From contig JAGAIM010000082.1 in the NCBI GenBank assembly GCA_017626555.1, positions 1 through 47,712 on the forward strand: 47,712 nucleotides of DNA, in the 5' to 3' direction. A program made the translations under genes and the position numbers. This DNA is from Bacteroidales bacterium (GTDB lineage Bacteria; Bacteroidota; Bacteroidia; Bacteroidales; UBA932). Positions within the stretch are counted from its first letter, which is position 1, and each line of letters opens with the position of its first letter. Below are positions 1 to 47,712 of this stretch, piece by piece. A model generated the notes under the pieces. That model made no database searches. It saw only the letters and a list, made by a program, of their open reading frames with translations, and had not been told where the DNA came from.

Positions 1-137
1 ATTAAAAGTGTTTCAATTTACAATAGTTGATCACAACATAAATCACCACTCAACAGCCATAGATAAGGCGAACAGTATGATATGAAATATCTATGAGTAA
101 CGGATTGTTGAGCGAATGAAAAGTCTCTTTGTAAGAG
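1..137. repeat. Left arm of a 137-bp perfect inverted repeat
   Basis: Positions 1-137 are the exact reverse complement of 311-447. The inner end is the 13 bases at 125-137, after which the two arms diverge. Because the window starts at base 1, the outer end of the repeat is not visible and the arm could be longer. It includes the motif CGGATTGTTGA at 101-111, which occurs again in the core. Such an arrangement fits a site-specific DNA inversion element, which is common in Bacteroidales, but the arms are much longer than usual inverton repeats. An assembly fold-back is the main alternative. Confidence 0.9.
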
Positions 138-310
138 ATATGATTACTGCCGCGAAATTACATATTTTTCAGCAAATGACATCATTAACACTAAAAAAAA
201 TTACTTAAGATCCTGATTTTGTTTAGGGCAAGAGCGGATTGTTGACGAAATAACATCATACCGATCCCAATAACCTACTTATAATCAATATAAATATGCT
301 GCATAAATCA
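138..310. other. Core between the inverted repeat arms, possibly invertible
   Basis: This 173-bp AT-rich, non-coding core has no usable reading frame. It holds a second copy of CGGATTGTTGA at 235-245. At 153-160 it has a leftward-pointing TAATTTCG box, the same -7 variant found in a better promoter at 40863-40893. No good -33 element lies at the normal distance from it. If the core inverts, this box would point toward glsA. No recombinase gene lies in the window. Confidence 0.5.
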
Positions 311-447
311 CTCTTACAAAGAGACTTTTCATTCGCTCAACAATCCGTTACTCATAGATATTTCATATCATACTGTTCGCCTTATCTATGGCTGTTGAGT
401 GGTGATTTATGTTGTGATCAACTATTGTAAATTGAAACACTTTTAAT
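311..447. repeat. Right arm of the 137-bp inverted repeat
   Basis: This is the exact reverse complement of 1-137. The arm ends 26 bp before the glsA start codon. It contains the likely -33 element and the first base of the -7 box for glsA, so the inversion boundary falls inside the promoter. Confidence 0.9.
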
Positions 448-454
448 ATATTCG
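424..454 (+). promoter_or_regulatory. Candidate glsA promoter straddling the repeat edge
   Basis: ATTG at 424-427, 19 nt, then TATATTCG at 447-454: one mismatch in each element from the Bacteroidota consensus TTTG-N19-TAnnTTTG. The predicted start of transcription near 461 leaves a leader of about 13 nt. Since the arms are identical, inversion of the core would leave this promoter in place. Confidence 0.45.
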
Positions 455-473
455 TGTCGAAATTTCAAGTATT

Positions 474-1385
474 ATGGACTATCAGAAGATTCTGGAAGAT
501 ATATATCAGGAGATACTTCCTTTCGCAAAAGAAGGAAAGCAGGCGGATTATATTCCTGCTCTGGCTAAGATCGATCCCGATCAATTCGGAATATGCCTCA
601 GAACGGTGGAGGGATGTACATATACATACGGACAGGCTGATACCCGTTTCTCGATACAAAGTATAGCAAAGGTGTTTGCTATGGCTATGGGTTTATCTCT
701 GCTTGGGGAGGAAATCTGGAAGAAGGTAGGCAGGGAGCCGTCTGGTACGGCATTCAATTCCCTTGTCCAGTTGGAGATAGAAAAGGGTATTCCGAGAAAC
801 CCTTTCATCAATGCCGGGGCTATAGTTGTCGCAGATATCCTGATGACTGAACTTGATGAGCCGGAGAACGAATTCCTAAGTTTTGTAAGAACTCTTTGCA
901 AGGATGATTCCATCTGCTATAATATGGAAGTGGCATATTCTGAGAGAGAGAAAGGATATCTCAATGCCGCTATTGCCAATCTTTTGAAATATCACGGTAC
1001 GATTGACAATGATATTGAGGATGTGCTGATGTTCTACTTCAAGATGTGTTCTGTTGAGATGAGTTGCAGAGAACTGGCATTGGCTTTCAGGGCGTTCACC
1101 TGTCATAAAGACTTCAATTATTCGGGTTACCGCCTTACTTCTTCTCAGGTCAAGCGTCTTAATGCTGTGATGCAGACTTGTGGATTCTATGATGAGGCTG
1201 GTGAATTCTCCTACCTTGTCGGCTTGCCAGGAAAAAGTGGAGTCGGGGGAGGAATCGTTGCAATCTATCCTATGAAGTATTCAGTTTCCGTATGGAGCCC
1301 AAGGCTAAATTCCAAGGGTAATTCTGTGATGGGAATGAAGGCATTGGAACTGTTGACTACATATACGGAAGAGTCAATATTCTGA
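474..1385 (+). CDS. glsA: Glutaminase A
   Basis: Converts L-glutamine to glutamate and ammonia in the cytoplasm (EC 3.5.1.2). The 303-residue protein has the usual length and covers one serine-beta-lactamase-like glutaminase domain. The catalytic Ser-x-x-Lys is Ser63-Ile-Ala-Lys66, followed by the family signature NPFINAGAI near residue 110 and the glycine-rich GKSGVGGGI segment near 254. It stands alone, with its start 26 bp from the inverted repeat, so its upstream region may be phase-variable. The bacterial enzyme is often linked to acid resistance and nitrogen salvage; nothing here shows which applies. Confidence 0.93.
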   Translation: MDYQKILEDIYQEILPFAKEGKQADYIPALAKIDPDQFGICLRTVEGCTYTYGQADTRFSIQSIAKVFAMAMGLSLLGEEIWKKVGREPSGTAFNSLVQLEIEKGIPRNPFINAGAIVVADILMTELDEPENEFLSFVRTLCKDDSICYNMEVAYSEREKGYLNAAIANLLKYHGTIDNDIEDVLMFYFKMCSVEMSCRELALAFRAFTCHKDFNYSGYRLTSSQVKRLNAVMQTCGFYDEAGEFSYLVGLPGKSGVGGGIVAIYPMKYSVSVWSPRLNSKGNSVMGMKALELLTTYTEESIF

Positions 1386-1583
1386 TTGATATCATTCGTC
1401 GGGATTTTGTGTATATTGAAATTTTTAACGAAAATCAGGCATAATTTTTCTATTTGTAAATTTCGGTGTATATAAATTTATGCTTTATAAATATAAGGTG
1501 TATCTTTCTTAAATTTTGATAGTTTTCAAAAATTATGTTTGTGGTGGTATTTTTACCATTCGTCAGACTTGACTGGTACATTT

Positions 1584-1614
1584 GTTGCTAATGACAGAAA
1601 AAGCAGTACCTTTG
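1584..1614 (+). promoter_or_regulatory. Promoter of the candidate small RNA
   Basis: GTTG at 1584-1587, 19 nt, then TACCTTTG at 1607-1614, a full match to the -7 consensus TAnnTTTG. Transcription would start near 1621. No open reading frame follows before the terminator at 1698-1738. Confidence 0.65.
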
Positions 1615-1620
1615 CAATCG

Positions 1621-1738
1621 AGTTGATCAGAGAGTTCTTCTGAAACTCTCACAACTTATTGGTTATTAGTTTTAGTGTTATTAATTATGTGGTTAGTATG
1701 AGGCATCCCCGCGTGAGCGGTGAAGTCTCATTTTTTTT
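1621..1738 (+). ncRNA. Candidate small RNA of about 118 nt, family unknown
   Basis: The transcript expected from the promoter at 1584-1614 starts with a stem-loop. AGTTG at 1621-1625 pairs with CAACT at 1652-1656, and GAGAGTT at 1630-1636 pairs with AACTCTC at 1644-1650. An unpaired U-rich middle follows (1657-1697), and it ends in an intrinsic terminator. No ribosome binding site or meaningful ORF is present. The separate 5' hairpin argues against 6S RNA, whose ends pair with each other. I do not recognise a known family. It lies between glsA (same strand, upstream) and the convergent cpsB-like gene. Confidence 0.55.
1698..1738 (+). terminator. Intrinsic terminator of the small RNA
   Basis: ATGAGGC at 1698-1704 pairs with GTCTCAT at 1725-1731 (one G-U pair). 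An inner CCGC-GTGA-GCGG hairpin sits inside, and eight T residues run over 1731-1738. The T-run lies only on the plus-strand side. Confidence 0.75.
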
Positions 1739-1756
1739 ATGCCTGTCAATGATGAA

Positions 1757-2416
1757 TCACATTTCCCAGAGTCTGTTGCCTTCTTGCAGCCAGGCACTGA
1801 TGGCATTGATATAGAGCATATTGTGCATATCTGTCGCTAGAAAGGAGACTATACCCTCATCAATGTACATTCTGGCTCTTTCCCTGACTGCTTCTCCGTA
1901 TATACCGGCAAGTGAGCCGTAGTTTGACTGTATCTTCACTCCCGCATCGACATATCTCAAAAGCATATCGTGTGAAAGATGAAAATATCTTTCAGGGTGG
2001 GGAAGTATTGGAGTCAGCCCCATAGATATCACTTTCCCGAACTCCTCCATTGGTTTGAGGTAGCCCATTTCCGAAGGATCATTGATAGGGAATTCCATCA
2101 GGATATATTTATCTTCAATAAGCATCAGAAGGCCTTTCTCAAGGATTTCCGGCCAGGTCTCGGGGTTGAGCCTGTACTCGGCCGACATTCTTAAGTCAAT
2201 TTTCAATCCCTTGTCTGCCAGAGTGTTGCATAGAATGTCAAACTTTTCTCTGATGACTTCTGTGGTGTTTCTGAATTTTCTCGTTATGTGTGGGGTACAG
2301 GTTATCCGGTCGAATCCCCAACCTGCCATTTCAGTAACAAGTTCCACGGACTCTTCAAGCGTCCTGGCTCCGTCATCGATGCCTGGGAGAATGTGGCTGT
2401 GAAAATCAATCTTCAT
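1757..2416 (-). CDS. CpsB/YwqE-type PHP tyrosine phosphatase
   Basis: Predicted metal-dependent protein-tyrosine phosphatase of the PHP fold, related to CpsB (Streptococcus) and YwqE (Bacillus), which dephosphorylate the BY-kinase that controls capsule or exopolysaccharide export. The 219 residues contain the metal-binding pattern in order: His6 and His8 (DFHSHILPG), His43 (TPHITRKF), Glu80, His140 with Arg143 (PHPERY), and Asp196 with His198 (ATDMHN). It starts 2 bp after maf, so the two are co-transcribed. No kinase or capsule gene is in this window, so the substrate is not shown. Confident on family, less on role. Confidence 0.85.
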   Translation of the reverse strand: MKIDFHSHILPGIDDGARTLEESVELVTEMAGWGFDRITCTPHITRKFRNTTEVIREKFDILCNTLADKGLKIDLRMSAEYRLNPETWPEILEKGLLMLIEDKYILMEFPINDPSEMGYLKPMEEFGKVISMGLTPILPHPERYFHLSHDMLLRYVDAGVKIQSNYGSLAGIYGEAVRERARMYIDEGIVSFLATDMHNMLYINAISAWLQEGNRLWEM

Positions 2417-2418
2417 TT

Positions 2419-3000
2419 TTAGCCGATGAATTTGAGAAGTTCCTGATAGACAAGATGTACAGGGAGTCCCATTATTGTGAAATATGAGCCTTCGATCTTA
2501 CCGATTCCAATGTAGCCTATCCATTCCTGGATACCGTATGCTCCAGCCTTGTCAAAAGGTTTGAATGTGTCTATATAATAGTCTATTTCATTGTCAGACA
2601 ATTCCTTGAAATAGACGATGGCGGTGTCGCTGACAGTCTCGTGTCTTGATGAATCGCGTACTGTGACAGAGGTAATCACTTTATGCTCGCGTCCGGAAAG
2701 AACTCTCAGCATCTGAGCAGCCTCATCTCTTGAATGAGGTTTGCCCATAACCAGATCTCCGCATAGAACAAGAGTGTCGGATGTTATAAGAATCTCGTTC
2801 TTTTCCAATGGCCTGTGAAAACCGAATGATTTGCCCTCGGATAATACGGCCGGTATGGATTCGCGCGGTGTTTCCTCACTATATACTTCTTCGAAATTAT
2901 TACGTGTATCTATTTCAAAATCAATGTTCAAGCCTTCAAGCAACTCTTTTCTTCTTGGGGAGCCGCTTGCCAGAATGATCTTTTTGTCTTTTATATCCAT
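2419..3000 (-). CDS. maf: Maf-family nucleotide pyrophosphatase
   Basis: House-cleaning enzyme that hydrolyses non-canonical nucleoside triphosphates such as dTTP/UTP analogues to monophosphates and pyrophosphate; the family is also linked to septum control. The 193-residue protein starts with the signature LASGSPRRKELL (residues 10-21). It has the catalytic aspartate in TSDTLV (Asp75), KPHSRDEAAQMLRVLSG and the closing DKAGAYGIQEW segment. Middle gene of a likely three-gene unit, 2 bp before the cpsB-like gene and about 50 bp after the HTH gene. Confidence 0.92.
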   Translation of the reverse strand: MDIKDKKIILASGSPRRKELLEGLNIDFEIDTRNNFEEVYSEETPRESIPAVLSEGKSFGFHRPLEKNEILITSDTLVLCGDLVMGKPHSRDEAAQMLRVLSGREHKVITSVTVRDSSRHETVSDTAIVYFKELSDNEIDYYIDTFKPFDKAGAYGIQEWIGYIGIGKIEGSYFTIMGLPVHLVYQELLKFIG

Positions 3001-3049
3001 TTCGTTTGCTTTATGATTTTTCTCTGAAACAGCGGCAAAAATACGTTAT

Positions 3050-3430
3050 TTATTTGAAAATCTCCGGATATTCTGTTATTATACTCCTGCTCGTAACTTT
3101 GATGAATGTCGTGTTGACGCATAATATATCGGCAATGACAGCAAAATTGAATCCTGATATCATCAGTATCATTATGGATTTCCTGAATCTGCTCTCATCC
3201 AGAGCCGCTATCTCTTCAATCATAGGAATGGTTTCTATGAATTCCTTTCCGGTCAGGGTTTCATACAATTCATCTCTGATTGCTGTTATCTGCTTGCTGA
3301 TATGCTCCTGCGAGTCCTTCGACCAACGCTTTGTCCAATGTTCCTTGATAATGCGATATCTTCCGGCGGAGATGCTTTCAAGCAGCAAGAGAGTCAATGC
3401 TGCCTTTTCTGATGATACTGTCTTTTCCAT
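3050..3430 (-). CDS. Small protein with C-terminal helix-turn-helix
   Basis: I do not recognise a named family. The 126 residues are mostly helical. The last third (about 80-112, SRFRKSIMILMISGFNFAVIA and following) reads like the sigma-region-4/LuxR-type HTH found at the end of many Bacteroidota hypothetical regulators: a hydrophobic helix, Gly turn, then a basic recognition helix with TTFIKVTSRS. No signal peptide or membrane segment. Transcribed toward maf and the cpsB-like gene and possibly in their operon. A role in DNA binding is inferred from the HTH alone. Confidence 0.7.
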   Translation of the reverse strand: MEKTVSSEKAALTLLLLESISAGRYRIIKEHWTKRWSKDSQEHISKQITAIRDELYETLTGKEFIETIPMIEEIAALDESRFRKSIMILMISGFNFAVIADILCVNTTFIKVTSRSIITEYPEIFK

Positions 3431-3463
3431 TTTCTGCTTATTTTCCGGGGGCTAATGTAATGC

Positions 3464-3493
3464 AAAAAAAAGCAGCATCGTACTGATACTGCT
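3464..3493 (-). terminator. Intrinsic terminator after the secreted protein gene
   Basis: Read on the minus strand: AGCAGTATC, loop AGTAC, GATGCTGCT (one G-T pair), then eight T residues (plus-strand A-run 3464-3471). A second hairpin with a 10-bp palindromic stem, 3498-3519, lies between this and the stop codon at 3522. Confidence 0.85.
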
Positions 3494-3521
3494 TGGCAAA
3501 AGTTTGATGTCAAACTTTTAA

Positions 3522-4550
3522 TTACTCTTCAGAGTCCGGAAGGATGATTTCCATATATCTGCTCTCAATCTTTTCCTGCGAACCGCTTCCCGGAATGACC
3601 GCTTTGATATACTTGTCGTGATAGAAATTCAACGGCCAGCCTGTGTTCAGATGTATTTCTGAGGTGGTGTATTGTTCCCATTTGATCTGCATATTCATCT
3701 CCGACATAGCATCGTTCATTTCTTTGTTGAACTCATTCTTGAGACTGTCTGGCATTTCTGTGTGCTCGGTAGCCAGTCCGGTGATTGAGCCTATGGCAGA
3801 AGATACGGTCTCGTTGCCTATATCTGCCAATGTATATGTACGGCATACGGTGCTGTAGGTGTCTGTGAGATCCTTTTCAGCCCAGAAATTCGTCTTCGCA
3901 GACAACTGCTCCATTCCTGGGAGCATAAAATTCAAAGGTTCATCGAAACTGTATGTGTGGTCAAGCTCCATTCTTGCTCCGTGGAAAAGGAAGACGCGGC
4001 CTATGTCATCGAGAATGCTTGTCTGAATGACGGCAGGATCGGCAATCATTGCCAGTAACTGTTCTGTAAATCCCTGCATATCGAATCCTTCCAGGTCTTC
4101 AGGACTCATCTGCTCTGTAAGTGCTTGTGCCAGAGGCCCTATTCCTTTTTTGAAACTTTCAGCAAGTTGCGGAATGTTGTCAAACGAAATCAAACTTCCG
4201 TGCTGGTCGGTACTGAACAATACCGGAAGATTCGCTCCGCAATCACTCATAATTTTCTGTATCAGTTGATTTTGGGGATTGCTCGATTCTTCATCATAGT
4301 ATGTCAATTTGACCTGATACGAGGTTTCGGTTTTTCCGACTACTTCAAACTCCATAATTTCTGAAGAATATTCTACAGAAACAGTGTCGCCTTGCGCATT
4401 GATTTCTTTCGAACTTCTTTCGCAGTTATAGGCATATTTGTCGCCTATTTCCCAATACGCTACGATCTGCACCGTAGAATCCGGCATCATCTGCGCTGAT
4501 GCATATTGTCCGCATATCAATGCCAGAGCGAATAAAAAGAATCGTTTCAT
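3522..4550 (-). CDS. Secreted protein of unknown function
   Basis: I do not recognise the family. The 342-residue protein begins with a clear signal peptide (MKRFFLFALALICGQYASAQ), so it is periplasmic or surface-exposed. No lipobox cysteine is seen at the cleavage site. The rest is a soluble, mixed-charge, beta-rich sequence with conserved-looking segments VGKTETSYQVKLTYYDEES and TSEIHLNTGWPLNFYH; no catalytic motif is evident. The ATG at 4550 is preferred to the in-frame TTG two codons upstream because it directly begins the signal peptide. It is followed by its own terminator and is probably monocistronic. Confidence 0.8.
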   Translation of the reverse strand: MKRFFLFALALICGQYASAQMMPDSTVQIVAYWEIGDKYAYNCERSSKEINAQGDTVSVEYSSEIMEFEVVGKTETSYQVKLTYYDEESSNPQNQLIQKIMSDCGANLPVLFSTDQHGSLISFDNIPQLAESFKKGIGPLAQALTEQMSPEDLEGFDMQGFTEQLLAMIADPAVIQTSILDDIGRVFLFHGARMELDHTYSFDEPLNFMLPGMEQLSAKTNFWAEKDLTDTYSTVCRTYTLADIGNETVSSAIGSITGLATEHTEMPDSLKNEFNKEMNDAMSEMNMQIKWEQYTTSEIHLNTGWPLNFYHDKYIKAVIPGSGSQEKIESRYMEIILPDSEE

Positions 4551-4589
4551 TAGCAAAAAGATTAAAATTCATTGCAATATAGCAATAAA

Positions 4590-5981
4590 TTACAAGATTC
4601 TTTTTACAAACGAGAATAATTTGTACGGCATATATCTGAATGGGAGATCAATCCAGGTTCCAGTTGCAATTATTGATCGTCTGTGGGTGAATGCTTCAAA
4701 ACTATCTTTGTCGTGATATCTTCCCATACCGGAATTGCCGACACCTCCGAACGGTACATTCTCATTGGCTATGTGCATAATTACATCATTGATGCATCCG
4801 CCTCCGGATGAAGTCCTGCGGATCAGTTCCCATCCGTCCGATTCTTTGCCGAAATAATAGAATGCAAGAGGCTTCTCGCGCTCGTTGATGAATTCCATTG
4901 CTTTGACAGTGAATGGTTTGCCTGTATCATCTAAAGTGATGAACGGAAAGACAGGACCGAATATTTCTTCTGTCATAAGCGGTGAATCAAGAGCGACATT
5001 TTCAATGAGTGTCGGTTCAATGAAGAGTGAATCCGGGTCGTTTCCCCCTCCATATATGATGTCTCCGTCGTTGAAATATCCTACGACCCTGTCGAATGCT
5101 TTCCGGTTGACCATCCTGACATAGTGTCTGTCGGCCTTTATGTCGTCTCCGTGCAGATTGCGTATTTCCTTGGCAAAAGCATTTATGAATTTCTCTTTAA
5201 CATCTTTGTGTATCAATATATAATCAGGGGCAATGCAGGTCTGTCCGCTGTTCAAGGTCTTTCCCCAGGCAATTCGTCTTGCTGCTACCGGGATATCTGC
5301 ACTCTTATCTATGATGCAAGGACTTTTTCCTCCCAGTTCAAGCACGACCGGAGTGAGATACGTCGCCGCTGCTGACAAAACTTTCTTTGCCAGAGCCGGG
5401 CTTCCTGTGAAGAAAATCATATCCCATCTTTTCTCGAGAAGATATGTGTTGGTGTCTCTATTTCCTTGAATTACAGCGATATATCTTTCCTCAAATGTTT
5501 CGGATATCATATCTTCGATCACTTTTGCCACATTCGGAACGTATGGCGAAGGCTTCAGGACGGCGGTACATCCGGCGGATATTGCTCCTATCAAGGGATT
5601 GAGAAGCAGTTGTACCGGATAGTTCCAGGGGGATATGATCAATGCATTCCCAAGAGGTTCCTTCACGACATAACTGCGGGATGGAAATAATTTGAGCGGA
5701 CTGGCTATGCGCTCTCTGCCAGCCCATCTGGATACATTATGTATGTGATTCTTTATCTCACCTGCAACTATGCTGATTTCAGTAAGATATGCCTCCTCGT
5801 ATGATTTGTGCAAGTCTTTCCATAGCGCTTCTGAAATGTTCTGCTCCCATTTCTTCAACGCCTTCAGAAACCTGCTAAGCATAGATTTGCGGAACTCTAT
5901 GTCTAAGGTTGCTCCTGAACGGAAATAAGCCCTCTGGGCTTGTGTTATGCTGTCGATTCTTTCTATAGATGTATTTTCCAT
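4590..5981 (-). CDS. NAD(P)-dependent aldehyde dehydrogenase, ALDH3-like
   Basis: Oxidises an aldehyde to the acid with NAD(P). The 463-residue length and the lack of a long N-terminus match the ALDH3/fatty aldehyde dehydrogenase group. Key residues: oxyanion Asn120 (SPWNYP), general base Glu215 (LELGGKSP), nucleophile Cys249 (SGQTCIAPDY), and the EEIFGPV cofactor motif. The C-terminus is hydrophobic and basic (YMPYKLFSFVKRIL), like the membrane-associating tail of fatty aldehyde dehydrogenases. It follows the SDR gene by 40 bp on the same strand, suggesting a coupled alcohol-to-aldehyde-to-acid sequence on a long-chain substrate (inference). Confidence 0.9.
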   Translation of the reverse strand: MENTSIERIDSITQAQRAYFRSGATLDIEFRKSMLSRFLKALKKWEQNISEALWKDLHKSYEEAYLTEISIVAGEIKNHIHNVSRWAGRERIASPLKLFPSRSYVVKEPLGNALIISPWNYPVQLLLNPLIGAISAGCTAVLKPSPYVPNVAKVIEDMISETFEERYIAVIQGNRDTNTYLLEKRWDMIFFTGSPALAKKVLSAAATYLTPVVLELGGKSPCIIDKSADIPVAARRIAWGKTLNSGQTCIAPDYILIHKDVKEKFINAFAKEIRNLHGDDIKADRHYVRMVNRKAFDRVVGYFNDGDIIYGGGNDPDSLFIEPTLIENVALDSPLMTEEIFGPVFPFITLDDTGKPFTVKAMEFINEREKPLAFYYFGKESDGWELIRRTSSGGGCINDVIMHIANENVPFGGVGNSGMGRYHDKDSFEAFTHRRSIIATGTWIDLPFRYMPYKLFSFVKRIL

Positions 5982-6021
5982 ATTGCAATTATCGTCATTA
6001 TTTGCGGTTTTATCAAGTGTT

Positions 6022-6828
6022 CTACTTCCTTCCGGTGAATTCCTCCATAGAATGATATATGCCGAATACTTCTCCGAAAAACCAATCGAATATTCTGACA
6101 GGAAGAATTGCTTGCCAGAATCTGATGAAATGGAACCCGAAAGGAATTCCTTTGAAGATCTTGTCCTTTTCTATTGCATTTATTATCTTGCGTGCTGCAT
6201 ATTCAGGCTCAAGAATAGGGATGATCCTGGATTTGACCCCATCAAACATACCAGTGTTTATATAGTATGGTGCCACAGTGGTTATCCGCACATCGCTTTT
6301 CATTTCCTGAAGTTCTATCCTTACGGAATCAGACCACCCTATGACTCCCCATTTGCTTGCTGCATAGACCGACATCTTTGGATTGGAAATCATTCCTCCT
6401 GCTGAGGCAATCGTGCAGATATGGCCTCTGTTTCGAGTCAGCATATCCGGAAGAACGGCCCTTGAAACGAACATTGGCGCTATGGTATTTATGTTCATTG
6501 TTCTGACTATTTCATCGGCAGTCTGTTTGTCAAACGTCTTGTTGCTTGTAACAATACCTGCGCAGTTGATAAGAATGTCGATATGTCCGCATTCATCCGA
6601 TACTCTGTTATAAGATTCTGTAACGAGTTCATTATTAGAAACATCCACTATATATCCGTTAACCTTGCCTAAGATGCTTAATTCTTTAGTTGCAGAAGCA
6701 ATGTTCTTCGGATTGATATCCCAGATGATAAGCCTGGAGGCTCCTTTTTCAAGGGCCATCCGTCCCATAATCTTTCCGATTCCGGATGCACCTCCGGTAA
6801 TAAGTACATTTGCATTTTCAAATTTCAT
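6022..6828 (-). CDS. Short-chain dehydrogenase/reductase (SDR)
   Basis: NAD(P)-dependent oxidoreductase of the classical SDR fold, 268 residues. It has the Rossmann glycine motif TGGASGIG (11-18), NCAG near 88, Asn114, Ser142, and the YxxxK pair Tyr155/Lys159. The C-terminal tail with aromatic, hydrophobic residues (RFWQAILPVRIFDWFFG) resembles SDR16C-type enzymes acting on retinoids or long-chain alcohols. The ATG at 6828 is chosen because the GXXXGXG motif then sits at the usual distance and a TACTTTTG promoter box lies just upstream at 6851-6858. It precedes an ALDH3-like gene and is likely its metabolic partner. Confidence 0.9.
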   Translation of the reverse strand: MKFENANVLITGGASGIGKIMGRMALEKGASRLIIWDINPKNIASATKELSILGKVNGYIVDVSNNELVTESYNRVSDECGHIDILINCAGIVTSNKTFDKQTADEIVRTMNINTIAPMFVSRAVLPDMLTRNRGHICTIASAGGMISNPKMSVYAASKWGVIGWSDSVRIELQEMKSDVRITTVAPYYINTGMFDGVKSRIIPILEPEYAARKIINAIEKDKIFKGIPFGFHFIRFWQAILPVRIFDWFFGEVFGIYHSMEEFTGRK

Positions 6829-6850
6829 AATCGTCCTGTTTTTTGCCTGG

Positions 6851-6858
6851 CAAAAGTA
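6851..6858 (-). promoter_or_regulatory. -7 box for the SDR-ALDH pair
   Basis: TACTTTTG on the minus strand matches TAnnTTTG. Predicted transcription start near 6844, a leader of about 16 nt. No good TTTG -33 element at 18-21 nt; that region overlaps the terminator of the preceding operon. Confidence 0.45.
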
Positions 6859-6865
6859 GGACAAT

Positions 6866-6895
6866 AAAAATGCCGGCCGAAATCGTCGGCCGGCA
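6866..6895 (-). terminator. Intrinsic terminator of the DUF3467-kdsC operon
   Basis: A 10-bp perfect GC-rich stem (TGCCGGCCGA at 6871-6880 with TCGGCCGGCA at 6886-6895), 5-nt loop, and five T residues on the minus strand at 6870-6866. Confidence 0.9.
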
Positions 6896-6986
6896 ATGTC
6901 GTAAAACCCTCTGATTGGTTGTAATATCAGCAATTATGTGGTGAATCTATTCGGGTATGTGGTGAAATCAGTGGTATTTCAAGGGG

Positions 6987-7532
6987 TCAGAAGTTCTTTT
7001 TGTATTCCTGAACATCAAGTTCCCATAATCCCTGCTGCTTCATAACCATCTGTATGGTCTCCCTTACACAGCCTTTCCCTCCTGGCTTCGTGCTGATATA
7101 TCCTGCGATCTCCTTCACCTCATCGACTGCATCGCTCGGACATACACCGCATCCGCAGGCCTGCATTACCGGAATGTCAGGAAGATCATCCCCGAAATAC
7201 ATAACCTCATCAGGAGCAACGTTGTGTCTGAGGCAGAAATCGTTGAAATCCTCCATCTTTGCTCTTGAGCCCAGATATACATCCTCGGGCTTGATTCCAC
7301 AGGTGGAGAATCGTTTCCTTATGCTCTCAGAGCGTCCTCCTGTGATGATGGCCAGCGGGAATCCTTTCATTGATGCCATTCGTAGAGCCATACCATCCTT
7401 GGCATCAAATGTTCTGTAGAGTTCTCCGTTCAGGTCGGCAAGAATGCCTCCGTCAGTGAGGACACCATCGACATCAAACGCAAAAGCCCTGATCTTCAGC
7501 CAGCAGGATTCAGTTGATATATCTGTCTTCAT
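6987..7532 (-). CDS. kdsC: 3-deoxy-D-manno-octulosonate 8-phosphate phosphatase
   Basis: HAD-superfamily phosphatase that releases phosphate from KDO-8-P in the cytoplasm, a step toward the KDO of lipopolysaccharide. The 181 residues are the usual size for the cap-less, tetrameric C0 HAD group. They contain FAFDVDGVLTDGG (nucleophile Asp20, Asp22), IITGGRS (motif II), a basic KRF segment and YFGDDLPDIPVM (motif IV), and end in GKGCVRETIQMVM. The ATG at 7532, 4 nt after the stop of the DUF3467 gene, is chosen over upstream in-frame codons that would overlap that gene. Confidence 0.9.
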   Translation of the reverse strand: MKTDISTESCWLKIRAFAFDVDGVLTDGGILADLNGELYRTFDAKDGMALRMASMKGFPLAIITGGRSESIRKRFSTCGIKPEDVYLGSRAKMEDFNDFCLRHNVAPDEVMYFGDDLPDIPVMQACGCGVCPSDAVDEVKEIAGYISTKPGGKGCVRETIQMVMKQQGLWELDVQEYKKNF

Positions 7533-7536
7533 CAGG

Positions 7537-7845
7537 CTATGATTTGGCTCCTCCACCGAATCCGCCCATTGGGAATGTGGCCTTTGGCTCTCCACCAAGG
7601 GTGATCTGCCCATGCTGGCTTTCGTATTTGTTTATATTGTCCTGAAGTGCGAGATAAAGTCTTTTTGCGTGTTCAGGAGTCATTATGATGCGATTGCCGA
7701 CCTCTGGTTTCGGAAGTCCCGGGAGCATTGTTGCAAAATCAATGATGAACTCGCTGTGAGAATGAGTTATAATCGCGAGATTAGAATATGAACCCTTTGC
7801 GACATCCGGCTTCAGTTCAATCTTGAATTCCTTTTCGTTTGCCAT
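7537..7845 (-). CDS. DUF3467 family protein
   Basis: Small cytosolic protein of 102 residues, of a family common in Bacteroidota and of unknown function. The recognisable pattern is SNLAIITHSHSEFIIDFA, then MLPGLPKPEVGNRIIMTPEHAKRLYLALQDNI, ending in a Gly/Phe-rich tail (PMGGFGGG). The ATG at 7845 is taken as start because upstream in-frame sequence is low-quality and a promoter box lies at 7915-7922. First gene of an apparent two-gene unit with kdsC. Confidence 0.85.
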   Translation of the reverse strand: MANEKEFKIELKPDVAKGSYSNLAIITHSHSEFIIDFATMLPGLPKPEVGNRIIMTPEHAKRLYLALQDNINKYESQHGQITLGGEPKATFPMGGFGGGAKS

Positions 7846-7914
7846 AATTATGATATTAAATGTTAATGGACATATTGTCACGTGTGTGCATAATAATGTA
7901 CTACGTGAATAATG

Positions 7915-7922
7915 CAAAGATA
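7915..7922 (-). promoter_or_regulatory. -7 box for DUF3467-kdsC
   Basis: TATCTTTG on the minus strand, a full match to TAnnTTTG. It gives a leader of about 60 nt. The -33 position is not conserved. It is divergent from the valS box 13 bp away, so the two promoters share sequence. Confidence 0.5.
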
Positions 7923-7935
7923 CTGATTTTTTTGC

Positions 7936-7943
7936 TATATTTG
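7936..7943 (+). promoter_or_regulatory. -7 box for valS
   Basis: TATATTTG, a full match to TAnnTTTG. Transcription would start near 7950, leaving a leader of about 64 nt. No clear -33 element; divergent from the DUF3467 promoter. Confidence 0.5.
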
Positions 7944-8013
7944 CACGATTATGCGCTCATTCTTTGTGATGTGACGCTAAGGGTATGGATAATAAACAAT
8001 TAATGATATATTT

Positions 8014-10659
8014 ATGGAACTGCCAGCAAAATATGATCCTGCCTTGACGGAGGATAAATGGTATGCCTATTGGCTTGAAAACAAGTTTTTTCATTCGGAA
8101 CCCGACGAGAGGGAACCTTATACAATAGTGATTCCGCCACCTAATGTGACAGGAATCCTTCATATGGGACACGTTCTCAATAATACATTGAATGACGTTC
8201 TCGTACGCAAGGCAAGGATGGACGGAAAGAATGCCTGCTGGGTGCCGGGAACAGACCACGCATCCATTGCAACTGAGAATAAGGTGGTGCAGAAACTTGC
8301 TGCCGAGGGTATCAGAAAGGATGATCTTACACGTGAGCAGTTCCTTGAGCACGCTTGGGAGTGGAAGGAAAAGCACGGTGGAATCATTCTCAGTCAACTT
8401 CGTAAACTCGGTGCTTCCTGCGATTGGGACAGGACAAAGTTTACAATGGATCCGGATCTGAGCGATGCAGTCATCAACACTTTCGTTTATTTCTATAACA
8501 AGGGGTATATATATAGGGGAGTCAGGATGGTGAACTGGGATCCTGTAGGACTGACAGCCGTAAGTGATGAGGAGGTGATACACAAGGACACTGTAAGTAA
8601 GTTCTATCATCTGAGGTATTTCATCTCCGATGGTAACGGAAATCCTACAGACAAGTATATCATAGTTGCTACAACGCGTCCGGAAACAATAATGGCAGAT
8701 GCTGCAGTCTGCATCAATCCAGAGGATGAACGTTATCATTGGCTCAAAGGTAAGAAGGTGCTTATCCCATTGATAAATAAGGAAATACCTATCATAGAGG
8801 ATGATTATGTATCGATGGATTTCGGAACCGGATGTCTCAAAGTCACTCCTGCTCACGATGTGAATGACTATGAGATCGGAATGCGCCACAACCTTCCGGT
8901 GCTGGATATCATCGACGACCACGGCCGTCTCAACGAGAAGGCTCAGATTCTCATAGGTGAGGATCGCTTCGATGCACGCAAGAAAATCGTGGATATGCTT
9001 CAGGAAGCCGGTAATCTTGAAAAGATGGAGGACTATACTTCTCCTATAGGATATTCAGAACGTACCAATGCCGTTATCGAGCCAAGGCTTTCTATGCAGT
9101 GGTTCCTTAAAATGGAGGCTCTTGCAAAGGATGCCCTCGAGTCGGTAGAGAGTGGTGCTGTGAAACTGATTCCTGACAAATATCGTAATACATATCGCCA
9201 CTGGATGGAGAATGTACGTGACTGGTGCATCTCTCGTCAACTTTGGTGGGGTCAAAGGATTCCTGCGTATTACCTCCCTGACGGACAGGTGGTTGTGGCG
9301 TCAACTTCAAGTGAGGCTTTAACTATGGCTCAGAAGATCGATGCGAGCCTGACCATAGAGGATCTCCGTCAGGACGAAGATGTTCTGGATACCTGGTTCT
9401 CATCGTGGCTCTGGCCGATTTCCGTGTTTGACACAAATAAGGCAGGTCATCCTGATGCCGAGCCTAACAAGGATCTGGCATATTATTATCCTACCAACGA
9501 CCTGGTGACCGGACCTGATATCCTTTTCTTCTGGGTAGCGCGTATGATAATGGCTGGAAATGAGTTTATGAATGATGTGCCTTTCAGAAATGTTTACCTG
9601 ACGGGTATAGTACGCGATAAACTCGGACGCAAGATGTCCAAGACTTTGGGAAATTCGCCGGATCCACTTGACTTGATCAGTAAGTATGGAGCGGATGCAG
9701 TGCGTCTTGGAATGCTTCTATGCAGTTCAGCAGGAAACGATATCCTTTACGATGAGTCACAGATCGAACAGGGACGTAACTTCAATAATAAGGTATGGAA
9801 TGCATTCCGTCTTGTTACAGGATGGACTGTGGATGCTTCTGCAACACAGCCGGATGCTTCTGCAGTTGCAGTGAAGTGGTTCGAGAACAAACTCAGTCAG
9901 GTGATCGAGAATGTGGAGGATCATTTCAGCAAATTCCGTATATCGGATGCTCTGATGGCTATATATAAACTCTTCTGGGATGACTTCTGCGCTTGGTATC
10001 TCGAGGCTGTCAAGCCTGCATACGGTGCCGGAATCGATAAGGCTACATACGATGCTACTATCGGATTCTTTGACGCTCTTCTCAAGATGATTCACCCTAT
10101 TATGCCTTTCATAACTGAGGAACTGTGGCAGAATATGGCTGAGAGGAAGCCGGGTGAGACAATTATGAACCAGAGATATCCTAAGTCTAATGGAGCAGAC
10201 GCAGGATTCATAAATGCATTCGATATGGCCTGCGAAGCGGTTGCCGGCGTAAGGAACATACGTCAGAGCAAGAATCTTTCACCAAGAGAGGCTCTTGAAC
10301 TTAAGATAAAGGGCGATTTCCCTGCGGAGGTTCTTCCTGTGATTGTAAAACTTGCAAATGTGCATATTTCCGTTGCAGAAGGTGATATGTCGGCCGCTCA
10401 GAGATTTATGGTAAGGACTGTGGAGATGTTCGTGCCTCTTACCGGACTTATCAATGTCGAAGAGGAAATTGCTAAACTCCAGGCAGAACTGGCGTACCAG
10501 CAGAAATTCCTTGACAGTGTCCGCAAAAAACTCTCGAATGAGCGTTTCGTGGCCAACGCACCGGAGGCTGTGGTTGCTGTCGAGCGTAAAAAGGAGGCAG
10601 ATTCGCTTTCAAAGATAGAAAGTATTACAGCATCTCTCAATGCTCTGAGAAACAACTGA
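8014..10659 (+). CDS. valS: Valyl-tRNA synthetase
   Basis: Charges tRNA-Val with valine, with an editing (CP1) domain that clears mischarged threonine. The 881-residue protein has the class I HIGH motif as HMGH (50-53, after PPPNVTGIL) and the KMSKS motif as KMSKT (540-544). Editing-domain segments include [13 protein letters not shown] and [12 protein letters not shown], followed by [14 protein letters not shown]. The C-terminus carries the usual coiled-coil arm with the Leu/Glu/Lys pattern beginning [20 protein letters not shown]. First gene of a long plus-strand run. Confidence 0.98.
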
Positions 10660-10695
10660 TAAAACAATATAGTTATTAGTGATAACAAATTTGTT

Positions 10696-11106
10696 ATGAT
10701 GCATTCTGAGTTATTTCTGGATGTCAGATACTATGAAACTGACCAGATGGGTATTGTTCATCACTCGAATTATATAAGGTATTTCGAGTGCGGACGTACC
10801 GATATGCTCAGAAAACTGGGCCTTCCTATCGAGAAGATAGAACAGACAGGGGTGATGCTTCCGGTTGTCTCTGTAGAATGCCGATATAAGGTGCCGGCCA
10901 GATTGGGTGATACGCTCAAGGTTGTATGCATTATAGATGAAGTGCCGAGAGCCAGGCTTGTCATAAGAAATGAAATATACAATCAGAATGATATGCTTGT
11001 ATGCGAAGGTGATGTTGTGCTCGGCTTCATAGATGCATCCACAAGACGCCCGGTGCGGTGTCCTGCGGCTTTGGTGGATTTTTTTGAAAAACATTTAAAC
11101 GATTGA
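10696..11106 (+). CDS. YbgC/FadM-type acyl-CoA thioesterase
   Basis: Hotdog-fold thioesterase of the 4-hydroxybenzoyl-CoA type, 136 residues, hydrolysing acyl-CoA or acyl-ACP thioesters in the cytoplasm. The signature is [20 protein letters not shown], with the probable catalytic Asp16, followed by a typical [16 protein letters not shown] strand. Two adjacent ATG codons could serve as start. It sits 36 bp after valS and 4 bp before tatA. The YbgC relative is usually tied to Tol-Pal; here the neighbour is Tat. The exact substrate is unknown. Confidence 0.85.
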
Positions 11107-11110
11107 CGAT

Positions 11111-11335
11111 ATGGACGTTTTTGCAATCCTTCCATTGGCTATCTACGGATGGGAATGGATTATTATTGCTCTTGTAATTCTTCTTTTATTCGGTGGCAAA
11201 AAGATACCTGAACTTATGCGCGGACTGGGAAAGGGCGTGAAGAGTTTCAAGCAGGGAATGAAGGAAGTGGAAGAGGACGTGAAGGAGATAAAGAAGGATA
11301 TTGAGTCTGATTCCGAAACGCAGTCTCAGAAATAG
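11111..11335 (+). CDS. tatA: Sec-independent translocase subunit TatA
   Basis: Pore-forming component of the twin-arginine translocase in the inner membrane. The 74 residues show the TatA plan: a short N-terminal membrane helix (about 12-28, [14 protein letters not shown]), the [21 protein letters not shown] hinge and amphipathic helix, and an acidic/basic tail. Its stop codon shares one base with the GTG start of tatC, so the two are translationally coupled. No tatB is adjacent, consistent with a two-component TatAC system. Confidence 0.95.
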
Positions 11336-12102
11336 TGGCCGTTCAGACTCAGGAAATGACCTTCTGGGATCATCTGGAGGATTTGAGGAAGACATTGTTC
11401 CGCGCTGCAGGTGCTTTGATTGCAGTGACTGTGGTACTTTTCTTCTTCAAGGATTTCCTGTTTGGTGATGTGGTTCTTGCACCATCGCATAGCGACTTTT
11501 TCCTTTATAGGTTGCTTGGGGCTGATTTTTCTTTGGATCTGGTTAATCTGGAGGTGGCAGCACAGTTTATGATTCATATAAAGGTGACCTTGATCTGTGC
11601 GTTGGTTCTGACAATGCCATATATCATATATGAGTTCTGGCGGTTTGTGTCCCCGGCATTGTATGAAAATGAAAGGAAGGCGGTAAGCGGGGCCTTTACC
11701 TTTGCTTCCATCCTTTTTTATGTCGGTGTTGCCGTGGGATACTGCGTCATATTCCCTTTGATGCTGAATTTCTTCGTGAATTATCAGGTCAGTGCAGATG
11801 TTCCTAATACGTTCTCTCTGACTTCATATATATCGCTCTTTACCTCCACAGTCCTGACTTTCGGGCTTGTCTTTGAGTTTCCTACCGTGATATCCGTATT
11901 TTCAGCCTTAGGCCTTGTGACGAAGGAACTTCTTAAGGAATATCGGAGACACGCTGTTTGTGCTGTGGTTATTCTCGCAGCATTGATCACTCCGTCAGGT
12001 GATCCGTTTTCTTTGATGGTGGTCTCGATTCCTTTATATATGCTATACGAATTCAGTATATTGATATGCCGGAAGGGGGAGCCCGAGCGGATAATTGATT
12101 AA
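11335..12102 (+). CDS. tatC: Sec-independent translocase subunit TatC
   Basis: Receptor of the twin-arginine translocase, an integral membrane protein with about six helices. The 255-residue protein begins from GTG at 11335, inside the tatA stop codon. It shows MTFWDHLEDLRKTLFRA (signal-peptide binding N-terminus), PYIIYEFWRFVSPALYENER, and the conserved cytoplasmic FEFPTVISVFSALGLVTKE and AALITPSGDPFSLM segments. A Tat-type substrate in this window is the flavoprotein at 41754-42524. Confidence 0.96.
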   Translation: MAVQTQEMTFWDHLEDLRKTLFRAAGALIAVTVVLFFFKDFLFGDVVLAPSHSDFFLYRLLGADFSLDLVNLEVAAQFMIHIKVTLICALVLTMPYIIYEFWRFVSPALYENERKAVSGAFTFASILFYVGVAVGYCVIFPLMLNFFVNYQVSADVPNTFSLTSYISLFTSTVLTFGLVFEFPTVISVFSALGLVTKELLKEYRRHAVCAVVILAALITPSGDPFSLMVVSIPLYMLYEFSILICRKGEPERIID

Positions 12103-12105
12103 TTT

Positions 12106-14040
12106 ATGATTTCAATAAACAGTCTTACAGTTGCATACGGAGGCTTTGTCCTTCTGAATGACATAAATTTTCATATTAGCGAAAACGATAAGATAGGTCT
12201 TGTCGGTAAGAATGGTGCCGGAAAGTCAACCATTCTTAAACTTATATGCGGGCTTCAGAATCCAACCAATGGCAAAGTTGCAGTTCCGAATGATGTCAAG
12301 ATAGGATATCTTCCTCAGATAATGGAGCATCACCGAGGACGTACTGTCATAGATGAGGCGATGACGGCCTTTGCCGATATGTTTGCTCTTGAAGATGAAT
12401 TGGAGCATATAGCACAGCAACTCTCAGAGAGGGACGATTATGAGTCCGGAGAATATCAGGAACTGATTGTCCGAATGAATGAGGTGAACGATAGGCTGGC
12501 ATATACCAGGTCAGACAATCCTCGTGTGCAGGCTGAGAGGACGCTCCTGGGACTGGGCTTCAAGTACGACGAACTGACACGTAATACAGAGACATTCAGC
12601 CAAGGCTGGAATATGCGTATAGAATTGGCTAAGATTCTTCTGGCCAAGCCTGATGTTCTTCTTCTTGACGAGCCTACCAATCACCTTGACATTGAGTCAA
12701 TTGAGTGGCTTGAAGGATATCTGAAGGAGTATCGTGGTTCTCTGCTCCTTATTTCCCACGATAGAAAATTTCTGGACAATGTGACCAACAGGACAGTTGA
12801 AATTATGCTGGGAAGGATTCACGACTATAAGGTGCCTTATAGTAAGTATCTGGAACTCAGGCGGGAAAGATTGGAGCAGCAAAGGGCTGCATTTGAGAAT
12901 CAGCAGAGGATGATCGAAAAGACTGAAGAGTTTATTGAGAAATTCAGATATAAGCCGACCAAGTCCAATCAGGTGCAGTCGAGGGTCAAGCAACTCGAAA
13001 AACTTGAGAGGATTGAGGTGGATATTGAAGACAAGTCTGCGCTTGCGGTGAAATTTCCGCCTGCTCCTCGTTCGGGCGATATTGCATACAAGGCTGTGGA
13101 TCTGAAAGTCGGGTATGGAAGCAAGGTGGTTTTTGAAGATGCACAGATTGAGGTTCGTCGTGGTGAAAAGGTAGCCCTTGTAGGAAGAAACGGTGAAGGT
13201 AAGACCACTCTTATGAGGGTCATAATGAACGAACTTGATCCTATGTCTGGAGATTCGAAGACCGGATATAATGTCAACATAGGATATTATGCTCAGAATC
13301 AGGAGGATATACTCGATAAGAATGATACCGTATTCGGCACTCTCGACCGTATTGCAGTAGGTGATATCCGTCTTAAACTTCGTGATATTCTGGGCGCCTT
13401 CCTTTTTAAGGGCGAAGATATAGACAAGAAGGTGGCGGTCTTGAGCGGTGGCGAAAGAGCGCGTCTGGCTATGGCAAAACTCATTCTGAAGCCGTATAAC
13501 CTTCTTGCTCTCGACGAGCCTACCAATCATATGGATATCCGCTCAAAGGATATTCTCAAGCAGGCGTTGAAGGCATACGACGGTACTCTTCTGATTGTTT
13601 CTCACGACAGAGATTTCCTTGATGGACTCGTTGATAAACTATATGAATTCAGAGATGGACGCGTGAAAGAACATCTTGGAGGAGTCCAGGATTTCCTTGA
13701 AAGGAGAAAGTTGGAGAATCTGTCTGAACTTGAAAGACATTATAAGCAGCAGCCTGAAGAAAAGCCTGCAGAGATCGTACAGAAGAAAGAGGAGGCTAAG
13801 CAGGAGTATCAGGCAAAGAAGTTTATATCTAAAGAGGAGCGTAAGATAAGAAATCGTATTTCATTCTTGGAGAAGGGGATAGAAGCGATAGAAAGTAAAA
13901 TGGCTGAGATAGAGGCTGTGCTTGCTGATCCTGGGGAAGGAGATGATATTATGGAGTTGACCAGAGCATATCTTGAAAATAAGAGGGAACTTGATTTCAA
14001 GATGGAGGAATGGGAAAAGTTGAACGAATCATTGGAATAA
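12106..14040 (+). CDS. ABC-F family ATPase (Uup/YdiF-like)
   Basis: Soluble tandem ABC ATPase of the ABC-F group, which act on ribosomes rather than in transport; no membrane segment. The 644 residues hold two nucleotide-binding domains: Walker A at GKNGAGKST (34-42) and GRNGEGKTT, and Walker B at LLLDEPTNHLDI and LALDEPTNHMDI. The second signature is LSGGERARL. The first is the altered FSQGWNMRIELA common in this subgroup. Between the domains lies the charged P-site tRNA interaction motif region (LEQQRAAFENQQRMIEKTEEF). A long C-terminal coiled coil (from about residue 550) is Uup-like. 3 bp after tatC and 3 bp before rlmB. Confidence 0.94.
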   Translation: MISINSLTVAYGGFVLLNDINFHISENDKIGLVGKNGAGKSTILKLICGLQNPTNGKVAVPNDVKIGYLPQIMEHHRGRTVIDEAMTAFADMFALEDELEHIAQQLSERDDYESGEYQELIVRMNEVNDRLAYTRSDNPRVQAERTLLGLGFKYDELTRNTETFSQGWNMRIELAKILLAKPDVLLLDEPTNHLDIESIEWLEGYLKEYRGSLLLISHDRKFLDNVTNRTVEIMLGRIHDYKVPYSKYLELRRERLEQQRAAFENQQRMIEKTEEFIEKFRYKPTKSNQVQSRVKQLEKLERIEVDIEDKSALAVKFPPAPRSGDIAYKAVDLKVGYGSKVVFEDAQIEVRRGEKVALVGRNGEGKTTLMRVIMNELDPMSGDSKTGYNVNIGYYAQNQEDILDKNDTVFGTLDRIAVGDIRLKLRDILGAFLFKGEDIDKKVAVLSGGERARLAMAKLILKPYNLLALDEPTNHMDIRSKDILKQALKAYDGTLLIVSHDRDFLDGLVDKLYEFRDGRVKEHLGGVQDFLERRKLENLSELERHYKQQPEEKPAEIVQKKEEAKQEYQAKKFISKEERKIRNRISFLEKGIEAIESKMAEIEAVLADPGEGDDIMELTRAYLENKRELDFKMEEWEKLNESLE

Positions 14041-14043
14041 GAT

Positions 14044-14793
14044 ATGGAAGAAAAGAAAATGCAGTATCTGTTCGGAATGCATCCTGTACTGGAGGCAGTG
14101 AAGGCAGGAAAGAAATTTGATAAAGTGCTTTTAAAGCAGGGATTGGAAGGTGCTCAGTTCCGTGAACTTCTCGAATTGTTGAAGAATAACGAGATACCTT
14201 TCCAGTTCGTACCAGGTGAAAGGCTCAACAGAGCAGTGCGTGGAGCCCACCAGGGAGTTCTTGCTTATATTTCCCAGATTGATTATGTCGATATAGAGCA
14301 ACTGGTAAATACGGCATTGGCAAGGACCGATAATCCTCTCATTGTCATTCTTGACGGAGTAAGTGATGTCAGGAATCTGGGAGCCATAGCCAGAAGTCTC
14401 GAGTGTGCCGGCGGTAACGGTATAATTGTACCAGCCAAAGGTGGAGCAGCCATCAACGCTGATGCTGTCAAGGCTTCTGCCGGTGCTTTGATGAGAATCG
14501 ATACTTGCAAGGTTTCGAATCTGCGTGTAGCCGCATACTATCTGAAACAAAGCGGTTTCAGGCTTGTTGCAGCCACGGAAAAGACCGACAGGCTTATATA
14601 TGATGTCGATATGACAGGCCCTGTGGCAATCATTATGGGATCGGAGGGTAAAGGAATATCACAGACTATGCTTGACCTGGCAGATGATAGGGCTGCAATC
14701 CCTATGGCAGGTGAAATAACATCGCTTAATGTGTCTGTTGCCTCTGCAGTTCTTATGTTTGAGGCTGTAAGACAGAGAATCAATAAATTATGA
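14044..14793 (+). CDS. rlmB: 23S rRNA (guanosine-2'-O-)-methyltransferase RlmB-like
   Basis: SpoU/TrmH (SPOUT) 2'-O-methyltransferase, 249 residues, using SAM to methylate an rRNA or tRNA ribose; RlmB modifies G2251 of 23S rRNA. The N-terminal substrate-binding domain (YLFGMHPVLEAVKAGK) is followed by the three SpoU motifs: VRNLGAIARSLECAGG, IIMGSEGKGIS, and SLNVSVASAVLMFEA. The exact target base is inferred from the family. Its end overlaps the next start by 4 nt. Confidence 0.92.
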   Translation: MEEKKMQYLFGMHPVLEAVKAGKKFDKVLLKQGLEGAQFRELLELLKNNEIPFQFVPGERLNRAVRGAHQGVLAYISQIDYVDIEQLVNTALARTDNPLIVILDGVSDVRNLGAIARSLECAGGNGIIVPAKGGAAINADAVKASAGALMRIDTCKVSNLRVAAYYLKQSGFRLVAATEKTDRLIYDVDMTGPVAIIMGSEGKGISQTMLDLADDRAAIPMAGEITSLNVSVASAVLMFEAVRQRINKL

Positions 14794-15710
14794 AAAAAAT
14801 CGTTCTGACAGCAATTCTGTCTATTGTCGCATCATTTGCGTCAAATGCCCAGAAAACAGTCTTTACTGAAAGGGTAGTGGGCACTTTTACAGGGGTATGT
14901 GTATCTGATGATTTTGTCGTCAATTTGAAGACTTCTGATACTTGTGTGTTTAAAACCAATATTGATGAGAGGCTTGATTCATACGTTTCAGCATACGTGA
15001 ATGACGGAATACTCTACCTTGCTCTCGACAGGAAACAGTTGCCAGCCGATCTTAAAAAGGCATTACGTTCTTCGCAGGTGAAGAATCCTATAGTTGAAGC
15101 AGAGATTTCGATTCCAGAGTTCAAATCGTTGGAAATCAATGGCAACGCTTTGATAAAGGGAACTGGCAGTATTGAAACGGACTCCTTTGTACTAACTGTA
15201 GCAGAAAAGGCTGTGGTTGAAAACCTTAAGATTGTTTGCAGATGCGCTGATGTAAAGATTTCCAGAAATGCCGATGTCAATGTCGGGATTAATGCATCTT
15301 CACGACTTTCGCTTCAGACCTCAGGTACATCCAAGACATCACTTGAATTTGCGGGGGATTCCTTATTTATATCATCAAGCGGTTCTTCAAGCGTTGGAGC
15401 GGTAGTTGATGCATCAAGGATTGCGGTATCGAATTCCGGAATGTCAAATGTCAGGATTTTATCCGGCAAAGTGGGAGGACTGGATGTCATTGCTTCCGGC
15501 TCTTCCAAGTTGGATGCAGGCGAAGTAGTAGTTCCTTCAGCATATATGGTTCAATCTGGCAGTTCAAAGAGTCTTGTGAATGTATCCGATACCTTGAAGG
15601 TCAATCTGGTCGGAAGTTCTGTCCTTGAATTCAGGAATGATCCTTATATCAATTTGGAGAGGATCGTCAGTTCCACTCTGATCCGCAGCAGTGAAACTTC
15701 CTCGAAGTAA
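14790..15710 (+). CDS. Secreted DUF2807 (GIN domain) protein
   Basis: Exported protein of unknown function, 306 residues, with a signal peptide (MKKIVLTAILSIVASFASNA). The remainder has the repetitive beta-rich pattern of DUF2807/GIN domains: a head FTGVCVSDDFVVNLKTSD, then repeated short strands rich in Ser, Gly, Asn and Val (for example SRIAVSNSGMSNVRI), likely a beta-solenoid in the periplasm or on the surface. Starts inside the end of rlmB (ATGA overlap) and ends 1 bp before the dipeptidase gene, so it is in the same operon. The family is common in Bacteroidota; no substrate is known. Confidence 0.85.
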   Translation: MKKIVLTAILSIVASFASNAQKTVFTERVVGTFTGVCVSDDFVVNLKTSDTCVFKTNIDERLDSYVSAYVNDGILYLALDRKQLPADLKKALRSSQVKNPIVEAEISIPEFKSLEINGNALIKGTGSIETDSFVLTVAEKAVVENLKIVCRCADVKISRNADVNVGINASSRLSLQTSGTSKTSLEFAGDSLFISSSGSSSVGAVVDASRIAVSNSGMSNVRILSGKVGGLDVIASGSSKLDAGEVVVPSAYMVQSGSSKSLVNVSDTLKVNLVGSSVLEFRNDPYINLERIVSSTLIRSSETSSK

Positions 15711-15711
15711 T

Positions 15712-16785
15712 ATGTTTATACTTGATTCTCATTGTGATACACCGTCTCAGATAATGCGTCTGAGGGATATTTCACTTGACAATCCATACGCTCACGTTGA
15801 TATCCCCAAACTTAAGCGAGGAGGTGTTGACGGGGTGTTCTTTGCGCTATATGTGCCAGCAAGTCTGGATGCAGATCCGACTGCGGCCCGTAAATATGCT
15901 TATACGCTTCTCGACGGAGTACGTAGTTCACTCTCAGAAGATTCGGAGGCTGTAATTACAATGGATCCGCAACAGGCTTTAGCAAATAAAGCAAATGGGC
16001 TGATCTCAGTATTTCTTGGCCTTGAGAACGGTTCTCCTATAGTCAGTACAGATGATCTTCAGGGATTCCATAATGCAGGAATACGATATGTAACACTCTG
16101 TCATACAGGAAATAATCATATATGCGATTCTTGTGCTACCCAGGTGAAACGTTGGAATGGCTTGAGTCCGTTCGGAAAGGAATTGCTTTCTGAAATGAAT
16201 AGGATCGGTATGATTGCCGATGTTTCTCATATTTCGGATGAGGCTTTTTATGATGTTGTCGGATTGTCAGACAAACCTGTTGTCGCTACACACTCCTGCT
16301 GTCGTGCTCTTGCCGATCATCCTCGCAATCTGACTGACGATATGATCAGACGCATTGCAGAGAAAAACGGTGTTGTCCAGGTGAATTTCTATCCACTATT
16401 TCTGGATTCGGGTTTTCGGGCTGTTCTGAACGCTTCAGGAATCGAGGACAGGGGAGAGGCTGTAGAAAATGAATTCATAGCCGATCCATCAGATCCTGCC
16501 AAGCGTAAGGCCTGGCATTACGTTCTGGATGAATTATCTGCCTTGAAGCGTCCTTCATATAAAAGAATTGTCGATCATATCGATCATATCGTAAATCTGG
16601 TCGGGATTGATTTTGTGGGCTTCGGCTCCGACTTTGACGGAATATCTGTGACACCGCAAGGATTGGACGATATTTCAGGATACGGTCTTATCCTTGAAGA
16701 AATGCGGGCAAGAGGATATTCTGAGCAGGAAATCGGAAAAGCCGCTTCCGGCAACTTCTTCAGAGTGATGAAAGCCTGTCAGTGA
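15712..16785 (+). CDS. Membrane dipeptidase family (peptidase M19)
   Basis: Zinc dipeptidase of the renal dipeptidase family, 357 residues, amidohydrolase fold. Expected metal ligands are in place: His7 and Asp9 (DSHCDTP), Glu105 (LGLENG), His173 (DVSHIS) and His194 (THSCCRAL). FGSDFDGI lies near the end. No signal peptide is seen, so despite the family name it is likely cytosolic. The ATG at 15712 is used because the in-frame ATG at 15691 lies inside the preceding gene. Last gene of the plus-strand run, overlapping the convergent EamA gene by a few bases. Confidence 0.93.
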   Translation: MFILDSHCDTPSQIMRLRDISLDNPYAHVDIPKLKRGGVDGVFFALYVPASLDADPTAARKYAYTLLDGVRSSLSEDSEAVITMDPQQALANKANGLISVFLGLENGSPIVSTDDLQGFHNAGIRYVTLCHTGNNHICDSCATQVKRWNGLSPFGKELLSEMNRIGMIADVSHISDEAFYDVVGLSDKPVVATHSCCRALADHPRNLTDDMIRRIAEKNGVVQVNFYPLFLDSGFRAVLNASGIEDRGEAVENEFIADPSDPAKRKAWHYVLDELSALKRPSYKRIVDHIDHIVNLVGIDFVGFGSDFDGISVTPQGLDDISGYGLILEEMRARGYSEQEIGKAASGNFFRVMKACQ

Positions 16786-17711
16786 CCTTTGCTGTGCTGA
16801 TGGGCGACTATCAAGGTCACTGTGATCAGGATTATTGTGATGCCAGTTATGGTCGTTATACCGAGATGTTCATCAAGAAAGAGCACTCCAAGAATTACTG
16901 CAGTAAGAGGTTGAAGCGCTCCGAGTATTGATGTCAGTGTCGGCCCGATTCTTCTGACTGCTTTGACTCCGGTGAAATTTGATACCATTGTTGACCATAA
17001 TCCAAGTCCGGCGATATTGAGCCATTGTCTTCCATCAGTGACAATGGTAAGTTTTCCGTCGAATATGAATGCGCAGATAACGAAATATACTGCGCTAAGC
17101 ATCATTATCCAGGTTGTGAATTTTACAACTTCGATCTTGTCGGCTCTAATGATTTTCATCAATAGGTAGTAGGCAGCAAAGGAAAGTGCGGATATGATGG
17201 AGCAGGTCAGTCCTAATGCCGTATTTCCATCAGCAACTTTCAATCCGTCCCCTGAGGCAAGCAGATATACACCGAAAATTGATGCAAGGATGGAAATGAA
17301 ATTGATCGGGGATTTCTGTTCACCGAAGAAGAGCATCATACATAATGCTACAACTACGGGATACATAAAGTTTATGGTGGAAGCGATTCCACTGGCTATG
17401 TTGGCGTAGCCGATCAGCAGGGTTACTGAGGTAATGGATCTCAGTATGCTGAGCAGGACGACTTTCCAGAGTTCATCAAAGGATGATAGTTTAAGACTCT
17501 TTTTCTTGCAGAAAGCATATATCATCAGGACTATGGCAGCGGTTGCCCACCTATATGAAAGGACGTCGAAATTACTTAGTCCAGCGGCTATGAGACTTAG
17601 ACTGAAAATAGGGGAAAAACCAAAAGAAGCAGATGAGATTATTGCATAGAAAATCCCATTTATCCTGATTCGTTTCTTTTTCCTCTCATATTTTTTCAGT
17701 GCGACGCTCAT
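16779..17711 (-). CDS. EamA/DMT-family transporter
   Basis: Inner-membrane carrier of the drug/metabolite transporter superfamily with ten predicted helices in two EamA repeats, 310 residues. The first repeat starts at NGIFYAIISSASFGFSPIF after a very basic N-terminus (KKYERKKKRIR). The second starts around NTALGLTCSIISALSFAAYY. The conserved ATVNFMYPV-like segment appears as STINFMYPVVVALCMMLFFGE, and near the end GALQPLTAVILGVLFLDEHL. The substrate cannot be told. Convergent with the dipeptidase gene, with overlapping stop regions. Confidence 0.9.
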   Translation of the reverse strand: MSVALKKYERKKKRIRINGIFYAIISSASFGFSPIFSLSLIAAGLSNFDVLSYRWATAAIVLMIYAFCKKKSLKLSSFDELWKVVLLSILRSITSVTLLIGYANIASGIASTINFMYPVVVALCMMLFFGEQKSPINFISILASIFGVYLLASGDGLKVADGNTALGLTCSIISALSFAAYYLLMKIIRADKIEVVKFTTWIMMLSAVYFVICAFIFDGKLTIVTDGRQWLNIAGLGLWSTMVSNFTGVKAVRRIGPTLTSILGALQPLTAVILGVLFLDEHLGITTITGITIILITVTLIVAHQHSKGH

Positions 17712-17845
17712 TAATTCGATAATTATCTTAAGTTATTGATTATCAGTTGCGTAGGGAGTATTATAACTATGTCTTATTGTTTACATATATTACGAAACAA
17801 AAATGTTATAGTCGATAACAATTATGTTTTATAGGTTGGATATCA

Positions 17846-19117
17846 TTAGTTTAGTTCGTTTACAAGTTTGATGCGCAAGTAATTGAGTGCGGTGGACGCA
17901 AATCGCTCGATATTGCGTTTTCTGTCGCCCTTGAATACGGCATTGAAGGTCTCGGTACCTTGCGGGGAACTGACTCCGATCCATACCAGACCTACTGGCT
18001 TTCCCTCGCTTCCTCCGTCCGGGCCTGCAATTCCTGATGTGGCTATGGAGTAGTCGCTGCCCGTCAGTCTTCTTACGCCTTCTGCCATTGCAGCAACGCA
18101 TTCACTGCTTACCGCTCCTTTGTTCCGGATGATATCTGCCGGAACCCCGAGCACGTTAGTCTTGACTTCATTTGCGTAAGATGTTACTGACCCTAGATAA
18201 TAGCCGGAGGAACCAGGAACAGAAGTCAGTAATGCGGAAATGGTTCCGCCTGTGCAGGATTCTGCTGCAGAAACAGTCTTTCCAGCCTTCGTGAGTATCC
18301 GTCCGATACAGCGTTCTAGGGTATCATCTCTGTCTGAGTATATGAATTCTCCCAAAATCTCTTTCAGACGAGCCGTTTCAGCCTCGATTCTAGCCTCTTC
18401 CTCCTCTTTGACTCCACCATAAATGGAAAGTCTCAGTCTGACTCCTGTAAGAGGGTTCGGAAGATATGCAAGGTGGATATCCTCCGGAAGATTGTCTTCC
18501 CATTCTTCTATCATTTTTGACAATGCAGACTCTGCGATTCCGTATGTCATCACAGTGCGGTGGTATATGTCTGATAGGGAATTATGCTGCCGTATGTCTT
18601 CAATTATATCTCCAAGTGCTCCGATAGCCTCAAATGGGACACCAGGGAGGGAATATAGTGTGGCTTGGTGGCCAAAGCGTTCTTCCCCAAACCTGAATAC
18701 CATAACAGGAGCAGTACCAAGACGGTTGGGGATCACTTCACAAGTGTCAGGAACTGATGCTTGAGCAAGGTTGATGTCCAGGACATCCAGTCCTCTGGCG
18801 CTCAATATCTTATGAATTATCTGAAGTTGTCTTTCGTCGGTCTTGTATGAAGAGGCGCCGGAAAGTCTGCTTAATGCTGTCTTTGTGATATCGTCTTTGG
18901 TCGGCCCCAGGCCTCCGGTTACGATCACGATATCATTTTCATACAATTCTCCCTCAAGTGTGTCCACTATTGTGTCCAGGTCATCTCCGATTGAGAGCAT
19001 TTTTGTTACTCTTACACCTGAATCATTGAGTGCCAATGAAATATGTGAGGAATTCGTGTCGATTATCTGTCCTATGAGGATTTCATCACCTATTGTGCAG
19101 ATGGATGCCTGAATCAT
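17846..19117 (-). CDS. cinA: CinA family protein with nicotinamide mononucleotide deamidase domain
   Basis: Two-domain protein of 423 residues. The N-terminal COG1058/MoCF-like domain (TIGDEILIGQIIDTNSSHI, VTGGLGPTKDDITK) typically acts as an ADP-ribose/NAD-related pyrophosphatase. The C-terminal PncC domain (SAAESCTGGTISALLTSVPG, GSVTSYANEVK, TSGIAGPDGGSEGKPVG) deamidates NMN back to nicotinate mononucleotide in pyridine nucleotide salvage. It also carries the historical competence/damage-inducible name. Overlaps pyrD by 4 nt and follows it in an operon. Confidence 0.94.
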   Translation of the reverse strand: MIQASICTIGDEILIGQIIDTNSSHISLALNDSGVRVTKMLSIGDDLDTIVDTLEGELYENDIVIVTGGLGPTKDDITKTALSRLSGASSYKTDERQLQIIHKILSARGLDVLDINLAQASVPDTCEVIPNRLGTAPVMVFRFGEERFGHQATLYSLPGVPFEAIGALGDIIEDIRQHNSLSDIYHRTVMTYGIAESALSKMIEEWEDNLPEDIHLAYLPNPLTGVRLRLSIYGGVKEEEEARIEAETARLKEILGEFIYSDRDDTLERCIGRILTKAGKTVSAAESCTGGTISALLTSVPGSSGYYLGSVTSYANEVKTNVLGVPADIIRNKGAVSSECVAAMAEGVRRLTGSDYSIATSGIAGPDGGSEGKPVGLVWIGVSSPQGTETFNAVFKGDRKRNIERFASTALNYLRIKLVNELN

Positions 19118-20154
19118 TTCGCTTCTGTTTCGAGATAATTTATGATGTTCTTTATCAAGGCAGGACCTTCGTAAACGAAGCCTGAATATAACTCTATGAG
19201 AGATGCTCCTGCATCAAGCATTGCCTTGGCCTGCTCCGGCGACATAATGCCTCCGACTCCAATGATAGGCAGTCTGCCTTCTGATCTTGTGTGCACATAT
19301 TTGACGAGTTCGAGATTTTTCTTGTGCACAGGTGCTCCGGACATTCCTCCGTTGCCGATAGCATCGATCTTTTCCTGTGAAATGCTTGTAAGGCCTTCAC
19401 GGCTTCTTGTCGTATTTCCTGCAACAATTCCGTCAATGCCGGATCTGAGGCAATAGTCAATGATTTCATCAAGTTGCTGATGCGAAAGATCAGGGGAGAC
19501 CTTGAGGAGAATAGGCTTGTAGGTATCGTAATACATACGCAGATCAAGCAGTTTGTCAACAATCTCACCGAGAAATGAAATATCCTGTAATGCAGTGAGT
19601 CCCACTACATTAGGGCAGGAAACATTTACGACAAACATATCAACGAAATCATATAGAAGTCCGAATGCCTTTTCGTAATCTTTTGCAGCCTCTTCATTTA
19701 TGCTTGATGTGTTCTTAGATATATTTGCTGCAACAATCACTTCGGGACGCACCTTCTTAAGATGCTCTACAGCATTCCTGACACCTTTATTATTGATACC
19801 GAACCGGTTGATAAGTGCTTTATCTCCAGGAACTCTGAAACAGCGTGGCTTGGCATTGCCATCCTGAGGGAGGGGCGTCAGTGAACCTATTTCAACAAAC
19901 CCGAATCCGAAATTGGCCATATCATTGTAATATTCCCCGTTCTTATCCAATCCGCCAGCGAGTCCGACAGGATTCGGAAACTTTATACCGAATACTTCTC
20001 TTTCAAGAGACGGAGAATCCTTTTTGTATATCGCCCTGATTATGGAGTGAGCAAACGGGATATGCCTGAGTATGGACAGACCTTTGAATGTCAGATTGTG
20101 TGCAGTTTCCGGATTGAACCTGAAGAGGATTGGCTTGAGGAAATGTTTATACAT
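19114..20154 (-). CDS. pyrD: Dihydroorotate dehydrogenase, class 2-like
   Basis: FMN enzyme that oxidises dihydroorotate to orotate in pyrimidine synthesis. The N-terminal helical extension (MYKHFLKPILFRFNPETAHN) is the membrane/quinone-binding tail of class 2 enzymes. It is followed by NPVGLAGGLDKNGE and GSLTPLPQDGNAKPRCFR. The odd point is the active-site loop, VVNVSCPNVVG with Cys180, where class 2 enzymes normally have Ser and class 1 enzymes have Cys. The ATG at 20154 is preferred to an upstream in-frame GTG at 20175, since a TATATTTG box at 20177-20184 leaves no room for the GTG. 346 residues. Confidence 0.92.
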   Translation of the reverse strand: MYKHFLKPILFRFNPETAHNLTFKGLSILRHIPFAHSIIRAIYKKDSPSLEREVFGIKFPNPVGLAGGLDKNGEYYNDMANFGFGFVEIGSLTPLPQDGNAKPRCFRVPGDKALINRFGINNKGVRNAVEHLKKVRPEVIVAANISKNTSSINEEAAKDYEKAFGLLYDFVDMFVVNVSCPNVVGLTALQDISFLGEIVDKLLDLRMYYDTYKPILLKVSPDLSHQQLDEIIDYCLRSGIDGIVAGNTTRSREGLTSISQEKIDAIGNGGMSGAPVHKKNLELVKYVHTRSEGRLPIIGVGGIMSPEQAKAMLDAGASLIELYSGFVYEGPALIKNIINYLETEAK

Positions 20155-20176
20155 ATCTAATGGTTTTCTTATCACG

Positions 20177-20184
20177 CAAATATA
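20177..20184 (-). promoter_or_regulatory. -7 box for pyrD-cinA
   Basis: TATATTTG on the minus strand, a full match to TAnnTTTG. Predicted start near 20170, a leader of about 16 nt. The -33 region falls within the terminator hairpin of the XRE gene and has no TTTG. Confidence 0.45.
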
Positions 20185-20186
20185 CT

Positions 20187-20214
20187 AAAAAAGTACCGCT
20201 TATGCAGTACTTTT
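20187..20214 (-). terminator. Intrinsic terminator of the XRE regulator gene
   Basis: AAAAGTAC at 20189-20196 pairs with GTACTTTT at 20207-20214, with a further GC-TTAT-GC inside the loop and T-run on the minus strand (20192-20187). It begins directly at the stop codon of the XRE gene. Confidence 0.75.
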
Positions 20215-20637
20215 CTACATTTCCTGGAATGTCCCATCATCGAATAAAACGATAATTTTGGATATTTTCCGTTGTTTTACAATTGGTTGTGCGATATCAG
20301 TTGAAGTATTGAATTCAGTACTCTCTTTCATCTGCTCCTCGATAACTTCATCAGGATTGGAAATTTCAATTCTCGGAAGCAATTCCTGATCAATAGGGAA
20401 GAGACGGTCTTCTGGATATTGTTCAGAGTCCTTGTACATTCTTCCTTTGCCGAAAATAAGCCAATCCATATTCAGGCGAGGGTATTTCACCATCATAGCC
20501 TTTATGAAATCGAAACTCGGATTGTTTCTTCCTGAAAGGACGTGTGATACGCTGGCTCGTACGACGTTGATATTATCAGCAAACTGTGCCTGAGTTATAT
20601 TCTCTGCCAAGAGAAACTGCTTTAATCTGTTATTCAT
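20215..20637 (-). CDS. XRE-family transcriptional regulator
   Basis: DNA-binding protein of 140 residues with an N-terminal HTH of the XRE type (ITQAQFADNINVVRASVSHVLSGRNNPSFDFI). It is followed by PRLNMDWLIFGKGRMY, the standard Bacteroidota version of this regulator, a variable linker and a conserved C-terminal strand IVLFDDGTFQEM. The start at 20637 (MNNRLKQF) is favoured because the promoter predicts transcription from about 20651, downstream of the in-frame ATGs at 20655 and 20649. Targets are unknown; it may control itself or the long AT-rich region upstream. Confidence 0.88.
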   Translation of the reverse strand: MNNRLKQFLLAENITQAQFADNINVVRASVSHVLSGRNNPSFDFIKAMMVKYPRLNMDWLIFGKGRMYKDSEQYPEDRLFPIDQELLPRIEISNPDEVIEEQMKESTEFNTSTDIAQPIVKQRKISKIIVLFDDGTFQEM

Positions 20638-20657
20638 AGTTGTTAACATTGACATTA

Positions 20658-20687
20658 CAAATGTAGCAACAATTTTCGAATATCAAA
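20658..20687 (-). promoter_or_regulatory. Promoter of the XRE regulator gene
   Basis: On the minus strand TTTG at 20687-20684, 18 nt, then TACATTTG at 20665-20658. Both elements match consensus. Leader of about 14 nt. Confidence 0.65.
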
Positions 20688-21084
20688 ACATAAATTTAAG
20701 TTCAATTATGTAACGTGCAGGATGTAAAATAGCGATAAACATATTATAAAATACTTTAGTTAATGCTATTTAAAGTCTTGAATATAGCGTATTTACATTA
20801 AATAAAACTTGTTCTAAGCAACGTTTTTACCCTTAAAATTCTCATTTTATTCCAAAATACATATATAACCTTATTATTTAGTGTATATAACCTATCGTAA
20901 TATGCTGAAAACAACTATATTATGTATTTTGAAAATCCCCTATAAGAATATTTTATATCACATTATTAAATGTTACAATAATTCTAATATCCCAGATGTT
21001 GTGCACTGTTTAGATTTACAGATGTAACTACCACGGCAACAAATGCTGCCCTCTTTTACGTTAACTTATGTGAATAACGGGGGA
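20688..21084. other. AT-rich intergenic region, no gene seen
   Basis: About 400 bp between the divergent XRE and queA genes, very rich in A and T, with stop codons in all frames. A short hairpin GGCA-ACAAATGC-TGCC at 21035-21050 is the only local structure noted. No tRNA, small RNA promoter-terminator pair or repeat could be supported. Confidence 0.6.
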
Positions 21085-21116
21085 TTTCTAAATTTGAGCA
21101 GAAATATGTAAATTTG
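21085..21116 (+). promoter_or_regulatory. Candidate queA promoter
   Basis: TTTC at 21085-21088, 20 nt, then TAAATTTG at 21109-21116, a full -7 match. A start near 21123 gives a leader of about 22 nt. Confidence 0.5.
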
Positions 21117-21144
21117 CATAAATATTAAAATCTCATTACGAAGA

Positions 21145-22353
21145 ATGATTCCACAGATTAGAATAGAAGATTATAATTATTCCCTTCCTGAGGAAAGGAT
21201 TGCTAAATACCCTCTTGAGCGCAGAGACTCCTCGAAACTGTTGACGTATAAAGATGGCGAGGTCTCCGATTACACATTTACTTCTCTCCCAGATATTCTC
21301 CCGGATGATTCATTGATGGTTTTCAATGATACTAAAGTTGTTCCTGCACGACTTCATTTTCAAAGGGAATCTGGAGCGCATATTGAGATTTTCTGCCTGG
21401 AACCAGTTATGCCTGAAGAATATGTCAGTATGTTTGCTGTTAATGACAGATGCCGGTGGAAATGCATCGTCGGAAATGTGAAACGATGGAAAAATGACCT
21501 TTTGTCGCTGTCCAATCCATTGAACGATAATCGAGTACGTGAAATGAACCTGAAGGCCAGGTTAGTGGAGCGTCTTGGAGAGACTTCCATTGTTGAATTC
21601 ACCTGGGATAATGGCGCTCCTTTCTCCAATGTTCTTGAAACCTGCGGATCGATTCCTATACCTCCGTATCTTAATCGAGGAACCGAGGATATCGATCTCG
21701 AACGTTATCAGACCTTATATGCCAGATATCGGGGATCCGTGGCCGCTCCTACGGCAGGACTTCACTTTACTCCTGAGGTATTGGAATCCATACGGAGCAA
21801 GAATATATCGACTGATACTGTATGCCTCCACGTGGGAGCAGGAACGTTCCTTCCGGTCAAAAGTTCTTTGGTTTCCGAACATACTATGCACAGAGAGCCT
21901 TTTGTCGTGACTTTGGAATTTATGGAAAGACTGTTGGCTGCAAAACGAAGGGTCATAGCGGTGGGTACTACATCCGTCAGGACATTGGAATCATTATATT
22001 ATATAGGTGTAAGTTGCATTGAGACAGGTTCTCCTTGTGATGTCGGACAGTGGGATCCGTATTCAAGAGAATATAAGTATTCTGTTGAAGAGGCATTGAC
22101 TGCAATTGTAAATTATCTTAAGGATAACGGGCTTCGGGAACTGAAAGCAGGTACCCGTATCATCATCGTACCTGGATTCCGCTTCCGGGTTGTAGATGTT
22201 CTTGTTACTAATTTTCATCAGCCCCAGAGTACGCTTCTGCTTCTGATTTCGGCATTTGTCGGTGGAGACTGGAAAAAAATATATGATTATGCCCTTGGGC
22301 ACGATTTCCGCTTCCTGAGTTATGGAGACAGTTCTGTGCTGTTTCGCGCCTGA
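21145..22353 (+). CDS. queA: S-adenosylmethionine:tRNA ribosyltransferase-isomerase
   Basis: Transfers the ribosyl part of SAM to 7-aminomethyl-7-deazaguanine in tRNA to give epoxyqueuosine. The 402 residues follow the longer Bacteroidota form. Signature segments are LPEERIAKYPLERRDSSKLL, DSLMVFNDTKVVPARLHF, RYRGSVAAPTAGLHFTPE, CLHVGAGTFLPVKS, VGTTSVRTLESL and FHQPQSTLLLLISAFVG. No other queuosine gene lies here. Confidence 0.96.
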   Translation: MIPQIRIEDYNYSLPEERIAKYPLERRDSSKLLTYKDGEVSDYTFTSLPDILPDDSLMVFNDTKVVPARLHFQRESGAHIEIFCLEPVMPEEYVSMFAVNDRCRWKCIVGNVKRWKNDLLSLSNPLNDNRVREMNLKARLVERLGETSIVEFTWDNGAPFSNVLETCGSIPIPPYLNRGTEDIDLERYQTLYARYRGSVAAPTAGLHFTPEVLESIRSKNISTDTVCLHVGAGTFLPVKSSLVSEHTMHREPFVVTLEFMERLLAAKRRVIAVGTTSVRTLESLYYIGVSCIETGSPCDVGQWDPYSREYKYSVEEALTAIVNYLKDNGLRELKAGTRIIIVPGFRFRVVDVLVTNFHQPQSTLLLLISAFVGGDWKKIYDYALGHDFRFLSYGDSSVLFRA

Positions 22354-22382
22354 ACCAGATGATATTAACTGATATCCTACAA

Positions 22383-22413
22383 TTTGTAATTTTGTAAAAA
22401 GATTATAAATTTG
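22383..22413 (+). promoter_or_regulatory. Promoter of the acyltransferase gene
   Basis: TTTG at 22383-22386, exactly 19 nt, then TAAATTTG at 22406-22413: a perfect Bacteroidota promoter. Transcription from about 22420 gives a 25-nt leader. The clearest promoter in the window. Confidence 0.75.
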
Positions 22414-22444
22414 CAATTTGTACTAATATTTAGACCTTGATACG

Positions 22445-23617
22445 ATGATAGACTTATCAGAATTTGAAAGCATCAGTCCTTATACAGATGCCGAGGCTGC
22501 TGAAGCGCTGAGCAAGTTGGCGGAGTATCCGCTTCTGGCTCGTGTTTCAAGTCAGTTCTTTCCGGAAGAGTCCCCTGATTTTCTGAAAAATCTTCTCAAA
22601 AGCATAAAGACTATTGATGAATTCCAGGTGCTTGTGATGCAGAAGTTTGTTCGTTGGGTGCTGGAGCACACAGCACGCAACTTTTCATACGATGGAATCT
22701 CCAATATAGATCCGAACAAGAAGTTTCTGGCCTTGTCAAACCACAGGGACATAATTCTGGATCCGGCCATAACACAACTTGTATTATACAATAATGGAAT
22801 ACCGATGACAGAAATCGCTGTCGGTGACAACCTTATCACCAACAAGACGATAGAGTATCTCATCCGTTCCAATCGAATGATCAAAGTTGTCAGAGGAATC
22901 ACGGCACGTGAACTTTATCTTTCTTCTCAACTCCTTTCCAAGTATATACGTCTGAACATTACAGAACAGCGCAGTTCCATCTGGCTTGCTCAGAGGCAGG
23001 GACGTACCAAGAACGGTTATGATGTTACGGAACAGGGGCTTCTCAAGATGCTTGATATGAGCGGCACAGGTGATTTCCTTCAGAATTATGAAGAACTCAA
23101 TATTATACCTATGAGTATCTCGTACGAAATCGAGCCGTGCGACATTCTGAAGGCACGAGAACTTGTCATATCCAGAAAGCATAAGTATGTAAAGGCTGAA
23201 GGAGAGGATCTGAATAGCATTATGGTGGGCATAATGAGTCAGAAAGGAAATATCCATCTGAATATAGGAAAGCCTCTTACAAGGGAGGAAATAGCGGAGG
23301 CGGCTCAGTGTGACAAGAATGACCGCTATCAGAAGATAAGACACGCTGTGGATCTCCGTGTCATCGATGGCTATAAATTGTGGAAGAACAATTATATCGC
23401 ATACGATATAGTAAATCATTCATTTAAGTATTCCGATAGATATGACAAGGCTGATCTTGAGCAGTTTGTGTCTTATATGGAACATCAACTCGATACTGTC
23501 GAGCCAGAGATAAATAGAGAGGATCTCAGAAGAATCTTCCTTGATATATATGCCAATCCGGTGGTTACTAAGGAACTTTTGCAAAAGGAAAAGGCTACAG
23601 GAGGCATTCTTCTGTAA
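22445..23617 (+). CDS. Phospholipid acyltransferase-like protein (PlsB/PlsC relative)
   Basis: 390-residue soluble protein resembling Bacteroidota proteins annotated as 1-acyl-glycerol-3-phosphate or glycerol acyltransferases. The motif FLALSNHRDIILDPAI (residues 94-109) aligns with the acyltransferase H-x4-D motif but shows His100-Arg-Asp102 and Asp106, not an exact H-x4-D. MTEIAVGDNLI, RSIWLAQRQGRTKNG (acyl-acceptor block) and NIIPMSISYEIEPCD support the fold. The substrate is unknown. Monocistronic, between its own promoter and a bidirectional terminator. Confidence 0.75.
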   Translation: MIDLSEFESISPYTDAEAAEALSKLAEYPLLARVSSQFFPEESPDFLKNLLKSIKTIDEFQVLVMQKFVRWVLEHTARNFSYDGISNIDPNKKFLALSNHRDIILDPAITQLVLYNNGIPMTEIAVGDNLITNKTIEYLIRSNRMIKVVRGITARELYLSSQLLSKYIRLNITEQRSSIWLAQRQGRTKNGYDVTEQGLLKMLDMSGTGDFLQNYEELNIIPMSISYEIEPCDILKARELVISRKHKYVKAEGEDLNSIMVGIMSQKGNIHLNIGKPLTREEIAEAAQCDKNDRYQKIRHAVDLRVIDGYKLWKNNYIAYDIVNHSFKYSDRYDKADLEQFVSYMEHQLDTVEPEINREDLRRIFLDIYANPVVTKELLQKEKATGGILL

Positions 23618-23627
23618 TATGTCAGAT

Positions 23628-23685
23628 AAAAAAAGACTGATATTCAGGTGAAACCCCAGAAATATCAGTCTTTTTCTATTTTTAT
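23628..23685. terminator. Bidirectional intrinsic terminator
   Basis: A-run plus GACTGATATT at 23628-23644 pairs with AATATCAGTC plus T-run at 23661-23675, loop of 16 nt. It serves the plus-strand acyltransferase gene and the minus-strand operon ending with the MscS gene. Confidence 0.92.
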
Positions 23686-23690
23686 TCGGG

Positions 23691-24608
23691 TCAGTCCTGG
23701 TGAACGTGAATATCCATCTGAGGGAATGGGAACTTGATGCCATTTTTAGGGAGTTCCTCGTATATCTTTCCGTTCATATCGAAATTCACATCCCAGTAGT
23801 CGGCTGAATGAACCCAACCTCTCATTACGAACTTAACACTGCTGTCCGATAGCGAATGAACAGCCACAAAAGGATCTGCAGGTGCTCCTTTTGCAACATT
23901 GAGTATTCTTATATCACCTTTCAGCAATGACATAAGTACCTCCTTGGTACCTTCTGAAGAAGAACCGTATTCTACACTGACTATCCATTCCAGTCTTCTT
24001 AGGGTATTGTCAGAAAAATTATTTACCGTACCATTGAAAAGTGCACCGTTAGGGATGATTATGGACTTGTTGTCAACAGTCGTGAGTTTCGTATTTACGA
24101 TATTCACCTCGGTAACAGTGCCTTCATATCCTTGTGCCTGAATATAATCGCCGGCTTTGAATGGCTTGAAGGCTATTATCATAATTCCACCCGCAAAATT
24201 CTGCACGGTACCGTTCAAAGCCATACCGATAGCCATTCCGCCACCTGCAAGCAATGCTGCAATTGAAGTGGTGTCAATGCCTACTGCTCCGATTGTTATG
24301 ATTATCAAAATAACAGTAAGAGCAATGCTGACTATGCTTTGGGTAAATGAGGATATCGCAGCGTCGGTCTTCTTTCTTTCGAAGATACGCGCAATGATGG
24401 TTTTGATTTTTCTTATGATCCAGGCTCCGATAAGATAAATCGCTAAAGCGGCAAGCAGTTTCAGACCGAAATTGACTGCCTTGTCGATAAGTTCTGATAC
24501 CAGAGTGGTTACTGGAGTTGTTGACAACTTTTCTGCTACAGCGGCAATATGTTGCTGTACATCTATCGTATCGATGGGTTGTGTTTGTAGTAAATGGATG
24601 ATTTTCAT
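23691..24608 (-). CDS. MscS-family mechanosensitive channel
   Basis: Small-conductance channel of the inner membrane, 305 residues. The pore helix shows the Ala/Gly-rich MscS TM3 pattern (IAALLAGGGMAIGMALNG), then the beta domain start NFAGGIMIIAFKPFKAGDYIQ and PNGALFNGTVNNFSD, which is the MscS signature. Two membrane helices precede it. The C-terminal domain ends in FPQMDIHVHQ. It follows the cysteate synthase gene by 14 bp with no terminator between, so it is likely the last gene of the Hdr operon. MscS relatives elsewhere release osmolytes or amino acids; any link to cysteate is speculative. Confidence 0.93.
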   Translation of the reverse strand: MKIIHLLQTQPIDTIDVQQHIAAVAEKLSTTPVTTLVSELIDKAVNFGLKLLAALAIYLIGAWIIRKIKTIIARIFERKKTDAAISSFTQSIVSIALTVILIIITIGAVGIDTTSIAALLAGGGMAIGMALNGTVQNFAGGIMIIAFKPFKAGDYIQAQGYEGTVTEVNIVNTKLTTVDNKSIIIPNGALFNGTVNNFSDNTLRRLEWIVSVEYGSSSEGTKEVLMSLLKGDIRILNVAKGAPADPFVAVHSLSDSSVKFVMRGWVHSADYWDVNFDMNGKIYEELPKNGIKFPFPQMDIHVHQD

Positions 24609-24622
24609 CGCTTTTGATACGT

Positions 24623-25912
24623 TTATTTAAATAAATTCTCCACCTTTGTGATTATCTCATCTTCATTTGAAGATGGGTCAAGGATAAGATCTGGCATTGC
24701 ATTGAAGATCTCTACTTCTGATTTTGCAAGTTCTTCTCCTGCACCTGTGATGTTGAGCATAATCACATCTTCTGCTGTTACAGTCTTCTCGGAAACAGCC
24801 TGAGCAAGTGATGCAACTGCAACGGCTGCAGCATTATGTATGTCTATACCTTCGAGCGCAGCAAATTTTTCTTTCCAGATATGCAGTTCTTCGTTAGTTA
24901 CCTTATATATATCTCCTCCAGCATCAGCAAGAGCGTCATAAAGGCCGCCTGCTACAGGGTATGGAGGTTTTCTGTTCGAGAGCACTTTAGCATCAATTAT
25001 TGCTGCTGCATTGCGTGCTTCTTCTGGGGACATCGGAACAAGAGATCTGGAATTTGCTTTCCACGAATCATACATAATGGTGAACGGGGCATTCTGTGAT
25101 GGATATAGTCTCATCTTGTGGGTACCGTATCTTCCGTCTTCAATGAGTCTTAGATTGTTTTCCCAGGCTGCGATTGTGCCTGTACCGCTTCCTATTGCTT
25201 GGAAATATGCATCCGGAATTCTACCTATCACTTCAACGGCTGACAGAAGAGTTGTGCCCATTCCATCTCTTCTCGCTATATTCTTTGCGCCTCCTTCTGC
25301 CATAAACATATTGCTTTTGCAGGCAATATCAGAAAGTGCTATAGCATCGAAATAATCGGATCCTGCAGGTGAGGCTATTATCTTGACACAGTCTTTCAAC
25401 GGTTTCTTGAACCATAATGCATTGATATTGTCCAAAGGAATCGAAAGCAGCAGAGGAATATTGTTTTCAGAACATACCTTGGCAAATGCACGGGCAGTAT
25501 TTCCCGCCGAGGCTACAACCAGTATTTTCTTGTTGTCCTCTGGAAGCCTGGCGCATACTGAGTATGCTTCTGTTTCCTTGAATGAACAAGTCTCCATCTT
25601 TGCTCCAATTGCAGGGTAATATCCTGATAATGTGATGTATAGGTTGTCGAGTCCGAGTTCTCGTGCTAAATTCTCAGATTTATATGTTACCGGTGCGCAG
25701 GATCCGGAAAGAGTCCTCTTTATCGGGAGCCAGTCGGCGAAGCGGTAGAATCCTTCAAGATCTGTTCTTGGATTATACTTCCGGGTTTCGTATTCTGCCC
25801 TTACAAGGCTTGGCGATGGTGACTGTGGATCTGCAAGAGTCCAGCCTTCATCCTCGAATCTTCTGCCGTCCACGCAGTTGATGAGGTTGTACTTTGTAGG
25901 TTTGAATGTCAT
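24623..25912 (-). CDS. Cysteate synthase (threonine synthase-like PLP enzyme)
   Basis: Predicted to make L-cysteate from O-phosphoserine and sulfite. The 429-residue protein is a fold-type II PLP enzyme related to threonine synthase. YYPAIGAKMETCSFKETEA (about 99-116) holds the probable PLP lysine Lys112, followed by VVASAGNTARAFAKVC (phosphate/PLP binding), GSGTGTIAAWEN (glycine-rich loop) and LNITGAG near the end. The SGYYP-METCSFKE pattern is that of archaeal cysteate synthase from coenzyme M synthesis, not of standard ThrC. In Bacteroidota the same activity feeds capnine-type sulfonolipids. Co-transcribed 11 bp after the Hdr fusion. A divergent threonine synthase is the alternative. Confidence 0.82.
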   Translation of the reverse strand: MTFKPTKYNLINCVDGRRFEDEGWTLADPQSPSPSLVRAEYETRKYNPRTDLEGFYRFADWLPIKRTLSGSCAPVTYKSENLARELGLDNLYITLSGYYPAIGAKMETCSFKETEAYSVCARLPEDNKKILVVASAGNTARAFAKVCSENNIPLLLSIPLDNINALWFKKPLKDCVKIIASPAGSDYFDAIALSDIACKSNMFMAEGGAKNIARRDGMGTTLLSAVEVIGRIPDAYFQAIGSGTGTIAAWENNLRLIEDGRYGTHKMRLYPSQNAPFTIMYDSWKANSRSLVPMSPEEARNAAAIIDAKVLSNRKPPYPVAGGLYDALADAGGDIYKVTNEELHIWKEKFAALEGIDIHNAAAVAVASLAQAVSEKTVTAEDVIMLNITGAGEELAKSEVEIFNAMPDLILDPSSNEDEIITKVENLFK

Positions 25913-25923
25913 ATCTGTATGTT

Positions 25924-27783
25924 TTAACGTTTTCTTTTCATTGTTGCTTCGTCAAGTATTTCTGCAATGTCCTTTACCGGTATGTCGGAATACCTGTTGA
26001 ACGTGCTCCTGCATAGCGGACAGGCTGTGACAATGGTATCGGGGGAGGCTATTCTTAGATTGTTCAACGCATTCTCCGTCAGTGCTTTGCGTTTCTCGAA
26101 ACTTAGAGTGAGACTGCCGAGGCTGCCACCGCAGCATATACTTTCCTTTCTGTTCTTTTCTCCTTCAACAAGTTTACCGGCCATATTCACTATATTACGG
26201 GGCTGATCATATATGCCGCATCCACGTCCAAGTTCGCAAGGATCGTGATATGCATATTTTTTGTCTTCCTTGTTTACCGAAAGCCTACCTTCATTGATCA
26301 GTCTGTCAAAGAATTCAGTATGATGTAAGATTTCTATGCCTTCAAGATCGTATCTCTCCTTGAATATCTTGTAGCAGATCGGACAACTCAGCAGCAGGGT
26401 ATCGGCTCCGGATGCCTTGATGATGGCAGTATTTTTGGCAATCATTTCTTCAGCCTGTTCGATCCTTCCTGCCGTCATCATTGGTCTTCCGCAGCAGATT
26501 CCTCCATCCTTGTCCATAATTTCGTATGAAATACCGGATTTCTGCAATAATGATGTAGTCGCTTTGCTGATTGCCGGTGTCAAGGCTGTCATACATCCTG
26601 AGAAATATATAACCTTTTGATTTTTACTTGAAGTAACATTTGTGTTTGATGTGTTAACAAATTTGTTACATCGAGAAATCAGGATATTTTCATCTATATT
26701 TGCATAACTAGGTGCGAGATTATACTTTCTGAGTGATCTCTGGGCGATCCTCATTTTGTCGCCTTCAACTCCTACCGGGCATACTGCAGTACATTTTCCG
26801 CACAGCAGACATTTGTCACTGATCTCCTCAATCCTTCGTTCATTATAACGCTTTATCTGCCTGTTGAGATATACTGTAGTATCTTTTATGTTTGCCTTTA
26901 CCGCACTCATCGGACAAGCATCAATGCATACGCCGCATCCGGGGCAGGAATAAACCTGAAGTTTTGCAATGCCCTTACGTGCGTGTCTGACTTTGATTCC
27001 AGCGTTTCTTAAAGGTATAAGCAGGATTTCAGCCGGGATATGCATATATCGGCTGAAAGGAAGTATGCACATAAAGATGCATAGTGCGATAGAGTATGCC
27101 CACCAGGTCGGAAGCATATTCATCTGGTCGCTCAGGAATGAATGAAGTACTGTATTGAGTGATTTCGTCAGAAATGATCCTCCGCTGATATCGGCTGTGA
27201 AGCCTTCTGCAAGCAGACGCAGGGGAAATATGCTCCATAGGGAGTAAAGGCCGATAAGGTCGGTAATGCTGGCTCTTGTAGTGCGTCTCATACCGAAGAA
27301 ACGGGAACGTATCCTTTTTACTATGGCCAGCACGATGCCGCTCAATATAACGAGAAGGAAGAAATCCATCAGAAAAAAGAAGAAGGATCCCTTCATTGTG
27401 TTTTCTGTCACGGCTACAAAGTATCTGAAAAATATCGGATACCATACCTGATGCATTCTTTCGGGTGTATATAGGAATACCTCTATATGTCCGATCACGA
27501 TGATCATAAACCATCCGAAGGCTATGCTTGAATGCATATATCCCAGTAACTTGTTGCGTTTCCACAATTTGACGTGGAACAGGCAGTCGCAGAACCAGTC
27601 CCTGATGTTCTTGAGCATTATTCTGGGGTTGATAAGGGACAGGAAAAATTTCTTTCTGTCATCGGCAGGCAGTTGGAGGATGATTCTGACGGCACCGATG
27701 GCACACCAGGATAAAACGAATATCATTCCTATCATAAATGGAATGATGAAGTTACTGTAACCGGAAAGATATATTTCTCTCAT
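25924..27783 (-). CDS. Membrane HdrE/ferredoxin/HdrD-like fusion protein
   Basis: 619-residue redox protein with three parts. Residues 1-260 hold about five membrane helices resembling the NarI/HdrE/DsrM cytochrome b type, with possible haem ligands His84, His99 and His214. Then come two [4Fe-4S] motifs, Cys280-283-286-290 and Cys325-328-331-335. The HdrD-like C-terminus carries two complete CCG motifs: Cys397, Cys430-Cys431, Cys467 with Cys470, and Cys516, Cys550-Cys551, Cys588 with Cys591. CCG motifs bind non-cubane clusters that handle disulfides. The layout suggests electron transfer between menaquinone and a cytoplasmic disulfide or sulfur substrate. Overlaps hdrC2 by 4 nt. Family confident; reaction unknown. 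Confidence 0.88.
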   Translation of the reverse strand: MREIYLSGYSNFIIPFMIGMIFVLSWCAIGAVRIILQLPADDRKKFFLSLINPRIMLKNIRDWFCDCLFHVKLWKRNKLLGYMHSSIAFGWFMIIVIGHIEVFLYTPERMHQVWYPIFFRYFVAVTENTMKGSFFFFLMDFFLLVILSGIVLAIVKRIRSRFFGMRRTTRASITDLIGLYSLWSIFPLRLLAEGFTADISGGSFLTKSLNTVLHSFLSDQMNMLPTWWAYSIALCIFMCILPFSRYMHIPAEILLIPLRNAGIKVRHARKGIAKLQVYSCPGCGVCIDACPMSAVKANIKDTTVYLNRQIKRYNERRIEEISDKCLLCGKCTAVCPVGVEGDKMRIAQRSLRKYNLAPSYANIDENILISRCNKFVNTSNTNVTSSKNQKVIYFSGCMTALTPAISKATTSLLQKSGISYEIMDKDGGICCGRPMMTAGRIEQAEEMIAKNTAIIKASGADTLLLSCPICYKIFKERYDLEGIEILHHTEFFDRLINEGRLSVNKEDKKYAYHDPCELGRGCGIYDQPRNIVNMAGKLVEGEKNRKESICCGGSLGSLTLSFEKRKALTENALNNLRIASPDTIVTACPLCRSTFNRYSDIPVKDIAEILDEATMKRKR

Positions 27784-28118
27784 CGCTTGTCCTCCTTATC
27801 GTATATACGGCAGATAGACAGTATCAGATGCCTTGTGTTGATTCCCCTTGGGCACACCATTGTACATTTTCCGCATAACATACAATTGTTCATCATTCTG
27901 AATGCTTCCTCTTCCTTGCCTCTTTGCAGACAGAGCAGAACTTTTCTTACACTCATTCCGGAGAACTCGGATGCTGGGCAGGTCGCACTGCAGGCTCCGC
28001 AGGACATACATCTTGCAGCATCCGGCTCTATGCGGCATAACTCTTCAAATCGGCTTCTGTCGATTGTGTCCAGATTCATTGCTGAACTGGGAGATATTCT
28101 GAATCCGAAAATGCTCAT
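27780..28118 (-). CDS. HdrC-like ferredoxin, second copy
   Basis: 112-residue electron-transfer protein with two [4Fe-4S] motifs, Cys37-40-43-47 and Cys79-82-85-89, in the arrangement of heterodisulfide reductase subunit C. An N-terminal tail of about 30 residues and a short basic C-terminus complete it. It overlaps both neighbours by 4 nt, which argues for a fixed stoichiometry with the HdrA-like and membrane HdrD-like proteins. It probably carries electrons between their clusters. Confidence 0.88.
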   Translation of the reverse strand: MSIFGFRISPSSAMNLDTIDRSRFEELCRIEPDAARCMSCGACSATCPASEFSGMSVRKVLLCLQRGKEEEAFRMMNNCMLCGKCTMVCPRGINTRHLILSICRIYDKEDKR

Positions 28119-29137
28119 TTTTTGCCTGCTGTTATTTCAGAATGTATATCAAGTACTGCTGAACGGGCTTCTGCAAGCGTTTCCGGTACTGTCTTTGGTC
28201 CTGTACACGCTCCTGCGTAGTATATGCCTTTACGCGGGGAGGAGGTTATGTGGAATACGTTGTCGCTACTTTGAAGAAATCCGTCCGAGTCAATAGGAAG
28301 ATGGAGCATTGATGCAGCCTTCGTACTGTCAGGATTGCATACCATACCTGACATAAGCACCAGAAGGTCAAGAGTCACTTTAAGAGGTTTTCCCGCTAGA
28401 GTGTCCTCTGCTTTGACAATCACCTGGCCATTGATATTTTCGCTCACTTCCGAAACTCTTCCTCTGATAAAGTGTATGCCGTGGTCACGTTGCGCTTTTG
28501 TATAGAAGTCTTCGAATTTCTTGCCGAAGAGTCTCAGGTCCATATAGAAGCAGAAGACTTCCGATTCAGGAAACTTTTCCTTCATCTCGATGGCCTGTTT
28601 AATGGCAGTGATACAGCATACTTTAGAACACTGGGAGTTCCTTGCCTTTTCATCACGGGAGCCGACACAGTGAACGAATCCTATCTTCCTTATATCTTTA
28701 CCACTTATTCTTTTGTCTTTGTCAGTGTTGAACCAATTCTCGAGGTCTGCGTTTGTAAGTACTTGATTGTAAACACCGTAGCCGTACTCTTCCTTTTTCT
28801 GTGCCTCAAATAGCCTGAATCCTGTAGTATAGAGAATAAATCTCGAATTAATGGATATACCGTTAGACAGCATCACATTATAACTGTCTTTGAGACGGTT
28901 TACAAATGAAATCTCTGTGTTAAGGAATATGTTGGCATCCTTGCTTGATGCAATCAGGTCATCAACAATATCTTTTGCCGGAGTCATATCCGGAAATAGT
29001 CTGTTCCATCTGGCTACGTGTCCGCCAAGGCGGTCATTCTTTTCTATGATGATAGGTGAATATCCCAATTTGAGCAGTTGAGTTGCCGCTTCGAGGCCGG
29101 CAATTCCACCTCCTATAATTACAACTATCTCTTTCAT
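28115..29137 (-). CDS. HdrA/QmoA-like FAD protein
   Basis: 340-residue flavoprotein. The N-terminal FAD motif is GGGIAGLEAA (9-18), with Glu32 for the ribose. LGGHVARWNRLFPD follows. The HdrA-type iron-sulfur motif HCVGSRD...QCSKVCC has Cys157, Cys170, Cys174 and Cys175, the C-x12-C-x3-CC spacing of HdrA. GIYYAGACTGPKTVPETLAEA closes the FAD site. It lacks the extra ferredoxin domains of methanogen HdrA and is nearer QmoA in size. The ATG at 29137, 2 nt after the preceding stop, is preferred to a GTG at 29149. Likely the flavin centre of the complex. Confidence 0.9.
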   Translation of the reverse strand: MKEIVVIIGGGIAGLEAATQLLKLGYSPIIIEKNDRLGGHVARWNRLFPDMTPAKDIVDDLIASSKDANIFLNTEISFVNRLKDSYNVMLSNGISINSRFILYTTGFRLFEAQKKEEYGYGVYNQVLTNADLENWFNTDKDKRISGKDIRKIGFVHCVGSRDEKARNSQCSKVCCITAIKQAIEMKEKFPESEVFCFYMDLRLFGKKFEDFYTKAQRDHGIHFIRGRVSEVSENINGQVIVKAEDTLAGKPLKVTLDLLVLMSGMVCNPDSTKAASMLHLPIDSDGFLQSSDNVFHITSSPRKGIYYAGACTGPKTVPETLAEARSAVLDIHSEITAGKK

Positions 29138-29139
29138 AA

Positions 29140-30210
29140 TCAGAAACACTTAAGGTTTTCCGGAAGTCCGGGACGCATAATGTCTTTCCTGTTCAATCCT
29201 TTATACTTGTCTTCTGCGCAGTATTCGATGCCGATTTTGTCCAGGAGAGGTTCCACTGCAACCTGATGCAACTGCAGTCCGAGATCCCAGGGATCATATC
29301 CAAGCACGAGTCCGGCCACTTCCTCGTATGTGAGAACAGGGATTCCATAACCGTTCTGTCCGTAGGTCTTGCCTTCCATTTCTGCAATCACATATTGCCA
29401 TCTGTCAAGAAAATAAGGACATCCCGGACAGTTTGTAATGATCATATCAGGCTTGTAAGGCTCCATAGATTCGAATTTCTTGTGGGTATTCGAGAGGGAA
29501 TATCCTCTATTGGCCTTTACGTGGTATTGTCTGAAGCCATATCCGCAGCAATGCCTTCTTTCCGGATAGTCGATGACGTTTCCGCCCCAGGATTCAATCA
29601 TTCCGGCAAGTACGTATGGATATTCGGCTCCTCCGACACCTTTGGAAGGGAACATCTTTGAATAGTGACAGCCGATGTGCTCGACAACTCTCAGAGGCTC
29701 ACCGTTTTCTTTATCCACAAGCCTGAACCTGGCTTTCTCTGCTATATCGTTGCGATATTTATATATCAAGTCACTTGAGTGTGCAAGATATTTGGGTTTA
29801 TTGAATTCCTTGCGGCAGGCCTTCCAGAGCATCTCACGTATTTTTGCTTCCAGTTCAGGGAATTCGTGCCAGGTCTCAAGGATCTCTGTATAGTTTCCGA
29901 ATGAGGTTATGCAGGATGCGACGTAATTCTCATATCCCGCTTCTGTCATTAAAGCGAATTGTCTGGCAACTATGGTCATTGCGGTTTCCTGAGGAATCGT
30001 GTCGCAGTGATAGGCGATGCCACCGCAAGTAGTATGATGTTCAGTCTCATAGAAATCCTTTCCCAATACGTTTCTGCAGATTTCCATCATCATTCTTTCC
30101 GAGCCTGGAAAGAAGTTCTGTCTGATGCAACTCCTTACATAAAACCAATGATCATCTGGAATTTCTTTCTGATAATCACTCCATATCTTCTGTTTGCCTT
30201 GATATATCAT
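29140..30210 (-). CDS. HdrB-like protein with one degenerate CCG motif
   Basis: 356-residue relative of heterodisulfide reductase subunit B, the substrate-site subunit. The C-terminal CCG motif is complete: Cys181, Cys221-Cys222-Gly, Cys261-x2-Cys264 (NCPGCPYF). The N-terminal one is not: Cys28, then Thr61-Cys62-Gly and Cys100-x2-Ser103, so two expected ligands are missing. One non-cubane cluster is therefore likely, not two. The protein is longer than typical HdrB, with an extra C-terminal segment of about 75 residues. Starts 2 bp after hdrC. Confidence 0.88.
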   Translation of the reverse strand: MIYQGKQKIWSDYQKEIPDDHWFYVRSCIRQNFFPGSERMMMEICRNVLGKDFYETEHHTTCGGIAYHCDTIPQETAMTIVARQFALMTEAGYENYVASCITSFGNYTEILETWHEFPELEAKIREMLWKACRKEFNKPKYLAHSSDLIYKYRNDIAEKARFRLVDKENGEPLRVVEHIGCHYSKMFPSKGVGGAEYPYVLAGMIESWGGNVIDYPERRHCCGYGFRQYHVKANRGYSLSNTHKKFESMEPYKPDMIITNCPGCPYFLDRWQYVIAEMEGKTYGQNGYGIPVLTYEEVAGLVLGYDPWDLGLQLHQVAVEPLLDKIGIEYCAEDKYKGLNRKDIMRPGLPENLKCF

Positions 30211-30212
30211 AC

Positions 30213-30911
30213 CTACTCGTTGTTAAAATGTCCTTCCGAGCAATGCTCGAATGTATGGCGGAAATATTCTTCCATTGTCATTCCCATCTCTTCTGCCTTT
30301 TTGCGTGAGCATTGCTCTACAGTCTGCATTCTCTCCGTGCCTCCTGTGACATCAAATATCCTCCTGAGTTCATCAAGTGATTCCTGAGGAATCTTTCTCA
30401 GGATACCAGGTCCGGAACCTTTGAAGTTGCCACCGAGGCGGGCATAACTGTCCTCCAGATGTTCTGTATGCCATTTCCAGACAGGACCGGATTCTACGTG
30501 ATCCTCCCAACTGAAGGTATCAGGATATATACAGTATCCATAATTGAGAATGTTGTCCGTCATTATCTTGGTAAGCGGATAAAGTTGACGTCCTTTCTCA
30601 GATGCCGTGAAGTAGCCAAGTTTTGCTGAAAGATTTCTCAGTGCCATAATCACCAGTCCGGGACCGTTCTTGCGTGGGCATCTTGTAAGGCAGGACATAC
30701 ATTCACCGCAATACCATATAGTGTCGCTCTTCAGAAGGGCTTCGATTTCTTCGTCGTTTCCTCTCTGGACAGTATCCACGATCCTGCGTGGATCATATCT
30801 GTAAAATTCTGCAGCAGGACAAATCGCAGTACAAGTGCCGCAGTTGATACAGGTCTTCAAGCCTTCTTTGACGCGATAGTCCTCGCGGAGCATATCATAT
30901 AGTTTGCCCAT
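30213..30911 (-). CDS. HdrC-like iron-sulfur protein, first copy
   Basis: 232-residue protein with two [4Fe-4S] motifs in HdrC style, Cys21-24-27-31 and Cys68-71-74-78, followed by a C-terminal extension of about 150 residues without recognised motifs. It should pass electrons between the HdrB-like and HdrA-like subunits. It starts 3 bp after the exchanger gene and ends 2 bp before hdrB, so it is part of one tight transcription unit. Confidence 0.88.
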   Translation of the reverse strand: MGKLYDMLREDYRVKEGLKTCINCGTCTAICPAAEFYRYDPRRIVDTVQRGNDEEIEALLKSDTIWYCGECMSCLTRCPRKNGPGLVIMALRNLSAKLGYFTASEKGRQLYPLTKIMTDNILNYGYCIYPDTFSWEDHVESGPVWKWHTEHLEDSYARLGGNFKGSGPGILRKIPQESLDELRRIFDVTGGTERMQTVEQCSRKKAEEMGMTMEEYFRHTFEHCSEGHFNNE

Positions 30912-30914
30912 AAA

Positions 30915-31874
30915 TTAAAGATTTGCAATGAGATACCACATATATCCCACTTCCATAAGAAGCAGGATTACGCCTTCAAACCTGTCGAGTTGCCTCTTCT
31001 TGAACAGGTAAGCGCTGGTCAGTATGAACAAAGCGCTGATAAGTACGGCACCGAGATCGACTGGAGTCATTCCGGTGAATGACAATGGGTTGATCAGTGC
31101 CGCTCCACCAAGAATAAGCAATATGTTGGAGATATTCGAGCCAAGTACATTGCCGAGAGCAAGTTGTCCTCTTCCTTTAAGTGCTGCTACGACGCAAGTT
31201 GCAAGTTCCGGCATAGATGTTCCGGCTGCCATAACTGTAATGGCAATGAATTTGTCTGAAACTCCGAACATTTTCGCTAGTTCTGTGGCAGAGTTGACGA
31301 AAAGCCTGCCTCCGATGATCAGTCCGGCAAGTCCTGCTACAATAAGAAGAACTGATATTCCTGTCTTGTAGTCCTTGATGCTTTCTCCGTCTTCTCCCGA
31401 ATCGCCGGCATCAGAGCGGAAGGAAGTCCAGATGTACCAGGCAAAGACAGCAAGAAGTATAGCGCCATCTATTCTTGACAACTGATCCTGGCCTTTGCCG
31501 AACAGGGTAAAGTTCATTCCAAGTACTATGAGAAGTGCGGTAACAATTATGTTTAACGGAATGTCTTTCTTCAAGTTGCTCTTTGTTATGGCAAGAGGGG
31601 AGATCAGAGCAGTGACTCCCAGAATCATCATAGTGTTGAATATATTCGAGCCTACGATATTTCCTATTGCCATATCGGCCTTGCCTTGGAAGGATGAAAG
31701 GAAACTCACAACCATCTCAGGGGTCGATGTACCGATTCCTACTATTGTAAGTCCGATCACGAATTCGCTTATGCCAAAACGCTTGGCAATGCTTGAAGAT
31801 CCATCAACGAGCCAGTTGGCTCCGAAAAGAATCAGCAGAAGACCTGCCAGAAGAATGAAAATCTGCAAAACCAT
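30915..31874 (-). CDS. CaCA-superfamily sodium/calcium exchanger, copy 1
   Basis: Membrane antiporter of 319 residues with about ten helices and two inverted alpha repeats. Repeat 1 is GIGTSTPEMVVSF with GNIVGSNIFNTMMILG; repeat 2 is AAGTSMPELATCVVAALKG with LALGNVLGSNISNILLILG. The group includes YrbG-like and K-dependent exchangers; the ion is not set by sequence alone. It lies 3 bp before the Hdr genes and appears to lead their operon. A paralogue lies at 38934-39890. Confidence 0.92.
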   Translation of the reverse strand: MVLQIFILLAGLLLILFGANWLVDGSSSIAKRFGISEFVIGLTIVGIGTSTPEMVVSFLSSFQGKADMAIGNIVGSNIFNTMMILGVTALISPLAITKSNLKKDIPLNIIVTALLIVLGMNFTLFGKGQDQLSRIDGAILLAVFAWYIWTSFRSDAGDSGEDGESIKDYKTGISVLLIVAGLAGLIIGGRLFVNSATELAKMFGVSDKFIAITVMAAGTSMPELATCVVAALKGRGQLALGNVLGSNISNILLILGGAALINPLSFTGMTPVDLGAVLISALFILTSAYLFKKRQLDRFEGVILLLMEVGYMWYLIANL

Positions 31875-31909
31875 ATTAATAGCCTATTAAATTATCGGTC
31901 AAAATCATA

Positions 31910-31917
31910 CAAAGTTA
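31910..31917 (-). promoter_or_regulatory. -7 box leading the exchanger-Hdr-cysteate operon
   Basis: TAACTTTG on the minus strand matches TAnnTTTG. Start near 31903, leader about 29 nt. No TTTG at the -33 position. Divergent from the box at 31940-31947. Confidence 0.45.
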
Positions 31918-31939
31918 CAAATAAATATGATAAAAACAT

Positions 31940-31947
31940 TATCTTTG
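31940..31947 (+). promoter_or_regulatory. -7 box for the NfeD/ClpP-like gene
   Basis: TATCTTTG, a full -7 match. Start near 31954, leader about 20 nt. The -33 is not conserved. Confidence 0.45.
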
Positions 31948-31973
31948 TTTTCACAGTTAATTATGGACTTAAT

Positions 31974-33299
31974 ATGAAGTACTTTATATCATTCCTTTCG
32001 ACTTTTCTGATAAGCCTCTCTGCCTTCTGCAGCGATTCCTTGACTGTATTTTACCGTATCAGACTTGATCAGGATATTGATGCAGTGTCGCAGCGTCTGG
32101 TTACATTGGGTCTGGAAAAGGCCAGTGAACAAGGGGCAGATTATATTCTGCTCGATCTTGATACTTATGGTGGGGCAGTTGATGCCGCTGACAGCATAAG
32201 ATCGGCTATTCTCAGATATGAAAAGCCGGTTGTGGCGTTTGTTAATATGCAGGCTGCATCAGCAGGTGCTCTGATAAGCATAGCCTGTGATTCTATCTAT
32301 ATGAAGACCGGTAGTTCGATAGGTGCTGCTACAGTGGTCGATCAGACCGGGAAGGTGATGCCGGACAAGTATCAGTCTTTTATGAGGGGGATGATGCGCG
32401 CAACGGCAGAGGCCAATGGCAGGGATCCCCGGATAGCGGAGTCTATGACTGACACTGCAAATGTCCTCAGTATGACTCCGGTAGAAGCGATGGAGGTAGG
32501 TTATTGTGAGGGAATTTGTGAAAATGAATATGAAGTTGCCGAGAAGGTGACTGGTTGTAATGAGTTTGTCATCAAGAATATGGAAGATGATATGACTTGG
32601 CTCGACAGGTTGATACAACTTCTCCTTAATCCGCTTCTGCAGTCAATTTTTATGATGATGATAGTAGGCGGTATATTCGTGGAAATCCGTACTCCGGGCA
32701 TTGGACTGCCTCTGGTCACAGCAATCGTTGGCGCCTTGCTTTATTTCGCTCCTGCATATATAGGACATCTTGCCCAATCCTGGGAAATCGTTCTTTTCGT
32801 TGTGGGGCTTATACTTATTGCGGCAGAAATATTTGTCCTGCCAGGCTTCGGTATATGCGGAATTTCAGGAATCATTGCTGTGGTAGTGTCGCTTGCCTTT
32901 GCAATGGTCGATAATGTCGAATTTTTCAGGTGGGACGGTTCTTTGGATCTGCGTCCGATAATCCAGCCTCTTGGTATTGTCATAATTTCGGCAGCAGCAG
33001 CCATTTTCGGATCAGTCTGGCTTGTCAGAAAATTATATGATACCCGTTCATTCGACCACATCGCCCTTCGGCAGGAAATGAAGGCTTCCGAAGGGTTCAC
33101 TGGTGTTGAATGCGGGCTTGATAACCTTGCTGGTGAGCAGGTTACGGTGTTTACCGATATGCGTCCAGGTGGTAAAGTAAAGACAGCAGACGGCAGAATC
33201 CTTGAAGCGACCTTGAAGTTCGGTGGTTTTGCTTCCAAAGGTGAAACATTGAAAGTCATTGATGCCGAGCAAGGCCGCCTATATTGTGAAAGGCTGTAA
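31974..33299 (+). CDS. Membrane-bound ClpP-class serine protease with NfeD domain
   Basis: 441 residues with a signal peptide (MKYFISFLSTFLISLSAFC). A ClpP-like domain follows, with DLDTYGGAVDAADSIRSAI, nucleophile Ser96 in MQAASAGALI and probable general base Lys132 in PDKYQSFMRGMMR. Then come about four membrane helices (residues 210-350) and a C-terminal OB-like NfeD domain (GVECGLDNLAGEQVTVFTD). The family cleaves hydrophobic membrane segments, often stomatin-type partners; no stomatin gene is adjacent here. Ends 4 bp before the convergent rlmD gene. Confidence 0.9.
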   Translation: MKYFISFLSTFLISLSAFCSDSLTVFYRIRLDQDIDAVSQRLVTLGLEKASEQGADYILLDLDTYGGAVDAADSIRSAILRYEKPVVAFVNMQAASAGALISIACDSIYMKTGSSIGAATVVDQTGKVMPDKYQSFMRGMMRATAEANGRDPRIAESMTDTANVLSMTPVEAMEVGYCEGICENEYEVAEKVTGCNEFVIKNMEDDMTWLDRLIQLLLNPLLQSIFMMMIVGGIFVEIRTPGIGLPLVTAIVGALLYFAPAYIGHLAQSWEIVLFVVGLILIAAEIFVLPGFGICGISGIIAVVVSLAFAMVDNVEFFRWDGSLDLRPIIQPLGIVIISAAAAIFGSVWLVRKLYDTRSFDHIALRQEMKASEGFTGVECGLDNLAGEQVTVFTDMRPGGKVKTADGRILEATLKFGGFASKGETLKVIDAEQGRLYCERL

Positions 33300-33303
33300 A
33301 TTC

Positions 33304-34710
33304 CTATTTACGTTTCAATGCTACTACATTCTCAACGTGATGAGTATGCGGGAACATATCGACTGGACGAACCGCTGTAATCACATAATCCTGGCATAGA
33401 ATCTCAAGATCTCGCGCCTGAGATGCCGGATTGCAACTTACATAGACCATACGGTCCGGGGCGGCGTTCAGAATTACCCTTGCAACATCAGGATGAATTC
33501 CGGCTCTTGGTGGATCGAGAATGATTACATCAGGATGTCCGTGTTCTTCTACAAATGCATCTGTGAGGATGTCCTTCATATCTCCGGCAAAGAAGTCACA
33601 ATTGGTGATGCCATTGTTGGCCGCATTTATGCGCGCATCTTCAATAGCCTCCGGAACATATTCGATACCAATCACTTTCGATGCCTGACGAGATACGAAC
33701 TGTGCTATTGTTCCGGTTCCGGTATAAAGGTCATACACAACTTCGGATCCCGTAAGTGAAGCATATTCCCTGGCCACGCTGTATAGTTTGTATGCCTGTT
33801 TCGTATTTGTCTGATAGAAAGACTTCGGTCCGATCTTGAATTTCAGTCCCTCCATATATTCATAAATAGCGTCTTCTCCTTTATACAGGTGACATTCCTG
33901 ATCTGAGATAGAATCGTTTGCCTTTCCGTTGATGACGTAATAAAGCGATGTTATCTGAGGGAATTTTTCGGCGACAGCATTGAGCAAGCCAGTGCGTGCT
34001 TCTGCATCTTCGTGGTAGAAGCATATAATAAGCATAACATTGCCGGCTTCTGTGGTGCGGATGAACATATTGCGGAGGAATCCGACGTGATCACGAATGT
34101 TGAAGAATGTAAGCCCGTGCGAAAGAGCATAATCCTTTATGAAGAGACGGATCTGGTTGGATGGATCAGGCTGAAGATAGCAGTGTTCTATATCGAGAAC
34201 TTTGTCGAAGAAACGGCCTACGTGGAATCCGAGTCCATATTTCTCTATCTCGCTCAAGGCTTCTGCATCTTCTGTATCAAAGATCCATCTGCGCTGGGAG
34301 AAAGTGAATTCCAGTTTGTTGCGATAATAGGTCGTGTCGTCAGAAGGAACGATAGGGGAGATCTCCGGTACATCCAGATGTCCGATGCGTACCAGTTGGT
34401 CATAGACCTGCTGTTGTTTTGCCTGCAACTGCATCGGATATGGCAGCGGCTGCCATTTGCAACCGCCACATACTCCGAAATGCTTGCAGAATGGCTCCAG
34501 ACGATGCTCTGAAGGCTTTACCATACGGAGAATGAATCCTTCCATATAGTTTTTCTTCTTTTTGGTGACTTTTACGTCAACAATATCTCCGGGTACTGCA
34601 AATTGAACAAAAAGTACTGTTCCGTCAATTCTTGCCAATGCCTTGCCTTCTGCTGCAACAGACTCTATCACAACATTTTCCAGAATAATATCCTGCTTCT
34701 TTCTTGCCAT
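33304..34710 (-). CDS. rlmD: 23S rRNA (uracil-5-)-methyltransferase, RlmD/RumA type
   Basis: SAM-dependent RNA m5U methyltransferase, 468 residues. It has an N-terminal TRAM domain (about 1-65) and an iron-sulfur site Cys75, Cys81, Cys84 (FCKHFGVCGGCKW) with Cys177 (IEHCYLQ). DLYTGTGTIAQF is the SAM motif, and VYVSCNPASQARD holds the catalytic Cys. In E. coli RlmD makes m5U1939; other members of the family target tRNA or U747. It follows the Na/Pi transporter gene by 16 bp on the same strand. Confidence 0.92.
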   Translation of the reverse strand: MARKKQDIILENVVIESVAAEGKALARIDGTVLFVQFAVPGDIVDVKVTKKKKNYMEGFILRMVKPSEHRLEPFCKHFGVCGGCKWQPLPYPMQLQAKQQQVYDQLVRIGHLDVPEISPIVPSDDTTYYRNKLEFTFSQRRWIFDTEDAEALSEIEKYGLGFHVGRFFDKVLDIEHCYLQPDPSNQIRLFIKDYALSHGLTFFNIRDHVGFLRNMFIRTTEAGNVMLIICFYHEDAEARTGLLNAVAEKFPQITSLYYVINGKANDSISDQECHLYKGEDAIYEYMEGLKFKIGPKSFYQTNTKQAYKLYSVAREYASLTGSEVVYDLYTGTGTIAQFVSRQASKVIGIEYVPEAIEDARINAANNGITNCDFFAGDMKDILTDAFVEEHGHPDVIILDPPRAGIHPDVARVILNAAPDRMVYVSCNPASQARDLEILCQDYVITAVRPVDMFPHTHHVENVVALKRK

Positions 34711-34726
34711 AATGTCATTTGAATTA

Positions 34727-36463
34727 TTAAGAAATCTTGAGTTTGGTTTTGTAGAGTGTCTGTGAAATATTGATCATAAAGTCACCCATTGTCTCAAGTT
34801 CAGAAACGATATCCATATAATAGACACTCGTCTGATAGTTCTTGCGATCGCTTTCAATGCTTTCGATTTCTTCATCCCTGAGGTTGTTCCTGAGGTTGTT
34901 GATCCTATCTTCTGCAGCGTACGCATTCGAGATTTCTTCGAGTTTACCGTCAAATGCAAGTTTGAGATTCTGTATCATCACTTCGTAAGTGTTGTCCACG
35001 AGGTCTATCATTGCATTCAATTTCTTGATGGTATTGTCGTCAAATGTCTTATTATGAAGATTTCTGCGTGAAAGAATCCTGCTGATGCTTTCTCCGGAGT
35101 CTCCCAAAGACTCGAGTTCGCCTATGATCTTATACATCGCCTTGATCATCAATGATGTTCTTTCACTGATTTCTTCAGCGGAAACAGCATTCAGGAATGT
35201 TGCTATTTCATATTCGATTCTGTCAGAAATCTCCTCATATTTAACGAGTTTGCCTCTAAGTTCTTCGAATTTGCCGGGATCAGTCTCATTTATTGCAGCA
35301 CGTGCATAGCCGAGGCCGTTCCTGGAAATCTGGGCAAAGTGAATGATTTCGTTGAATGCCTGTTCGGTGGCAAGTTCTGGAGTCGCAAGCGGACCAGCCT
35401 CTATGTATTTGAGCCTGAATGCTTTCTCTTCCTTGTTCTCCGGCTCCTTTATAAGTTTGGTTACGACTTTCGCTATCAAACCTGTAAACCATACGAGTAT
35501 CAATGTGTTGATGAGATTGAAAAGAGTATGGAGCATAGAAAGTCCGTACAATGCAGCGGTTCCGTCCGCTCCATCAGGATTCATAACGGCAAATCCTTCT
35601 GCTGCCGGATTCGGGAATCCCATCAGTTCGATGATTTTTCCTACCAGATTAAGGAAAGGACGGAACAGGATCAATGCCCATATAACACCGAATACATTGA
35701 AGATCGTGTGGGATAATGCAGCACGTTTTGCAGCCGGATTACCAACTGCTGCCGCTATGTTTGCTGTGATGGTTGTACCGATGTTTTCTCCAAGAACCAT
35801 CGCGCAGGCCATAGGGAACGGTATCCAACCCATACTCAACATAATCAAGGTGATAGCCATCGTTGCCGATGATGACTGCAGGATGAGTGTGAGAACAGTT
35901 CCTACTCCAAGGAAGATAAGGACTGACCAGAATCCGTAACCGGACCATTGCTTTACAAACTCAAGCACTTCCGGAGTCTGCTTGAGATCAGGGACTGATT
36001 CCTTCATAAATGAAAGGCCGAGGAAAAGGAGGGAGAAACCGACAATAAGTTCTCCTATGTTCTTGTTTCTGTCTTTCTTTGAGTTCGAAAAGAGGAAGCC
36101 CAACAGCATCAAAGGAACGGCAAGGATGGAAATGTCGGCCTTGAATCCGAGAAGGGACACCATCCAGGCTGTGATTGTAGTACCGATGTTCGCTCCCATA
36201 ATCACACCGATGGCCTGAACCAGGGTCAGGAGACCGGCGTTTACGAAACTTACTACCATAACCGTTGTGGCAGATGATGACTGGATCAGTGCTGTTATGC
36301 CTACTCCAGTTGCAACTCTCTTGAACGGATTCGATGTCATTGCAGAAAGAAAGCCTCTGAGTCTGTCTCCGGCGGCTTTTTGAAGTCCGGAACTCATAAG
36401 GTTCATTCCGTAAAGGAACATACCCATCGCACCGAACAAAGTGAAGAATTGTAAGATACCCAT
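34727..36463 (-). CDS. Na/Pi cotransporter family protein, copy 1
   Basis: 578-residue membrane protein of the NptA/PNaS type with a cytoplasmic PhoU-like C-terminus. Two inverted repeats carry the QSSSATT signatures (IQSSSATTVMVVSF and LQSSSATMAITLIML), each followed by GANIGTTITAW or GENIGTTITANIAAAVG. From about residue 360 the sequence is helical and charged (PhoU-like, ESLGDSGESISRILSRR). It likely takes up phosphate with sodium, though similar proteins have unknown substrates. Very similar to the gene at 37173-38906. A TACTTTTG box lies at 36492-36499. Confidence 0.92.
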   Translation of the reverse strand: MGILQFFTLFGAMGMFLYGMNLMSSGLQKAAGDRLRGFLSAMTSNPFKRVATGVGITALIQSSSATTVMVVSFVNAGLLTLVQAIGVIMGANIGTTITAWMVSLLGFKADISILAVPLMLLGFLFSNSKKDRNKNIGELIVGFSLLFLGLSFMKESVPDLKQTPEVLEFVKQWSGYGFWSVLIFLGVGTVLTLILQSSSATMAITLIMLSMGWIPFPMACAMVLGENIGTTITANIAAAVGNPAAKRAALSHTIFNVFGVIWALILFRPFLNLVGKIIELMGFPNPAAEGFAVMNPDGADGTAALYGLSMLHTLFNLINTLILVWFTGLIAKVVTKLIKEPENKEEKAFRLKYIEAGPLATPELATEQAFNEIIHFAQISRNGLGYARAAINETDPGKFEELRGKLVKYEEISDRIEYEIATFLNAVSAEEISERTSLMIKAMYKIIGELESLGDSGESISRILSRRNLHNKTFDDNTIKKLNAMIDLVDNTYEVMIQNLKLAFDGKLEEISNAYAAEDRINNLRNNLRDEEIESIESDRKNYQTSVYYMDIVSELETMGDFMINISQTLYKTKLKIS

Positions 36464-36491
36464 AATTAAGTTTGAAACTCTGAATCGGGAG

Positions 36492-36499
36492 CAAAAGTA
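36492..36499 (-). promoter_or_regulatory. -7 box for Na/Pi transporter copy 1
   Basis: TACTTTTG on the minus strand matches TAnnTTTG. Start near 36485, leader about 22 nt. The -33 is unclear. Confidence 0.45.
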
Positions 36500-36562
36500 A
36501 TAAGTTTGTTAACGAATCTTAATCATAGACTGTTAATTTTTTGTTAAATGTAAGTGAAACAT

Positions 36563-36587
36563 AAAAAAGCCCGACATAGCGTCGGGC
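36563..36587 (-). terminator. Intrinsic terminator after the SLC13 remnant
   Basis: GCCCGAC at 36569-36575 pairs with GTCGGGC at 36581-36587, loop of 5 nt, with six T residues on the minus strand (36568-36563). It follows the stop codon of the original SLC13 frame at 36611. Confidence 0.88.
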
Positions 36588-36610
36588 AATTCCACGTAAT
36601 GACCTTATGA

Positions 36611-37110
36611 TCAGATACCGATGAAGATAAGCATCATATATGCTAAAGCAAATCCTATTATGCCGACAATAAGGCCCACAACGGCCATCTGCTTGGTGTT
36701 GATGATGCCTGTAGAATGGCAAGAATAACGTCAAGTCCCACCTTCGAAGCCGCAATAGCAAGTACGAAGCCACCGAGAAAGAGCATAATCACAGGATCAG
36801 CAAACGCTGCCATAATTGACTTGTAGTCAACTAATGTACCGGCGCCTTCATACATCATAAAACCGATACCCTTGTTGGAAATGGTGAGAAGCATTATCAC
36901 CATAGAGAGGACAGAAGTAGTCCAGGTCGGAATTACTTCAATGATCCACATCAATGCGGTGAACACAAAGATAGCAATGGTTCTCTGCATCACAGGAGTT
37001 AAGCCTTCAATGCCGAAGAAAGATGTAGGCACAGCCCACAGGAAGATCGTCAGCGCCAGGACAATGCCTAACGCAATCATATTCTTTATGGAAAGTTTAT
37101 CAGTACCCAT
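36611..37110 (-). pseudogene. Internally deleted SLC13 (DASS) anion:sodium symporter
   Basis: From 37110 an intact N-terminus reads as an SLC13/DASS carrier for about 128 residues: membrane helices with LWAVPTSFFGIEGLTPVMQR, MWIIEVIPTWTTSVLSMV, and FADPVIMLFLGGFVLAIAAS. Near 36707-36720 it jumps, in another frame, to what looks like the carrier C-terminus (TGIINTKQMAVVGLIVGIIG, stop at 36611). The middle, roughly 300 residues, is missing. Read from its own start the product is only 150 residues and ends at 36658 after a short frameshifted tail. Transport is not expected. Terminator and flanking genes are intact. Confidence 0.8.
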
Positions 37111-37172
37111 TTCTTATTAATGAGTGATCGACTCATCAGCGATGTAAATGGTTAATATTTAATTGAATAGGA

Positions 37173-38906
37173 TTATTTTTGGATAAATGCTTTTTCCAGA
37201 GCCTGAGAGATGTTGATCATAAAGTCGCCCATCTTTTCAAACTCATTGACAATATCCATATAATAGACACTTGTCTGGTAGTTCTTTCTGGCGCTCTCAA
37301 TATTCTCGATTTCAGAGTCTCTGAGATTGTTTCTGAGATTGTTGATACGGTCCTCAGCATTGTATGCATTGGATATTTCGGTCAATCCGCCGCTATATGC
37401 TGATGAGAGGTTCGCTATCATTGCATCGTAAGCGTGTTCAACGACGTCGGCCATATTGTTCAGATTCTTTATTGCATCATCATCAAATACTTTCTTGTGA
37501 ATATTTCTCCTTGAAAGGATGCGACTTATGCTTTCACCAGAGTCTCCAAGAGATTCCAGTTCGCCTATGATCTTGTACATAGCCTTGATTTCTCTGGATG
37601 TTTTTTCACTTATCTCTTCTGCAGATACGGCATTGAGGAATGAGGCAATCTCGTACTCGATCCTATCGGAAATCTCTTCATATTTGACCAGTTTGCCCCT
37701 TAGTGCTTCGAATCTGTCCGGATCTGTTTCGTTGATGGCGGCACGGGCATATCCTAATCCTTTCTTGGATATCTGTGCAAAATGGATTATCTCATTGAAA
37801 GCCTGTTCTGTAGCCAGTTCCGGTGTTGCAAGATGACCGGCTTCGATGTATTTGAGCCTGAATGTCTCGGCATCCTGATTGGCAGGAGTCTTTATTATCC
37901 AGATGACAAGTTTCTCGATATATCCCGTGAACCAGATGAGAATCAGCGTGTTGATAGTGTTGAATAATGTGTGGAGCATCGACAGTCCGTATAGAGCGGC
38001 TGTACCATCGGCAGAATTAGGGTCTGCGACGGCAAATCCTTCTGCTGCAGGATTCGGAAGGCCGAAGAGTTCAATGATTCTTCCGACCAATCCGAGGAAA
38101 GGCCTGAACAGAATCAACGCCCATACAACACCGAATACATTAAATATTGTATGCGACATTGCGGCGCGCTTTGCAGAAGTGTTTCCCACAGAAGCGGCGA
38201 TGTTTGCAGTGATCGTAGTACCGATATTTTCTCCCAGTACCATAGCGCAGGCCATATTGAACGGTATATAACCCATACTGAGCATAATCAGGGTTATGGC
38301 CATTGTTGCCGAAGAAGACTGAAGTACGAGTGTGAGCACTGTACCGAAAGCCAGGAATATAAGCACAGACCAGAATCCATAACCTGACCAAGTCTTGACG
38401 AATTCCAGAAACTGAGGGGTTTCAGACAGATCCGGAACAGATTCCTTCATAAACGAAAGTCCGAGGAAGAGAAGGGAGAAACCTACGATAAGTTCGCCGA
38501 TATTCCTATGTTGATTTTTCTTTGAATTGGAAAACAGGAAACCCAGCAGCATAAATGGCACAGCCAGGATGGAAATGTCGGCTTTGAATCCTAACCACGA
38601 CACCAGCCAGGCTGTGACTGTCGTACCGATGTTGGCTCCCATAATGACTCCGATCGCTTGTACAAGTGTAAGAAGTCCTGCATTGACGAAACTGACTACC
38701 ATTACGGTCGTTGCCGATGAAGATTGAATGATTGCAGTGATTCCCAATCCGGTCATAACGCGTTTGAACGGATTGGAAGTCATTGCGGAGAGGAATCCTC
38801 TGAGTCTGTCTCCTGCAGCCTTCTGCAGACCGGAACTCATCAGATTCATTCCGTAAAGGAACATACCAAGTGCTCCCAATAAGGTAAATATCTGTAATAT
38901 ACCCAT
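37173..38906 (-). CDS. Na/Pi cotransporter family protein, copy 2
   Basis: 577 residues, same plan as copy 1: QSSSATT repeats, GENIGTTITANIAASVG and a PhoU-like C-terminal half. Most positions are identical between the two, with scattered conservative changes and a more different tail (SQALEKAFIQK against SQTLYKTKLKIS). This points to a tandem duplication that has since diverged. It lies 27 bp downstream of the second exchanger gene and may be co-transcribed with it. Confidence 0.92.
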   Translation of the reverse strand: MGILQIFTLLGALGMFLYGMNLMSSGLQKAAGDRLRGFLSAMTSNPFKRVMTGLGITAIIQSSSATTVMVVSFVNAGLLTLVQAIGVIMGANIGTTVTAWLVSWLGFKADISILAVPFMLLGFLFSNSKKNQHRNIGELIVGFSLLFLGLSFMKESVPDLSETPQFLEFVKTWSGYGFWSVLIFLAFGTVLTLVLQSSSATMAITLIMLSMGYIPFNMACAMVLGENIGTTITANIAASVGNTSAKRAAMSHTIFNVFGVVWALILFRPFLGLVGRIIELFGLPNPAAEGFAVADPNSADGTAALYGLSMLHTLFNTINTLILIWFTGYIEKLVIWIIKTPANQDAETFRLKYIEAGHLATPELATEQAFNEIIHFAQISKKGLGYARAAINETDPDRFEALRGKLVKYEEISDRIEYEIASFLNAVSAEEISEKTSREIKAMYKIIGELESLGDSGESISRILSRRNIHKKVFDDDAIKNLNNMADVVEHAYDAMIANLSSAYSGGLTEISNAYNAEDRINNLRNNLRDSEIENIESARKNYQTSVYYMDIVNEFEKMGDFMINISQALEKAFIQK

Positions 38907-38933
38907 AATGATCAGTTATTTATGTTGTTGAAA

Positions 38934-39890
38934 CTATGCAATCTGGTTACTGAGCAGAAACCAGGTATATGCAATGAAACAGATGAACATCAATGCTCCT
39001 GAAACTCTTCCTATCTTACCTTTGATGCCTAAAATGACTGTTGCGATGGCAGCACCTATCATAACAGCATAGTCAACGGCGGTAATTCCTGATGAGTTGA
39101 GAGGCATTACCTGGGAACTGATACCAAGGATCAAGGTAATGTTGAAAATGTTCGATCCGATAATGTTTCCCAATGCCAACTGCGTATTCTTTTTAAGTGC
39201 GGCAGCAACAGAGGCTGCAAGTTCAGGAAGGGAAGTACCGCAGGCGATAAGAGTAAGCGATATGAATGCATCGTTCACGCCAAAAGACTTGGCGATGAGA
39301 ACGGCATTATCAACAAAGAAATCGCAACTTGTGATCAATACGGCAAGACCACCCAGTACTTTCAGTATGGCGAGCCATAGGGGAGTCTTCTCCTCCGGAG
39401 TTTCGGCCTGTTCTGCTGTAATAGCGTTTTGTTTGCTGTCTCTGTAGAATGAATACCACATAAACAGGGCAAAACATACAAGAAGCACAAGTCCATCAAT
39501 CCTGCTTATCGTCGGAATATTTCCATTGAAGAAATTGAATACCAATATGGTAAGAAGAATTGAAACTCCTATGCATAAAGGCATTTCAAATTTCATATTG
39601 TCCTTATTGACAGCGATAGGGAAGAATATTGCAGTGATGCCGAGGATACCTAAAATGTTGAAAATGTTGGATCCGACAACATTTCCAATGGCGACATCTG
39701 CGTTTCCTTGGAGCGCTCCTATGAAACTTACGACCAGTTCCGGCATAGAAGTTCCTACTCCTACGATTGCGGCTCCGATCACAAAGTCAGAGACTTTGAA
39801 CTTTCTGGCTATGGATACTGCTCCGGCTACGAGATAATCAGCACCAAATACAATACCGGCCAAGGAAATCAAAAGAATTACGTATTCCAT
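38934..39890 (-). CDS. CaCA-superfamily sodium/calcium exchanger, copy 2
   Basis: 318-residue membrane antiporter with two alpha repeats: VGVGTSMPELVVSFIGALQG with GNVVGSNIFNILGILG, and ACGTSLPELAASVAAALKK with LALGNIIGSNIFNITLILG. It shares the fold and motifs with the copy at 30915-31874, but loop and helix sequences differ clearly, so this is an older paralogue. Placed 2 bp after the small membrane protein gene. Confidence 0.92.
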   Translation of the reverse strand: MEYVILLISLAGIVFGADYLVAGAVSIARKFKVSDFVIGAAIVGVGTSMPELVVSFIGALQGNADVAIGNVVGSNIFNILGILGITAIFFPIAVNKDNMKFEMPLCIGVSILLTILVFNFFNGNIPTISRIDGLVLLVCFALFMWYSFYRDSKQNAITAEQAETPEEKTPLWLAILKVLGGLAVLITSCDFFVDNAVLIAKSFGVNDAFISLTLIACGTSLPELAASVAAALKKNTQLALGNIIGSNIFNITLILGISSQVMPLNSSGITAVDYAVMIGAAIATVILGIKGKIGRVSGALMFICFIAYTWFLLSNQIA

Positions 39891-39892
39891 AC

Positions 39893-40339
39893 TTATCCTA
39901 TGAGTTTATCGGCTTCTGCAACTTCATATTCGTACTGTCGTGTACAAGGCTCATATTTATAAGGAATATACTCAAACAACTGAATATATGCTTTCCCGGC
40001 CTGTTTGCTGTAATAAATGTCAAGTCTTACAGCATTTCCTTTATCTTCTTCCTTGAGATTGACAGAAGACGGTCTGGAGGCTATTCTTTCAGCGATTTCG
40101 TTATGCATATTCTGTGCAAAAAATCTCTCCTTCTTGTAGTACTTCTGTCCGCTTTCAGCATCTTTCCAGCCTGTCTTCATCATAAGGATGAGTAAGATGC
40201 CTGCGAAAATCATAAAGAAGCCGAGTATATTGACAGATGTTGCAGTAGGAAGGGCTACCAGGATGCAGCCGGCGATAGTGAGTATTCCTGAAATTGTCAT
40301 ATCTTTTGCAGAGCGTACTCTGATAAAATTCTTTTCCAT
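39893..40339 (-). CDS. Small membrane protein of unknown function
   Basis: I do not recognise a family. The 148 residues have a basic N-terminus, two adjacent membrane helices (about 15-55, ISGILTIAGCILVALPTATS and ILGFFMIFAGILLILMM), and a soluble cytoplasmic C-terminus rich in charged and aromatic residues ending AEADKLIG. Its gene is 2 bp upstream of exchanger copy 2, so it may be an accessory to that transporter. Confidence 0.75.
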   Translation of the reverse strand: MEKNFIRVRSAKDMTISGILTIAGCILVALPTATSVNILGFFMIFAGILLILMMKTGWKDAESGQKYYKKERFFAQNMHNEIAERIASRPSSVNLKEEDKGNAVRLDIYYSKQAGKAYIQLFEYIPYKYEPCTRQYEYEVAEADKLIG

Positions 40340-40383
40340 ATATTTAAAATGTATTGTTTATAAAAAGGGTTTTGTATATAAAA

Positions 40384-40412
40384 GGGGGAGCGGCATCTGT
40401 TTCAGATGTCGC
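40384..40412 (-). terminator. Possible terminator after the small secreted protein gene
   Basis: GCGGCATCTG at 40390-40399 and CAGATGTCGC at 40403-40412 form a 10-bp stem with one G-T pair. The minus-strand tail is CCCCCTTTT, a weaker T-run than usual. Confidence 0.5.
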
Positions 40413-40437
40413 TTTGCAAAGTTCTCTGTTGAGAAAT

Positions 40438-40854
40438 CTATATTAGAAGTTTTCTGAGATTGATCAGATGATGAGAACTTTCATTGAATCCTGAAGGAAA
40501 CAACCTGAGGGAATCGAAGAAAAGAGATGATGAATACGTATTCATCGATTTACCGGCTTTGGTCATCGTGAATCCGTTCCCTGAAGAGGCGGTTGTATGG
40601 TGTCTCCTGTTTGCAGAAAATGTCCTGAATGAGTTTGCGATATTTGTCTGTCTTGGTACCCTGCATTCCGTCTGTGATGAAGTCAGTGCATAACTATGTG
40701 CAGATACAGAGTCATAGATATCTCCTGAGACTACTGAAGAAGCAATATCGACATCCGTGTTCAGTGATGAGTCAGAATAATCTGTCCGGTAGAATATTCC
40801 TACCAGACAGATTATCAATGCTATATAAATCCTATTATTGGCGATAAGTTTCAT
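40438..40854 (-). CDS. Small exported protein of unknown function
   Basis: 138 residues, no recognised domain. The N-terminus (MKLIANNRIYIALIICLVGIF) looks like a signal peptide or membrane anchor. The rest is rich in Ser, Thr, Asn and His with the segment NSFRTFSANRRHHTTASSGN and no cysteine pairs beyond one Cys. A good promoter (40863-40893) supports that it is expressed; that promoter would start transcription within a few bases of the ATG, giving an almost leaderless message. Confidence 0.6.
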   Translation of the reverse strand: MKLIANNRIYIALIICLVGIFYRTDYSDSSLNTDVDIASSVVSGDIYDSVSAHSYALTSSQTECRVPRQTNIANSFRTFSANRRHHTTASSGNGFTMTKAGKSMNTYSSSLFFDSLRLFPSGFNESSHHLINLRKLLI

Positions 40855-40862
40855 CTATACCG

Positions 40863-40893
40863 CGAAATTACTCAAATATCCTGATTAATCAAA
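40863..40893 (-). promoter_or_regulatory. Promoter of the small exported protein gene
   Basis: On the minus strand TTTG at 40893-40890, 19 nt, then TAATTTCG at 40870-40863 (one mismatch in the -7). Predicted start near 40856, two or so bases before the ATG at 40854. Confidence 0.6.
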
Positions 40894-40928
40894 TCAAAAT
40901 AGGACTATATTTTATATATCTTATCCCT

Positions 40929-41732
40929 TTATGCCTGCAGCCACTTATGCTTTTCCACGCTGTAAATTGGTACGAATGGGAGCAGAATAGGTGTCTTCTT
41001 TATATATGCCTGATACTCTGGGTCTTTTCCGTATGCTCCGTTCTGGCGTATTTCAAGTCTGCGGGCTCCGCTGAACATAACATATACAATCCCAAGATAT
41101 CCGATTGATGCGACTATCCACTGCCATACGGAACAACAAGCGCCGAAACATACTATGAATGCGCCTGTCCAGATGACCAGTTCACCAAGATAGTTCGGAC
41201 AGCGGACCAATTTATATACTCCGGTGTCAACGAATCTGTGCTTGTTGATTTTCTTTGCTGCTTTTTTCTGAGCATCAGCCACGCTTTCGAGGATAACTCC
41301 ACTTGCCATCAAGGCTGCTCCGACCCACGCCCAAACCTCATTGACTGGTGCGCCGGCCGCTTTGTTAGCAAGGAAAAATGCAACAGGGCTTACTTGACCG
41401 ACATAGAGCAAAGCACAGAAAATCCACACTGTAATGACAACAAAGAGCGGTTTCTTCTTTGCTGCATCCGGGCCGTAAAGGATCTTTTTATACTCCGGAG
41501 ATCTCTTTTCGCGTGTAAGAAGGTAGAGTCCGAGCCTGCATCCGAAAATGAACATCACTACGCACAGCAAAGCCGTAGGCAATGTTATCACATCTTTGAA
41601 TAAAATAGCCATAGTCACTGCCAGAGCAGATATTCCAAAACCATAACCAATGCTGAAGAAATAGATGAAATAGATCCATCCAAGTCCTGATACTGCCATC
41701 GAAACGGCGAGAAGAATCAATAAATAGTTCAT
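40929..41732 (-). CDS. DUF1295/steroid 5-alpha-reductase-like membrane protein
   Basis: 267-residue protein with about six to seven membrane helices. The C-terminal third resembles DUF1295 and isoprenylcysteine methyltransferase/5-alpha-reductase relatives: KHRFVDTGVYKLVRCPNYLGELVIWTGAF, then GSARRLEIRQ-type segments and YGKDPEYQAYIKKTPILLPF. Such proteins bind NADPH or SAM at this C-terminal site and act on lipids or sterols. The reaction is not known here. It lies 21 bp downstream of the Tat-leader flavoprotein gene, so the two may work together. Confidence 0.82.
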   Translation of the reverse strand: MNYLLILLAVSMAVSGLGWIYFIYFFSIGYGFGISALAVTMAILFKDVITLPTALLCVVMFIFGCRLGLYLLTREKRSPEYKKILYGPDAAKKKPLFVVITVWIFCALLYVGQVSPVAFFLANKAAGAPVNEVWAWVGAALMASGVILESVADAQKKAAKKINKHRFVDTGVYKLVRCPNYLGELVIWTGAFIVCFGACCSVWQWIVASIGYLGIVYVMFSGARRLEIRQNGAYGKDPEYQAYIKKTPILLPFVPIYSVEKHKWLQA

Positions 41733-41753
41733 AATATCTTAAATTACGGATTG

Positions 41754-42524
41754 TTATTCCTCCTTTGATGAAGCCATCTTGCGGCCTGCATCGAATGCCT
41801 TCTGCAGGTCTTCTTCCCAATGTGCATCACGCCATTGGTGTTTTGCTTCCTCAGAGAATCCTGCCAGTTCGTAACGGCTGTAGTCCTTTACCTGACAGGT
41901 GTTATATGCAACTATATGTTGCGGTTGTCCGAGAGCGGCTGTGATGCAGTATTCCATCGAACCGAAGCCGTTGCTGTTGTTCCTCTCGGGCAGTCCGTTC
42001 ATTGTTTCGATCAGAACCACCGGCATACGCTTTGGCGCTGTCATACTATAGTCATTGTATGAAAGCCAAGGGAATGAAAGACGCTCCATAAATGCACGCA
42101 TCTGACCTGTCACTTCTCCGAAATATATAGGTGAACCAAGTACAAGACCGTCTGCCTGTGATATGTCTTCCAGAATCTGCGTAAGATCATCCTTATACCT
42201 GCAAACGTTTGAGACTCTGCCTTTCAGTTTACAGGCCATACACGACATACAGCATTTATAATCAATATCATACAGACGTATGGTCCGGACTTCTATGTAA
42301 TTCCCTGCAGATTGTGCGCCCTCTGCGAATTTCTGCAGCATCTGTGTTGTGTTCATATTGCGCCGCGGCCCGCCATCGATGATAATTATTCTTTTCATTT
42401 TCTTTTGTGTTTTGTCTGTTATTCCATTCATATCGTATGCCATAGTTGTATCCTTGATCAGGCTTCCGAATGTAAGGAAGCCCAATGTCAGCAACGATCT
42501 GTTTATGAAATCACGTCTGTTCAT
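41754..42524 (-). CDS. Flavodoxin-fold NAD(P)H:FMN reductase with Tat leader
   Basis: 256 residues. The N-terminus NRRDFINRSLLTLGFLTFGS is a twin-arginine-type signal, after which a flavodoxin-like domain starts at KRIIIIDGGPRRNMNTTQML (FMN phosphate loop). A cysteine cluster Cys92-x2-Cys95-x2-Cys98-x9-Cys108 recalls the compact iron-sulfur site of Isf-type flavoproteins, but with a longer last gap. SPIYFGEVTGQMRAFMERL is the second FMN loop. An internal Met43 could give a cytosolic form. TatA and TatC are in the window. The partner is probably the downstream membrane reductase-like protein (inference). Confidence 0.85.
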   Translation of the reverse strand: MNRRDFINRSLLTLGFLTFGSLIKDTTMAYDMNGITDKTQKKMKRIIIIDGGPRRNMNTTQMLQKFAEGAQSAGNYIEVRTIRLYDIDYKCCMSCMACKLKGRVSNVCRYKDDLTQILEDISQADGLVLGSPIYFGEVTGQMRAFMERLSFPWLSYNDYSMTAPKRMPVVLIETMNGLPERNNSNGFGSMEYCITAALGQPQHIVAYNTCQVKDYSRYELAGFSEEAKHQWRDAHWEEDLQKAFDAGRKMASSKEE

Positions 42525-42596
42525 TGAATCCGAGTATATGCAGTAAAGTTACTTTGTTAAATAAAGATGTACAAGAAAATTATTGCAAAATTTTCC

Positions 42597-42604
42597 TACT
42601 TTTG
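42597..42604 (+). promoter_or_regulatory. -7 box for menG-menA
   Basis: TACTTTTG, a full match to TAnnTTTG. Start near 42611 gives a leader of about 80 nt. No TTTG at the normal -33 distance. Confidence 0.4.
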
Positions 42605-42690
42605 CCGATATTTAGAAAGTGTTTGAATTTTTATCATCAAAAACACATAAACAGATCGATAAGAAACCAGCAGTTTTTTAGTCTGTACCA

Positions 42691-43386
42691 ATGGCAAAGA
42701 AAGAGAAAATAAAGAGTCTGTTCGACAATATTGCGCAGGATTATGACAAACTCAACCATATTCTGTCTCTGAATATAGACAAAGGATGGCGCAGGAAGGC
42801 TGTCCGTGAAATCATTGACCGTCCGGAAAAGTTCAGAGTACTTGATGTGGCTTGCGGAACTGGAGATTTTACAATAGAAATTGCCAAAAAAGCAGTGGAA
42901 GGCAGCAGCATAACCGGTATCGATCTCTCGGAAGGGATGATGGCTGTCGGCAGAGAGAAGATTGCAGCGGCTGGGATGGATGCTGTACTTGAATATGGAG
43001 ATTGTGAGACACTGAAATATGCAGACGGCACTTTTGACAGGGTTTCGGCTGGCTTTGGTGTGCGTAACTTTGAACATCTTGATATTGGTTTGAAGGAAAT
43101 GTGTCGTGTCCTTAAATCCGGTGGTAAACTAGTGGTTCTTGAATTGTCTGTTCCTTCGGATCCTTTCATCCGCTGGTGTTACAAATTGTACTTTTTGAAT
43201 ATATTGCCTGCAATCGGTGGATTTGTGTCCGGCAACAAAGGTGCCTACAGATATCTCCCGGCTTCAGTGTTGAATTTCCCTGCTCCAGACAAGTTCATCA
43301 AAATGATGTATGATGCAGGATTCCGCGAAGTACGCCACAAGGCTTTCACCTTCGGGATATGTCGTATGTATGTTGGAATCAAATGA
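42691..43386 (+). CDS. menG: Demethylmenaquinone methyltransferase
   Basis: Class I SAM methyltransferase (UbiE/MenG family), 231 residues, last step of menaquinone synthesis. The N-terminus KIKSLFDNIAQDYDKLNHILSL and the SAM motif VLDVACGTGDFTIEIA (near 50) are diagnostic, with GFGVRNFEHLDIGLKEMCRVLKSGG in the middle and YRYLPASVLNFPAPDKF near the end. Next to menA, so menaquinone rather than ubiquinone is the product. 7 bp before menA. Confidence 0.95.
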   Translation: MAKKEKIKSLFDNIAQDYDKLNHILSLNIDKGWRRKAVREIIDRPEKFRVLDVACGTGDFTIEIAKKAVEGSSITGIDLSEGMMAVGREKIAAAGMDAVLEYGDCETLKYADGTFDRVSAGFGVRNFEHLDIGLKEMCRVLKSGGKLVVLELSVPSDPFIRWCYKLYFLNILPAIGGFVSGNKGAYRYLPASVLNFPAPDKFIKMMYDAGFREVRHKAFTFGICRMYVGIK

Positions 43387-43393
43387 TAGTGAA

Positions 43394-44275
43394 ATGATAA
43401 GCAAATGGATTGAGGCAATCCGTCTAAGGACTCTGCCGGTCAGTATTGCAGGTGTCCTGACGGGAATTGGACTGGCCGTATGGCAGGGTGGATTCTCAAT
43501 AGTACCGGCAGTCTTGTGCTTTGTGTTTGCCGTTACTGCCCAGATTGCTTCCAATTTTGCAAATGAATATTATGATTACAAGAACGGGATGGATCGTAAG
43601 GGAAGGGATGGATTCAGAAGGGGAGTTACAGAAGGTGACATTACTCCGCAGGCTATGAAATTCGCTACGTTCGGGATGCTTGGCCTTGCCGCCATAACAG
43701 GCTGCGCGATGCTGTTTATCGGGGGGTGGTGGCTTCTGCCCGTGGGTATCTGTATCCTGCTTGCAGCATTGGCATACAGTACCGGGCCTTATCCTTTGTC
43801 ACATCACGGACTTGGGGATATTACTGTGGTGATATTCTTCGGTGTAGTTCCTGTCACTCTGACATACTGGCTCCAGACCGGAGAATGGGCTGAATTATCT
43901 GCTGTAGTGACAACTTCCATAACTGTCGGCCTTCTTGCAGCAAATGTTCTCATTGTAAATAATTATCGTGATATGGACGATGATAATACGGTAGGTAAGC
44001 GGACAACGGTAGTGATTTTCGGGCGCAAGGTTATGGGTAATGCATATCTTTTATCAGGTATTCTTGCTATGGCCTTGATGATTCCTTTATGGCTTATGCT
44101 TCCTATATGGGCTATGATTGTACCTGCCGTTTATCTTCTGTTTCATTTCCAAGCCTGGCGCAGGCTTGTCAGAAACAAAGGTGCCGCCCTCAATCCAGTC
44201 TTAGGAATCACTGCTCGTAATCTCTTGATATTCAGCCTGATGCTTTTGGCTGTCCTGGCATTGTGCTCCTTATAA
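43394..44275 (+). CDS. menA: 1,4-dihydroxy-2-naphthoate polyprenyltransferase
   Basis: UbiA-superfamily membrane prenyltransferase, 293 residues with about eight helices, attaching the isoprenoid tail to DHNA. Both Asp-rich motifs are present: NEYYDYKNGMD (57-67) and NNYRDMDDDNTVGKRT. The ATG at 43394 is chosen because it begins the classic ISKWIEAIRLRTLPVSIAG N-terminus and follows the menG stop by 7 bp; an upstream ATG lies within menG. Confidence 0.95.
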   Translation: MISKWIEAIRLRTLPVSIAGVLTGIGLAVWQGGFSIVPAVLCFVFAVTAQIASNFANEYYDYKNGMDRKGRDGFRRGVTEGDITPQAMKFATFGMLGLAAITGCAMLFIGGWWLLPVGICILLAALAYSTGPYPLSHHGLGDITVVIFFGVVPVTLTYWLQTGEWAELSAVVTTSITVGLLAANVLIVNNYRDMDDDNTVGKRTTVVIFGRKVMGNAYLLSGILAMALMIPLWLMLPIWAMIVPAVYLLFHFQAWRRLVRNKGAALNPVLGITARNLLIFSLMLLAVLALCSL

Positions 44276-44344
44276 TATCCACTCTGATTTTTGCTGATAT
44301 CTGCTTTGTCAGGCTAAAGACATTCATTATACGCCAGAGATTCT

Positions 44345-44375
44345 TTTGTCGATTCAGAACATTTATTAATATTTG
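44345..44375 (+). promoter_or_regulatory. Candidate promoter of the peroxidase-ArsC operon
   Basis: TTTG at 44345-44348, 19 nt, then AATATTTG at 44368-44375 (one mismatch). Start near 44382, leader about 36 nt. Sits in the 142-bp gap after menA. Confidence 0.5.
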
Positions 44376-44417
44376 TGGCATACAATTCGATTGTATAAAA
44401 CCTAAACTATTTGCGAT

Positions 44418-44891
44418 ATGAAAATTTATGACTTCAAGGTACGTAACGCCAAGGGCGTGGAGGTGCCGATGACAGATTATCAGGGTAAGGTCCTTCTTAT
44501 TGTCAACACCGCTACCGGATGCGGATTCACCCCACAGTATGAGGGTCTGCAAAATCTGTACGACAAATATAAGGACAGAGGATTTGTGGTTCTGGATTTT
44601 CCTTGCAACCAGTTCGGTCACCAGGCTCCGGGGACGGAAGAGGAGATTCAGGAGTTTTGTACATTGAAATACAAGACAACCTTCCCGCTCTTTGCTAAAA
44701 TCGATGTGAACGGCAAAGATGCGGATCCGTTGTTTGTTTTCCTCAAGAAGCAGAAAGGAGGCTTTCTCGGAGATGACATCAAATGGAATTTCACGAAGTT
44801 CCTGGTGTCACGTGACGGAACTGTAGTTGACAGATATGCTCCGATGACAACGCCGGAAAAGATTGAAAGCGATATATTGAAATTGCTATGA
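44418..44891 (+). CDS. Glutathione peroxidase family thiol peroxidase
   Basis: 157-residue thioredoxin-fold peroxidase that reduces hydrogen or organic peroxides. Peroxidatic Cys35 lies in NTATGCGFTPQYEGLQ, the resolving-type Cys63 in FPCNQFGHQAPGT, and the Trp/Asn pair in IKWNFTKFLV. It is the non-selenium bacterial form and most likely uses thioredoxin. First gene of a six-gene operon; overlaps the OhrR-like regulator by 4 nt. Confidence 0.94.
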   Translation: MKIYDFKVRNAKGVEVPMTDYQGKVLLIVNTATGCGFTPQYEGLQNLYDKYKDRGFVVLDFPCNQFGHQAPGTEEEIQEFCTLKYKTTFPLFAKIDVNGKDADPLFVFLKKQKGGFLGDDIKWNFTKFLVSRDGTVVDRYAPMTTPEKIESDILKLL

Positions 44892-45310
44892 ATGAGAACT
44901 TGAAACTGGAGAACCAGTTGTGTTTTCCTCTCTATGCTTGTGCAAAGGAGATAGTAAGACGCTATACTCCTTTGCTTGAGCCGCTTGGAATTACTTATAC
45001 CCAATATATAGCGATGATGGTGATGTGGGAGCATAAGTCCATCAGTGTCAGGGATATGGGTAAACTTCTTTTTCTTGATTCCGGTACCTTGACACCGATG
45101 CTCAAGAAGATGGAGAAGGCCGGCTGGATCCAGAGGAAAAGATCGGAGAGTGATGAACGAATGGTGATACTCACTATTACCGCAAGGGGAGAGGAACTCC
45201 ACGATAAGGCTGCGGAAATACCTTCGAAGATGGCCCGTTGCGTCACTCTGGAAAACGGTGACGCTCTCCACTTGTACTCGCTTCTGAATAAAATGATGAA
45301 ATCCTTTTAA
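44888..45310 (+). CDS. MarR/OhrR-family regulator
   Basis: 140-residue winged-helix regulator. LENQLCFPLYACAKEIVRRY places Cys12 at the peroxide-sensing position of OhrR, with a second Cys18. YTQYIAMMVMWEHKSISVRDMG and LDSGTLTPMLKKMEKAGWIQRKRSESDER form the DNA-binding domain. OhrR proteins repress organic peroxide genes until the Cys is oxidised, so it probably controls the upstream peroxidase and its own operon. No ohr gene is seen here. Confidence 0.92.
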   Translation: MNENLKLENQLCFPLYACAKEIVRRYTPLLEPLGITYTQYIAMMVMWEHKSISVRDMGKLLFLDSGTLTPMLKKMEKAGWIQRKRSESDERMVILTITARGEELHDKAAEIPSKMARCVTLENGDALHLYSLLNKMMKSF

Positions 45311-45322
45311 AAACAATAAACT

Positions 45323-45508
45323 ATGGAAACTTACAAATGTTCACAATGCCCTTTAAGGGCAAGACACGATGCCAGGCCGACTTCTTTCGTCGGAAGATTC
45401 TGGAGATGGCATATCAATTTCTGTCCTGGCTGGAAGGCATATTTCAACAGCCTTCCGGACGCTGAAAAAGAGCAAATCAGGCAGAAGTACAATTTCACAA
45501 AGTACTGA
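45323..45508 (+). CDS. Small Cys-containing conserved-type protein
   Basis: 61 residues, family not recognised. It begins with a CxxC pair (METYKCSQCPLRARHD, Cys6 and Cys9) and has a third Cys34 in INFCPGWKAYFNSLPDAE. Basic and aromatic residues are frequent; no membrane segment. Its place between the regulator and a membrane protein, 12 bp and 5 bp from each, supports it as a real gene. A metal- or thiol-binding role is possible. Confidence 0.65.
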   Translation: METYKCSQCPLRARHDARPTSFVGRFWRWHINFCPGWKAYFNSLPDAEKEQIRQKYNFTKY

Positions 45509-45513
45509 TCCGG

Positions 45514-45924
45514 ATGAAAAGAAAACAATTGTATATTGTTGCAGCCGTCATCTGGGGGATTCCGGGAATCATCATTACATCAAAAGGAATAGAGGCCTAC
45601 ACGATCCAGCCTGCAGATAATCTCTGGTGGCTGCTTCTGATTACTGCTGCTGTCCTTGCCGGATTCTTCCTGATGTTCCGCAGAATTGTGGGCAGATACT
45701 CTGACAGGATCGCCTCTTTACCGGACAAGGTAAGGATATGGCAGACTTTTCCGCCCCGCGGATGGATTCTGCTTGTATTTATGATGGGACTCGGAATCGC
45801 ACTAAAGCATATTCCAGGCGTTCCGTCTGCCTTTACCGCTTCGTTTTATACCGGTCTGGGCCCGATACTTCTTCTGTCCTCCGGAAGATTTTTGCTTAAC
45901 TCAAGGAGAATTGTATCTTTGTAG
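45514..45924 (+). CDS. Small membrane protein of unknown function
   Basis: 136 residues, four predicted membrane helices: 6-26 (IVAAVIWGIPGIIITSKGI), 38-58, 80-97 and a last one near 110-125 (ASFYTGLGPILLLSSG). A basic loop RRIVGRYSDRIASLPDKVR links the second and third. No named family recognised. Fifth-to-last in the peroxidase-ArsC operon. Confidence 0.65.
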   Translation: MKRKQLYIVAAVIWGIPGIIITSKGIEAYTIQPADNLWWLLLITAAVLAGFFLMFRRIVGRYSDRIASLPDKVRIWQTFPPRGWILLVFMMGLGIALKHIPGVPSAFTASFYTGLGPILLLSSGRFLLNSRRIVSL

Positions 45925-45939
45925 GAAAGATACGTTTTT

Positions 45940-46632
45940 ATGAAAGAGGAATGTCTCATCTGTAAAGCGCCGCTCGAATATTTAAACGAGGACGTGCTGA
46001 TGGAATGCGCAATCTGCCATAAGCAGGAAATGAGCAAGACCAGGTGCGTCAACGGCCATTATGTATGCAACGAATGCCACACTAAGGGTATAGACGGAAT
46101 CATAGGCCTTTGCCTGAAGGAAGATTCACGCAATCCTATTGAGATAGTCAGGAAGATGATGGATATGCAGTTCTGCCATATGCACGGGCCGGAACATCAT
46201 ATAATGGTCGGATGTGCGCTCCTGACGGCCTACAGAAATGCCGGAGGGAATATCGACCTTCCTTCCGCACTCAATGAAATGGTCAGCAGGGGAAGCAAGG
46301 TACCTGGAGGAGCCTGTGGCTTCTGGGGAGCCTGCGGGGCTGCCGTCAGCACCGGTATGTTTATGTCAATCATCACCGCTTCGACGCCTCTTGCAGAAGA
46401 GGCCTGGGGGCATTCGAATCTTATGACTTCACGTTCATTGGCCCGGCTTGGCGAAACAGGAGGCCCCCGATGCTGTAAACGCAATTCATATATGTCCATT
46501 CTGACCGCGATTGAATATGCAGAAGAAGTCACCGGCATCAGGATGGATAAGTCTGAGATCATCTGTACCCACACCTCATCCAACAGGCAGTGCATCGGTA
46601 AGAGATGCCCGTTTCATCCCCTAAATGCATAA
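45940..46632 (+). CDS. DUF5714 cysteine-rich protein
   Basis: 230 residues of a cysteine-rich family (DUF5714) found in anaerobic bacteria and methanogens, function unknown. N-terminal zinc-ribbon-like pairs (EECLICKAPLEY, LMECAICHKQE, CVNGHYVCNECH) are followed by a helical part with MHGPEHHIMVGCALLTAYR, the Gly/Cys segment GGACGFWGACGAAVSTG and late GPRCCKRNS. A metal or iron-sulfur site is likely. Directly upstream of the ArsC-like gene (3-bp gap). Confidence 0.78.
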   Translation: MKEECLICKAPLEYLNEDVLMECAICHKQEMSKTRCVNGHYVCNECHTKGIDGIIGLCLKEDSRNPIEIVRKMMDMQFCHMHGPEHHIMVGCALLTAYRNAGGNIDLPSALNEMVSRGSKVPGGACGFWGACGAAVSTGMFMSIITASTPLAEEAWGHSNLMTSRSLARLGETGGPRCCKRNSYMSILTAIEYAEEVTGIRMDKSEIICTHTSSNRQCIGKRCPFHPLNA

Positions 46633-46635
46633 GAT

Positions 46636-47034
46636 ATGAGATACCTTGTCCTCTGTACCGGAAACAGATGCCGCAGCCAGATGGCTCACGGCATACTTAA
46701 GCATCTTCACCCCGATGCAGAAGTCTGTTCTGCAGGAGTAAGACCGGCATCTGAAGTACATCCTCTGACAGTCAAAGTTATGTCTGAGATTGGCATTGAC
46801 ATCAGCGGTCATTATCCCAAGAATGTGTCTGAATATCTTGGTCAATCCTGGGACTATGTGATTACTGTATGTGGCGGTGCAAAAGAAAACTGCCCTTCAT
46901 TTACCGGCAAAGTCGCAATGCACCTGCATATCGGCTTTGATGATCCGGATGCTTTTACCGGCCCTGAAAGTGAGGTTATTGATGAATTCCGTCGTGTCCG
47001 TGATGAAATCCTTGATTCTATGAGACAATTATGA
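46636..47034 (+). CDS. ArsC-like reductase, low-molecular-weight phosphatase fold
   Basis: 132-residue protein of the thioredoxin-coupled arsenate reductase type. The P-loop is CTGNRCRSQ, so C-x5-R with Cys7 and Arg13. The redox pair Cys79 and Cys86 (VCGGAKENCPSF) has the 7-residue spacing of this family, and FDDPDAFTG supplies the general acid. Arg replaces the usual Ser/Thr at position 11 of the loop. Arsenate reduction is the likely role, yet no arsB/acr3 or arsR is here, so a protein phosphatase role is not excluded. Confidence 0.85.
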   Translation: MRYLVLCTGNRCRSQMAHGILKHLHPDAEVCSAGVRPASEVHPLTVKVMSEIGIDISGHYPKNVSEYLGQSWDYVITVCGGAKENCPSFTGKVAMHLHIGFDDPDAFTGPESEVIDEFRRVRDEILDSMRQL

Positions 47035-47075
47035 TGGCAGTTATCTCGGGCATTTTCCGGTGACTATGATTTATG

Positions 47076-47123
47076 AATGACCGGTGATACGAGAAAAAGC
47101 AGAATCTTGTATCACCGGTCATT
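47076..47123 (+). repeat. 15-bp inverted repeat (AATGACCGGTGATAC), possible terminator
   Basis: AATGACCGGTGATAC at 47076-47090 and its exact complement at 47109-47123 form a 15-bp stem with an 18-nt loop. It follows the ArsC-like gene by about 40 bp. The T-run behind it is weak (ATTATTTTA), so it may act as a terminator or be a repeat element. Confidence 0.75.
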
Positions 47124-47169
47124 ATTTTACCTATATTCCTCGTATTATAAATACCGGTGCTACACAAAA

Positions 47170-47454
47170 ATGTATATTACTGTATCACCGGTCAAGTGTC
47201 TGATGCTGTCAGGACAGCACTATGCAGAACGGTATCCGGTTGGTCGTTATGCGGATGAGGCAAATCTTTCAGTAAGACACTTCTCGAAAATCATCCATAA
47301 TTACACCGGTCAGACTCCGATGCAATGGATCATATCATATACAGTCAACCAGGCAAAACGTCTGCTTTCCCAGACGGAATTGTCAGTCAAGGAAATCGCG
47401 GAGAAGTTAGGATTTCCGGAGCAGTTCACCTTCCGCTTTAAAATCGAAGGATAA
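47170..47454 (+). pseudogene. AraC-family regulator fragment
   Basis: The only recognisable part is an AraC-type double HTH: HYAERYPVGRYADEANLSVR, HFSKIIHNYTGQTPMQWI and AKRLLSQTELSVKEIAEKLG. The sensor domain of about 180 residues expected before it is missing. The second HTH stops at FPEQFTFRFKIEG, short of the usual Y-F-K-x-x-x-G-x-S-P-x-x-Y-R ending. The fragment lies between the CCGGTGA repeats and the C-terminus of an opposing gene. Probably a remnant left by rearrangement. A short, functional protein cannot be excluded. Confidence 0.65.
47182..47194 (+). repeat. Third copy of GTATCACCGGTCA
   Basis: 13 bases identical to 47109-47121, 73 bp further on. Related CCGGTG cores also occur at 47057-47064 and 47154-47159, so the motif is clustered here. 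Confidence 0.7.
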
Positions 47455-47463
47455 AATAAGAAT

Positions 47464-47712
47464 TTATTCGGCATCACATATCGCTACTCTAGAGTAAGCG
47501 AATGTCTTGAAATAACTCTTGTGACTGAAAAGGCAGAACATAATCCATACGTATGTATATATGTTGCTGATCTTTCTGACAATCTGAGGCATAGGAATCA
47601 GCCCTCTCAAGAACACCAATCCCACATTAACAGCCATCAGGAAGTTCAGGAACCATTTCGTATCCCGGAAATCAACGTGATTTGAGGCCTTTTCTTCGAT
47701 GTTTATATATGC
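47464..47712 (-). CDS. C-terminal end of an unknown membrane protein (partial)
   Basis: An open frame of 82 codons enters from the right edge of the window and stops at 47464. It reads as a membrane protein end, with hydrophobic stretches WFLNFLMAVNVGLVFLRGLI and IYTYVWIMFCLF separated by MPQIVRKISN, and a tail SYFKTFAYSRVAICDAE. The gene starts outside the window. No family can be assigned. It ends 9 bp beyond the AraC fragment on the opposite strand. Confidence 0.6.
   Translation of the reverse strand, partial: AYINIEEKASNHVDFRDTKWFLNFLMAVNVGLVFLRGLIPMPQIVRKISNIYTYVWIMFCLFSHKSYFKTFAYSRVAICDAE

Follow-up and report, generated by a model that had tools for sequence, protein, structure and literature searches.

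The closest described counterpart of the locus analysed here is the sHdr system of Hyphomicrobium and others, encoded as sHdrC1-B1-A-(Hyp)-C2-B2 together with LbpA. Our locus carries a C1-B1-A-C2-B2-like set in the same order and likewise has a short HdrA similar to chain 6tjr, which we take to be a Hyphomicrobium protein. It differs in that the B2-like part is fused to a ferredoxin and a membrane domain; it is thus close to, but not one of, the sHdr types I and II as set out in the available part of PMC11582611. In that part, and in the available part of PMC10332631, the product of the sHdr-LbpA system is sulfite. Unlike sHdr, which has LbpA, the eight genes of the operon and two scanned flanking genes include no lipoyl protein, the genome from which the window (the whole stretch of 47,712 nucleotides analysed) derives lacks TusA, and the genes are linked to lipid genes rather than to sulfur respiration. 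With HdrDE of Methanosarcina and with DsrMK, as model matches also suggest, the locus shares a membrane cytochrome-b-like part and an HdrD/DsrK part with two CCG domains, differing in that a single fused chain (HdrED) is joined with HdrCBA and HdrC2.

A membrane part, two cubane clusters and two CCG domains are also shared with the ETF:menaquinone oxidoreductase EtfD, to which chain 9ojn appears to correspond, judging from its title and its length of 1042 residues. In EtfD, according to the accessible portion of PMC13083937, Thr539 replaces a CCG cysteine and His583 is a ligand. HdrED, in contrast, keeps all ten CCG cysteines (among them C430-C431 and CPIC467-470) with no Thr/His ligands, and its neighbour is HdrA, not ETF; no ETF gene was found among 38 scanned proteins of the window.

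The remaining relevant system is the sulfonolipid pathway, comprising cysteate synthase or CapA, SulA (CapB) and ketocapnine reductase (CapC). Cysteate synthase uses phosphoserine and sulfite, and SulA uses cysteate (PMC12713407 and PMC9304779, respectively, in the portions available). According to the accessible text of PMC11211663, sulfonolipids produced within the human body are believed to influence health. The literature searched, to the extent that its text was accessible, mentioned no Hdr complex in the known pathway and gave no explanation for the source of the sulfite for cysteate in strict anaerobes lacking sulfate assimilation. Here, cysteate synthase lies in the operon, and SulA and an SDR lie beside Hdr in relatives.

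The eight minus-strand ORFs of the locus (Table 1) run almost without gaps (+3, +2, -10, -4, -4, +11 and +14). With an HdrA start at the ATG four codons downstream of the listed GTG, the gap of -10 becomes +2. The operon-like run with gaps of -4 to +14 proposed in the original prediction therefore holds, and the domains agree with the proposed order exchanger-HdrC-HdrB-HdrA-HdrC2-HdrED-cysteate synthase-MscS. The strong terminator placed downstream is real by folding, as none of 200 shuffles was equally good. The octamer TAACTTTG, proposed as a -7 box, does fit TAnnTTTG, the Bacteroidota -7 consensus; this motif occurs 49 times in the window, against a mean of 32 in shuffled sequence (0/100 shuffles reach 49), and a single match is therefore weak. 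In line with the stated lack of tusA, dsrE and lbpA, a Pfam scan of 38 window proteins gave no match to TusA, DsrE or a lipoyl protein; it covered neither the ORFs below 100 aa nor about ten others that are small or have housekeeping functions. A tRNA scan and an Rfam scan of the window returned nothing. Mis-assembly was rejected because many separate MAGs have the identical order.

Table 1. Features of the locus and its surroundings in the window
Feature	Position	Strand	Basis
Terminator hairpin with U run	23628..23685	-	Fold of 23620-23690, -25.8 kcal/mol, z -6.3
MscS mechanosensitive channel	23691..24608	-	PF00924, PF21082, PF05552
Cysteate synthase, PLP enzyme, archaeal type	24623..25912	-	TIGR03844 445.7 bits, cut-off 324.9
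HdrED fusion, 619 aa: cytochrome-b-like membrane part plus two ferredoxin and two complete CCG motifs	25924..27783	-	
HdrC2, small two-cluster ferredoxin	27780..28118	-	Fer4 families
HdrA-like, short FAD protein	28115..29149	-	349-aa chain 6tjr; true start may be ATG 29137
HdrB-like	29140..30210	-	CCG PF02754; solved HdrB chains 9sfi, 5odc
HdrC-like, two [4Fe-4S] ferredoxin motifs	30213..30911	-	Fer4 families and HdrC models
CaCA sodium/calcium-type exchanger	30915..31874	-	PF01699 229.9 bits; TIGR00367 233.8, cut-off 179.65
Possible -7 promoter box	31910..31917	-	Pattern match; weak
MenA, DHNA polyprenyltransferase (outside operon)	43310..44275	+	TIGR00751 158.8 bits, cut-off 102.15

The five Hdr genes (HdrC-B-A-C2-ED) constitute a Bacteroidales cassette, for which "Hdr-like" is the safe wording, since the names rest on NCBIfam matches below the curated cut-offs and on solved homologues. 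The cluster ligands are highly conserved. The eight cluster cysteines of the HdrC-like protein are present in 99-100% of 169 sequences, and those of HdrC2, to two digits, in all of 128. In the HdrB-like protein the C-terminal CCG cluster motif is complete (C181, C221, C222, C261, C264) and the N-terminal one is reduced to C28, C62 and C100, these eight residues being conserved, to two digits, in all of 180 sequences. The HdrA-like protein aligns end to end with 6tjr (195 bits), and the cysteines of its cluster motif (C161/C174/C178/C179) are conserved in 99-100% of 167 sequences. In 150 HdrED sequences, His70, His84 and His248 are invariant to two digits, and all 18 cluster cysteines, including the CCG residues C397/430/431/467/470 and C516/550/551/588/591, occur in 99-100%; its nearest solved chain is 9ojn (125 bits by profile), and the DsrK and HdrB models match it below cut-off. 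The two complete CCG motifs and the conserved membrane histidines give the predicted HdrED the features of the HdrDE type.

The identity of the predicted cysteate synthase is a firm call, as TIGR03844 scores above its curated cut-off; the solved chain 9k3c ("Cysteate synthase") aligned with 567 bits. Gene runs with the exchanger were seen at 10 of 69 named loci and with MscS at 44 of 70, the former being an occasional and the latter a frequent neighbour, so neither looks like a part of the machine and both were rejected as such.

The association between the cassette and cysteate synthase depended on the lineage. Within the family of the window, whose named relatives are Candidatus Cryptobacteroides gut MAGs, both lay at most 10 kb apart in 64 of the 78 genomes having both genes; outside it this was so in 0/30, with 25 on different contigs. 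The archaeal-type synthase was thus found next to the cassette in a single family and is not a constant partner: the tie originally proposed stands inside the family, while most relatives outside it have the two genes apart, the outcome that the original prediction named as its refutation. SulA, an enzyme of lipid synthesis, accompanies the cassette more steadily. Of the 80 named loci nearest to ours, ten have the cassette between SulA and cysteate synthase (nine from the script's gene runs, L154 by eye). In three other families SulA and a synthase of another, CapA-like kind lie in one run with the cassette (SulA-CapA-Hdr(-KCR-VOC) in G041, G081, G185 and G108), and in a fourth it adjoins SulA (Hdr-SulA, G141); a VOC-like gene and an SDR occur in the same runs. 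Five such SulA links among 81 genomes outside the family have a chance probability of about 2e-4, or about 2e-3 when the two that come from the same genus are treated as a single case.

Co-occurrence with the cysteate acyltransferase gene, a check suggested with the original prediction, pointed in the same direction. SulA was present in 84 of 91 genomes with HdrB and in 124 of 204 without it (OR 7.7, p 7e-9; like the other p-values given here, it is optimistic because the genomes are related). This is nearly as strong as the positive control, in which SulA was paired with cysteate synthases of either kind (OR 9.2). The figures were 80/82 vs 100/162 with high-quality genomes only, and 62/66 vs 72/117 counted by genera. 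Enrichment was seen neither for any cysteate synthase (47/91 vs 89/204, p 0.21), which led us to reject Hdr as its general partner, nor for the CapA-like synthase (OR 0.75), and 40 genomes with HdrB and SulA had neither known synthase. The SulA of the genome of the window (G000:C59:10933-12165) is 72% identical to that of locus L106, which aligns with 7u7h at 542 bits but with serine palmitoyltransferase at 232; its presence marks this genome as a putative sulfonolipid producer.

Together, linkage and co-occurrence strongly tie the Hdr cassette to sulfonolipid synthesis. Our preferred reading, which we rate just short of an even chance, is that the five genes encode a membrane-anchored sHdr-like complex that would oxidise reduced sulfur to sulfite for sulfonolipids and pass the electrons to menaquinone. 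Non-cubane clusters of HdrB and of the HdrD part of HdrED would oxidise thiol-bound or persulfide sulfur stepwise to sulfite, releasing six electrons in total when counted from sulfide. These electrons would be collected by HdrA (FAD) together with both HdrC ferredoxins, and the HdrE part, which probably binds haem, would deliver them to menaquinone, whose re-oxidation by fumarate reduction could follow. Cysteate synthase would then convert sulfite and phosphoserine to cysteate, and SulA and the ketoreductase would convert cysteate to capnine. The proposed role of a quinone-type complex in sulfonolipid synthesis is therefore upheld as regards the complex type and the lipid tie, while the sulfite-making step, suggested by analogy with sHdr, stands at about an even chance.

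In favour of the preferred reading are the linkage with cysteate synthase inside the family, the ten SulA-Hdr-synthase loci, the SulA-CapA-Hdr runs, the HdrB-SulA co-occurrence, the identity of SulA, the ten retained CCG cysteines and the end-to-end match to 6tjr. Sulfur supply adds to this, since no CysD/CysH-type match was found in the window's genome and, outside the family, cysteate-synthase genomes without CysH were more frequent with HdrB (13/30) than without it (7/49, p 0.007), in a count of strong rows with CysH and CysD told apart by match length alone and with eleven weaker or very-long-frame rows set aside (G034, G052, G097, G098, G106 twice, G113, G122, G206, G213 and G290). Sulfide oxidation to sulfite is also favoured energetically on menaquinone (-24 kJ/mol, vs +118 on NAD+; computed from redox potentials). 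Against it stand the lack of any synthase enrichment, the 40 genomes without a known synthase, the lack of an LbpA-like gene among the operon and scanned window proteins, a CysD contrast that by itself is not significant (p 0.13), the high share of HdrB loci in the order sample (92 of 100) that have no sulfonolipid gene, and the absence of TusA, possibly used in sHdr, from the window's genome, for which a TusA-fed sHdr as such was rejected; of 16 further tests in family genomes with linked Hdr, 14 likewise gave no TusA. Moreover, 14 of 16 family cysteate-synthase genomes without HdrB had no PF01507 match, so their sulfite must come from elsewhere (the seven tested all had TusA), and the idea that Hdr strictly replaces sulfate assimilation was rejected for the family; outside it, a tendency remains. 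The predicted transfer to menaquinone is plausible given MenA in the window, but none of the 23 family genomes tested (G000 and 22 others) yielded MenD.

A broader proposal, possible but on balance doubtful, is that this would be an anabolic menaquinone-linked Hdr that turns sulfide or persulfide into sulfite without oxygen, letting gut bacteria that lack sulfate assimilation make sulfonate lipids, with a possible gain or cost of energy at the quinone pool. If true, an enzyme family of methanogenesis and sulfur respiration would also serve lipid synthesis, sulfide-rich guts would provide the sulfur of lipid head groups, and the amount of sulfonolipid made would hinge on the quinone pool. Should the product be something other than sulfite, a redox complex of five genes with so close a tie to SulA is still an unrecognised part of sulfonolipid biology, with a role testable in cultured Bacteroidales.

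Linkage and co-occurrence would fit equally well a thiol/disulfide chemistry without sulfite making, that is, quinol-driven reduction of a disulfide, S-sulfonate or trisulfide, or the removal of excess sulfite. The DsrK and HdrB model matches of HdrED, its resemblance to the quinol-driven HdrDE and DsrMK and complete CCG motifs, which suit disulfide cleavage, argue for it; nevertheless we consider it unlikely, as an FAD-containing HdrA with two HdrC is an sHdr-type set beyond the needs of a simple quinol:disulfide reductase, and the CysH-less excess among HdrB genomes fits a sulfite source better than a sink. Alternatively, the cassette might be a general-purpose module for anaerobic respiration in Bacteroidales, one whose sharing of promoters with lipid genes in some lineages is incidental. 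In the order sample, 92 of 100 HdrB loci had no sulfonolipid gene (some end at contig ends; neighbours of stand-alone cassettes were read by eye), and the one-family restriction of the archaeal-type synthase is in line with this; yet five SulA links with differing gene orders and a different synthase, and an HdrB almost confined to SulA genomes, make it quite unlikely.

SulA being the steady partner, more so than any known synthase, and the VOC-like gene and SDR sharing its runs would agree with a complex acting on the lipid or acyl chain and not on sulfur, through quinone-fed redox of capnine lipids, perhaps with the VOC-fold protein. We regard this too as quite unlikely: the chemistry known for CCG enzymes with a full ligand set concerns disulfides or sulfur, and a paralogous HdrC-HdrB pair lies beside sulfur genes, with methionine gamma-lyase and a CoA-disulfide-reductase-like protein at L048 and with OsmC at L192.

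The eight operon genes lie where the original prediction placed them, as the ORF coordinates confirmed, with intergenic gaps of -10 to +14, and the proposed terminator is a hairpin with a U run (folding z -6.3). The source genome is a 3.09-Mb assembly, 95% complete, and the window makes up contig C17. Among named relatives, the closest to the window are Bacteroidales MAGs, mostly from ruminant, horse and chicken gut, several of them named Candidatus Cryptobacteroides. The identity of the cysteate synthase is firm (567 bits against the solved chain 9k3c). The Hdr assignments found solved homologues, but their NCBIfam scores fell below the cut-offs and the names stand by homology only.

HdrB is related to a solved methanogen-type HdrB (116 bits), the HdrED fusion to chain 9ojn (65 bits), and HdrA to methanogen HdrA (196 bits) and the 349-aa chain 6tjr (195 bits), aligning end to end with 6tjr and in separate pieces with the methanogen protein. 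In fetched Bacteroidales sequences, many closely related to each other, HdrED retained its ferredoxin motifs and its five-cysteine CCG motifs, two of each (99-100% of 150 sequences), and its His70, His84 and His248 were invariant. The four-cysteine motif of HdrA was kept, and HdrB retained the full set of five C-terminal ligands, whereas just three of its N-terminal cysteines are left. Chain 9ojn, the best solved match of the fusion, appears to be EtfD, in which, according to PMC13083937, a threonine replaces one CCG cysteine, a histidine ligand is added, and the clusters are fully coordinated and shielded. As the window HdrED has neither change, it resembles a catalytic HdrD. PMC11582611 describes sHdr type I as C1-B1-A plus C2 and B2, and type II as having a C2-B2 fusion; the window has C1-B1-A-C2 and then a membrane-domain fusion that carries the B2-like part.

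Across the order sample, HdrB was present in 91/295 genomes, cysteate synthase in 82/295 and both in 33/295 (OR 1.8, p 0.035). We fetched 100 of the 103 HdrB loci, leaving out the window itself and two fragments. HdrC, HdrA and HdrED adjoin HdrB in 80, whereas 14 hold a paralogous HdrC-HdrB pair and six are partial. In two of the 14, L048 and L192, the pair may mark a second Hdr locus related to sulfur. SulA (the cysteate acyl-ACP transferase of sulfonolipid synthesis), a synthase, a KCR-like and a VOC-like gene were all absent from 92/100 loci, some of them short. The five-gene Hdr cassette is therefore a unit in its own right.

The proposal that Hdr and cysteate synthase share one operon held within the window's family and failed outside it. 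In the family sample (n=199), HdrB occurred in 91 genomes, cysteate synthase in 105 and both in 78 (OR 18); the two lay ≤10 kb apart in 64 of the 78, in eight genera, on different contigs in 11 and >100 kb apart in 3. Outside the family, none of the 30 genomes with both genes had them within 10 kb, and in 25 they were on different contigs. Among the best 80 of 579 nearest named loci, excluding runs that meet an end, the cassette's gene run included cysteate synthase in 59/72, MscS in 44/70 and the exchanger in 10/69.

SulA is also linked to the cassette. In nine of these best 80 of 579 loci, a scripted run has SulA on the upstream side of the cassette and cysteate synthase on its downstream side, and a tenth (L154, HdrC uncalled) was found by eye. 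The gene order is VOC-like, SulA, SDR, cassette, cysteate synthase in all ten except L104, which has no SDR. The scripted SulA count also took in L119, which may be a decayed operon or reflect a gap in the assembly. L179 has the VOC-like and SDR genes and no SulA. The SulA of L106 scored 542 bits against 7u7h and 232 against serine palmitoyltransferase; by manual count, a lysine lies 30 residues past the PLP lysine, the same spacing as Lys251 and Lys281 in PMC9304779. An SDR directly follows SulA in 6/6 relatives compared with the SulA locus of the window's own genome. The SulA link recurs in other families with a synthase unlike the window's, a threonine-synthase-like protein (23-25% identity to the window's cysteate synthase) whose best profile is the threonine synthase model, below cut-off; we call it CapA-like, a predicted function, from gene position and the split published in PMC10191378. 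The chance of five such links among the 81 HdrB+SulA genomes outside the family is ~2e-4, or ~2e-3 with G081 and G185 taken as one. The VOC-fold protein turns up repeatedly in SulA/Hdr runs of several families and is a candidate new sulfonolipid gene.

Loci and features, with coordinates where available
Locus or genome	Coordinates	Content
Window	34727-36463, 37173-38906	Two Na/Pi cotransporter-PhoU proteins
Window	36658-37110	Short DASS-type anion-symporter piece, close to both Na/Pi cotransporter-PhoU genes
Window	38934-39890	Second CaCA exchanger, in the same cluster (34727-39890)
Window's own genome, contig C59 (L249)	10933-12165	SulA; preceded by gyrB-like gene (by eye), no adjoining SDR
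L104, L106, L112, L120, L127, L169, L171, L175, L176		Scripted SulA-cassette-cysteate synthase loci
L119	8871-14505	140-aa SulA piece before cassette, short cysteate synthase piece after
L106 (also L074, L075, L224, L265)	6141-7220 (L106)	VOC-fold protein, ~356 aa, weak glyoxalase match only
G041, outside family		SulA-CapA-HdrC-B-A-C2-ED-KCR-VOC
G081, G185 (one genus)		SulA-CapA-KCR-VOC-HdrC-C2-ED-B-A, small ORFs interspersed
G108, outside family		SulA-CapA-HdrC-B-A-C2-ED
G141, outside family		SulA after HdrED
L048	5828-10275	HdrC-HdrB pair without HdrA or HdrED; adjoins methionine gamma-lyase, CoA-disulfide-reductase-like protein, Mrp-type ATPase
L192	5854-12154	HdrC-HdrB pair without HdrA or HdrED; adjoins OsmC and MinD/Mrp-type ATPases
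L245 (G313)	985-3162	Single long frame combining CoA-disulfide reductase, TusA and DsrE2 portions

The co-occurrence of Hdr with cysteate acyltransferase, suggested as a check on the original prediction, was found in the order sample: SulA, present in 208/295 genomes, occurred in 84/91 with HdrB and in 124/204 without (OR 7.7, p 7e-9, a p-value inflated, like all the others, by the shared ancestry of genomes). The difference appeared in high-quality genomes (80/82 vs 100/162) and by genus (62/66 vs 72/117), and the count was 81/88 once three genomes holding just the paralogous pair, by manual reading, were dropped. For comparison, the known pathway (SulA with any synthase) gave OR 9.2. HdrB gave OR 1.8 with cysteate synthase and 0.75 with CapA-like (present in 54/295). 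Two results agree less well with the link: the association of HdrB with any synthase was not significant in this sample (p 0.21), and neither synthase was found in 40 HdrB+SulA genomes.

An Hdr complex next to cysteate synthase could point to coenzyme M synthesis, for which Methanosarcinales use an enzyme of this type; the constant partner of the cassette is, however, SulA, which favors a role in lipids. In that role, the Hdr complex may oxidize sulfide to sulfite, with electrons going to menaquinone. From known potentials, this oxidation costs 118 kJ/mol on NAD+ and yields 24 kJ/mol on menaquinone, so a membrane module would make sense. The sulfite would serve cysteate synthase, which joins it to phosphoserine (PMC12713407). 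The archaeal-type cysteate synthase and CapA-like never occurred in the same genome (0/136) and 84/208 SulA genomes of the order sample were without both; there may thus be a third route to cysteate. No MenD was found in the 23 family genomes tested, yet MenA is encoded in the window; DHNA scavenging would be the simple reading. A literature search, with subscription titles mostly outside its reach, returned no report of an Hdr complex in sulfonolipid synthesis.

Regarding sulfur sources, PF01507 covers both CysD and CysH, which we split by match length. It matched in 10/66 chosen family genomes and not in the window's own genome; both types were present in G336 and G471 only, and 14 of the 16 chosen family genomes without HdrB had no match. 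Outside the family, 67/79 cysteate-synthase genomes had a match; there, CysH was missing in 13/30 with HdrB vs 7/49 without (p 0.007), both types in 12/30 vs 3/49 (p 6e-4), and CysD in 12/30 vs 11/49, which was not significant (p 0.13). TusA was found in 11/36 chosen genomes. As it occurred in 2/16 Hdr-linked family members vs 7/7 family members without HdrB, Hdr and TusA tend to be mutually exclusive in the family, but this contrast is drawn from two genera, and both Hdr and TusA occur in G224 and G297. G313, the genome with the long TusA-containing frame, is a family member with cysteate synthase and without HdrB.
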